Below, piece by piece: positions 1 to 39,353 of a stretch of 39,353 bases of DNA. Below the pieces are notes generated by a model that saw only the letters and a program-made list of their open reading frames with translations, made no database searches and was not told where the DNA came from. This DNA comes from an uncultured Clostridia bacterium (GTDB lineage Bacteria > Bacillota > Clostridia > Oscillospirales > Ruminococcaceae), in the NCBI GenBank assembly GCA_947625615.1, contig CANQPB010000021.1, positions 1 to 39,353 on the forward strand, written 5' to 3'. Within the stretch, counting starts at the first letter, position 1. Every line of letters begins with the position of its first letter. Position numbers and translations under genes: made by a program.

Positions 1-66
1 ATGCGACGCAATAGCGAAACATTTCGGGCTGTGCAAATAAGATTTTATGAAGACGTACAGAAATAA
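1..66 (+). CDS. Possible 3' end of a + strand gene cut by the window edge
   Basis: Frame 1 is open from base 1 to a TAA at 64-66, and frame 2 is open to a TAA at 38-40. A strong stem-loop follows at 62-98. The layout fits the tail of a rightward gene ending at its terminator, but too few codons are present to choose a frame or a family. It could also be non-coding. Confidence 0.25.
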   Translation: MRRNSETFRAVQIRFYEDVQK

Positions 67-98
67 CTATCCCTCGGTTTTGCCGGGGGATAGTTATT
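62..98. terminator. Stem-loop terminator, probably bidirectional
   Basis: The arms AATAACTATCCC (62-73) and GGGATAGTTATT (87-98) are perfectly complementary, and the loop region holds a further CGG/CCG pairing. Short T-rich tails occur on both sides. It probably ends the gene left of the window and backs up the dapB terminator. Confidence 0.6.
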
Positions 99-158
99 TT
101 CAAAGACATGGCATAGTCGCCGATAGATTCGGCGCTTTGCTGCCGCTGATCGCCCGGC

Positions 159-191
159 AAACAAAAAGAAACGCCCCGCGGGAGGGCGTCC
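159..191 (-). terminator. Rho-independent terminator of asd-dapA-dapB
   Basis: Read on the minus strand, a GC-rich hairpin (ACGCCC pairing with GGGCGT, 171-189) is followed by a T-rich tract (TTTCTTTTTGTTT, 159-170). It lies about 150 nt past the dapB stop, beyond repeat copy A. Confidence 0.7.
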
Positions 192-198
192 CTTAAAT

Positions 199-327
199 TA
201 GATGTGGCCTAAAAGGCCACATCAAGAAGATAGAAGTTAGAAATTAGAAGTTAGAGTTTCGAGGTGTCGCCTACAGCGACATATATAAATATTTTTAATA
301 ATGCGTGCAGATTGGACATTCCCCTTA
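199..327 (+). repeat. Dispersed hairpin-heptamer element, copy A
   Basis: Hairpin 1 is GATGTGGCC/GGCCACATC (201-209, 215-223). Four heptamers beginning AGA follow (225-252: AGAAGAT, AGAAGTT, AGAAATT, AGAAGTT), then AGAGTTTCGAGG (253-264). Hairpin 2 is TGTCGC/GCGACA (265-281), and the tail ATGCGTGCAGATTGGACATT begins at 301. It sits between the dapB stop and its terminator. The same architecture recurs at 17819, 21622 and, truncated, at 35491. No ORF or transposase is associated. Confidence 0.85.
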
Positions 328-339
328 AATTCAACAATA

Positions 340-1089
340 TCACAGCAGATCGGACATTGAGTAAAGCCCGGCGGGGCGGCCGTTCAGAAAGACAGCGGCG
401 TTTACCGCGCCGACCGCGAAGACCTCTTTAGAGGCGGCGGAATGGCTGAGGGTGATAACCTCGTCGCGGCCGGCGAAGACGATTTCGTGCTCGCCGACAA
501 TGGTGCCCCCGCGGACGGAATGAATGCCTATCTCGGAGGGCTCCCGCTTTCTGCGGACGCTGTGGCGGTCGTACATATAGTGGCAGTCCCCTCCCCTCGC
601 CTCGTTGATCTTATCGGCGAGCATGAGCGCGGTGCCGCTCGGGGCGTCGATCTTCTTGTTATGGTGGCGCTCAATTATCTCGACGTCAAACTGCTCCCCC
701 AAAAAGGCGGCGGCCCTTTTGGCGAGCTCGGAAAGAAGATTTATGCCGAGGGACATGTTCGCCGTGAAAAAGAGGGGGATCTTTTCGGAGGCGGCGCGGA
801 TCTTTTCCACCTGCTCGGGGGTGTAGCCGGTGGTGGCGAGGACGGCGGCTATGCCGTTTGTCAGGCAGTAGCCTAAAATGCCGTCGAGGGCGGACGGGTT
901 GGAAAAATCTATCACGACGTCGGGGAATTCGGCAAGCTCGCCAAAGGAGGATACCACCGGAAAGTCGGAAAACTTTACAGGGTTCACGTCGACGCCGGCG
1001 ATTGTTACGATGTCGTCACGGGAGGAAATTATCTCGGATATCACCCTGCCCATCTTGCCGCAGGCGCCGCAGATAACGGTTTTTGTCAT
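340..1089 (-). CDS. dapB: 4-hydroxy-tetrahydrodipicolinate reductase
   Basis: This 249-residue protein reduces 4-hydroxy-tetrahydrodipicolinate to tetrahydrodipicolinate with NAD(P)H, in the cytoplasm, for lysine and peptidoglycan diaminopimelate. The N-terminal Rossmann loop GACGKMG is at residues 8-14. The family signature E-R-HHNKKIDAPSGTA is at 140-154 and includes the catalytic His pair (142-143), the substrate lysine (146) and the DAPSGTA loop. The length is slightly below the usual 250-270. It is the last gene of asd-dapA-dapB, 59 bp after dapA. The start is supported by AAGGAC about 8 nt upstream. Its last codons (GCAGATCGGACATT, 345-358) nearly match the tail of repeat copy A just downstream. 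Confidence 0.97.
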   Translation of the reverse strand: MTKTVICGACGKMGRVISEIISSRDDIVTIAGVDVNPVKFSDFPVVSSFGELAEFPDVVIDFSNPSALDGILGYCLTNGIAAVLATTGYTPEQVEKIRAASEKIPLFFTANMSLGINLLSELAKRAAAFLGEQFDVEIIERHHNKKIDAPSGTALMLADKINEARGGDCHYMYDRHSVRRKREPSEIGIHSVRGGTIVGEHEIVFAGRDEVITLSHSAASKEVFAVGAVNAAVFLNGRPAGLYSMSDLL

Positions 1090-1148
1090 TTTTGTTTCAC
1101 GTCCTTAAATTAGTGGGAGTATTGATATGCGGCCATTGTGAAGCACAT

Positions 1149-2039
1149 CTACTTTACAAGATCATGCATCTTTAATTCGTTGAAAAGCATGTTTTTATCG
1201 CCGTCGGTCATTTCAAAGAGGGGCGGGCGCACCGGGCCGACGCCGAGGCCCATCATGTTCATCGCCTCTTTAACCGGCACCGGGTTGACGTCGGCAAAGA
1301 GCGCGTTTGCCAAAGACATGTATTTCATCGCAAGATCCCGCGCGGCCAAAAAGTCGTTTTGCAGGCAGAGGGAGCAGATCTCATGCGTTTCGCGTGGGAG
1401 AATGTTCGCGAGCACCGAGATGACGCCCTTTGCTCCCAAAGACATGAGCGGGACGGTGAGATCGTCGTTGCCGCTGTAGACCGGCAGATCGCCGCCGCAG
1501 AGGCTGATGAGCTTCGCGGCATAGGAGACGTTTCCGCTCGCCTCTTTTATTCCGGCGACCATCGGGTGACGGGAAAACTCTGCAAAGGTTTCCGGCTTTA
1601 CAGTCAGGCCGGTGCGGCCGGGAATGTGGTAGAGTATCGCGGGAATGCCGACGGCGTCGAGCATCATTTTGTAGTGGCGGATAAGCCCGTGCTGGGAGGT
1701 CTTGTTGTAATAGGGCGTGACCCACAGAAGGGCGTCGGCGCCGGCCTTTTCGGCGGCCTTTGAGGTTTCGATGCCATAGGCGGTGTCGTTCGAGCCGGTG
1801 GAGCAGATGACGGGAACGCGCCCGGACGCGGCCTCCACCGCGCATTTCATGAGATCGCGGTGCTCCTCGCCCGAAAGGGTGGCGTTCTCGCCGGTGGTGC
1901 CGACGGCGACTATCGCGTCGGTGCCGTTTTGGATCTGCATGTCGATGAGCTCGGCATACTTTTCGTAATTTACACTTCCGTCGGTGTGAAACGGGGTCAC
2001 CACAGCGACCGCCGAACCGGTAAAGACGGGTGTTTTCAT
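1149..2039 (-). CDS. dapA: 4-hydroxy-tetrahydrodipicolinate synthase
   Basis: This 296-residue class I aldolase condenses pyruvate with aspartate semialdehyde, the first committed step to diaminopimelate and lysine. Family residues are in place: the GTTGE motif (47-51), the tyrosine relay Tyr111 and Tyr137 (in YHIPGRTG), and the Schiff-base lysine Lys165 in GIKEASGN. These lie at a constant +4 offset from the E. coli enzyme positions. An AAGGAG ribosome site precedes the ATG. It is the middle gene of the operon, 68 bp after asd, so the supplier of its substrate is directly upstream. No lysine riboswitch is visible upstream of the operon. Confidence 0.97.
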   Translation of the reverse strand: MKTPVFTGSAVAVVTPFHTDGSVNYEKYAELIDMQIQNGTDAIVAVGTTGENATLSGEEHRDLMKCAVEAASGRVPVICSTGSNDTAYGIETSKAAEKAGADALLWVTPYYNKTSQHGLIRHYKMMLDAVGIPAILYHIPGRTGLTVKPETFAEFSRHPMVAGIKEASGNVSYAAKLISLCGGDLPVYSGNDDLTVPLMSLGAKGVISVLANILPRETHEICSLCLQNDFLAARDLAMKYMSLANALFADVNPVPVKEAMNMMGLGVGPVRPPLFEMTDGDKNMLFNELKMHDLVK

Positions 2040-2107
2040 AGTAAGCTCCTTAAAAATAACTTGGGCGAAATGCCGGGGTGTATGTAAAGTCTGTGCGTTT
2101 TACGGGT

Positions 2108-3190
2108 TTATCTGTCGAAATATCCCTTGGCGGCCAAAAGCTCCGCCGCGAGAACTCCCCCGCCGGCCGCGCCGCGCAGGGTGTTGTGAGAAAGGCAGAC
2201 AAATTTGTAGTCGAAGAGGACGTCTTCGCGCAGACGGCCTATCGAGACGGCCATGCCGTTTTCAAGGTTGCGGTCGAGCTTTGCCTGCGGGCGGTTGTCC
2301 TCCTCGAAATAGTTGAGGAACTGCTTGGGGGCCGACGGCAGCCCGAGGCGCTGCGGCTCGCCCTTATATTCCGCCCAGGCCTTTATCATGGCCTCCTTCG
2401 AGGGCTTGCGGTCGAACTTGACGAACACGGCCGAGGTGTGGCCGTCCGAGACGGGAACGCGGAGGCACTGGGTGGTGATGACCGGCTTTTCGGCGGGAAC
2501 GATGACGCCGTCTTTTAATTCGCCCCAGATCTTCATAGGCTCGATCTCGGACTTCTGCTCCTCGCCCTTGATGAACGGAATGAGGTTATCCACCATTTCG
2601 GGCCAGGTTTCGAAGGTCTTTCCGGCGCCGGAAATGGCCTGATAGTTGCAGGCGAGGACGGCGGAAATGCCGTATTCTTTGAGCGGGTGAAGCGCGGGGA
2701 CATAACTCTGGATAGAGCAGTTGGGCTTTACGGCGACGAAGCCGCGCTTTGTGCCGAGGCGCTTGCGCTGGGTCTCGATGACGGCGACGTGCTCGGCGTT
2801 GCACTCGGGAATGAGCATCGGGACATCAGGGAAGAGGCGGTGCTCCTTGTTGTTCGAGACGACGGGGCATTCAAGCTTTGCATAGCCCTGTTCGAGGGTG
2901 ATGATCTCGTCAGACGGCATATCGACCGCGCAGAAGACGAAATCGACCGACTTCGCTATCTCGGCCATGTCCTTGACGGCGTCTTTGACGACGATGTTTG
3001 CGGCATTTTCGGGGATAGGGGTCTTCATAGCCCACTTTGCGCCGACGGCCTCGCTGTAAGGCTTTCCGGCGGAGCGTTCGGAGGCGGCAAGCACCTTCAG
3101 GTCGAACCACGGGTGATCGGCCAAAAGCGTGATGAAGCGCTGGCCAACCATTCCGGTTGCGCCGATGACGCCTACTTCAAATTTTTTCAT
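2108..3190 (-). CDS. asd: Aspartate-semialdehyde dehydrogenase, archaeal/fungal-type branch
   Basis: This 360-residue enzyme reduces aspartyl-4-phosphate to aspartate semialdehyde with NADPH. The N-terminal nucleotide loop GATGMVG is at residues 10-16. The catalytic cysteine is Cys158 in KPNCSIQS, and SGAGKT follows further on. The overall pattern (CAVDMPSDEI, SNNKEHRLFPDVPMLIPE) matches the longer archaeal/fungal-type ASADH branch rather than the classical E. coli type. It is the first gene of the operon, expressed from a TTGACA/TATTCT promoter at 3256-3284, and supplies the substrate of dapA. Confidence 0.95.
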   Translation of the reverse strand: MKKFEVGVIGATGMVGQRFITLLADHPWFDLKVLAASERSAGKPYSEAVGAKWAMKTPIPENAANIVVKDAVKDMAEIAKSVDFVFCAVDMPSDEIITLEQGYAKLECPVVSNNKEHRLFPDVPMLIPECNAEHVAVIETQRKRLGTKRGFVAVKPNCSIQSYVPALHPLKEYGISAVLACNYQAISGAGKTFETWPEMVDNLIPFIKGEEQKSEIEPMKIWGELKDGVIVPAEKPVITTQCLRVPVSDGHTSAVFVKFDRKPSKEAMIKAWAEYKGEPQRLGLPSAPKQFLNYFEEDNRPQAKLDRNLENGMAVSIGRLREDVLFDYKFVCLSHNTLRGAAGGGVLAAELLAAKGYFDR

Positions 3191-3215
3191 AATGTCAAAT
3201 CCTCTCTTGCGGGGG

Positions 3216-3244
3216 TTGAAATTTCCCGCGTAATGTTATATAAT
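3216..3244 (+). promoter_or_regulatory. queA promoter
   Basis: The -35 box is TTGAAA (3216-3221) and the -10 box is TATAAT (3239-3244), with a 17-bp spacer. Predicted transcription starts near 3251, giving a leader of about 113 nt. It faces the asd promoter, and each lies in the other's early transcribed region. Confidence 0.75.
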
Positions 3245-3255
3245 CATACGGATAT

Positions 3256-3284
3256 AGAATATCACAGTTGCGGCGCGATGTCAA
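3256..3284 (-). promoter_or_regulatory. asd-dapA-dapB promoter
   Basis: On the minus strand the -35 box is TTGACA (3279-3284) and the -10 box is TATTCT (3256-3261), with a 17-bp spacer. The predicted start is near 3249, giving a leader of about 60 nt before asd. Confidence 0.75.
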
Positions 3285-3363
3285 GGAAAATATGATATTC
3301 GGCCGACGGGCTGACGGGCCGCCGCGCAGCCGCGATAAAATTTGACAGAAAGCAGTTGAAAAG

Positions 3364-4407
3364 ATGTTGGATTTAAACGATCTCAAAAAGAGCGATTTTT
3401 ACTACAGTCTGCCCGAGGATCTGATAGCGCAGACGCCCATAGAGCCGCGAAATCACTCGAGGCTGATGGTTTTAGACCGCAAAACGGGTTCGGTCTCTCA
3501 CGATCACTTTTACAATCTATGCGATCACCTGAAAAAAGGCGACACCCTGATTTTGAACGACTCCCGCGTTCTGCCGGCGAGGATCTACGGCGAGCGCCCC
3601 GAAAACGGAAGCTTCATAGAATTTCTTTTGCTTGAGCAGCGCGAGCAGAACGTATGGGAGATACTCTGCCGCCCCGGAAAAAAGGCGAAGATAGGCTCGA
3701 AATTCGTCTTCGGCGGAGGAAAGCTCACCGCAGAGATTCTCGACGTTTTGGAGGACGGCAACCGCATAGCAAGATTTTACTGCGGGGGCAGTCTTTTCGC
3801 CGTCCTCGACGAGATCGGCCAGATGCCCCTGCCGCCCTACATAACAAAAAAACTTGAGGACAAGGAGCGCTATCAGACCGTATATTCCCGCGAGACGGGC
3901 TCGGCCGCTGCGCCCACCGCCGGGCTTCATTTTACCCTCGAACAGCTTGACGACCTTAAATCGAGGGGGATAAACATAGGATATGTCACGCTTCATGTCG
4001 GCCTCGGCACATTCCGGCCGGTCAAGGAGGAAAATGTTCAGGATCACAAAATGCACAGCGAATTTTACGTTCTGCCGCCCGAGACCGCGGATCTCATAAA
4101 CCGCACAAAACAGAGCGGCGGCCGGGTGATCTCGGTGGGAACCACCTCCTGCCGGACGCTTGAGAGCGTGTATAAAAAATGCGGGAAAATAACCGCCGAC
4201 GAGGGCTCGACCGACATCTTCATCTACCCGGGATATAAATTCGGCGCGATAGACGGGCTGATAACAAATTTCCACCTGCCGGAGAGCACCCTTATAATGC
4301 TCGTCAGCGCGTTCGCGGGGTATGAAAACACCATGAACGCCTATAAGACCGCCGTGGAGGAAAAATACCGTTTCTTTTCCTTCGGCGACGCGATGATGAT
4401 AATATAA
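3364..4407 (+). CDS. queA: S-adenosylmethionine:tRNA ribosyltransferase-isomerase
   Basis: This 347-residue cytoplasmic enzyme transfers the ribosyl group of SAM to preQ1-modified tRNA, the penultimate step of queuosine synthesis. Recognisable family segments are [20 protein letters not shown] near the N-terminus, [33 protein letters not shown], and [18 protein letters not shown] near the C-terminus. The length is normal. The ribosome site is weak (GAAAAG close to the ATG). No other queuosine gene is nearby. It is monocistronic and ends at a perfect hairpin at 4413-4440. Confidence 0.96.
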
Positions 4408-4412
4408 CGGCA

Positions 4413-4445
4413 AAAAGCAGACGGAAAACCGTCTGCTTTTCTTTT
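4413..4445. terminator. Bidirectional terminator between queA and the Nudix gene
   Basis: AAAAGCAGACGG (4413-4424) and CCGTCTGCTTTT (4429-4440) form a perfect 12-bp stem with an AAAA loop. A T-rich tail follows on the + strand. The A-rich left arm gives a T-run on the minus strand. Confidence 0.85.
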
Positions 4446-4467
4446 GAAAACTATCCGAATGAAATGC

Positions 4468-4944
4468 TTACCCCTTTGAAACAAAATGCTTTATCGGCCC
4501 GTTAAGGCGATGTATTTCCTCTTTCAAAAAAGCGGGGTATACCGTTATCTCTTGAAGCTTCTCAACAGGGATCCACCCGAGGACTACATCGCAGTTTTCT
4601 TTTTGATAGACAAACTCGCCGTTTTCGGGAATAGCCAATTCGCCGCAAAGCTCGATAAGATAGTAAAACGCGATATTGTGCGCACGCCTGCCGTTCCATT
4701 CCCAAAAACATTCTTCGCTCCACAAAAGCCGAACGCATTTTATAACGGCGCCCGTTTCCTCCCTGATTTCGCGGATCAGGCCGTCCTCAAGCGTCTCGCC
4801 TATTTTAACATGACCTCCCGGCAAAGCGTATTCGTCTCCGTCTTTATCCCTTTGCACCAAAATCATATTATCCTTGATAAGAACGCCGACGGTTCTTAGG
4901 TCGCAAACATAACCGTCGCCGGTAAAAAGCCAATCTTTATCCAT
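4468..4944 (-). CDS. Nudix hydrolase
   Basis: This protein of about 158 residues has a complete Nudix box, G-x5-E-x7-RE-U-x-EE-x-G-U, within GGHVKIGE...REIREETGA, so it should hydrolyse a nucleoside diphosphate linked to another moiety using Mg2+. The substrate cannot be told from sequence. I chose the internal ATG at 4944 (MDKDWLF) because GGAGG lies 5 nt before it. The longer start at 4965 has no convincing site. It is the last gene of the WYL-SDR-Gfo/Idh group, 32 bp after its neighbour. The base composition looks less GC-rich than the genes around it, which may indicate later acquisition. Confidence 0.85.
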   Translation of the reverse strand: MDKDWLFTGDGYVCDLRTVGVLIKDNMILVQRDKDGDEYALPGGHVKIGETLEDGLIREIREETGAVIKCVRLLWSEECFWEWNGRRAHNIAFYYLIELCGELAIPENGEFVYQKENCDVVLGWIPVEKLQEITVYPAFLKEEIHRLNGPIKHFVSKG

Positions 4945-4976
4945 AAAATCCTCCGAATTACCCATGCCGCCCGGCC

Positions 4977-5942
4977 TTAGTTATTTCGCGTGGCAAAAAT
5001 CTTTTCGTAGAACTTTGTGGAATCGAGGGTGACGCTGTGGGGGACGACCTCGCTTTCAAGCCTGCCCGCGCGGACGCACTCCACCGCCTCGGCAACCTCG
5101 TAGATAAAGCCGTTTTGGGTGACCCCGTCCTTAAAGTGCTCCGAAAGCTTGCCGTCTTGGGAATAGAGCATCGCCTGGGAGGCAAAGTGGCTCGAGGGAA
5201 CGACTATCCTGCCGTTTTCGCCGTAGATTATCAAACGCTCGTCCAGCGGGCCGATTATGCTCGAGGTCATCGAGGCGAGCGCGCCGGGATATCTTAAAAC
5301 CGCGTGATTCAAAGTGTCTACGCCGCTTTCATGCCAGAGCGAGGAGACCGCGCAGTCGAGGTAGTCTCTGCCGAGCATGAAGGTGGTGAGATCGTAGGTG
5401 TAAACCGTGAGATCGTAGGCCGCGCCGCCGCCGAGCTCGGTGGTGAAATAGCGGTTGCCCTCGTGGGTGGGCGCCTTGAAGCCTATAACGCAGTCGGAGG
5501 CGTAGACCTTGCCTATCCTGCCCTCGTCGAGCCATTTCTTTGCGGTCTTTATCGCGGGAAGGAAGTAGCTCCACATGGCCTCCATCATGAATACGCCCTG
5601 CTTTTTGGCGAATTCCATCGCCGAGAGGGCATCCTTTACGCTGCAAAACTGCGCCTTTTCGCAGAGAACCGGCGTTTTGTGCCCGAGGCAGAGCATCGTG
5701 AGCGAATAGTGGGAGCCGGTGTCGGCGCCGATGTAAACGCAGTCGGGGTTTTCCTTTTCAAGCATTTCGGCGTAGCTGCCGTAGGCTGAGGGTATCCCCT
5801 CGCGCGAGGCGAAGGCCTTTGCCCTTTCAAGTGATTTACTCGACACCGCGCAAATTTCGCAGCCGGGGATCCGGCGGGCGGCGTCGCAGAATTTATGGGA
5901 TATGTCTCCCGCACCCATAACCGCAAATCTGAATGTTGACAT
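4977..5942 (-). CDS. Gfo/Idh/MocA-family NAD(P)-dependent oxidoreductase
   Basis: This 321-residue protein has an N-terminal Rossmann fold (GAGDISHKF near residue 10) and the family's C-terminal alpha/beta domain. The usual EKP motif is present as CEKAQF, with the proline replaced by alanine. The lysine that normally contacts the substrate and cofactor is kept. Such enzymes oxidise or reduce sugars, inositols, or trans-dihydrodiols; the closest general look is the GFO/dihydrodiol-dehydrogenase type. The ribosome site AAAGGAG is 5 nt upstream. It sits 21 bp after an SDR and may act on the same carbohydrate. The substrate is unknown. Confidence 0.85.
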   Translation of the reverse strand: MSTFRFAVMGAGDISHKFCDAARRIPGCEICAVSSKSLERAKAFASREGIPSAYGSYAEMLEKENPDCVYIGADTGSHYSLTMLCLGHKTPVLCEKAQFCSVKDALSAMEFAKKQGVFMMEAMWSYFLPAIKTAKKWLDEGRIGKVYASDCVIGFKAPTHEGNRYFTTELGGGAAYDLTVYTYDLTTFMLGRDYLDCAVSSLWHESGVDTLNHAVLRYPGALASMTSSIIGPLDERLIIYGENGRIVVPSSHFASQAMLYSQDGKLSEHFKDGVTQNGFIYEVAEAVECVRAGRLESEVVPHSVTLDSTKFYEKIFATRNN

Positions 5943-5963
5943 GTTTGCTCCTTTCCCGAAAAA

Positions 5964-6710
5964 TCAATAGGGACTTTTAAATTCGCGCTCCGCCTTTTCA
6001 ACGGCCTGCTCGAGGGTCATGCCGGTGAAATAGGGGGCGTTTAAATATCTTCCGGAATGCTTGTCGTCGACAAATACGCCGACGCATATGCCGGGGATCG
6101 CGCTTTCGGGGGCGTTCGGCGCGTGAGGGCCGCCGAGATCGGTTCGGCACCAGCCGGGGTCGGTCAAGTTGATCATCACGTCGGTGCCCTCGACCGTCGA
6201 GCCGAGGTCTACGGTTATCTTGTCGAGCGCGGCCTTGCTTGCGGAATATCCCGCCTGCTGGGGCTCGAGCCTTATGCCGCTTGTGGTGTTAAGTATCCTG
6301 CCGAAGCCGTGAGAGATCATCTTCGGCAGAAAATGATACATTATCATCGCGGGGGCTATGGTGTTGATCTTAAAGCTCTCGGTATAGTCGCTCACCGGGG
6401 TGGAGAAATAGTCGTTTCGGTAGGCTATCTGCATTCCGGCGTTGTTCATGACAAAATCCACCCTGACGCCGAAGCCGTCTATCCTATCAAGCATCTTCTT
6501 TACGGCGTCGAGATCTGAAAGCTCCGCTTCGACGGCATAGGCCGAAACGCCGAGTTCTTTGACCCGCGCCATGATCTTTTCGGTGTGCTCAAGCTTTCTT
6601 GAATGCAAAATCAGGTTGCAGCCGTGTTCGGCCATGAATTCTGCGGTGAGATATCCTATTCCGCGGGCGGCGCCGGTTATAAGCGCCCATCTGTTTTTTA
6701 CGTCTGTCAA
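5964..6710 (-). CDS. Short-chain dehydrogenase/reductase
   Basis: This 248-residue classical SDR has the cofactor loop TGAARGIG near residue 13, NNAG near 90, and the catalytic Tyr-x-x-x-Lys as YSASK. It presumably oxidises or reduces a hydroxyl or keto group with NAD(P). The start codon appears to be TTG, with AAAGGAG 11 nt upstream. It is the third gene of the DUF896-WYL-SDR-Gfo/Idh-Nudix group. Pairing with a Gfo/Idh enzyme suggests sugar or polyol conversion, but the substrate is not identifiable. Confidence 0.85.
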   Translation of the reverse strand: MTDVKNRWALITGAARGIGYLTAEFMAEHGCNLILHSRKLEHTEKIMARVKELGVSAYAVEAELSDLDAVKKMLDRIDGFGVRVDFVMNNAGMQIAYRNDYFSTPVSDYTESFKINTIAPAMIMYHFLPKMISHGFGRILNTTSGIRLEPQQAGYSASKAALDKITVDLGSTVEGTDVMINLTDPGWCRTDLGGPHAPNAPESAIPGICVGVFVDDKHSGRYLNAPYFTGMTLEQAVEKAEREFKSPY

Positions 6711-6758
6711 TTTAATCGAATCTCCTTTCGGGCAGTTATATCCGGCCGGCGGCTGACA

Positions 6759-7748
6759 TTAAAGATAGCTTTCGTACATGCTCTTCAGAAGGCGCCTGCC
6801 CTCGTCGGCCACCCACCCGGGCGAGACCACCCTGGCGTCGGTGCCGAACTGGAAGAGCCAGCCCCAGAAAGTCGGGCTTATCTGGACGTCGGCGCGGAAG
6901 GTGAATTTTCCGTCGCCGGTGGGATCGGGGTGGATCCCCTCGCCGAAGCGGTCTATCGCGACGTTTATTAAGCTGTCCGACATCTCCAAGACAACCGAGG
7001 CCTCGGGGCCGCCGTACATGTTATACATCGCCCGAAGGCTTTTCGCGAGGCCCTCCTCGTCGAGCGTGAGCTCGCGGCGCTTTCTTTGCAGCACCGAGAC
7101 GTCCTCCATTCTGTCGGCGCGGTAGCGGCTTATCTTCTCGTGCTTGTTGCAGTAGCAGACAAGGTAGTAGCAGTCGTTCTCCCATATGAGATAATAGGGG
7201 GAGACGGTGTATATCTCGCCGCCGTGCCTTAAGCGCCTGTTCTTGCGAAGATCGTATTCCGTGTATTTAAAGGATATCTGCAAATTGTTGAATATCGCCT
7301 CGTGGATCTTGTCGGTGGTGTAGTAAATCTTTTCGTTATAGGTCTTCGCGCGGTTGCCGACATAAACGGTTCTTCTCAAATGCTGGGCGTTGTAGCGGCT
7401 GGTGAGCTGCTGCAGCTTTTTTATGAGCTCGTTCGATTTTTTCTGCGTCAAAAATTTCGACGAGGCAACGGCGTCGGCGAGAACAAACAGCTCCTCGTTC
7501 TGGAAAAGGCGGGAGCCGACGTAATAGACGTTTGAATGGCCCTGCCGCTCGGTGACGATATCGAGCCCCGTCTCGGCGAGCGACTGGACGTCGTCGTAAA
7601 TTGTCTTTCTCTCGGCGGAGATGCCGTAAAGGGCGAGCTTTTCTATAAGCTCGGGGCCGGTCAGGCGATGCTGCTCGTCGGTGTATTCAAGAAGTATCTT
7701 CTGTAGATATAAAAGCTTCTGCTTTTGCTTGGATCTTCCGTCCGGCAT
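6759..7748 (-). CDS. WYL-domain transcriptional regulator
   Basis: This 329-residue protein has an N-terminal winged helix-turn-helix (about residues 10-70, with TGPELIEKLALYGISAERKT). The central WYL domain is at about 140-220, where the aromatic WENDCYYLVCY and YRADRMEDV segments occur. A C-terminal WCX-like extension follows. WYL proteins bind DNA and sense nucleic acids or small ligands; many respond to DNA damage or control defence genes. Its ATG overlaps the DUF896 stop codon (TAATG), so the two are translationally coupled. It may regulate the downstream SDR and Gfo/Idh genes. Confidence 0.9.
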   Translation of the reverse strand: MPDGRSKQKQKLLYLQKILLEYTDEQHRLTGPELIEKLALYGISAERKTIYDDVQSLAETGLDIVTERQGHSNVYYVGSRLFQNEELFVLADAVASSKFLTQKKSNELIKKLQQLTSRYNAQHLRRTVYVGNRAKTYNEKIYYTTDKIHEAIFNNLQISFKYTEYDLRKNRRLRHGGEIYTVSPYYLIWENDCYYLVCYCNKHEKISRYRADRMEDVSVLQRKRRELTLDEEGLAKSLRAMYNMYGGPEASVVLEMSDSLINVAIDRFGEGIHPDPTGDGKFTFRADVQISPTFWGWLFQFGTDARVVSPGWVADEGRRLLKSMYESYL

Positions 7749-7939
7749 TACGATTCTCTCCTTTCCTCGGTTATCTCGGTGAATTCTATCCGCGAGAGCT
7801 GAATTTCAAGGCTGCGCCGAAATTCCTCGCGGTATTCGTTGCGAAGCGCCGTCTGCTCGGCCTTTTCTGCGGGCGTGAGCCCTACGGTCTTCGATTTTTT
7901 TGCAAGCTCGTTTATTCTTTCGATTTTTTGCTTTTCCAT
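7748..7939 (-). CDS. DUF896 family protein (YnzC-like)
   Basis: This protein of 63 residues (MEKQKIERINELAKKSKTVG...) contains the whole DUF896 pattern: INELAKK, then GLT-AE-EQ-LR-EY-FR. The fold is a two-helix bundle of unknown function. I chose the ATG at 7939 because AGGAGGGG lies at the right distance; an upstream in-frame start at 7996 would lie within the promoter. In Bacillus subtilis the homologue ynzC belongs to an SOS operon beside lexA. Here a LexA-like dyad lies on the far side of the divergent region. It is the first gene of the minus-strand group. Confidence 0.85.
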   Translation of the reverse strand: MEKQKIERINELAKKSKTVGLTPAEKAEQTALRNEYREEFRRSLEIQLSRIEFTEITEERRES

Positions 7940-7967
7940 TTTATCGCACGCTCCCCTCCTGAAAATA

Positions 7968-7996
7968 AGTCTAACATATTTTTTTCGCAATTGCAA
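7968..7996 (-). promoter_or_regulatory. Promoter of the DUF896-WYL operon
   Basis: On the minus strand the -35 box is TTGCAA (7991-7996) and the -10 box is TAGACT (7968-7973), with a 17-bp spacer. The start site falls near 7961, about 22 nt upstream of the DUF896 ATG. Confidence 0.65.
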
Positions 7997-8037
7997 TAGC
8001 TTCTGTCCAAAAAATCAGACTCCTTTATTTGCGGCTG

Positions 8038-8065
8038 TTGACTTTGAAAAATTTTTCGCTATCAT
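8038..8065 (+). promoter_or_regulatory. Candidate promoter of the sigma-like gene pair
   Basis: TTGACT (8038-8043) and TATCAT (8060-8065) are separated by 16 bp. The LexA-like dyad begins 15 bp after the -10 box, which is a good repressor position. Confidence 0.5.
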
Positions 8066-8080
8066 AGTAATCAAGGAATT

Positions 8081-8098
8081 AAGGAACATTTGTTCCTT
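8081..8098. promoter_or_regulatory. LexA-like operator dyad
   Basis: The 18-bp sequence AAGGAACATTTGTTCCTT is a perfect inverted repeat (8+8 with TT between). Its core GAAC-N4-GTTC matches the core of the Firmicute LexA (SOS) box, although the outer C/G of the Bacillus consensus are G/C here. It could also be the operator of another regulator or an RNA hairpin. Confidence 0.45.
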
Positions 8099-8140
8099 GT
8101 GCGGATAAAAAATAAACGGACAAAAGGAGCATGAAAGAAA

Positions 8141-8365
8141 TTGGAAGAATTCATTCAGATGGCAGAAAATTACCGGGCCGAGGCGGCAAGGCTTTACGAA
8201 TACCGCCGCAGGCTCGCGTCAGAGATAAAAACCGAGAGAGACCCCGACAGGCTGCATATTCTTGAGGAAAAGAAGGCGGTGGCCGAGGCGGAGAGATATG
8301 AGATAATCGACGACCTGCGGCATATCCGCGACTATATAACGGAGCGCAAAAAACATGGCGGATAA
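8141..8365 (+). CDS. Small helical protein of unknown function
   Basis: This 74-residue protein is charged and almost entirely helical in appearance (long Glu/Arg/Lys runs with regularly spaced Leu, Ile and Tyr), suggesting a coiled coil. I recognise no family. The start appears to be TTG at 8141, with AAAGGAG 11 nt upstream. The ATG at 8131 is in another frame that stops early, and a downstream ATG at 8159 is an alternative. It overlaps the next gene by 11 bp, so the two are probably co-translated. It may be a partner or regulator of the sigma-like protein. Confidence 0.65.
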   Translation: MEEFIQMAENYRAEAARLYEYRRRLASEIKTERDPDRLHILEEKKAVAEAERYEIIDDLRHIRDYITERKKHGG

Positions 8366-8636
8366 ACTGACGGCGGCCGACTATGAGCAGTTTTCGGAAT
8401 GGCAGGCGGGCGGCCTAAAGACCTTTGACGGCGTAAGCCGAAGCGTGATAAGGCGGGCGATGCGCGAATGCCTGACCCCGAGGCAGCGGCTTTTCATCTC
8501 GGAATACTACTTTGAGGGGAAAAATATCCCGACTATAGCTTTTGACCACGGCGTGGCGAAGTCCACCGTTTCAAGGACGATAAAAAGGGGCAAAAGGAGG
8601 CTTGCGGCGGCGCTGAGATTTGCGGTGAGAGGCTGA
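8355..8636 (+). CDS. Sigma-70 region 4-like helix-turn-helix protein
   Basis: This 93-residue protein has a single C-terminal HTH: LTPRQRLFISEYYFEGKNIPTIA followed by HGVAKSTVSRTIKRGKRRL. This pattern is that of sigma-70 region 4. No region 2 is present, so it cannot be a complete sigma factor. Comparable solo proteins occur in Firmicute prophages and conjugative elements, often as positive regulators. The start overlaps the preceding gene. No other mobile-element gene is visible. Confidence 0.75.
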   Translation: MADKLTAADYEQFSEWQAGGLKTFDGVSRSVIRRAMRECLTPRQRLFISEYYFEGKNIPTIAFDHGVAKSTVSRTIKRGKRRLAAALRFAVRG

Positions 8637-8771
8637 GGCGGGACGCGGTATGGGGCGGGAGGGAGGGCGCAGTTTTGCGAAAATTTGTGCTAAGGGAGCG
8701 TCCCGCCGTCCCGAAAGTTTGCACCGGGCGGGTAAATTTTGCATTAAGGGGGCAATCGGGGCTGTTTTGGG
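8637..8771. other. Intergenic region with imperfect direct repeats
   Basis: No gene is seen. GCGGGACGC (8638-8646) and GCGTCCCGC (8698-8706) are inverted repeats separated by about 50 nt. AAATTTGTGCTAAGGG and AAATTTTGCATTAAGGG, about 50 nt apart, are imperfect direct repeats. The function is unknown; the region may hold the end of the sigma-like transcript. Confidence 0.4.
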
Positions 8772-8800
8772 TTGATTTTTTTGAAAAAGTATGGTAAAAT
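8772..8800 (+). promoter_or_regulatory. Promoter of darA-holB-ricT
   Basis: TTGATT (8772-8777) and TAAAAT (8795-8800) are separated by 17 bp. The leader to darA is about 50 nt and carries AGGAGG 8 nt before the ATG. Confidence 0.7.
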
Positions 8801-8858
8801 AGTCACGGAAGCCTATAATCATGAATTTTAATTCCGACAGGGTTAGGAGGGCATAACC

Positions 8859-9176
8859 ATGAAACTGATTTTTGCTGTTATCAACAACGACGACGTTAGA
8901 TTCATCTCCGACGCACTGGTCTCAAAGGACTTTCAGGCGACGCGGCTCAGTTCGACCGGCGGCTTTTTGAAATCGGGCAACACCACCCTTTTGATCTGCA
9001 CCGACGACGACAAGGTCGACGACGCAATCTCGCTGATTCACGCTCACTGCCGCAAGCGCAAGCAGCTTCTGCCTTCTTCCTCTTTGGGCGGAGCGTTCGC
9101 AACCTACCCGGTTGAGATAAACGTCGGCGGGGCAACCGTTTTCGTCACCGACGTCGAGCGCTTCGAAAAATTCTGA
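8859..9176 (+). CDS. darA: Cyclic-di-AMP receptor DarA (PstA), PII-like
   Basis: This 105-residue PII-like trimeric protein binds cyclic-di-AMP in Firmicutes. The family signature F-x-ATRLSSTGGFLKSGNTTLL (roughly residues 27-46) covers the T-x-GGF-x-GN ligand-binding segment. A second stretch, GGATVFVTDVERFEKF, closes the protein. The length is near the usual 109. In Bacillus subtilis the homologue yaaQ lies in tmk-yaaQ-yaaR-holB-yaaT, and the same order without tmk and yaaR is found here. The stop codon overlaps the holB ATG (TGATG). Its downstream output is not known. Confidence 0.95.
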   Translation: MKLIFAVINNDDVRFISDALVSKDFQATRLSSTGGFLKSGNTTLLICTDDDKVDDAISLIHAHCRKRKQLLPSSSLGGAFATYPVEINVGGATVFVTDVERFEKF

Positions 9177-10138
9177 TGACCCTATATTCAAAGGACAATG
9201 CGGTCGGGCTGATTTCAAACATGATCAAAACCGACCGGCTATGCCACGCGTTCATTCTCTGCGGCGAAAGGGGCGTCGGCAAAAAGACGCTCGCGAAACA
9301 GCTTGCAAAGCAAATCCTCTGTGAAAAAAAGAACGGCTCTGCCTGCGGGGCGTGCAATTCCTGCCTAAGCTTTGAGCGCGGGCTTCACCACGATTTTATC
9401 ACCGTCACTCCGTCGGGCAAGCGGGGCTACCTTATGAACGACCTGCGGCCGATAGTCTCCGACGCCTCGGTGTCGCCCGATTTCGGCGAGAAAAAGGTTT
9501 ACTTCATTCCCGGGATAGACACCGCCGTCACCGCCGCGCAGAACGTCCTTCTTAAGATTGTGGAGGAGCCCCCGCCGCACGTCGTATTTATTATGACGGC
9601 GGAATCAAAGGAAAAGGTGCTGCCGACTATACTTTCAAGGACGGTCGCGTTAAACGTCTCCCCCGCCTCGGAGGACGAATGCCTTTCGGCATTAAAAGAG
9701 GCGGGCGCCGAAAAAAGCGCCGCCGAAAAGGCAGTTTCTTTATACGGCGGGAATATAGGCAGATGCCTTGAATATATCTTTGACGAGGGGGCAAAAAAGC
9801 TGCCCGACACCGTTGCGGAAATTTCGGGGTCAATGCTTAAGAGGGACGAATATGCCCTTTTGAATCTGCTTTCGTCTTTGGAAAAGGACAGGGAATTTTG
9901 CTCGGCGGTTCTTAACGAGCTTAAAAACGTCTTTCGGGACGCCGTGGCGGCAAAGCTCGGCGGCGAGCTTTGCTCGCTATGCAGAAGCGAGGCCGCGGAG
10001 ATGTCGAAAAAAATAAGACAGCCCGCCCTTGAGAGCATGTATGACAGCGTCGCCGACGCCGAAAGAAAAATAAACGGAAACGCCTCGGCACAGATAACGC
10101 TTTCAGACCTCTGCGGCAGGCTTTCGATATATCTTTAA
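9176..10138 (+). CDS. holB: DNA polymerase III delta' subunit
   Basis: This 320-residue clamp-loader subunit of the replisome helps load the beta clamp. It has the AAA+ P-loop GERGVGKKT (30-38), a four-cysteine zinc site (Cys49, 57, 60, 63), and the SRT-containing segment LPTILSRTVAL typical of clamp-loader subunits. The first AAA+ domain is followed by a lid and a helical collar. Translation is coupled to darA by a 1-nt overlap, and ricT follows after 20 bp. In some Firmicutes this protein is called DnaX-like; the zinc site and short length fit HolB. Confidence 0.94.
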   Translation: MTLYSKDNAVGLISNMIKTDRLCHAFILCGERGVGKKTLAKQLAKQILCEKKNGSACGACNSCLSFERGLHHDFITVTPSGKRGYLMNDLRPIVSDASVSPDFGEKKVYFIPGIDTAVTAAQNVLLKIVEEPPPHVVFIMTAESKEKVLPTILSRTVALNVSPASEDECLSALKEAGAEKSAAEKAVSLYGGNIGRCLEYIFDEGAKKLPDTVAEISGSMLKRDEYALLNLLSSLEKDREFCSAVLNELKNVFRDAVAAKLGGELCSLCRSEAAEMSKKIRQPALESMYDSVADAERKINGNASAQITLSDLCGRLSIYL

Positions 10139-10158
10139 AAGTTAGGATTGATAGATTT

Positions 10159-11022
10159 ATGACCGAAATAATCGGCGTGCGCTTTAAAAGCGTCGGAAAA
10201 ATATACTACTTCTCCCCCGGCGGACTTGAGATCACCCCGGCAGATAAGGTCATCGTCGAGACGGCAAGAGGGGTGGAATGCGGCGAGGTAGTCTTCGGGA
10301 ACAAACCCGTCGAAGATGACGCCATCGTCGCCCCTTTAAAGAGCGTCATCAGAATCGCGACGGAGGACGACTTCAGGCAGATCGAAAAAAACAGGCTTAA
10401 GGAAAAAGAGGCCTTCGGGATCTGCGAGGAAAAAATAGCGAAGCTGGGGCTTAAAATGAGCCTTGTCGACGTTGAATGCACCTTTGACAACTCGAAGCTG
10501 CTGTTTTATTTCACGGCGGAGAACCGCGTGGATTTCCGCGAGCTTGTAAAGGAGCTCGCCTCGGTGTTCCGCACAAGAATCGAACTGAGGCAGATTGGCG
10601 TGCGCGACGAGGCGAAGATGCTTGGCGGCCTCGGAATCTGCGGACGGCCGTTTTGCTGCTCGAGCTTTTTGGGAGACTTCCAGCCCGTCTCTATAAAAAT
10701 GGCGAAGGAGCAGAGCCTCTCTTTGAACCCGACAAAGATATCCGGCGCGTGCGGCAGGCTTATGTGCTGCTTAAAATATGAGCAGGACGGCTATGAGGAG
10801 CTGTTTAAGATCACCCCGAAGGTGGGCGCCATTGTCGAGACGCCCTCGGGCAAGGGAACGGTCACCGATTCCAACCTGATATCGGGAAAGCTGCACGTAA
10901 AGCTTGAGCAGACCGGCGGCGACGCGGTATTCACCCGCGAGCAGGTAAAGGTGCTTAAGGACACCGTGATGAAGCTCTCCCGCGAGGAACTGAACGCCTT
11001 AAAGGAGCTTGAAAAGAACTGA
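10159..11022 (+). CDS. ricT: PSP1-domain protein RicT (YaaT)
   Basis: This 287-residue protein is the RicT subunit of the RicA-RicF-RicT (Y-) complex, which binds Fe-S clusters and directs RNase Y-dependent mRNA maturation in Bacillus. The PSP1 domain occupies most of residues 60-160. The conserved cysteines are Cys161, 166, 167 and Cys198, 203, 204 (ICGRPFCC and ACGRLMCC), which serve as Fe-S ligands. The C-terminus has a short beta-rich region (GKGTVTDSN). It lies 20 bp after holB, as in Bacillus. The terminator is at 11064-11107. Confidence 0.93.
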   Translation: MTEIIGVRFKSVGKIYYFSPGGLEITPADKVIVETARGVECGEVVFGNKPVEDDAIVAPLKSVIRIATEDDFRQIEKNRLKEKEAFGICEEKIAKLGLKMSLVDVECTFDNSKLLFYFTAENRVDFRELVKELASVFRTRIELRQIGVRDEAKMLGGLGICGRPFCCSSFLGDFQPVSIKMAKEQSLSLNPTKISGACGRLMCCLKYEQDGYEELFKITPKVGAIVETPSGKGTVTDSNLISGKLHVKLEQTGGDAVFTREQVKVLKDTVMKLSREELNALKELEKN

Positions 11023-11063
11023 AAATAGGGCGGCGCCGAGGTGCCGACAAACATGTAAACAAC

Positions 11064-11107
11064 AAAACAGCCATACTCGGAAAACTATCCGGGGTATGGC
11101 TGTTTTA
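11064..11107. terminator. Terminator shared by ricT and the convergent gene
   Basis: AAAACAGCCATAC and GGTATGGCTGTTTT are the arms of a long stem-loop with CGG/CCG extending the stem. Terminal A- and T-runs make it bidirectional. Confidence 0.85.
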
Positions 11108-11122
11108 TATTTCACTGATCTA

Positions 11123-12259
11123 TCAGTCAAGAAAAGCGGCATAGGGTTCAAGCGCCGCTTCTGCGGCTTTTAACTGCTGTGGTATGCGCGCCGCATGTTT
11201 CAATACTTCACCGTATTTTTCAATAAACGCAGGAAAATCCGGCGTATCAAGAGTGAGAAAACCGTTTCCGAGCGCGAAAGGAAGCTCAAACTTTTTGAGA
11301 GCGTCAAATTTCGGGAAGCGAATGACAAGACAGTATCCGTCAAAATTTTCCAAAGCGCCGATTCCGAATGATTTGTGCTTAATAGACGCGCCGTCCCGCA
11401 ACATAGCCCCGGCCTCGGCGATTCCCTCCTGCAGCAGCGACATTTTTTCTTCGGCGGCGGCAAGCCGCCCGGCCAGTTCAATAGCTTTAACCCTGCGCTG
11501 TTGATAAAGCCGCCTGTCTTCCGAGGAAATTTTCTTAGTTTTCACGCCGGTATACAGGCCGTAGGTTTCGGCGCAGTAAATGATGTCGAAAGTCAGGATA
11601 TGAAGCTGCGCGTCCGGGTGCATCTCGGTCTCATGGCCTTCGAATCTGCTTTGATGTATTTCCAGTAAAGCAGGGCATTTGCGGATTTCGTCAACAAGGG
11701 CGTCGCAGAAGCGATAATAAACGTCGAGACGAAAATCCGCATATGTACCCCAATCGTCATAAAACTCGGCGGCGTCGGCCAGATACTGCGCCTCGGTGGT
11801 CTTGCACATATAGTTATTATCCGGGTCATGGAACCAAAGATAGGCCATTGCGGATCGCTGGTCGTTTTTATACAGATGACTGGTGGGGTAGTGCTTTGCC
11901 AGCAATTCGTCGCATGACGCAAGAAACGCCGTAATCTTCCGCTGTCTGACAACAAGATCGCCCCCGTCGTCTGCATAGAGCCGGCGGAACATTTCTCTGA
12001 CTGTTTCGGCCTCGCCGTCTCTCTCCGCCATAACAACAAGGCCGCCGAATGGCTGCATATAGTTGTCTATCATGTTCTTTGTCGCCTTGCAAGCTTTTTT
12101 CAGCATGGAAGCGAAATCGGGAGCATCTATATCAAACGCTTCCTGAAAATCATGGACGGCAAACCACTTGAAGCTTTCGTTTGCTCCGTTCGGCTCATTT
12201 ATCCTCTCAAAGTGAGAAATGTAATTCTCAAAAATAATGTTCAGATTATCTGTGTTCAT
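11123..12259 (-). CDS. Unrecognised 378-residue protein
   Basis: I cannot name a family. Residues roughly 130-200 contain HYPTSHLYKNDQRSAMAYLWF followed by DPDNNYMCKTTEAQ. This reminds me of the N-terminal region of some McrB-type restriction AAA+ proteins, but no AAA+ motif is present. A helical region follows at about 250-300. At about 305-345, IKHKSFGIGALENFDGYCLVI and RFPKFDALKKFELPFAL resemble the small beta-barrel tail of PcrA/UvrD-like proteins. The ribosome site GGAGG is 8 nt before the ATG. Codon use seems less GC-rich than nearby genes. It lies 73 bp after the CAP-dockerin gene, with no terminator between. Confidence 0.7.
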   Translation of the reverse strand: MNTDNLNIIFENYISHFERINEPNGANESFKWFAVHDFQEAFDIDAPDFASMLKKACKATKNMIDNYMQPFGGLVVMAERDGEAETVREMFRRLYADDGGDLVVRQRKITAFLASCDELLAKHYPTSHLYKNDQRSAMAYLWFHDPDNNYMCKTTEAQYLADAAEFYDDWGTYADFRLDVYYRFCDALVDEIRKCPALLEIHQSRFEGHETEMHPDAQLHILTFDIIYCAETYGLYTGVKTKKISSEDRRLYQQRRVKAIELAGRLAAAEEKMSLLQEGIAEAGAMLRDGASIKHKSFGIGALENFDGYCLVIRFPKFDALKKFELPFALGNGFLTLDTPDFPAFIEKYGEVLKHAARIPQQLKAAEAALEPYAAFLD

Positions 12260-12332
12260 TTTTGTGCCTCCGGCATATATTCGGAATTCCGGGCGCAGTC
12301 GGGCAGTCGAGCCGACGAGCCGTCATCTCGGC

Positions 12333-13493
12333 TTATTCCAGCCCGGCAAGAATGCGCTGCATGATTACCCCGTCGGCGACGGTCATCACGCCGTCGGCGT
12401 TGAGATCGGAATACTTGCCCTTGGGCTCGAGGCCGGCGAGGATTCGCTGCATTATTACGCCGTCGCTGACGTTGATGATGCCGTCGGCGTTGATGTCGCC
12501 GTCTTCAACCGCTTTGACGGTGATGAAATAGGAATTGCCGAGGCCGGTGGAGTATTTTGTAGAGGCGAGCCCGACTCCTATATGGCCGCCCGGCTCGTTC
12601 ACCGCGGTGACGTGCGCCATGCCGTCCGAGAGAATTATCACGTCCACCAGCGACCTGTCCTCGGCCAAAGCTTCGGTAAAGTGGATTTTGGGCGTGGTAT
12701 ACTGATATCCCTTATTTTTGATGTAAAGGGAAAATACCGTGGTGTCGCCGATCATCAGCGTGGTTTCGCCCTCGGATATGTAAAGATACCCCTGGAGGCA
12801 TGAATAAGCGGCGGTGATGCTGTAGGTCTCCTGCAGGCCGCCGAGGGTTTTGGCAGGCTCCTCGTTCGCCTTTGCGGCGGAGAAGCACTGCACCCAGCTC
12901 CAGGTGCCGTCGCTGTTTTTAAAGCAGCCTATTCCGACCGAGACGTAATCGGCATTGAGCATATTCGTATTGTGCCCTGAGGAATTTCTCCACCCATTCA
13001 TGACTTCGGCGGGGCTGCGGTATCCTATGGCGATGTTTTCGGCGAAGCTGTGTTTGCCGCTGACCGGCGGGAACGCCGTGAAGCAGCTTGTGCCGTCGGG
13101 GCGGGTGTGGCTGTAGTAAACCGCGCACTCGGCGGCCCTCAGCATGGCCGCTTTTAACAGCTCGCGATCCATCTTAACGGGCTTTCGGCCGTTTGCCTCG
13201 CGGTGGCTGTTCAGAAGGTCAAGTATCTCATACGCCGCGCTGAAATCGCTGTAGCCGGTGATTTTGAGCTTGAACAGGTCGGAATCCTGAAAAGCGTCGC
13301 TGTCGGGGAGCTTTTGCATGGCGATATTATCGGCATATGCCGCAGCGTCGTAATTTTCGGGATAAAGAGGATCGCTGAGAGAATATTCGGGCATATCATC
13401 AGGGGCGGTTGCTATGATATCTGCGGGCATGAAGCCGCCCGTCAGCGTGACGACTATCGCCGCGGCGATTAAAATAACAGCAGCTTTTTTCAT
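12333..13493 (-). CDS. Secreted CAP-domain protein with a type I dockerin
   Basis: This 386-residue protein has a signal peptide (residues about 1-28, MKKAAVILIAAAIVVTLTGG). A CAP/SCP-like domain at about 90-215 includes LNSHREANGRKPVKM, SHTRPDG, FAENIA, and WRNSSGHNTNML. After a beta-rich region, a C-terminal dockerin at 332-386 has two Ca-binding DxNxDG loops (DINADG, DLNADG), each followed by SDGVIMQRILAGLE or the like. Dockerins attach proteins to cohesins in cellulosomes. It is 31 bp after the RpiB-like gene with a good ACGGAGGT site. It probably shares the pectin-product operon. Its enzymatic role is unclear. Confidence 0.9.
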   Translation of the reverse strand: MKKAAVILIAAAIVVTLTGGFMPADIIATAPDDMPEYSLSDPLYPENYDAAAYADNIAMQKLPDSDAFQDSDLFKLKITGYSDFSAAYEILDLLNSHREANGRKPVKMDRELLKAAMLRAAECAVYYSHTRPDGTSCFTAFPPVSGKHSFAENIAIGYRSPAEVMNGWRNSSGHNTNMLNADYVSVGIGCFKNSDGTWSWVQCFSAAKANEEPAKTLGGLQETYSITAAYSCLQGYLYISEGETTLMIGDTTVFSLYIKNKGYQYTTPKIHFTEALAEDRSLVDVIILSDGMAHVTAVNEPGGHIGVGLASTKYSTGLGNSYFITVKAVEDGDINADGIINVSDGVIMQRILAGLEPKGKYSDLNADGVMTVADGVIMQRILAGLE

Positions 13494-13524
13494 ATTTACC
13501 TCCGTTTATGTTTTAAAGATCCGT

Positions 13525-14166
13525 TCAGTCCAAAACCCTGCCGAGGATATAATCCTTAAGAGCGCAGGAGCGGCTGTCGGCGCAAAAGTATTCCTTAAAA
13601 TGCTCGCCCGCGAAGGCACCGCGCAAAAGCTCGGGATCGAGATCGCTTAAAATATCCTCAAGCGGCCTGAACGCCGCGGCGCGAACATTGTCCAAAATCT
13701 TTTTGTTGCGCTGCTCGGGTACGGCGCGCTCGCGGGGATATCCCTGCCCCGACGGCTCGCAGAAAAGCTTTTCGAAGATGTATTCAAGGTTGAGGTCGCC
13801 GCCCCAGCCGAAGCCCTTGGCAAAGGGTATCGCGATGACGTTGCCGTCGTTTATCTGGGCGAAGGTGTAGGCGTCGAGAGGATCCTCGACATGGCCGCAG
13901 ATGACGCCGGGGAAACTGTTGCAGGCGAGCATGGCGCCCTCGCCGGTGCCGCAGCCGGTGATGACATAGTCGGCGGCGCCGCTGTTTAGGAGCACTGCCG
14001 CCAAAATGCCTATCTGAACATAGGTAAGCTGCGCGGCGTCGTCGGGGCCGTACATGCCGTAGTTGCGAACGGTGTGGCCCATCGGCTCTACGACCTTTCT
14101 GAGCGAATTTTCAACGACGGCGTTCTTTGCCGCCTGGCTGTTTTCAGTGATAAGCGCTATCTTCAT
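13525..14166 (-). CDS. RpiB/LacAB-family sugar-acid isomerase, likely DhuI-like
   Basis: This protein of about 213 residues has the RpiB/LacAB fold pattern: N-terminal MKIALITENSQAAKN, central YVITGCGTGEGAMLACNSFPGV and HVEDPLDAYTFAQINDGNVIAI. The family interconverts aldose and ketose phosphates, but one branch, streptococcal DhuI, isomerises the 4-deoxy-5-ketouronate produced by unsaturated uronyl hydrolases. Next to GH105 and a dehydrogenase, the latter role is the most likely (KduI substitute). I chose ATG 14166, where AAGGC lies about 9 nt upstream, over the ATG two codons earlier. The space to the preceding gene is filled by a heptamer array. Confidence 0.8.
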   Translation of the reverse strand: MKIALITENSQAAKNAVVENSLRKVVEPMGHTVRNYGMYGPDDAAQLTYVQIGILAAVLLNSGAADYVITGCGTGEGAMLACNSFPGVICGHVEDPLDAYTFAQINDGNVIAIPFAKGFGWGGDLNLEYIFEKLFCEPSGQGYPRERAVPEQRNKKILDNVRAAAFRPLEDILSDLDPELLRGAFAGEHFKEYFCADSRSCALKDYILGRVLD

Positions 14167-14177
14167 AATCATTCTGC

Positions 14178-14240
14178 CTTTCTGAATTCTTACTTCTGCC
14201 GTCTGTTTTCCGATATCTGATTTCCGGCCTCTGCTTTCTG
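14178..14240 (-). repeat. Array of nine in-phase heptamers filling the SDR-RpiB gap
   Basis: On the minus strand, beginning right after the SDR stop codon, the units are CAGAAAG, CAGAGGC, CGGAAAT, CAGATAT, CGGAAAA, CAGACGG, CAGAAGT, AAGAATT and CAGAAAG. That is 63 nt with no phase break; the consensus is CRGANNN. The array ends 11 nt before the RpiB-like ATG, and its last bases serve as the ribosome binding site. The same heptamer type occurs in the dispersed hairpin-heptamer elements but on the strand opposite to the host gene. Confidence 0.85.
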
Positions 14241-15029
14241 TTAGGGCTGTCTGCCGATATAGGCGAGTATTCCGCCGTCGACGTAAAGGATCTGCCCGTT
14301 GACGAAATCAGAGGCTCGCGAGGCCAAAAACACCGCCGCGCCGTAAAGATCCTGAGGGACGCCCCATCTTCCGGCGGGGGTCTTCGAGATAATAAAGCTG
14401 TCGAACGGGTGGCGGGTGCCGTCGGGCTGAGGCTCCCGAAGGAGCGCGGTCTGGGGCGTGGCGATGTAGCCTGGGCCGATGCCGTTGCACTGAATGTTGT
14501 AGGCTCCGTATTCCGAGGCGATGTTTTTTGTGAGCATCTTAAGCCCGCCCTTTGCCGAGGCATAGGCCGAAACGGTCTCGCGGCCGAGCTCCGACATCAT
14601 CGAGCAGACGTTTATTATCTTTCCGCCGCCACGCTCTATCATGCCGGGAATAACCGCCTTTGAGCAGATAAAGGGCGCGACGAGATCGATATCCACGACC
14701 TCTTTGAAGCTGTCGGCGCTCATCTCGGTCATCGGAATACGCTTGATTATCCCCGCGTTGTTGACCAAAATATCCACCCCGCCGATTTTTTCGAGCATTT
14801 CGCCGACCTGCTTTTCGTCGGTGACGTCGCACAAAAAGCCTTGGGCGGAAATCCCCCTTTCGGAGTAGTCGCAAAGTGCCTTATCCAAATGCTCGCGCGA
14901 GCGGCAGCAAAATGTAATTTTTGCGCCCGCCGAGGCCAAAGCCTCGGCTATAGCAAAGCCTATGCCGTAGGCCGCGCCGGTGACAAGTGCGGTCTTTCCC
15001 TTGAGCGAAAAGAGCTCCGTAACGTCCAT
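14241..15029 (-). CDS. Gluconate 5-dehydrogenase/KduD-like SDR (DhuD role likely)
   Basis: This 262-residue classical SDR has TGAAYGIG near residue 17, NNAG near 90 and the catalytic YASAK. Its C-terminal half (NGIGPGYIATPQTALLRE, HPFDSFI, DFVNGQILYVDGGILAYIG) is the pattern of gluconate 5-dehydrogenases of Bacteroides and Firmicutes. In a pectin context such enzymes reduce the 2,5-diketo-3-deoxygluconate intermediate to KDG, as KduD or DhuD do. Genes are 5 bp apart from GH105, and GAGGT precedes the ATG. The activity on gluconate itself cannot be ruled out. Confidence 0.85.
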   Translation of the reverse strand: MDVTELFSLKGKTALVTGAAYGIGFAIAEALASAGAKITFCCRSREHLDKALCDYSERGISAQGFLCDVTDEKQVGEMLEKIGGVDILVNNAGIIKRIPMTEMSADSFKEVVDIDLVAPFICSKAVIPGMIERGGGKIINVCSMMSELGRETVSAYASAKGGLKMLTKNIASEYGAYNIQCNGIGPGYIATPQTALLREPQPDGTRHPFDSFIISKTPAGRWGVPQDLYGAAVFLASRASDFVNGQILYVDGGILAYIGRQP

Positions 15030-15034
15030 AGTTT

Positions 15035-16180
15035 TTACCTCCCCGCCTGCGAAGGCTTTCTTCGCGGGCCGTTTTTGTAGTCAATATATTTAAGATACTG
15101 CGCGTAGGCCATTATAAAGGCGGCGGCGCCCTTGGGCTCGTTTTCCGCCCTCGGCTCGCTTAAGTAATATTCCGGGGTGCCGTCCCGCCGCCCGGGATCA
15201 GGCCCCAGACCCGCCACCGCGCAGGTGTCGGCGAGGATAAGTCTGCCCTCGCGGCGGACAAGCTTTAATTCGGAAAGAGATTCAAGGATTCTTTCGGCGA
15301 AGGGGATATACTTGTCCTCTAATACAAGGCGCAGGCGGCACGCCTTGAATATTGAGGCTGCAACCATCGCCGAGCCGGAGGTTTCAAGGTAGTTACCCAA
15401 AAGATCCGGCTTGTCCGCCACCTGCCAAAACAGCCCGGTGTCGGGATCGGCATAATTTAAAATTCCCTTTATCGCCTCTTTGTAGATGTCGCCCAAAGCC
15501 CGCCTGACCTCGTAGACGCTCGGGTCGGTCTCCTCGGCGGTGTCGGCAAGGGCCATGAGATACCACCCCATCGCCCTAAGCCAGAAGCTTTTGCTGAGGC
15601 CGGTGCCGGGGTCTGCCCAGAAGACGGAACGGGATTCGTCGAAGCCGTGATAATAAAGCCCGGTTTTCGGATCGTGCATATTTTCGCGCACCCTTTCAAA
15701 CTGCCCCAAAATGTCGAAATAGCTGTCCTTTTTGCCGAAGCGGGTGTCGCAGGCCATTCTGAACGGCTGAGCCATGTAAAGGCCGTCCAGCCAGACCTGA
15801 TTCGGGTAGATTTTTTTGTGCCACATGCTGCCCGAGGCGGTGCGCGGGTGATTCTCAAGCTCCTTTAAAAGCGTGAACGCGGCCTTTTTATAGCGCTCGT
15901 CCGAGGTCTCGGAATAGGCGAATATCAACGCGCGGCCGGGCAGAATGTCGTCAAGCTTCTGCTCGTCGGGGCGGTAGGTTTTTATGCTGCCGTCGGGGTA
16001 TGTATAACTGTCGGCATAGGAGATTATGAGATCCTTTAATCGGCCGTCGCCGGTGGCGGAGTAAAGCTCCTCCGCCGCGCGCATCACCGCGCCGTCCTCG
16101 TAGCGCCACTTGTCGGCGGAAAAGCTGTAGACGCTCCCGAAAAATTCCTCGACATATTCTTTTATTTTTTTAGTATCCAT
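15035..16180 (-). CDS. Unsaturated rhamnogalacturonyl hydrolase, GH88/GH105 family
   Basis: This 381-residue alpha6/alpha6-barrel hydrolase has no signal peptide, so it acts in the cytoplasm. Family segments are NQVWLDGLYMAQPF (with the catalytic Asp in WLDGL), DPGTGLSKSFWLRAMGWYLMAL, and GTSGSAM-like ETSGSAMVAAS. GH105 enzymes remove the 4,5-unsaturated galacturonyl residue from the non-reducing end of lyase-generated oligosaccharides. The gene lies 2 bp after GH28 and 5 bp before the SDR. The product needs an isomerase and a reductase, both of which follow in the operon. Confidence 0.92.
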   Translation of the reverse strand: MDTKKIKEYVEEFFGSVYSFSADKWRYEDGAVMRAAEELYSATGDGRLKDLIISYADSYTYPDGSIKTYRPDEQKLDDILPGRALIFAYSETSDERYKKAAFTLLKELENHPRTASGSMWHKKIYPNQVWLDGLYMAQPFRMACDTRFGKKDSYFDILGQFERVRENMHDPKTGLYYHGFDESRSVFWADPGTGLSKSFWLRAMGWYLMALADTAEETDPSVYEVRRALGDIYKEAIKGILNYADPDTGLFWQVADKPDLLGNYLETSGSAMVAASIFKACRLRLVLEDKYIPFAERILESLSELKLVRREGRLILADTCAVAGLGPDPGRRDGTPEYYLSEPRAENEPKGAAAFIMAYAQYLKYIDYKNGPRRKPSQAGR

Positions 16181-16182
16181 AT

Positions 16183-17742
16183 TTATACCTGCCTGAAAGA
16201 ATCGACGCCGTCTACGTCGGCCGGCTCGCCCGAAAAGCCGGTTATCGCGACATTTTTGAAAAGAACCTCCCGAGCGTTTCGTATGAACACTCCCAGCCGA
16301 CAGATTGCCTTGCAGCCCCGCATCATCGCGGGGACGGCGGGGCGGGCGTCGTCGGAGAAGGAGATTTTTACGTTTTCAAGCTCTACACGCTCTATCGGCA
16401 TTTCGGGGAGGCCGTAGAAATATACCCCCGCGGCGTGGCATCCGGTGCATACGCAGTTGCGAACGGATATCCCGCCGACGCGCGGCGTGCGGCTGTCTAT
16501 GGGCAGCGGCTCTTTTGAAGCGACGTAGTCCGATTTGCCGTCGGAGCCGCAGTAGTAAAACGAATTTATGACGAACGGGGTGAGAACGTCCTGCATTACG
16601 ACGTTTTCAAAGACGATCCCCCGAATGTAGGAATCCTCTCCCCTGCCGCGGCGGGTCTTTACGCGAAGGCCGCGGTCGGTGCCGACAAAGCGGCAGTTTT
16701 TCACGGTTACGCCGTCGGCGCCGGCGGCTATCTCGCTGCCTACGGTCACGCCGCCGTGGCCGTGATACATCAGGCAGTTGTGAATGTGTATGTCCCGCGA
16801 GGGGGTTTTATATGTGCGGCCCATGTAGAGCTTACCCGATTTTATCGCTATGCAGTCGTCGCCGACCGAAAAGCGCACCCCGGCAATCTCCACCCCGGTG
16901 CAGGACTGGGGATTTATGCCGTCGGTGTTGTGAGAATTCGCGGGGGATTCTATCTTCAGATCGTAAAATCCGAGATTTTCGCAGAAAAACGGGTGGATAT
17001 TCCAGGACGGCGAATTTTTAAGGGTGATACCCGTGACGGTTATTCCGAAGCAGCGGTTGAGGTAGATAAGATGCGGCCTGCCGGGATCGCCGATGCGGTT
17101 TTCCGCGTTCCACCAGTTTGAAAAATCTGCCGAGCCGTCGATAACGCCCTCGCCGCAGACGACGGTGTTTTTAATGTCTACGCCGGTGATGACGCTTGCA
17201 AAGCAGTTGAGTGGGTTGCCCTCCCAGCTGCCGTAGAGGTATTCCGAGCTTTCGTCGCCGCCCTCTATCCTGCCGGGGAGAACGGGCAGGCGATCCTTTT
17301 GGGGAATGGCCTTCAAAACGCCGCCCGAGGCTATCTCGAAGGTGATGCCGCTCTTTAAAAACAGGCAGGTCACGTTGAATGTCCCCTCCGGCAAAAGCAC
17401 CCTGCCGCCCGGCGGGCAGCAGTATATTGCCGCCTGAACGGCGGGGGTGTCGTCGTGGGCGCCGTCGCCCCAGGCGCCGAAATCGCGGACGTTTAGGGTG
17501 ACCGGCTCGTGCGGGGTGTCGAATTCAAGGGCGGGGCCGATATCGTCGCCCCGCGAGGCGAAGACGCTGTAATGTCTGCCCGCCCCGAGCCCGTAAAGGG
17601 TGACGACCGCCCTCTCCTCCTCGGTTTTTCTGCCGTTGACGGTTAAGACGTATTTTTCGGCGGAGTAGTCCGCCGAGGGATCGCAAAGACAGACGACTGC
17701 GGATCTTGACCCTATATGAAGCGCTTTAAGTTCAAGCGGCAT
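16183..17742 (-). CDS. GH28 polygalacturonase-type glycosidase
   Basis: This protein of about 519 residues begins with a small beta-sandwich region (residues 1-85) and continues as a GH28 right-handed beta-helix. The catalytic motifs are all present: NTDG (about 272-275), DD (295-296), GHGG (328-331) and R-x-K as RVK (360-362). It hydrolyses alpha-1,4-galacturonosyl linkages. No signal peptide or dockerin is present, so it probably processes imported oligogalacturonides. I chose ATG 17742, with AAAGGGG 8 nt upstream, rather than the GTG at 17751 that abuts the Shine-Dalgarno sequence. First gene of the operon. Confidence 0.95.
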   Translation of the reverse strand: MPLELKALHIGSRSAVVCLCDPSADYSAEKYVLTVNGRKTEEERAVVTLYGLGAGRHYSVFASRGDDIGPALEFDTPHEPVTLNVRDFGAWGDGAHDDTPAVQAAIYCCPPGGRVLLPEGTFNVTCLFLKSGITFEIASGGVLKAIPQKDRLPVLPGRIEGGDESSEYLYGSWEGNPLNCFASVITGVDIKNTVVCGEGVIDGSADFSNWWNAENRIGDPGRPHLIYLNRCFGITVTGITLKNSPSWNIHPFFCENLGFYDLKIESPANSHNTDGINPQSCTGVEIAGVRFSVGDDCIAIKSGKLYMGRTYKTPSRDIHIHNCLMYHGHGGVTVGSEIAAGADGVTVKNCRFVGTDRGLRVKTRRGRGEDSYIRGIVFENVVMQDVLTPFVINSFYYCGSDGKSDYVASKEPLPIDSRTPRVGGISVRNCVCTGCHAAGVYFYGLPEMPIERVELENVKISFSDDARPAVPAMMRGCKAICRLGVFIRNAREVLFKNVAITGFSGEPADVDGVDSFRQV

Positions 17743-17772
17743 ATTTATCACCCCTTTATATATCTGAGATAA

Positions 17773-17801
17773 ATTTTATCACATTTACGCCCGAATTGCA
17801 A
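17773..17801 (-). promoter_or_regulatory. Promoter of the GH28 operon
   Basis: On the minus strand TTGCAA (17796-17801) and TAAAAT (17773-17778) are 17 bp apart. The start near 17766 leaves a short leader of about 24 nt. Its -35 region begins only 17 bp from repeat copy B. Confidence 0.75.
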
Positions 17802-17818
17802 TAGCGAATGGCCGAATT

Positions 17819-17940
17819 GATGTGGCCTGACGGCCACATCAAGAAGATAGAAGTTAGAAATTAGAAGTTAGAATTTCAAGGTGTCGCCTGCGGCGACATA
17901 TCTAAATATTACAAATAATGCGTGCGGAATGGACACTTCC
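17819..17940 (+). repeat. Dispersed hairpin-heptamer element, copy B
   Basis: Hairpin 1 is GATGTGGCC/GGCCACATC (17819-17827, 17832-17840) with a TGAC loop. Four AGA heptamers lie at 17842-17869, and AGAATTTCAAGG at 17870-17881. Hairpin 2 is TGTCGCC/GGCGACA (17882-17898). The tail contains ATGCGTGCGGAATGGACAC. It lies between the asnB stop codon and the GH28 promoter. Confidence 0.88.
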
Positions 17941-17949
17941 TGGCCGGAT

Positions 17950-17976
17950 ACGCAGATTTTTCTGCGTTTTTATACG
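17950..17976 (+). terminator. Small hairpin with + strand T-run at the asnB 3' end
   Basis: ACGCAGA (17950-17956), TTTT loop and TCTGCGT (17961-17967), then TTTTTATACG, form a terminator in the + direction. No rightward gene precedes it, so its purpose is unclear; it may stop antisense transcription into asnB. Confidence 0.45.
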
Positions 17977-19805
17977 ATTTTTACGTTATACTTTTTGAGC
18001 CAGTAGTTGAGCTGCAAAAAGTAAGCTATCGTCTGCGGGGCGGTCATCAGCTGGCCGTACCAGGGCGATTTCGGCTCGGCGGACAAAAGCCCGGCCAAAG
18101 CCTCGGGTTTTGCGATCTCGAACACCGGCGAGGAGCTGTCCGAAAGAATGTCTTTAAGCTCGGCGGAGACGGCAGCCATATAGCTCGGGTTGTGGGTCTT
18201 CGGGTAGGGGCTCTTTTTGCGCCAGAGGACTTCTTCGGGCAGAAGGCCCCGCATGGCCTCTCTTAAAAGACCCTTTTCGTAACCGTTATGGTCTTTATAC
18301 TCCCAAGGCAGGGTGTAGAGATATTCCGCGATGCGGTGGTCGCAAAACGGCACCCTCACCTCGAGGCTCCAATACATGCTCATTCTGTCCTTGCGGTCTA
18401 AAAGGGTCTGCATGAACCAGTCGACGTTTAAATTCATCATCTGCTTCATTCGCCTTTCAAGCTTTGAAGTGCCGGGCAGCACCGAGCTCTCCGAAAGGGT
18501 CTTTCGGTAATAGCCGTCGACGTATTCCGCGGGGTCTATACCCTTTAAAATCTCGGGGCGGACAAAGCCTTGCCGCCATAAGGTCGACTGCGCCCACGGG
18601 AAGCCCTCCCGCTCGCGGATCTCGGGATCGCGGTACCAGGGGTAGCCGCCGAAGATCTCGTCGGCGCATTCGCCAGAAAGCGCCACGGTGGCGACGTTCT
18701 TTATCTTTTCGCAGAAAAGAAGCAGCGAGGAATCGACGTCGGCCATGCCGGGAAGGTCGCGCGCGTCGACGGCGGAATAAAGCGCCCTGACGAGCTCGGG
18801 AGTGTCGAGGATAACAAGGTGGTTTTCGGCGTTTAAGCTTCGGCACATGATATTTATATATTCGGGGTCGCTCGTAGGCTGAAATTTTCCTGCGCGGAAG
18901 TATTTTTCGTTGTCGCGGTAGCCGACCGAGACCGTGTGAAGCCGCTCTCCCCGCTCGGTGAAATATCTGTCGGCGACGGCGGAGATTATGCTTGAATCGA
19001 GCCCGCCGGACAAAAATGTGCACACCGGAACGTCGGCCGAAAGCTGGCGCGTTATCGCGTCGATGACGAGATATCTCACCTTTTCCGCGGCCTCCTCAAA
19101 GCTGTCGCGGCATTCGGCGTCGCTTAAGCGCCAATAGCGCCGAAGCGCAAGCTTTCCGCCGTCAAAATATCCGCACTGCCCCGGAAGCAGCTCGCAGACG
19201 TCTTTGAAAACTCCGCTGCCCGGCACCCTGCCCGGGCCCAAAAGCATGAGCTGGGCTACGCCCTCGGAATCAATCTCGGGGCGGACAAGGGGGTGTCTTA
19301 ACAGCGCCTTTATCTCTGAGGCGAAGATTATGCTTTCGCCGCGAAGCGCGTAAAACAGCGGCTTTACGCCCATGCGGTCGCGGGCCAAAAACAGCCGCCT
19401 TCGGTTCTTTTCCCAGATCGCGAACGCGTAGATTCCGTTGAAGCGCTCCAAGGCCTCCTCGCCCCACTCGGCATAAGAATGCAAAAGCACCTCGGTGTCG
19501 CAGCGGGTGGCGAAGCTGTGGCCGAGGGCCGTAAGCTCACGGCGAAGCTCGTCAGTGTTATAAAGCTCGCCGTTGTAGACGACGGTGTATTCCTCGCCGC
19601 CCTGAAAAAGCGTCATCGGCTGGCGGCCGTTTTCGGGATCCATCACCGAAAGCCTTGCGTGAAAAAGCGCGGCGTTATGATCTGTATACATTCCTTTTTG
19701 GTCTGGGCCACGGCGGGAAAGCTGAGCCTGCATGTCGCGGTATACCGCCAGAAATTTTCCGGCGTCCTCGCCCTGTCTGCATATCTGTCCTAAAATTCCG
19801 CACAT
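17970..19805 (-). CDS. asnB: Asparagine synthetase, glutamine-hydrolysing
   Basis: This 611-residue cytoplasmic enzyme makes asparagine from aspartate, ATP and glutamine. The N-terminal glutaminase starts with the nucleophile Cys2 (MCGILG), so no leader peptide is possible and the start is certain; GAGGAGG precedes it. The conserved RLSVMD, YNGELYN and ATP-pyrophosphatase loop FLSGGLDSS are present, followed by the SGECADEIFGGYPWY motif. The length is normal for the AsnB type of Firmicutes. It stands alone; its 3' end is next to repeat copy B, and no T-box is visible upstream. Confidence 0.96.
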   Translation of the reverse strand: MCGILGQICRQGEDAGKFLAVYRDMQAQLSRRGPDQKGMYTDHNAALFHARLSVMDPENGRQPMTLFQGGEEYTVVYNGELYNTDELRRELTALGHSFATRCDTEVLLHSYAEWGEEALERFNGIYAFAIWEKNRRRLFLARDRMGVKPLFYALRGESIIFASEIKALLRHPLVRPEIDSEGVAQLMLLGPGRVPGSGVFKDVCELLPGQCGYFDGGKLALRRYWRLSDAECRDSFEEAAEKVRYLVIDAITRQLSADVPVCTFLSGGLDSSIISAVADRYFTERGERLHTVSVGYRDNEKYFRAGKFQPTSDPEYINIMCRSLNAENHLVILDTPELVRALYSAVDARDLPGMADVDSSLLLFCEKIKNVATVALSGECADEIFGGYPWYRDPEIREREGFPWAQSTLWRQGFVRPEILKGIDPAEYVDGYYRKTLSESSVLPGTSKLERRMKQMMNLNVDWFMQTLLDRKDRMSMYWSLEVRVPFCDHRIAEYLYTLPWEYKDHNGYEKGLLREAMRGLLPEEVLWRKKSPYPKTHNPSYMAAVSAELKDILSDSSSPVFEIAKPEALAGLLSAEPKSPWYGQLMTAPQTIAYFLQLNYWLKKYNVKIV

Positions 19806-19907
19806 ATATAAAGTACCTCCTCAAAAATGCCGCCCGCCTAAAAACGCGGCGAGCGCCTTTGCTCGGTTTATTATATGCGCCTGCACGGCGGAGCGCCCGC
19901 GCTCATT

Positions 19908-19935
19908 TTGAGGAAATAAGGAGCACAGATATAAT
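19908..19935 (+). promoter_or_regulatory. Candidate htrA promoter
   Basis: TTGAGG (19908-19913) and TATAAT (19930-19935) are separated by 16 bp on the + strand. This would give a leader of about 156 nt. A nearer candidate TATACT before the gene has no good -35 box. Confidence 0.4.
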
Positions 19936-20097
19936 CGCGAATGTGAAAACCGCGTGAAATTATTTAACAGAATGATGTAAGCAATTTGAAGATGCCCGCC
20001 CGCAGTTTTTACAACGGTTTCTCAAACGCTTCAATTTACTGTCAAATTGGCGGGTTATACTTAAGGCACAGTAAAAAACCGAAAGGAGTTTTTAATA

Positions 20098-21573
20098 ATG
20101 GTTTCCGATTATGAAAATGAAAGCTATCAGCAGGATATATATTCCTCGCAGAACACGCAGCCCGAGGCAGCCGAAAACACGGCTCAAGCCTCGCAGATCC
20201 CCCCTACCGCGCAGATTTCTTCTCCCGAGCAGCCGGTTCCCTCTCAAGCGGCGCCGCAGTATAACCCCTACATGGGCTACAGCGCCATGCCCGTGAACCC
20301 GGCTCCGCAGCCCAAGGAGAAAAAGAAAAAGAGCGGCATAGGAAAGATAGTAGCGGTGGCAATATGCTGCTCGCTGCTCGGCGGAATAGTCGGCGCGGGC
20401 GGAGCGCTCTTCGGGGCGTCGCTCATCAAGGAGGACGATGGCGAGATCCTCCCGCCGGTGGAATCCTCCGAGATGTTTGAATCGACAAGAAAGCACACCG
20501 CGCTGAACGTCTCGAGCGTAGAGCCCGGCGAGGCCATGTCCGCCGCCGAGGTATACGCGCAGAACGTAAACTCTACCGTCGGCATTACCACGCAGGTGAC
20601 GACCAATTACTTCGGCTATCAGACGACCTCCCCCGCCTCCGGCTCGGGCTTCATTCTCACCGAGGACGGATATATCGTCACGAACCACCACGTCATAGAC
20701 GACGCGCAGTCTGTAAAGGTGACAACCTATGACGGCACCGAATACGACGCCGTTATCGTAGGAAGCGACGAATCGAACGACATAGCGGTTCTTAAGATAG
20801 ACGCCAAAGATCTCAGCCCCGTTGTTTTGGGAAATTCCGATTCGCTCAACGTCGGCGACGAGGTAATCGCGATAGGCAATCCGCTCGGCGAGCTCACATT
20901 CTCGCTGACAAAGGGCTGGGTGAGCGCTCTTGACCGCGAGATCACCCTTTCGGGCGGCGTGACGATGAACCTTATCCAGACCGACTGCGCCATTAACGCC
21001 GGCAACTCGGGCGGCCCGCTCTTTAACATCTACGGCGAGGTGATAGGCGTTACCAACGCGAAATATTCGAGCAACAGCCTCACCGAGGCCTCGATAGACA
21101 ACATAGGCTTCGCAATACCCATTGACAGCGTAAAGAGGATAATCAACGAAATAGTCGAAAAGGGATATGTCTCAAAGCCTTACATCGGCGTTACCATTGA
21201 AACGGTAAGCGAAGACATGGTAAACCTCGGAATACCCGCGGGCGCGATTATACGCTCGGTGACAGAGGGCTCCCCCGCCGACACAGCCGGCCTTAAGGAA
21301 AACGACATCGTAGTCTCGGTAAACGGAAACGACATAAGCTCGAGCGACGAGCTTAAGGACGCTGTCTCGGCCTCGTCTTCGGGAGACGTTCTGAAAACTA
21401 AGGTCTACCGCAGAGGCGAAACAATTGAGATAGACATAACCGTCGGCGAGCAGGAGACGAACGATTCCGCACCGCAGCCCGAAACTCCGCAGCAAAGCGG
21501 AGGCGATGACAGCCGCGGCGGCTGGGACTGGGATTTTGACTTCGGAGATCTGCCCTTCGGAAACTGGTTCTAA
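20098..21573 (+). CDS. Membrane-anchored HtrA/DegP-type serine protease
   Basis: This 491-residue protein starts with a proline- and glutamine-rich cytoplasmic region (1-75) and one transmembrane helix (about 82-110). The trypsin-like domain has the triad His198 (TNHHVID), Asp228 (SNDIAVLKID) and Ser304 (GNSGGPL). A PDZ domain follows at about 362-449 (YIGVTIE, GSPADTAGL). The tail is acidic and aromatic (WDWDFDFGDLPFGNWF). It degrades or refolds misfolded exported proteins outside the membrane. AAAGGAG precedes the ATG. It is monocistronic, ending at a strong hairpin. Confidence 0.95.
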   Translation: MVSDYENESYQQDIYSSQNTQPEAAENTAQASQIPPTAQISSPEQPVPSQAAPQYNPYMGYSAMPVNPAPQPKEKKKKSGIGKIVAVAICCSLLGGIVGAGGALFGASLIKEDDGEILPPVESSEMFESTRKHTALNVSSVEPGEAMSAAEVYAQNVNSTVGITTQVTTNYFGYQTTSPASGSGFILTEDGYIVTNHHVIDDAQSVKVTTYDGTEYDAVIVGSDESNDIAVLKIDAKDLSPVVLGNSDSLNVGDEVIAIGNPLGELTFSLTKGWVSALDREITLSGGVTMNLIQTDCAINAGNSGGPLFNIYGEVIGVTNAKYSSNSLTEASIDNIGFAIPIDSVKRIINEIVEKGYVSKPYIGVTIETVSEDMVNLGIPAGAIIRSVTEGSPADTAGLKENDIVVSVNGNDISSSDELKDAVSASSSGDVLKTKVYRRGETIEIDITVGEQETNDSAPQPETPQQSGGDDSRGGWDWDFDFGDLPFGNWF

Positions 21574-21582
21574 GCTGACATC

Positions 21583-21624
21583 AAACCGCCCCTTCCCGAA
21601 TACGGGAGGGGGCGGATTTTCGTT
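21583..21624 (+). terminator. htrA terminator
   Basis: CCGCCCC plus CCCG pair with CGGG plus GGGGCGG, and ATTTTCGTT follows. The stem lies directly beside hairpin 1 of repeat copy C. Confidence 0.8.
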
Positions 21625-21744
21625 GTGGCCTGACGGCCACATCAGAAAACAGAAATTAGATGTCAGAGGTCAGAATTTCGAGGCGTCGCCTTTCGGCGAC
21701 GTTTTTTAGCATAGGATAATGCGTGCGGAATGGACGCTCCCCGG
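21622..21744 (+). repeat. Dispersed hairpin-heptamer element, copy C
   Basis: Hairpin 1 is GTTGTGGCC/GGCCACATC (21622-21643). Four AGA heptamers lie at 21644-21671 (AGAAAAC, AGAAATT, AGATGTC, AGAGGTC), then AGAATTTCGAGG (21672-21683). Hairpin 2 is CGTCGCC/GGCGACG (21684-21701), followed by TTTTTT. The tail ATGCGTGCGGAATGGACGC begins at 21719. The element ends just before the fucU stop codon. Confidence 0.88.
21684..21707 (+). terminator. Second + strand terminator, formed by hairpin 2 of copy C
   Basis: CGTCGCC-TTTC-GGCGACG followed by TTTTTT is a classic rho-independent terminator. Other copies lack this T-run, so it arose in copy C only. It would back up the htrA terminator. Confidence 0.6.
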
Positions 21745-21749
21745 ATTTT

Positions 21750-22187
21750 TTAAATTATGCAGCCCTTGCGGAGTATGACGTTTGCATACTGGCTTTTTTC
21801 TGTGGTGGCTACGATGACGTAGGCCTTTTTGGCCTCCCCGTAAAATTCGAAGCGCTCCAAAAAGCCGACGGAGCTTTCATCTCTGGCTTCTGCTTTTTTT
21901 ATAAGGTCAAAATAGGTCTGCCAGATGGAGACGTCGGCGTTGTCGCCCTCGCACCTTTGCATCAGCATGACCGGCTGATCGACATACTGATCGAGCGGGA
22001 TAAGGCTTAAGATCGCCTCTAAAATTTCGGGGACGCCGTGGCCGTCGAGCCTTACCACCTCGGCGTTTTTGCCGACCGATTCCGCCGGGAAATTGCCGTC
22101 GCCTATGACTACGGTGTCGCCGTGACCCATTTCGTCCAAAAGCATGAGCAGCTTTGGGGTGATTATTTCGGGTATTCCTTTTAACAT
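21750..22187 (-). CDS. RbsD/FucU-type sugar mutarotase
   Basis: This protein of about 145 residues has the RbsD/FucU signature LLDEMGHGDTVVIGDGNFPAES near its N-terminus. The family interconverts alpha and beta sugar anomers. FucU-type members act on L-fucose and related sugars. L-galactose shares the L-fucose configuration at C1-C5. I chose ATG 22187 because AGGAGG lies 6-7 nt before it; the longer frame to 22379 overlaps the upstream gene. It is the last gene of the six-gene operon, just 11 bp after the lactonase. Confidence 0.88.
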   Translation of the reverse strand: MLKGIPEIITPKLLMLLDEMGHGDTVVIGDGNFPAESVGKNAEVVRLDGHGVPEILEAILSLIPLDQYVDQPVMLMQRCEGDNADVSIWQTYFDLIKKAEARDESSVGFLERFEFYGEAKKAYVIVATTEKSQYANVILRKGCII

Positions 22188-22198
22188 TTCGCTCCTCC

Positions 22199-23077
22199 TT
22201 AAAGCATATTCGGTATCTCGGGCAGCTCGGGAAGATCGCCGAAGCCGTAGAAGCTCTTCGCGTTTTCGCCGAGAAACGCCCTCTTTTCGCCGTCGCTGAG
22301 GCGTGAAGATTCCAAAATGAATCTCACCGACATCTTGTAGGTGATCTCCGTCATCGTGCGGGGGTAGTCGCTCCCCCACATCAGCTTTTCGATTCCGCAG
22401 ATATCCGCGGCCTCTTTTACGGCCTCTATCGCCGAGGGATAGGGATAGTATTCACGGTTGAAAAGCCAGGTGAGGCCGCCGCTCTCGACGCGCACGTTTT
22501 TGTTTTTTGCGAGCTTTATCTGCTCGAGCCAGCCGTCTGTGGTCACCATTCCGAAATGGCCTATGGCGATTCGAAGGTTTGGACAGCGGTCTATAAGATA
22601 CTGCATGTCGGCGGTCTGCTCGGCGCCGTCGGCGAGGTCTATGGAGATATACATATTTTTGCTCTCGGCGTCCTTAAAGACGGGAAGGAGCTTTTTTAAG
22701 TCCCTGTCCCTGAGCCTTGAGGCGCAGATCTTTATGCCGTCGAAGCCCTCGGTCAGGTAGCCGCCGCGCTCCTCATAAAGCGAGCAGACGCGGAACCTGT
22801 CGGGATATTTTTTTCTCACCCTTAAAAGGTATTCGTCCTGGTTGCCGTCCATATATTCCTGGGTGACGCAGCAGGCCGCCACGCGTGCGTAGTTCATGTT
22901 GCCGATAAGGCGCTCGGCGGTATTCTTGCCGTCGTCCATATAGGCGGGCATCATCTGGCGCTCCTCGCCCAAAAAGCTTGAAAGCCCGTTTCGGATATGT
23001 CTTACAGGCATGCCGTTTATCATTCCGTCCTGGCGCTCCCAAAGATGAAGATGGGCGTCGATAATTAAGGGATTCAC
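22199..23077 (-). CDS. Amidohydrolase-superfamily lactonase (cog3618 type)
   Basis: This 292-residue TIM-barrel metallohydrolase has the N-terminal DAHLHLW (Asp7-His9-His11), GHFGM near residue 175 and GSDYPRT near 240. These fit the amidohydrolase_2/cog3618 group, which contains L-fucono- and L-galactono-1,5-lactonases. The start is GTG, overlapping the UxaA stop (GTGA). In this operon it should open the aldono-lactone made by the sugar dehydrogenase. The exact sugar is inferred from the neighbours. Confidence 0.85.
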   Translation of the reverse strand: MNPLIIDAHLHLWERQDGMINGMPVRHIRNGLSSFLGEERQMMPAYMDDGKNTAERLIGNMNYARVAACCVTQEYMDGNQDEYLLRVRKKYPDRFRVCSLYEERGGYLTEGFDGIKICASRLRDRDLKKLLPVFKDAESKNMYISIDLADGAEQTADMQYLIDRCPNLRIAIGHFGMVTTDGWLEQIKLAKNKNVRVESGGLTWLFNREYYPYPSAIEAVKEAADICGIEKLMWGSDYPRTMTEITYKMSVRFILESSRLSDGEKRAFLGENAKSFYGFGDLPELPEIPNML

Positions 23078-24456
23078 AGAGTAACACCGTCCTTGAAAAT
23101 GGCGATCTCTGCGTTTTTCGAGAGCTCGCTCTTGGTTTTTTTGCCGTTGACCGTATCCGCGACGAATTCAAAGAAGGCGTCTTCGGGATTTTCGCCCTCA
23201 AGCATTCCGCCGGCATCGAAATCTATCCAGCCCGGCTTGTTTTTGTAAAGCGCGCTGTTTGAGGATATCTTCACGGTGGGCACCGGCGAGCCGAGCGGGG
23301 TGCCCCTGCCGGTGGAGAACAGTATAAGCTGGCAGCCGCAGGCCGCAAGATTTGTTATCGCGACGATGTCGTTTCCGGGGCCGTCAAGAAGGCTGAGGCC
23401 GCTTTTTTTGACCGCGTCGCCGCAGCTTAAAACGTCGGTGACGGCGGCGGTGCCCCCCTTCTGAACGCAGCCGAGGGATTTTTCCTCGAGGGTGGTGATA
23501 CCCCCGGCGCGGTTTCCCGGCGAAGGGTTTTCATATATCTCCTGCCCGTGGGCGGTGAAGTAATCCTTGAAATTGTTTATCAGCCGAACGGTTTTTTCGA
23601 AGACCTCGCGGGAGGAGCAGCGGTTCATTAAAATGGTCTCGGCGCCGAACATCTCGGGAACCTCCGTAAGAACCGCGGAGCCGCCCATAGAAATAAGCCT
23701 GTCGGAAAAGCGGCCGATAAGCGGATTTGCGGTGATGCCGGAATAGCCGTCGGAGCCGCCGCACTTCAAGCCCACCCGAAGCTTTGATATCGGCACGGGC
23801 TGCCTGACAAATCCGCCGGCATAGGCTTTCAGCCCGTTAATAAGCTTGACGCCCTCCGAGATCTCGTCGTGGTGATCCTGGCAGTTCAAAAATTTCACCC
23901 TTTCGGGGTTTACCTCGCCGAGGATCTTTTTGAATTCGGGGATATTGTTATTTTCGCAGCCGAGCCCCAAAACGAGCACGCCGCCGGCGTTGGGGTGTCT
24001 GACAAGGCCGGAAAGGATCTTCTGGGTGGTTAAGCGATCGCCGCCGAGCTGCGAGCAGCCGTAGGGGTGGGTAAGCGCGATCGCTCCCGTCAGCTCGCCG
24101 AGATTTTTCGCAACGCCGTTCACGCAGCCGACCGTCGGAATTATCCAGATATCGTTTCTTATGCCGATTTCGCCGTTTTCGCGCAAATACGCCTGAACCG
24201 TTATGGGCTCTATGGGCGCGATCTCGCATTTTTCGGGGCGGTAGGAATATTCCTCCCGAAGATTCAGCGCCGTCTTTAAATTGTGGGTGTGAACGCTCTC
24301 GCCCGGGGCGATGTCGCATACGGCTTTGCCGATTTGAAAGCCGTATTTTATCACGCTCTCACCGGCGCCAATGGCGCGCAGGGCTATTTTATGCCCCGTC
24401 TCGGGATTTACGCCGACGTTGTCGTTTTGATGGATCTTTATAAGACCCGGCTTCAT
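23074..24456 (-). CDS. uxaA: Altronate dehydratase (UxaA family)
   Basis: This protein of about 460 residues dehydrates altronate to KDG and is an iron-dependent enzyme. The N-terminal SAF domain covers about 1-70 (LIKIHQNDNVGV, GESVHTHNLKT). The main domain carries NDIWIIPTVGCVN, ALTHPYGCSQLGGD, GLGCENNNIPE, and LKCGGSDGYSGITANP. I chose ATG 24456, which overlaps the uxaB stop (ATGA) and has GGGAGG upstream. The order uxaB-uxaA with coupled translation supports a shared pathway. Confidence 0.92.
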   Translation of the reverse strand: MKPGLIKIHQNDNVGVNPETGHKIALRAIGAGESVIKYGFQIGKAVCDIAPGESVHTHNLKTALNLREEYSYRPEKCEIAPIEPITVQAYLRENGEIGIRNDIWIIPTVGCVNGVAKNLGELTGAIALTHPYGCSQLGGDRLTTQKILSGLVRHPNAGGVLVLGLGCENNNIPEFKKILGEVNPERVKFLNCQDHHDEISEGVKLINGLKAYAGGFVRQPVPISKLRVGLKCGGSDGYSGITANPLIGRFSDRLISMGGSAVLTEVPEMFGAETILMNRCSSREVFEKTVRLINNFKDYFTAHGQEIYENPSPGNRAGGITTLEEKSLGCVQKGGTAAVTDVLSCGDAVKKSGLSLLDGPGNDIVAITNLAACGCQLILFSTGRGTPLGSPVPTVKISSNSALYKNKPGWIDFDAGGMLEGENPEDAFFEFVADTVNGKKTKSELSKNAEIAIFKDGVTL

Positions 24457-25778
24457 CTTAGGGCCTCCCGGTAATAGGCGGACATGCCCTCGCGGCAAAT
24501 AAGATTGTATGTATTCTCGACATCATTTTGCATAAAGCCGAGATCCTCGCCCCAGTAGTCGGTTCTCGATAAAATATCCTTTACCGAGGCGGTCTTCATG
24601 AATTTCATGATCTCCTCGCCGTCGTTCGCCTCGTCGGTGCGGTAAAAGGCTATCAGCGCGGCCAAAGACATCGTGAGAAGCTTTGGCAGGCGGCCGTTTT
24701 GCTCGCGGTATTCCAAAACCGTCGGCAGAACCCTTGCCTTGAATTTGCTTACGGAATTTAAGGCTATCGACAAAAGCTGATGCTTGACAAAGGGATTTGC
24801 AAAGCGCTCCAAAACAGCGGCGCCGAAGGTTTTGTCCTCGTCGGTGGAGCCGAGGGTGGGGATTATCTCCTCGTCGAGGGCCTTTTTCAAAAAGCCGCAG
24901 ACGTTCGGGTCGTCAAGGCATTCCTTGACGGTGGAAAGCCCGTAGAGCCTCGCCGCCAAAACCATTGAGGTGTGCGCGCCGTTTAAGATCCTCACCTTGC
25001 GCTTTTTATAGGGGGTGACGTCGTCCGTCCAGATGACGTTTATCCCCGCCTTTTTCAGCGGGAATTCGTCCTCGTAGTTTCCCTCGATGACCCAAAGGTG
25101 GAATATCTCGGCGGTGTTCAAAAGCCTGTCTTCGCAGCCGAGCTCGCGGCAGAGCGATTCCGCCTCGTCCTTGGGGTATCCGGTGCAGATTCGGTCTACA
25201 AGCGTGTTGCAGAAGTGATTTTCCGTCTCTATCCAGGACTTGAACCCGTCGCCCAAATTCCAGAGATCGGCATATCTTAGAACATATTCTTTCAGAAAAT
25301 CGGCGTTGTGGTCTATAAGCTCGCAGCAAAAGAGTATAAATCCGGGAAGGCCGCACTTGAAGCGCTCGTATAAAAGCGCGGTGAGCTTTGCGGGGAAGGA
25401 CTTCGGCGGGGCGTCGCTAAGCTTTTCGGTGCCGAGATATTCAATTCCCGCCTCGGTGGTGTTCGAGATTATAAAGCGCATGTCGGGGTTGTGAGCAAGC
25501 TCCAAATAAGCCTTGTAGTCGGCATAAGGATTTACCCCGCGGGAGATCGAATGCACCTCGGTGCACTGATTTATCACCCTGCCGTTTTCAACGCCCCTGA
25601 GATACTGGTGGTATACGCCCTGCTGAGAATTCAGAACGTCGATAAGGCCCTTTTCTATCGGCTGGACGACTACGGCTTTGCCGTCGAAGACTCCCTTTTC
25701 GTTCATTATGTGAATGAACATGTCGGCAAAGGAGCGCAAAAATCCGCCCTCGCCAAACTGAATGATTCTCTCTTTCAT
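24453..25778 (-). CDS. uxaB: Tagaturonate reductase (UxaB family)
   Basis: This 441-residue protein belongs to the mannitol dehydrogenase family; it reduces D-tagaturonate to D-altronate with NADH. The N-terminal FGEGGFLRSFADMFI and central VRILNGAHTSMV match UxaB. Length is a little short of the E. coli enzyme (about 480). The start has GGAGG 7 nt upstream, inside the end of the previous gene (2-bp gap). No UxaC lies in the window, so tagaturonate may come from L-galactonate by the preceding dehydrogenase. Confidence 0.92.
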   Translation of the reverse strand: MKERIIQFGEGGFLRSFADMFIHIMNEKGVFDGKAVVVQPIEKGLIDVLNSQQGVYHQYLRGVENGRVINQCTEVHSISRGVNPYADYKAYLELAHNPDMRFIISNTTEAGIEYLGTEKLSDAPPKSFPAKLTALLYERFKCGLPGFILFCCELIDHNADFLKEYVLRYADLWNLGDGFKSWIETENHFCNTLVDRICTGYPKDEAESLCRELGCEDRLLNTAEIFHLWVIEGNYEDEFPLKKAGINVIWTDDVTPYKKRKVRILNGAHTSMVLAARLYGLSTVKECLDDPNVCGFLKKALDEEIIPTLGSTDEDKTFGAAVLERFANPFVKHQLLSIALNSVSKFKARVLPTVLEYREQNGRLPKLLTMSLAALIAFYRTDEANDGEEIMKFMKTASVKDILSRTDYWGEDLGFMQNDVENTYNLICREGMSAYYREALR

Positions 25779-25780
25779 GA

Positions 25781-26803
25781 TCAGTCCTCCGCAATTTTAA
25801 CGAGCACCTTGCAAAGATCGCCCTTGTTGTTTGCAAGCGCCTTGAAAGCCTCGTCCGCCCTGTCCATGGGGTAGACGTCGCTCACCATTTTCAGAACGTC
25901 TACGCGGCCCGAGGCAATAAGGTCGATGACGTCCTTGAAATCGGACGGATAGGAATTTCGGCTGCCGTAGACGTTGAGTTCCTTTTTAAGGAGTATGGAA
26001 TGCAGGAAGGTGGTCTCCTTCTTGCCGTTGCCTATAAGGATTATTCTTCCGGCAAAGGCCGCGCAGTCGATGCAATTGAGGAACGTGACCGACTGCCCGC
26101 AGGCCTCGATGCAGACGTCGAAGCCGTCGCCGCCGGTTATTTTCATCGCCTCGGCGACGATATCGCACTTTGCGGAATTTATCACGCCCTTAGCCCCGAA
26201 GCCGAGGGCTTTTTCAAGGCGGCCGTCCAAAATGTCGGCGACATAGACTTCGGCGCCCTTTTCGCGGGCGGCGATGAGCGCAAAGAGGCCAATCGGCCCA
26301 GCTCCGACGACGAGCACCCTGTCGCCCGCCTTGACGGGGGCGCGGTTCACGGCGTGATAGCTTATCGTGAACGGCTCGACGAGCGCAAGCTCCTTGGCGG
26401 AAAGCCCCTTTCCATCGTAAATTCTCTCAACCGGCATGGAGACGTATTCGCAGAAGCTGCCGTCGCGCTGAACGCCCATGGTGCGGTTGTCGGTGCAGCA
26501 GTTGACATATCCGCGGCGGCATGAATAGCATTCGCCGCAGTTAAAATAGGGGTTCGCCGTTACGACGTCGCCCGGCTTCAGGCCGCGGTTGTTTTCGGGG
26601 ATAGAAACTATTTCCGCGGAAAACTCGTGCCCGGGGATCCTCGGGTAGGTGGTAAAGGGCTGGTTGCCGGTGTAGCTCGCGACGTCCGCCCCGCAGATTC
26701 CGCCGTAGAGGATCTTTAAAAGCGCCTCGCCCTCCTTTGCCTCCGGCTTCGGGGTGTCGGTCACCGCGATCTCAAAGGGTTTGTTGATCAAAACTGTCTT
26801 CAT
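25781..26803 (-). CDS. Zinc-dependent alcohol dehydrogenase, likely aldonate 5-dehydrogenase
   Basis: This 340-residue medium-chain dehydrogenase has catalytic zinc ligands Cys37 (ICGAD) and His59-Glu60 (PGHEF). The structural zinc cysteines are Cys89, 92, 95 and 102/103. The Rossmann motif is VVGAGPIGLFAL. It resembles the RspB/LgoD (L-galactonate 5-dehydrogenase) group. Between a lactonase and UxaB, oxidation of L-galactonate to D-tagaturonate is the most economical role. L-threonine or sorbitol dehydrogenase activity is an alternative. AAGGAG lies 8 nt before the ATG. Confidence 0.87.
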   Translation of the reverse strand: MKTVLINKPFEIAVTDTPKPEAKEGEALLKILYGGICGADVASYTGNQPFTTYPRIPGHEFSAEIVSIPENNRGLKPGDVVTANPYFNCGECYSCRRGYVNCCTDNRTMGVQRDGSFCEYVSMPVERIYDGKGLSAKELALVEPFTISYHAVNRAPVKAGDRVLVVGAGPIGLFALIAAREKGAEVYVADILDGRLEKALGFGAKGVINSAKCDIVAEAMKITGGDGFDVCIEACGQSVTFLNCIDCAAFAGRIILIGNGKKETTFLHSILLKKELNVYGSRNSYPSDFKDVIDLIASGRVDVLKMVSDVYPMDRADEAFKALANNKGDLCKVLVKIAED

Positions 26804-26815
26804 AAATATTGCTCC

Positions 26816-28015
26816 TTAAATATTGATATATTTTTTGTTCCAGATGACCGCCGTTTTCATAGGCGCGGCCTTGGAATAAATCTTTTCGCGGTAGGCTCCT
26901 ATCGGGTCGGCGGCGAACTCGTCGCGGTCGATAAGCTCGACTATCTCGTTATAGCGGCTCTTAGACAAAAGCTCTATGGCGCACTCCATATGGCACTGAC
27001 GGAAGTTTATCGAGCCGAAGATGAGGTGGTTTTCAAAGCCGAAGGGCATGGTGTCGTATTCCACCCTCGGGCCCAGAGAAAAGCTGTTGTAAACGCCGTT
27101 GCAGCCGAGAACTTTATGCTCGAACGCCACCCTGTGCTCGACATTAGACCCGCTGACGCCGATGAACATCGTCGCCCTGCCGCCGAGGCGCTTGATTATC
27201 GCGTCGGCAAGCTGTTTTTCGCTGTCGAAGGTGTTGCGAAGGTATTCCGCGCCGGTCTCGCGAAGGGCGAACCTTACCTTTTGGGAATCCTCGGGGCTGC
27301 GGGCTACAAAGAGGATCTTCGAGCCGGGGTGATTTTTCGATATGAGATCCCCCATGAACATGCCGGTGGTGCCGAGGCCGAAGATGACGGTGCGGTCAAA
27401 TACCTCCTCCTTGGCGATCATTCTCGCCTCGTCTTCCGAGCACTTTTCACGCGCCATCACCACCCTGAACAGGTGGGCCGAGCCCAAATCCTCCATTCTC
27501 TCAAGCTGGAAGAGCATGCAGCCGTAGGGATCGGGAAAGACCATTTTTTTGGCGAATTCAAGGTCTATTTTGCCGTCTTTGACATAGCCGTCGGGGATTT
27601 TTAAGAGCATGTCGGGGTTGAAATACTGCGCGTCGGCAAAAAGGCCGTCGGCCCTGTCGCAGCCGTATTCAAAATAGGTCTCGTCCTCGGTATAGCGGGT
27701 GGGGTCATAGCTGTCGCCGCCGCGGATCAAAACTATAGCGAAGCGGTTTTGAGACGGCACCCAGACTATCCCCTCGTGGCCGTTGATGAGGCGGTTTTCG
27801 CCCTCGGGGAATTTCGGCCCCAAAAGCCCCTTTGAACCCATGTTCATGAGCTCAAAATCGGTGCCGCAAAAGCCTATCAGCACCGGCTCGCAGAGAACGC
27901 CCTCCTTTTCGGGCTCGCCCCTGAGCCTGCGTCGCTTTACGTTTTTTATCTCGGCGTCGCCGTAGACGAGCGGGCGCTCGGGATCGTTCTGAAAATATGT
28001 TGCTTTAACTTTCAT
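26816..28015 (-). CDS. Glucose-dehydrogenase-like MDR, likely aldose 1-dehydrogenase
   Basis: This protein of about 399 residues resembles the glucose dehydrogenase branch of medium-chain dehydrogenases. It has Cys50 (GFCGTDFE), His80-Glu81 (INGHEG), Rossmann VIFGLGTTGMFMGD, and the C-terminal ENHLIFGSINFRQCHMECAIE, comparable to the GSVN-x-R-x-H-E segment of that family. The structural-zinc cysteine cluster is absent. The family oxidises aldoses at C1 to lactones. I chose ATG 28015 (GGAG 8 nt upstream). First gene of the operon. Confidence 0.82.
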   Translation of the reverse strand: MKVKATYFQNDPERPLVYGDAEIKNVKRRRLRGEPEKEGVLCEPVLIGFCGTDFELMNMGSKGLLGPKFPEGENRLINGHEGIVWVPSQNRFAIVLIRGGDSYDPTRYTEDETYFEYGCDRADGLFADAQYFNPDMLLKIPDGYVKDGKIDLEFAKKMVFPDPYGCMLFQLERMEDLGSAHLFRVVMAREKCSEDEARMIAKEEVFDRTVIFGLGTTGMFMGDLISKNHPGSKILFVARSPEDSQKVRFALRETGAEYLRNTFDSEKQLADAIIKRLGGRATMFIGVSGSNVEHRVAFEHKVLGCNGVYNSFSLGPRVEYDTMPFGFENHLIFGSINFRQCHMECAIELLSKSRYNEIVELIDRDEFAADPIGAYREKIYSKAAPMKTAVIWNKKYINI

Positions 28016-28049
28016 TGTCATATCTCCGTTCCAAGTTGGATTTAAAGCT

Positions 28050-28078
28050 ATTCTACTACTTTTGCGCCGGGATTTCAA
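28050..28078 (-). promoter_or_regulatory. Promoter of the six-gene sugar-acid operon
   Basis: On the minus strand TTGAAA (28073-28078) and TAGAAT (28050-28055) are separated by 17 bp. The predicted start is near 28043, about 28 nt before the first ATG. Confidence 0.75.
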
Positions 28079-28152
28079 TAGTAAATTCGCCGATGTCGGG
28101 AATTTTTTCGGGAGCAAGGCGGGGTGTGCCCTTCCCGCGCCCTTTTCCGTAT

Positions 28153-28390
28153 GCGAGGCGCCATAGGCGCCTCGCCGGGGAGACCCCCGGCGAGGGTCTC
28201 CCCGCGAAAAAACTGTCCACCGGACAGTTTTTTCTCCCCGTCCTGCGCTTCGCTTCGCATTATCCGGAGTACGCCTGCTCGGCGTCCTCCGGGGAGATTC
28301 CGCGACCGCGGTCGCGGCTCGTGGGCTCCGCCCCCGAGACCCCCGCGGCCTTTTGAAAAAGGCCGGCGAAAACTTTTGCGTTTGCCGAGC
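28153..28390. repeat. String of consecutive GC-rich hairpins
   Basis: No gene is seen here. In about 240 bp there are at least six tight stem-loops: GCGAGGCGCC/GGCGCCTCGC (28153-28175), an 11-bp stem at 28176-28204, a 12-bp perfect stem AAAAAACTGTCC/GGACAGTTTTTT (28207-28233), CCGGAG-ACGCC/GGCGT-CTCCGG (28264-28292), the dyad CCGCGAC/GTCGCGG (28300-28317), and GGCCTTTT/AAAAGGCC (28347-28364). It separates divergent promoters and could be a terminator relic or a repetitive element. Confidence 0.75.
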
Positions 28391-28439
28391 GAAGACTTCG
28401 CGGATTGTTATTGCTTTTCCGCCTTTATTGAAAAGGGTA

Positions 28440-28468
28440 TTGCATTTTGCGGCAAAAGGGTGTAAAAT
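28440..28468 (+). promoter_or_regulatory. Promoter of the DUF3737-malY pair
   Basis: TTGCAT (28440-28445) and TAAAAT (28463-28468) with a 17-bp spacer. The leader to the ATG is about 34 nt and has AAAGGAAG. Confidence 0.7.
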
Positions 28469-28508
28469 ATCCCGTGACAGCTTTTAGCCATGAAAGGAAG
28501 ATTATAAA

Positions 28509-29390
28509 ATGCAGCAGCTTATCAGAAGGCAGTATTTTACCGGGGAGCGCCCCCTGTTTATGGGTGAAAACCTTAAGATCACCGACACAATTTTCACCGA
28601 CGGCGAATCCCCGCTTAAAGAGAGCAAAAACATAGAGCTGATAAATTCAATGTTCAAGTGGAAGTATCCCCTGTGGTACTCGGAAAGCGTAACCGTCCGC
28701 GACTGCGTTTTCTTTGAGATGGCCCGCGCGGGGATATGGTATACAAACAATGTCTCGCTCGAAAAATGCGCATACGAGGCACCGAAGGGTTTCAGAAGAT
28801 GCCGCGGCGTGAAAATAAAGGACGTCTCCTTCCCGGCGGCTTCGGAAACACTTTGGAGCTGCGACGGCGTCACTCTTGAAAACGTAGAGGCAAAGGGCGA
28901 TTACTTCGCGATGAATTCCGAAAACATCGAGGCGGACAATCTCACCCTTTACGGAAACTACTCCTTCGACGGCGTCAAAAACGTGACGGTTAAAAATTCC
29001 CGGCTCCTTTCAAAGGACGCGTTCTGGAACAGCGAAAACGTCACCGTGTCGGACAGCTTTATCTCGGGAGAATATCTCGGCTGGAACGCAAAAAATCTCA
29101 CCCTTATAAACTGCACTATTGAGAGCTTGCAGGGAATGTGTTACATCGACAATCTCGTGATGAAAAACTGCAAGCTTATAAACACCACCCTCGCCTTTGA
29201 ATATTCCACCGTCGACGCCCAAATCGACGGCTCGGTGGACAGCGTTATAAACCCCTCGGGCGGAACGATTCGCGCCGAGAGCATAGGCGAGCTTATCATC
29301 GAAAAGGACAAGGTAGACCCCTCGAAGACAAAGATAATTTGCGAAAAGTCGCCGGAATGCAAGTGCAAATGCAAGTGCTGCGCGGACTGA
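28509..29390 (+). CDS. DUF3737 protein, beta-helix-like, with cysteine-rich tail
   Basis: This 293-residue protein matches the DUF3737 pattern: repeating segments of about 20 residues such as NIELINSMFKWKYPLWYSES, VTLENVEAKG and NVTVSDSFISGEYLGW predict a small right-handed beta-helix. There is no signal peptide. The function is unknown. The tail SPECKCKCKCCAD holds five cysteines in ten residues, which could bind metal. It lies 21 bp before malY and shares a promoter and the end terminator with it. Confidence 0.85.
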   Translation: MQQLIRRQYFTGERPLFMGENLKITDTIFTDGESPLKESKNIELINSMFKWKYPLWYSESVTVRDCVFFEMARAGIWYTNNVSLEKCAYEAPKGFRRCRGVKIKDVSFPAASETLWSCDGVTLENVEAKGDYFAMNSENIEADNLTLYGNYSFDGVKNVTVKNSRLLSKDAFWNSENVTVSDSFISGEYLGWNAKNLTLINCTIESLQGMCYIDNLVMKNCKLINTTLAFEYSTVDAQIDGSVDSVINPSGGTIRAESIGELIIEKDKVDPSKTKIICEKSPECKCKCKCCAD

Positions 29391-29411
29391 AAAATATTTC
29401 GGAGGGATAAA

Positions 29412-30581
29412 ATGGACTACGGTTTTGACAGCGTCACCGACAGAAGGAACACCGGCTCCCTAAAATGGGACGTCAAAGAAAACGAGCTGCCCATGTGGGT
29501 GGCGGACATGGACTTTAAAACCGCCCCCTGCATAATTGAGGCCGTGAAAAAATGCGCCGACCACGGGGTCTTCGGCTATTCGGTCATACCCTACGAATGG
29601 GCGCAGAGCTATATAGGCTGGTGGAAGACCCGCCACGGCCTTGACATCAGCCCCGAGGAGCTTATATTCTGCACCGGCGTGGTGCCGGCGATATCCTCCT
29701 GCGTGAGAAAGCTCACCACCCCGGCCGAAAAGGTGCTTATCCAGACCCCCGTCTACAACATCTTCTTCAACTCGATAGTCAACAACGGGCGGTATGTGAT
29801 CGAAAGCCCGCTCGTCTATGAAAACGGCGTTTATTCGGTGGATTTTGAGGATCTCGAAAAAAAGCTGAGCGATCCCCAGACGAGCCTGATGATCCTCTGC
29901 AATCCTCACAACCCCGTTGGAAAGATATGGGACGCCGCCACTCTTGCCGAAATAGGAAAGCTCTGCAAAAAGCACGGCGTAACCGTCATCTCGGACGAGA
30001 TTCACTGCGACATCACCGAGCCGAATAAGGGATACGTCCCCTTCGCATCGGTCTCCGACGTCTGCCGCAAAATATCCGTCAGCTGCATCGCCCCGACGAA
30101 ATGCTTCGGCATTCCGGGGATAAATTCCGCCGCGGTGATGATTCCAGACCCGAAGCTGAGGCATAAGGTCTGGCGGGCTTTGAATACCGACGAGGTGGCC
30201 GAGCCGAATTCCTTTGCTGTCGCGGCGACGGTCGCGGCGTTCACAAAGAGCGGCGACTGGCTCGACAGCCTGAGGGAATACCTCTTTGAAAACAGGCGCC
30301 GCGCCGAAAAATTCATCGAAGAAAATATCCCCGGGATAAGCGCCGTTAAGGCGGACGCCACCTATCTTATCTGGCTCGACTGCCGATCGCTAAGCTGCGG
30401 CTCGGAGGAGCTCGGGGAGTTTATCCGCAGCGAAACGGGGCTTTATCTCACCCCCGGAGCCGAATACGGCGCGCCGGGAGAGGGATTTTTAAGGCTCAAC
30501 GCCGCCTGCCCCAAAAGCGTCCTCGACGACGGGCTGAAGCGGCTTAAGCGCGGAATTGAAGCGTTCATGAAAAGCAAATAA
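29412..30581 (+). CDS. MalY/PatB-type pyridoxal-phosphate C-S lyase
   Basis: This 389-residue fold-type I PLP protein has the conserved WVADMDF (29-35), NPHNPVG (164-170), SDEIH (194-198) and PLP lysine Lys230 in CIAPTKCFGIPG. These define the MalY/PatB group, which acts as cystathionine beta-lyase and in some bacteria modulates regulators. It splits cystathionine or cysteine conjugates to give homocysteine or thiols, pyruvate and ammonia. GGAGGG is 5 nt upstream. Aminotransferase activity is possible but less likely. Confidence 0.93.
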   Translation: MDYGFDSVTDRRNTGSLKWDVKENELPMWVADMDFKTAPCIIEAVKKCADHGVFGYSVIPYEWAQSYIGWWKTRHGLDISPEELIFCTGVVPAISSCVRKLTTPAEKVLIQTPVYNIFFNSIVNNGRYVIESPLVYENGVYSVDFEDLEKKLSDPQTSLMILCNPHNPVGKIWDAATLAEIGKLCKKHGVTVISDEIHCDITEPNKGYVPFASVSDVCRKISVSCIAPTKCFGIPGINSAAVMIPDPKLRHKVWRALNTDEVAEPNSFAVAATVAAFTKSGDWLDSLREYLFENRRRAEKFIEENIPGISAVKADATYLIWLDCRSLSCGSEELGEFIRSETGLYLTPGAEYGAPGEGFLRLNAACPKSVLDDGLKRLKRGIEAFMKSK

Positions 30582-30589
30582 ATTAAAAA

Positions 30590-30623
30590 GGGAGCGCGGA
30601 TATAAAGCGCTCCCTGTTTTTTG
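30590..30623 (+). terminator. malY terminator
   Basis: GGGAGCGC (30590-30597) and GCGCTCCC (30607-30614) form a perfect 8-bp stem followed by TGTTTTTTG. Confidence 0.85.
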
Positions 30624-30628
30624 CGTAA

Positions 30629-30665
30629 AATTGCCGGGGAGAGATCCCCCGGCAATATTTTTGAT
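30629..30665. terminator. Second hairpin, terminator for the convergent dockerin gene
   Basis: ATTGCCGGGG and CCCCCGGCAAT form a long stem with T-rich tails on both strands. It separates malY from the large minus-strand gene and probably serves both. Confidence 0.7.
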
Positions 30666-30676
30666 TTTGAATTTTA

Positions 30677-33600
30677 CTAAAGCTGGGCAAGCAGCCTTTG
30701 CATGTAAACTCCGTCCTTGACGTCGATAACGCCGTCGAAGTTGAAATCGGCGACAAGCAGGTATTTCGACTTGTCCTCGAGGTCTGAGAGGATCCTCTGC
30801 ATCAGAACGCCGTCCATGACGTTGGTCTTGCCGTCGGTGTTCAGGTCGCCGTTGGGCGCAACCCTGCGGTGGCCGCAATGCTTGCAGGTGCCGGTCTCGT
30901 CATATTCGTGAGGAATTGTGGAGGACGGCTTTTCACGGGTCTGGGTGGCGGTGCAGCGCTCGCAGGTGGAGGTTTCGGTGCCGTTCTGCGTGCAGGTGGC
31001 GTTGCCGTCGTCGACATAGGTGACGAAGCTGTGGCCGAGCTTTGCGATAACCTCGGACTTGATTATAACTCCGCAGACGTCGCACTTGACGGAGCGGCTG
31101 CCGTCTTCGGTGCAGGTGGCGGGGGTATCGACTATCCAGTTGTTTTCGTCGAACTTATGGCCGCTGGCGACAAGGCCGTTGGTCTCGGTGAAGCCGCAGC
31201 GGTTGCAGCTGCGGGATTCGGTGCCGCTGTCGTCGCAGTCGGGCATGTCGACGGTGCTCCAGGGGCCCCAATCGTGGCCGAGCGCGGAATTAAGAATTTC
31301 GCGGGTGTCGGTGGCGTGGCAGACCTCGCAGGTGGCCGTCTCGGTGCCGTTTTCGGTGCAGGCGGCGTTGTTATCCGGCTTGTAGGCGCCGTAGCGGTGG
31401 CCGAGCGCCGTGCCGGGCTCCGCGCGATCCATATAGGAGCCGCAGCCGTTGTCGCAATAGGCGCGAACCATGGCGTCCTCGGTGCAGGTGGCAGGGGTGA
31501 CTATCTCGTTATACTTCGTGAACGAATGCTGGGTGAGCATTGTCCCCTCTTTTCTGCGGACGCTCTTTTCGCCGCACTTGACGCAGGTGGCGGTCTCGGT
31601 GCCGTCGCTTGCCTCGGTGGCGTTGTCGTCGTAGACATATGGGCCGAACTCGTGGCCGGTGGCGGTATCCTGGAGGATTTCCTCAATGCGGTCGGCGCAG
31701 CGGCTGCATTGCTTCTGAATGACGGTGCTGTCGGTGCAGGTGGCCTCCTTGAGGGTTGATGTCACATACTCGTGACCCAAAGCGGTGCCGGGTCTCGGGC
31801 GGGTATCGGTGGCGATCTTGCAGACCTCGCAGACGGCCTGCTCGATGGCGTCTTCGGTGCAGGTGGCCGGGGTGATTATCTCATACTTGACGAACGAATG
31901 CCCCGCAATTGCGGTGTTGGCGGCGGTTCTTGTATCGGTCTTGCCGCAGCCGAAGGCGCACTCCGCGGTCTCGGTGCCGTCCTTTTCGATTCCGGCGTCG
32001 TTATTGTAAACGTAGTTGCGGAAATCGTGCTGAACGGCGGGGTGGGTCGGATCGTCTACGATATCGGAATATTTGCAGACGCCGCACATGCGGGACTTGT
32101 GTCCGCCATGCTGACAGGTGGCGTCTTCAAGGTAGATGTAATCGGTGAGCCAGGTGTGCTCGGCCAACGCAAGGGTGACGGAGGTGGTGGCGCTGCAGCC
32201 GTCGGTCTTGCACCGATAGGTGGCGCTGCCTTGGGTCGTGCAGGTGGATTCCGTCAGGGAAACGGGGTGCTCGTAGTCCCAAACATGGGCGCCGGTGGCG
32301 GGAATGGTCTCAAAGGCGGTGGTAGCCTCGCCGCAGACCGAGCAGTGGATAGATTTGGAGCCCTCGGTGTAGCAGGTGGGTTCCTTGTCAATAGTGTAAT
32401 CCCCGTCAATGAAGGTGTGGGTGGAAACTCCCTCGGAAATAACATATCTGTCATAGCAGACGGTGCAATATTTGTACTGCCCGGGGGTGGTGACGCACCC
32501 GGTAATCTCCTCGGTGATTACGTCGCTCCACTTGTGGCCGGCAGGGAGTTCGACCCTTTCGGTCTTTGAATAGCCGCACTTGGTGCAGCGGTATTCCGTA
32601 ACGGTGTAGCCGGCGTCGTCGCAGGTGGCGTCCTTATGCTCAATTACTGTAGTCTTGAAATCGTGAGGCTCGGTTATGGACTGCTTGCAGGCGACGCTTG
32701 AACACTTAGCGGTGTGCTCCAGCTCGTTGCCCTCTATCTTGATATATGTAGTATACCTGTGAGCCTGCTGAGCCGCTTTGATGATAACATCTTCACCGCA
32801 GGAGCAATAGACGGGAGTTGTGCAGTCTCCGTCGTCCCTTAAAATAACGCTTATTCCGCTGTCGTGAGCGGAGACGCTCTTTGTCGTGCCGCACTTTAAG
32901 CATACGGAGCCATGGGTATCGTCGTCTATCTTTTGTATAGGCGACCATTCGTGATAGGTGGCGGAAACCCTTCTCGAACAGGTTTCGCATTTATAGGAGA
33001 GCTGGCAGGGATTCTCAAGAGACCTCGGATCGTGATTGCTAACCTCGGTGACATAGTCGCAGCCGGGATTTTTACATTTTTTCCAATGCTTGTCGTTGGA
33101 GGAATCCCAAACCAAATTGTGATTTTCCATGCCGTCCCGGATTTTTTCGCCGCAAACGGCGCACATCACGGGCTGAGTGCAGTCAACGATATCCTCGGGA
33201 GTATGCGGCAATTGGGGAATTTCTTTGCTAACTTGTGAATACCCGCAGTATTTGCATTTGGTTTCCGTCTTTCCGGGGGCTGTGCAGGTCGCGTCGGTTG
33301 TGACGGTTACGTACACGTGGGACGTCCGGGAAAACTCGTGGTTTTCCTCAACCGTGCCGCACTTTGTGCACTTGGCTTTGCCCTTGCCGGGCTTCTGTCC
33401 GCATATGGGAAGCTCGGTGTATTCGCCCTCAAGAACCCAGTTGTGGCCGGTGGCGTAACGGGTCATTTTAACAGATGAGCCGCAGTTGTTTGCGCACTTC
33501 ATTTCGATATAGCCGTTCTTATCGCACTCGGGCTCTACCACAGTGTTATTTGGGTCGTAAATGCCGGGATAGTTATGGTCGATAGCAGGGATAATACTGA

Positions 33601-34564
33601 TATCTTTAACCGCTCCGCAATCCTGACATGCGGTATACTGAACGCCGTCGGTTGTGCAGGTGGCGGGTATAACGGTAGGCTCAGAAGCCCAATTATGAGA
33701 ATCTTCCTGTAGTCCCTTAACCTCTATCCAACCGCATACCGAGCACTTCTGAATCGTCTCATTGCCGCAGGCGAGCCTTTCATCAGCAAGAGGTTCAAGC
33801 TTATGCCCGGCGGCAACCGCATCTTTTACTTGACTTTTGCTTTCATAAGATAACTTAGTGCAGATACTGCAATACTGTCTGTAAACAGAATGCGCAGGCA
33901 CCGTGCAGGTAGCCGCATAATCTACGCTTGTTCTGTATCCCAAATTGCAAGAAATGATTACTCTGACCTTAACCGGTTTTTCGACGCCATCGAGGGAAAT
34001 GTAAAGGGTAATGTAGCCCTCAGTAGCGTCGGGGGTGTCTATCCAGCCGAATTTCTGCTCAGCTTCGTCAAACCATTGGGGCGTAGCGCCTTCAAGGGTG
34101 GATTCTTCTTCTGCCGAAGTATTTTGGTGCTTAATTTCTACATTTGTGATCTTCTTAGTGGAGATCATGTAAAAATCAGGCGCTTCGCAGCTGGAAACTT
34201 CGGAACTGAAATGACCGGATTTTACATAGGACTTGACGACAAGACCGCTCTTGTTATAAACGGTGCGGTAATGCTCGGGGGTTGTATCCTCGGCATTGGG
34301 ATATTCGGTCGATCTGCTCTGCGCCTCGGTGAGGTTGGGAGCGTCGGACTCGAACGGGACGGCGACGCCGCCCAAAAATTCGCCGGAGACATCGGACAAA
34401 AGGCCGCCGGCTGCGGCGTGGTCTTCGCCGATGGTGTGAACGTGGGTTTCGGGAACCGTTTCGGGTTCCTCGACGACCTCAAAATCGGTGCTGACGGGCA
34501 CAACAAGGGTCATCAGCATTACGCCGCAGAGGGCCGCGGCGAGGGCTCTTTTCAAAAAGCTCAT
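30677..34564 (-). CDS. Giant secreted protein of CxxC modules with a C-terminal dockerin
   Basis: This 1295-residue protein has a signal peptide (1-25, MSFLKRALAAALCGVMLMTL). An N-terminal region of about 200 residues follows. Then come about 26 irregular modules of 30-50 residues of the type ATCTEDG-x-x-x-x-x-C-x-x-CG-x-x-x-x-(15)-GH. The two or three cysteines of each module and the final GH could form zinc or disulfide cores; similar repeats occur in surface proteins of gut Firmicutes. A dockerin at about 1238-1295 has DLNTDG and DFNFDG loops. AGGAGG precedes the ATG. No catalytic domain is seen; a scaffold or adhesin role is inference. Confidence 0.92.
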   Translation of the reverse strand: MSFLKRALAAALCGVMLMTLVVPVSTDFEVVEEPETVPETHVHTIGEDHAAAGGLLSDVSGEFLGGVAVPFESDAPNLTEAQSRSTEYPNAEDTTPEHYRTVYNKSGLVVKSYVKSGHFSSEVSSCEAPDFYMISTKKITNVEIKHQNTSAEEESTLEGATPQWFDEAEQKFGWIDTPDATEGYITLYISLDGVEKPVKVRVIISCNLGYRTSVDYAATCTVPAHSVYRQYCSICTKLSYESKSQVKDAVAAGHKLEPLADERLACGNETIQKCSVCGWIEVKGLQEDSHNWASEPTVIPATCTTDGVQYTACQDCGAVKDISIIPAIDHNYPGIYDPNNTVVEPECDKNGYIEMKCANNCGSSVKMTRYATGHNWVLEGEYTELPICGQKPGKGKAKCTKCGTVEENHEFSRTSHVYVTVTTDATCTAPGKTETKCKYCGYSQVSKEIPQLPHTPEDIVDCTQPVMCAVCGEKIRDGMENHNLVWDSSNDKHWKKCKNPGCDYVTEVSNHDPRSLENPCQLSYKCETCSRRVSATYHEWSPIQKIDDDTHGSVCLKCGTTKSVSAHDSGISVILRDDGDCTTPVYCSCGEDVIIKAAQQAHRYTTYIKIEGNELEHTAKCSSVACKQSITEPHDFKTTVIEHKDATCDDAGYTVTEYRCTKCGYSKTERVELPAGHKWSDVITEEITGCVTTPGQYKYCTVCYDRYVISEGVSTHTFIDGDYTIDKEPTCYTEGSKSIHCSVCGEATTAFETIPATGAHVWDYEHPVSLTESTCTTQGSATYRCKTDGCSATTSVTLALAEHTWLTDYIYLEDATCQHGGHKSRMCGVCKYSDIVDDPTHPAVQHDFRNYVYNNDAGIEKDGTETAECAFGCGKTDTRTAANTAIAGHSFVKYEIITPATCTEDAIEQAVCEVCKIATDTRPRPGTALGHEYVTSTLKEATCTDSTVIQKQCSRCADRIEEILQDTATGHEFGPYVYDDNATEASDGTETATCVKCGEKSVRRKEGTMLTQHSFTKYNEIVTPATCTEDAMVRAYCDNGCGSYMDRAEPGTALGHRYGAYKPDNNAACTENGTETATCEVCHATDTREILNSALGHDWGPWSTVDMPDCDDSGTESRSCNRCGFTETNGLVASGHKFDENNWIVDTPATCTEDGSRSVKCDVCGVIIKSEVIAKLGHSFVTYVDDGNATCTQNGTETSTCERCTATQTREKPSSTIPHEYDETGTCKHCGHRRVAPNGDLNTDGKTNVMDGVLMQRILSDLEDKSKYLLVADFNFDGVIDVKDGVYMQRLLAQL

Positions 34565-34690
34565 AAAAAACCTCCTAAAATTCAGACATAAAATAATCTT
34601 GTGACTTTTAGCGGTCGCGGGAGACAGGTAAACGCGGAAAAATCGGCAAAGCTTGGCTATGCCGGAGAAAAAAGAATCATAAAAATCATT

Positions 34691-34699
34691 CCCCCCCCC
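34691..34699 (-). repeat. Homopolymer tract in the leader of the giant gene
   Basis: Nine consecutive C on the + strand (G9 on the transcript). It lies about 8 nt after the predicted transcription start of the gene at 30677-34564. Confidence 0.85.
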
Positions 34700-34713
34700 A
34701 TTTTGTCAGCTAC

Positions 34714-34742
34714 ATTATAACCCCCCCCGGTTCAATTGTCAA
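34714..34742 (-). promoter_or_regulatory. Perfect-consensus promoter with a G8 spacer tract
   Basis: On the minus strand TTGACA (34737-34742) and TATAAT (34714-34719) are 17 bp apart. The spacer contains G8 (C8 at 34721-34728). Slippage of this tract would change the -35 to -10 spacing directly. It drives the 1295-residue dockerin gene; the leader is about 140 nt. Confidence 0.85.
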
Positions 34743-34762
34743 TAGAAAAAAGGAATAAAATT

Positions 34763-34799
34763 AAAAAAATCCGGCGCCGCGGGGGCGTCGGACTTTTTT
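34763..34799 (-). terminator. hsp20 terminator
   Basis: TCCGACGCC/GGCGCCGGA (34770-34792, read on the minus strand, with one G-T pair) is followed by seven T. The + strand also has a T-run, so it may also act for antisense transcripts. Confidence 0.8.
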
Positions 34800-34817
34800 A
34801 GGATTTTGGGGTTGATA

Positions 34818-35249
34818 TTATCTGATTTCAAGGCGCTTCGGCTCGGGCTTCTGCTCGACGAGCTTCGGCATGGTCAGCTTGAGGACGCCGTCCTTGAATT
34901 CGGCGTCTATTTTGTCGACGTCGATGCCGGTGGTGTCGAAGCTGCGCTGATAGCTGCCGTAGGAGCGCTCGCAGCGGACGTAGTTGCCCTTCTTGTCCTT
35001 CTCCTCATACTCGGAATGCCTCTCGGCGGAGATCGTGAGGATATTGTCGTTGAGATCGAGCTTGATGTCCTCCTTCTTTACGCCGGGCAGATCAGCCTCG
35101 AGGACGAATTCCTTGCCGTTGTCGCGGATATCGGTGGAGAACGCCGGGGTGTTGCGGCCGTCGTTTCCAAAGAATGCGCGCTCGATTTCGTCGAGTTCAC
35201 GGAAGGGATCGAAAGCGGAAAGATTTCTTCTAACATAAGGTACTAACAT
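34818..35249 (-). CDS. Small heat-shock protein, Hsp20/alpha-crystallin family
   Basis: This protein of about 143 residues is an ATP-independent chaperone that holds unfolding proteins as an oligomer. Its alpha-crystallin domain is at about 40-130, with FVLEADLPGVKKEDIKLDL and the typical DGVLKLTMPK near the C-terminus. The short tail lacks an obvious I-x-I motif; LEIR is the nearest. I chose ATG 35249 (AGGAGG 8 nt upstream) rather than 35339. The upstream region contains two different pairs of direct repeats, so stress regulation by a repressor is likely. Confidence 0.93.
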   Translation of the reverse strand: MLVPYVRRNLSAFDPFRELDEIERAFFGNDGRNTPAFSTDIRDNGKEFVLEADLPGVKKEDIKLDLNDNILTISAERHSEYEEKDKKGNYVRCERSYGSYQRSFDTTGIDVDKIDAEFKDGVLKLTMPKLVEQKPEPKRLEIR

Positions 35250-35353
35250 GATTTTTTCCTCCTTTGGGAATAACTCTATTATGTGTAGGTTTTGTTGTTT
35301 TATTTTGTCTTCGGGGCTCTCCCCTTTGACAATTATCAATATATACCCCTTAT

Positions 35354-35443
35354 GTGACGGAATTGTGATATTTCGGTGACGGAATGCCGAAAATTGGCAG
35401 TCAATTGTGTTAAGTGCTAACAGTTAAGACGAAAGAGTGCTAA
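35354..35443. promoter_or_regulatory. Two pairs of direct repeats upstream of hsp20
   Basis: GTGACGGAAT occurs at 35354-35363 and again at 35376-35385, 22 bp apart. AGTGCTAA occurs at 35413-35420 and at 35436-35443, 23 bp apart. The latter is the right half of the CIRCE element (GAGTGCTAA), but the two copies are direct rather than inverted. A period near two helical turns suggests protein binding on one DNA face. Confidence 0.55.
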
Positions 35444-35454
35444 AATTAGCTCAC

Positions 35455-35486
35455 AGAAAAGCAGGCAAAGCCGAAGCTTCGCCTGC
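35455..35486 (-). terminator. fhs terminator
   Basis: Read on the minus strand, GCAGGCGAAGC and GCTTTGCCTGC form an 11-bp stem with one mismatch and a four-base loop, followed by TTTTCT. It lies past repeat copy D. Confidence 0.7.
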
Positions 35487-35490
35487 TGCA

Positions 35491-35550
35491 GATGCGGCCT
35501 TCAGGCCACATCAAGAAAACAGATGTCAGAGGTCAGATATCAGAATTTCG
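35491..35550 (+). repeat. Dispersed hairpin-heptamer element, copy D (truncated)
   Basis: Hairpin 1 is GATGCGGCC/GGCCACATC (35491-35512). Four heptamers AGAAAAC, AGATGTC, AGAGGTC, AGATATC lie at 35514-35541, then AGAATTTCG (35542-35550). Hairpin 2 and the ATGCGTGC tail are missing. It sits between the fhs stop codon and the fhs terminator. Confidence 0.82.
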
Positions 35551-35564
35551 CTGCTAAAATTATT

Positions 35565-37241
35565 TCAGAACAGCCCGCTGATAACGCCGTTCGAATCGAC
35601 GTCGATCTTTTCGGCCGCGGGAACCTTGGGCAGGCCGGGCATCGTCAGGATATCGCCGGTCAGCGCGACAACGAAGCCGGCGCCGGCGGAAATCTTCACG
35701 CTCTTGACGGTGACGGTGAAGCCGGTGGGCGCGCCCAGCTTGGCCGGGTCATCGGAGAAGCTGTACTGCGTCTTCGCGATGCAGACGGGGCATTTGTCGA
35801 AGCCGAGGGCCGTGAGCCTTGCAATCTCCTTCGAAGCCGCAGGCAGGAAGGTGACGCCGTCGCCGCCGTAGACCCTCTTTACAACGGCCTCTATCTTTTT
35901 CTCTATGGGAAGATCGAGCTCGTAGGAGAATCTGAAATCGGGCTTTTCCTGCTCGCAGAGGCGGACGACCTCTTCGGCGAGCTCGGTGCCGCCCTCGCCG
36001 CCCTTGGCCCAGACGTCGCTTAAAACCGCCTTTACGCCGAGCTCGGCGCACTTTTTGATGACAAGCTCCACCTCGGCGTCGGTGTCGGTCGGGAAGCGGT
36101 TTACCGCGACGACCGCAGGCAGGCCGTAGACGTTTCGGATATTCGAGACGTGGCGCATGAGATTGGGCAGGCCCTTTTCCAGCGCCTCAAGATTTTCGCT
36201 GCCGAGCTCCGTCTTGGGGAGGCCGCCGTGCATCTTAAGGGCGCGTATCGTCGCGACGACGACGACTGCGTCGGGGGCGAGCCCCGCCATGCGGCACTTG
36301 ATATCCAAAAACTTCTCGGCTCCGAGATCGGCCCCGAAGCCCGCCTCGGTGATCGCATAGTCGCCGAGCTTAAGGGCGGTCTTTGTCGCGATGACGGAAT
36401 TGCAGCCGTGGGCGATGTTCGCAAAGGGGCCGCCGTGGACTATCGCAGGGGTGCCCTCAAGGGTCTGGACGAGATTCGGCTTTATGGCGTCCTTCAAAAG
36501 CGCGGCCATGGCGCCGACGGCCTTTAACTGCCCTGCGGTGACCGGCTTGTCGTCGTAAGTATAACCGACGACTATTTTTGAAAGCCTCTCCTTAAGGTCG
36601 TCAATATCGCCGGCAAGGCAGAACACCGCCATTATCTCACTGGCGACGGTGATGTCGTAGCCGTCTTCGCGGGGGGTGCCGTTGGCCTTTCCGCCGAGGC
36701 CGTCGGTGATAAACCTCAGCTGGCGGTCGTTCATGTCGACGCATCGCTTCCAGGTTATCCTGCGGGGATCGATGTTAAGGGCGTTGCCCTGGTAGATGTG
36801 ATTGTCAAGCATGGCGGCCAGAAGATTGTTGGCGGCGCCGATGGCGTGAAAATCGCCGGTAAAATGAAGGTTGATGTCCTCCATAGGGACCACCTGGGCG
36901 TATCCGCCGCCGGCCGCTCCGCCCTTTATTCCGAAGACGGGGCCCAAAGAGGGCTCGCGAAGAGCGACCACCGAATTTTTGCCTATCTTTCTGAGGCCGT
37001 CGGCAAGGCCGATGGTGGTGGTGGTTTTGCCCTCGCCGGCCGGGGTGGGGGTTATCGCGGTGACCAAAACAAGCTTGCCGTTCGGGCGGTCTGAATTCAT
37101 TATCGTGCGGTTGTCGAGCTTGGCTTTGTATCTGCCGTAAAGCTCGAGATAATCGGGATCTATGCCGGCCTTTTCGGCGATCTCGGTTATCGGTTTAAGA
37201 GGGGTCTTCTGAGCGATTTCAATGTCTGATAAAATTGCCAT
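35565..37241 (-). CDS. fhs: Formate-tetrahydrofolate ligase
   Basis: This 558-residue enzyme joins formate to tetrahydrofolate with ATP, feeding one-carbon metabolism and, in acetogens, the methyl branch of the Wood-Ljungdahl pathway. The P-loop is [15 protein letters not shown] near residue 65. The [22 protein letters not shown] segment, [12 protein letters not shown] and [14 protein letters not shown] follow; all are highly conserved. GAGGT lies 5 nt before the ATG. It is monocistronic with its own promoter. Other Wood-Ljungdahl genes are not near, so a biosynthetic role is sufficient. Confidence 0.97.
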
Positions 37242-37295
37242 AATTTACCTCGATTCTCACATGCGGTTATCCCGCGGGCCTATGGTTTCAAGAGG

Positions 37296-37324
37296 ATTTT
37301 AACATCTGCCGGGGCGTTTGTCAA
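37296..37324 (-). promoter_or_regulatory. fhs promoter
   Basis: On the minus strand TTGACA (37319-37324) and TAAAAT (37296-37301) with a 17-bp spacer. The leader is about 48 nt. Confidence 0.8.
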
Positions 37325-37386
37325 CAAATAAAACAAAGATTGTTAATTCTGATATAATCGCCCGAAAATAAATAAAATTTTTTAAA

Positions 37387-37420
37387 CAAAAAAGCCGAAC
37401 GCCCCGCGTGGAGCGTCCGG
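37387..37420 (-). terminator. Terminator of the mini NPKTG gene
   Basis: On the minus strand CCGGACGCTCC pairs with GGGGCGTTCGG (with G-T pairs) and is followed by a TTTTTTG tract. Confidence 0.75.
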
Positions 37421-37475
37421 GATTTCGGTTGATTCAACAGTATAAACCAACGCTGCCGTAAACGGCGTTTGCTGA

Positions 37476-37712
37476 TCAGTGCTTCTTGGTGACAACAGCG
37501 GCAGCCGCAGAAACGACTATCGGCAGAGCGGCAAGGGCAAGACCGGTCTTAGGGTTCTCTTCCTTGGCGGGCTCTTCGGTGTCGTCGACGGTGGTGGTAT
37601 CACCCTCATCGTCGGAATCGGTGTTCTGGGTGGTGGTGTCGGCAAAAACAGCGACGGTGAACACTGAAACGGCGAGCATCAGAGCCAGAAGCATAGCAAG
37701 CAACTTCTTCAT
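37476..37712 (-). CDS. Mini surface protein: signal peptide plus NPKTG sorting signal
   Basis: This 78-residue protein has a signal peptide (1-24, ending ADTTT), a Thr/Asp/Glu-rich linker of about 30 residues, the sortase-like motif NPKTG (about 53-57), a hydrophobic segment and the tail TKKH. After processing, only the linker of about 30 residues would remain on the cell wall. AAGGAGG is 9 nt before the ATG. No partner or sortase is nearby. Role unknown; the length is far below normal sortase substrates. Confidence 0.85.
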   Translation of the reverse strand: MKKLLAMLLALMLAVSVFTVAVFADTTTQNTDSDDEGDTTTVDDTEEPAKEENPKTGLALAALPIVVSAAAAVVTKKH

Positions 37713-37930
37713 AATTAGTAACCTCCTTGATTTTTAGCGATAAACGCTTTTGTGATATTTATTATACATTAGTGACGGCAATTTTACTATAGACAAATTC
37801 TACAATGTTTTATATATATTTTTTGACAAATTAGGACGTTTTGCAAAAATATTTAAATAATTGCACTGCCTTTGTAAATTTTTTGTTAACATTTGAGCGG
37901 AATTTTACCGCTTTTATCCGGCAAACGGCA

Positions 37931-38962
37931 TCAGTCCGGCTTGCCGGCGAAGCCGTAGGGATTTTTCGACTGCCAGTTCCACGAATCGCGGCACATGTCG
38001 TCGAGATTGAATTTTGCCTTCCAGCCGAGTTCCTTTTCGGCGAGGGTAGGATCGGCCCAGCAGGCGTCGGCGTCGCCGGGGCGGCGCGGAGCGATGACGT
38101 AGGGCAGCTTTCTGCCGCAGGCGCGCTCGTAGGCGTGAAGGACATCGAAGACGGAGGAGCCCTTGCCGGTGCCGAGGTTATAGATCTTCACCTCACCGTT
38201 TAGGGTCTTCATCTTTTCGAGGGCTTTAATGTGTCCCTCGGCGAGGTCTACGACATGGATATAGTCGCGGACGCCGGTGCCGTCGGGGGTGTTGTAGTCG
38301 TTGCCGTTGACGTTGAGGTGAGGTCTGCGGCCGACCGCCACCTGCGCGATATAGGGGGTGAGGTTATTCGGCACGCCCTGGGGATCCTCCCCTATCAGGC
38401 CGCTCGAATGAGCGCCGACGGGATTGAAGTATCTCAGCAGGATCACGTTCCACTCGGGATCGGCGGTGTGAACGTCGGTGAGTATCTGCTCGATAATCCA
38501 CTTTGTCCAGCCGTAGGGGTTTGTGCAGACGCCCTTGGGGGAATTTTCGGTGATGGGCAGCTCCTTCGGGGCGCCGTAGACGGTGGCCGACGAGGAGAAG
38601 ATGATATTTTTGACGTTGTGGGCGCGCATCGCCTCGATGAGGGTGAGGGTGCCGCCGATGTTGTTTTTGTAGTATTCGACAGGCTCCGAAACGGATACGG
38701 CGACGGCCTTTAAGCCGGCGAAGTGGATAACGGAATCGATATCGGGATTTTCGGAGAAGATGGCGTCCATCGCCGCAGGATCGCACATATCGGCCTTATA
38801 AAATTTCACCTTTTTGCCGGTGATTTTTTCAACGCGCCGAAGCGACTCCTCATAGGAATTGGAGAGGTTGTCGAAGACTACGACGTCGAAGCCCTGTTCA
38901 AGCAGGCACAGAACGGTATGGGAGCCGATGTAGCCCGCACCTCCGCTTACAAGAATTGACAT
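37931..38962 (-). CDS. galE: UDP-glucose 4-epimerase
   Basis: This 343-residue extended SDR interconverts UDP-glucose and UDP-galactose. The NAD motif GGAGYIGSH is at 7-15, and the catalytic YxxxK is YGWTK. The segments SSSATVYG, RYFNPVGAHSSGLIGEDP and RDYIHVVDLAEGH are typical of GalE. AAAGGAC precedes the ATG. It stands alone, with a consensus promoter at 38999-39027. It may feed cell-surface polysaccharide synthesis or galactose use. Confidence 0.96.
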   Translation of the reverse strand: MSILVSGGAGYIGSHTVLCLLEQGFDVVVFDNLSNSYEESLRRVEKITGKKVKFYKADMCDPAAMDAIFSENPDIDSVIHFAGLKAVAVSVSEPVEYYKNNIGGTLTLIEAMRAHNVKNIIFSSSATVYGAPKELPITENSPKGVCTNPYGWTKWIIEQILTDVHTADPEWNVILLRYFNPVGAHSSGLIGEDPQGVPNNLTPYIAQVAVGRRPHLNVNGNDYNTPDGTGVRDYIHVVDLAEGHIKALEKMKTLNGEVKIYNLGTGKGSSVFDVLHAYERACGRKLPYVIAPRRPGDADACWADPTLAEKELGWKAKFNLDDMCRDSWNWQSKNPYGFAGKPD

Positions 38963-38998
38963 TTGAATCGTCCTTTCCGCATGAATTCATGATAGAAC

Positions 38999-39027
38999 AT
39001 TATACCACGGAAATTTTGATTTTTCAA
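38999..39027 (-). promoter_or_regulatory. galE promoter
   Basis: On the minus strand TTGAAA (39022-39027) and TATAAT (38999-39004) with a 17-bp spacer. The leader is about 30 nt. Confidence 0.8.
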
Positions 39028-39047
39028 GAGGTAAGAATGATTATTTG

Positions 39048-39083
39048 AAAAAGAAAAAGGCCGTGCATTTTTACGCGGCTTTT
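39048..39083 (-). terminator. Possible terminator of a minus-strand gene right of the window
   Basis: GCCGCGT and GCACGGC can pair with one G-T (39060-39079, minus strand) and are followed by TTTTTCTTTTTC. It lies upstream of galE. Confidence 0.45.
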
Positions 39084-39265
39084 GAAATAAGGTTTTTCTT
39101 TACCTTGCGCTGCAAAGTCTCCTCGGCTCATGCCTCGGTTTTTTTGACGCAGACTGCCGGATTTGCAGGACTTTCCTGAATAAACGCAGGCTGTCATAAA
39201 ACGACAAGCACCGCACCTAAAGTGCCTCGTGAACTTTGATTTTGTGGGACACCTTTGGGAACGCA

Positions 39266-39353
39266 CCCCTCCCCTTGAGGGGAGGGGTCGCGCCGTTCGC
39301 CGTAAGGTGAACGGCCGGGTGACGGGGTGGAACCCCCTCTCCCTTCGCGAGGG
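39266..39353. repeat. Hairpin-rich element running off the right edge
   Basis: CCCCTCCCC/GGGGAGGGG (39266-39287, TTGA loop) and GCCGTTCGCC/GGTGAACGGC (39292-39315, GTAA loop) are tandem stem-loops. No gene is supported between 39084 and the edge. Such paired hairpins resemble intergenic repetitive elements; it is incomplete here. Confidence 0.55.

Follow-up and report, generated by a model that had tools for sequence, protein, structure and literature searches.

Known L-galactose pathways and the present locus

To our knowledge, few organisms are known to use L-galactose. The pathway of Phocaeicola (Bacteroides) vulgatus was reportedly described by Hobbs et al. in 2014 and is said to include a cog3618 lactonase; its first enzyme, BVU_0219, is an aldo-keto reductase. 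BVU_0219 and BVU_0222 follow the chain from L-galactose through L-galactonate to D-tagaturonate, and BVU_0219 clusters with plant L-galactose dehydrogenase and LguA (PMC12632266). The lgu cluster of Luteolibacter LG18 brings together an L-galactose dehydrogenase, an L-galactonate dehydrogenase, a tagaturonate reductase and an altronate dehydratase (PMC12632266), as the operon studied here is proposed to do. In contrast to this operon, the host of the lgu pathway belongs to the Verrucomicrobiota, the pathway also serves L-glucose, LguA clusters with plant GALDH and is not an MDR, and the rbsD-like gene accompanies lguG at a site away from the lgu cluster; no lactonase of this pathway was found in the main text of the report (PMC12632266). 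In E. coli, LgoD, UxaB and UxaA perform the last three of the steps proposed here, yet that pathway begins at L-galactonate and lgoD, uxaB and uxaA lie at separate places, whereas their homologues here (36.7%, 45.4% and 49.6% identical, respectively) are encoded in one operon.

The L-galactose route itself is already known from Phocaeicola and Luteolibacter, and the analogous steps that the initial annotation mentioned for Bacteroides vulgatus are indeed the same chain. What is new is a zinc-MDR as the first enzyme in place of an aldo-keto reductase of the plant GALDH/BVU_0219/LguA kind, none of which occurs among the six operon genes. The proposed difference of the gene set from the Bacteroides one is supported for the first enzyme. 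Among the matches listed from the open-licence literature, none was recognised as reporting such an operon or an MDR-type L-galactose dehydrogenase.

Organisation of the operon

The window, that is, the whole stretch of 39,353 nucleotides analysed, contains a minus-strand run of six consecutive genes at 21750-28015 in the order MDR, ADH, UxaB, UxaA, amidohydrolase and FucU:

26816..28015, minus strand: MDR, proposed L-galactose 1-dehydrogenase, 399 aa (Glu_dehyd_C below cut-off, PDB glucose 1-dehydrogenase match, invariant residues)
25781..26803, minus strand: zinc ADH, proposed L-galactonate 5-dehydrogenase, 340 aa (identity to LgoD, ADH_N and ADH_zinc_N)
24453..25778, minus strand: UxaB, tagaturonate reductase, 441 aa (NCBIfam PRK03643, identity to E. 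coli UxaB)
23074..24456, minus strand: UxaA, altronate dehydratase, 460 aa (GD_AH domains, identity to E. coli UxaA, single PF20629 match in the genome)
22199..23077, minus strand: cog3618-kind amidohydrolase, proposed L-galactono-1,5-lactonase, 292 aa, GTG start (Amidohydro_2)
21750..22187, minus strand: FucU-type mutarotase, 145 aa, ATG start (RbsD_FucU, PDB 3mvk)
28016..28508, no strand: intergenic region between the operon and a divergent DUF3737 gene, presumed promoter site (from gene positions only)

The genes are spaced by 12, 2, -4, -4 and 11 bases from MDR to FucU, which confirms the tightly overlapping six-gene operon first noted, and they are probably co-transcribed. Every start except that of the lactonase gene has a GGAG-like stretch in front of it, five in all. 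A longer TTG-start open reading frame for UxaA was rejected as mechanical and the 460-aa form taken; likewise, the 145-aa ATG form of FucU was preferred to a 209-aa GTG-start frame. The operon of the window includes no transporter gene, which was counted against L-galactose, and no RNA family match reached the gathering score. The pectin genes of the window, at 13525-17751, encode a GH28, a GH88, a short-chain dehydrogenase and an RpiB-like protein.

Proposed pathway

The operon quite probably encodes L-galactose catabolism. FucU would equilibrate the L-galactose anomers, MDR would oxidise C1, probably with NADP, to yield L-galactono-1,5-lactone, and opening of this lactone by the amidohydrolase would produce L-galactonate. 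Oxidation of C5 by the zinc ADH, probably with NAD, may then form D-tagaturonate, which UxaB would convert to D-altronate with an overall inversion of C5, and the predicted dehydration by UxaA would give KDG. A KDPG aldolase, which is present in the genome (contig C27) and was counted in favour of L-galactose, could finish the route with a presumed KDG kinase. The UxaB/UxaA arm would be common to the D-galacturonate route, the isomerase of which, UxaC, is located on contig C7. That every oxidative step from L-galactose has its enzyme, as the initial annotation proposed, is the best explanation of the locus, and it gains support from the conservation of the cluster, the similarity of the ADH to LgoD and the repeated linkage of UxaB/UxaA.

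Enzymes of the operon

Known sugar dehydrogenases are no more than distant relatives of MDR, and this distance was counted against L-galactose. No NCBIfam model matched it at E <= 0.001, and Pfam Glu_dehyd_C matched it weakly (20 bits, under the gathering score of 34.9), while a PDB glucose 1-dehydrogenase was matched at E 2e-5. Cys50, His80, Glu81 and Asp162 are invariant in an alignment of 41 sequences. The archaeal glucose 1-dehydrogenases 3wic, 2cdb and 2b5v are about 18% identical to MDR, and in the fold search they were tied with many other MDRs. These archaeal enzymes bind a structural zinc in a lobe where, by contrast, MDR has a single Cys. The structure model of MDR (pLDDT 78, with weak loops) gave fold matches tied with many alcohol dehydrogenases, which was likewise counted against L-galactose, and no substrate was read from it.

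The ADH displays the Pfam domains ADH_N and ADH_zinc_N, and its alignment with E. coli LgoD, the best of eight E. coli relatives, extends over 332 residues without gaps. In the tree, ADH and LgoD share a branch with support of 99/57 amid very long branches, a value that was counted against L-galactose, as was the replacement of the ADH by an iron-type dehydrogenase or fragments thereof in 5 of the 80 loci described below. UxaB reached 535 bits with NCBIfam PRK03643 (cut-off 359), a score counted in favour of L-galactose. UxaA has GD_AH domains and matched no UxaA-specific NCBIfam model; a PF20629 search of the genome returned this protein as its single match, the only UxaA found.

The amidohydrolase belongs to Amidohydro_2 (Pfam), and its fold is nearest to the cog3618 enzyme of B. 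multivorans, which was counted in favour of L-galactose. FucU scored 136.4 bits with RbsD_FucU (Pfam, cut-off 25), and its best PDB match was 3mvk, protein FucU, at E 3.2e-52. Both proteins stayed below the NCBIfam cut-offs for L-fucose enzymes, with 23.5 bits against 400 for the lactonase (NF052480, L-fucono-1,5-lactonase) and 111.6 bits against 141 for FucU (PRK15420, L-fucose mutarotase), and these scores were counted against L-galactose.

Conservation and the shared altronate arm

Among 80 fetched loci carrying a relative of MDR, 33 contain all six genes and 21 more hold the module of MDR, ADH, lactonase and FucU without uxaB and uxaA; smaller subsets, many at contig ends, make up the remaining 26. 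The conservation that the initial annotation had proposed to look for was thus found, and the gene grouping is more than chance. Similar clusters recur in gut bacteria of plant-eating animals.

The earlier statement that UxaC is absent holds for the operon but not for the genome, in which UxaC lies at C7:9002-10387. In the isomerase pathway of UxaC, UxaB and UxaA, UxaC would be expected in the same operon, where it is missing. Among the relatives, uxaC is near only one of the 80 loci, divergent and some 5.5 kb away (L010/G632), and this rarity was counted in favour of L-galactose. UxaC is nevertheless encoded in 36 of the 37 distinct cluster-holding genomes tested; its presence in nearly all carriers and its proximity in L010/G632 were counted against L-galactose. 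Since the source genome has UxaC and no UxaA was found in it besides that of the operon, galacturonate breakdown must likewise draw on this altronate arm.

The uxaA gene sits at the cluster in 24 cluster-holding genomes, never sharing a contig with uxaC there, and lies elsewhere in 12 others, in 9 of which it is less than 5 kb from uxaC. UxaB/UxaA were joined to the four-gene module at least twice, with two separate UxaA linkages on well-supported branches of the tree. This location pattern and the repeated linkage suggest that the four-gene module probably makes D-tagaturonate, which in turn points to L-galactose as the starting sugar.

Alternative explanations

It is unlikely that this is mainly a galacturonate operon, in which UxaB/UxaA handle D-galacturonate together with the UxaC encoded far away, while the remaining four genes target another aldose that shares only its regulation with pectin breakdown. 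The sole UxaA, the UxaC of the genome and of nearly all carriers, and the pectin genes nearby agree with it, but the single divergent uxaC among the 80 loci, the module without UxaB/UxaA in 21 of them and the repeated joining of the two parts do not. Oxidation of L-fucose (or D-arabinose) by FucU, MDR and the lactonase to L-fuconate has still less to commend it: FucU and the lactonase resemble L-fucose enzymes, 4 of the 80 loci have a GH29 gene within the run, a His-type GH95 adjoins the cluster in three, and no more than 9 of the 39 genomes searched for FucI have it, yet L-fuconate is without the C6 hydroxyl found in UxaB/UxaA substrates, no L-fuconate dehydratase is among the six genes (Pfam, NCBIfam), and the source genome has FucI for L-fucose.

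A route from L-glucose and L-gluconate of the Luteolibacter or Paracoccus type, with 5-keto-L-gluconate feeding the same arm, is highly improbable, given that it needs a C4 epimerase, which is not among the six genes, that LguA favours L-galactose 40-fold (PMC12632266), and that L-glucose is presumed absent from nature. Least probable of all is that the operon works backwards to dispose of electrons, with galacturonate-derived tagaturonate being reduced to L-galactonate or beyond. Such dehydrogenase steps are reversible in principle, but the lactonase and mutarotase fit the oxidative direction, and the GH29 genes within the run in relatives suggest that the sugar is released.

Taking L-galactose as the substrate, a broader reading is somewhat favoured, in which MDR would be the founding member of an L-galactose 1-dehydrogenase superfamily of its own, with no relation to aldo-keto reductases. 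Its cassette with mutarotase and lactonase would have spread among herbivore-gut Bacillota and Treponema and been joined at least twice to UxaB/UxaA, the sole altronate arm in most such genomes, which would thus be used for galacturonate as well. One side branch would have replaced the enzyme of the C5 step with an unrelated dehydrogenase of the iron type (Fe-ADH_2). A gene marker from this locus would point to the anaerobes in herbivore guts that probably use L-galactose and would assign a function to a dehydrogenase family that has no NCBIfam model. The locus would also be a clear example of a short enzyme arm that two sugar pathways share and between which it has moved.

Sugar source and glycosidases

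L-galactose occurs in rhamnogalacturonan II, and this polymer had been suggested as the source, but the window's pectin genes lend it no specific support. Gut enzymes release L-galactose from corn xylan (PMC4491172), and the glycosidases near the cluster in relatives match grass xylan at least as well as rhamnogalacturonan II. GH29, GH31, GH36, GH43 or GH95 genes were located within 8.6 kb of MDR in 15 of the 80 loci, a raw count without a background rate, with queries drawn from these loci and the source genome and only part of the members confirmed by Pfam; a weak GH43-like match of 25% in L059 was excluded. The GH29 genes within the gene run were counted in favour of L-galactose.

At the diagnostic position of GH95, the alpha-L-galactosidase of B. 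ovatus has Thr370 and the fucosidase AfcA has His419 (PMC4491172). GH95 was present in 37 of 39 genomes searched, and the best-scoring matches of 30 of these were typed; all 30 proteins, including the source genome's own GH95, have Thr. The GH95 adjoining the cluster in L009, L011 and L012 carries the fucosidase-type His, which was counted against L-galactose, and two of the 30 genomes with the Thr type (G460 and G686) lack the cluster. With the adjoining enzymes 3/3 His and the Thr type also found in G460 and G686, glycosidase specificity was rejected as proof of L-galactose. Both same-genus genomes without the cluster carry one GH95.

Operon and surroundings

Six closely spaced genes occupy 21750-28015 on the minus strand of the window, with 12, 2, -4, -4 and 11 bases between successive genes, in line with the single operon proposed in the initial annotation.

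Genes of the operon
MDR, minus strand, 399 aa, candidate L-galactose 1-dehydrogenase
Zinc alcohol dehydrogenase (ADH), minus strand, 340 aa, candidate L-galactonate 5-dehydrogenase
UxaB, minus strand
UxaA, minus strand, best start ATG at 24456
Amidohydrolase (LAC), minus strand, 292 aa, putative lactonase
FucU-type mutarotase, minus strand, best start ATG at 22187

The upstream neighbours are a DUF3737 gene, which is divergent, and the gene of a PatB-type C-S lyase; downstream lies an HtrA-type protease gene. Pectin-type genes (GH28, GH88, short-chain dehydrogenase, RpiB-like protein) form a run at 13525-17751. Type I dockerin domains in two window proteins (30677-34564 and 12333-13493, both minus strand) suggest a cellulosome-like system; the larger (30677-34564, 1295 aa) gave no Pfam match beyond the dockerin.

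Conservation and spread

A pattern scan for MDR returned 249 stretches, 236 encoding a relative, and the best 80 of these 236 (72-89% identity) formed the locus set, a homologue anywhere within a fetched locus being scored as present. The conservation that had been proposed as a check was found: all six genes occur in 33/80 loci and the four-gene module MDR-ADH-LAC-FucU, without UxaB and UxaA, in 21/80. Smaller subsets, many reaching a contig end, make up 26/80. Judging by their titles, many loci come from herbivore samples, among them rabbit, rumen, horse and roe deer.

Smaller gene subsets (loci of 80)
MDR-ADH, 7
MDR-ADH-LAC, 4
MDR-LAC, 4
MDR-ADH-UxaB-UxaA, 3
MDR only, 3
MDR-ADH-UxaB-UxaA-LAC, 2
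MDR-ADH-UxaB, 2
MDR-ADH-UxaB-LAC, 1

The MDR gene is patchy in the family (11/297 genomes, the window's included), present in 3 of the 5 same-genus genomes listed, and in the phylum set (398 genomes) confined to the window's genome plus one 52-residue match. Lateral spread of the cluster is suggested, because the trees of both ADH and UxaA place two Treponema loci (L017, L038) amid Bacillota; their gene order, MDR-ADH-LAC-FucU-UxaB-UxaA, is unlike that of the window.

UxaA, UxaC and the module product

UxaC had been considered absent, but the window's genome (G000) carries it on contig C7. Positions were compared by hand for 40 handles, representing 39 distinct genomes (G461 = G731), of which 37 hold the cluster and G460 and G686 do not. 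UxaA is present in all 37 and UxaC in 36, being missing from G685 (84% complete). UxaA lies at the cluster in 24 genomes (G000, G563, G456, G597 and those of 20 loci), and UxaC never shares its contig (0/24). UxaA lies away from the cluster in 12 (G001, G003, G004, G007, G011, G014, G016, G447, G458, G562, G631, G685), with UxaC less than 5 kb from it in 9; among the other three, the two are on separate contigs in G003 and 11.5 kb apart in G447, and G685 has no UxaC match. G632 was left out, its arrangement being hidden by a contig break. The contrast between the groups is sharp, though separate draft contigs are no proof of distance. A further test located UxaA in 16/18 genomes having a UxaA-less cluster locus.

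In a 44-row UxaA tree, in which four rows sample the uxaC-linked lineage, 37 cluster-linked rows form a single well-supported group. The UxaA of G456 is cluster-linked, lying with UxaB about 1 kb from MDR on the same strand, yet is placed within the uxaC-linked lineage; therefore, linkage of UxaB/UxaA to the module has two or more origins. Most naturally, the four-gene module and UxaC would both deliver D-tagaturonate. By established stereochemistry, C5 oxidation gives D-tagaturonate from only one aldonate apart from D-altronate, namely L-galactonate, and an L-galacto-configured aldose fits the mutarotase family. The core of the L-galactose reading is supported by conservation, UxaA/UxaC positions and repeated linkage, the MDR substrate being a prediction.

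Comparison with known pathways

To our knowledge, the enzymes known to oxidise L-galactose or L-fucose belong to the aldo-keto reductases or the short-chain dehydrogenases, so the family of the first enzyme would be new, in a pathway already known. The short-chain type appears among them in excerpts of PMC13406643. As excerpted from PMC12632266, the proposed chain is the same as in Phocaeicola vulgatus and Luteolibacter LG18, whereas the family-defining first enzyme differs, being predicted here as MDR-type; E. coli has the same chain, but from L-galactonate onward.

At the C5 step, zinc ADH is possibly swapped for a non-homologous iron-type dehydrogenase (Fe-ADH_2), assigned by Pfam on L064 only, the L073, L075 and L077 proteins being 84-87% identical to it. 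It stands in the place of zinc ADH at:

L064:3712-5073
L073:4758-6119
L075:11214-12581
L077:11223-12584
L074:5494-6671, fragments

Candidate sources of the sugar

Rhamnogalacturonan II had been suggested as a possible source, which is corrected here in that it is not favoured over grass xylan. Corn xylan is stripped by GH95, GH31 and GH43 enzymes, GH95 releasing L-galactose (passages of PMC4491172 and PMC7176698). Contig C7 carries, besides UxaC, a Thr-type GH95 (residue as in Thr370 of the B. ovatus alpha-L-galactosidase) close to GH3 and GH43 genes. Against this, the cluster-adjacent GH95 enzymes in three loci are His-type, as in the fucosidase AfcA (His419), and two genomes of the genus that lack the cluster have a Thr-type GH95 as well. 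GH29 genes lie within the co-directional run in 4/80 loci (L042, L066, L068, L081); a profile from those four found no further GH29 in the fetched loci, though other subfamilies may escape it. A fifth adjoins the MDR-ADH genes of G597, and of the two GH29 genes in the window's genome neither is close to the operon. Alpha-galactosidase activity of two GH29 enzymes is noted in part of a review (PMC10154630).

The C7 piece L082 carries, at 11618-19345, co-directional genes for GH3 and GH43 enzymes, for an aldo-keto reductase that has iron-sulphur motifs, and for the Thr-type GH95; the only UxaC match of the genome is a few kb away.

Regulators and other genes

No AraC-type regulator gene adjoins the window's operon; one occurs in 31/80 loci, mostly divergent and adjoining MDR (e.g. 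L010:8943-9785, the only one assigned by Pfam). Contig C27 of the window's genome holds the only KDPG aldolase match of that genome and, close to it, a second gene of the mannitol-dehydrogenase type (G000:C27:11129-15326), perhaps representing a glucuronate arm.
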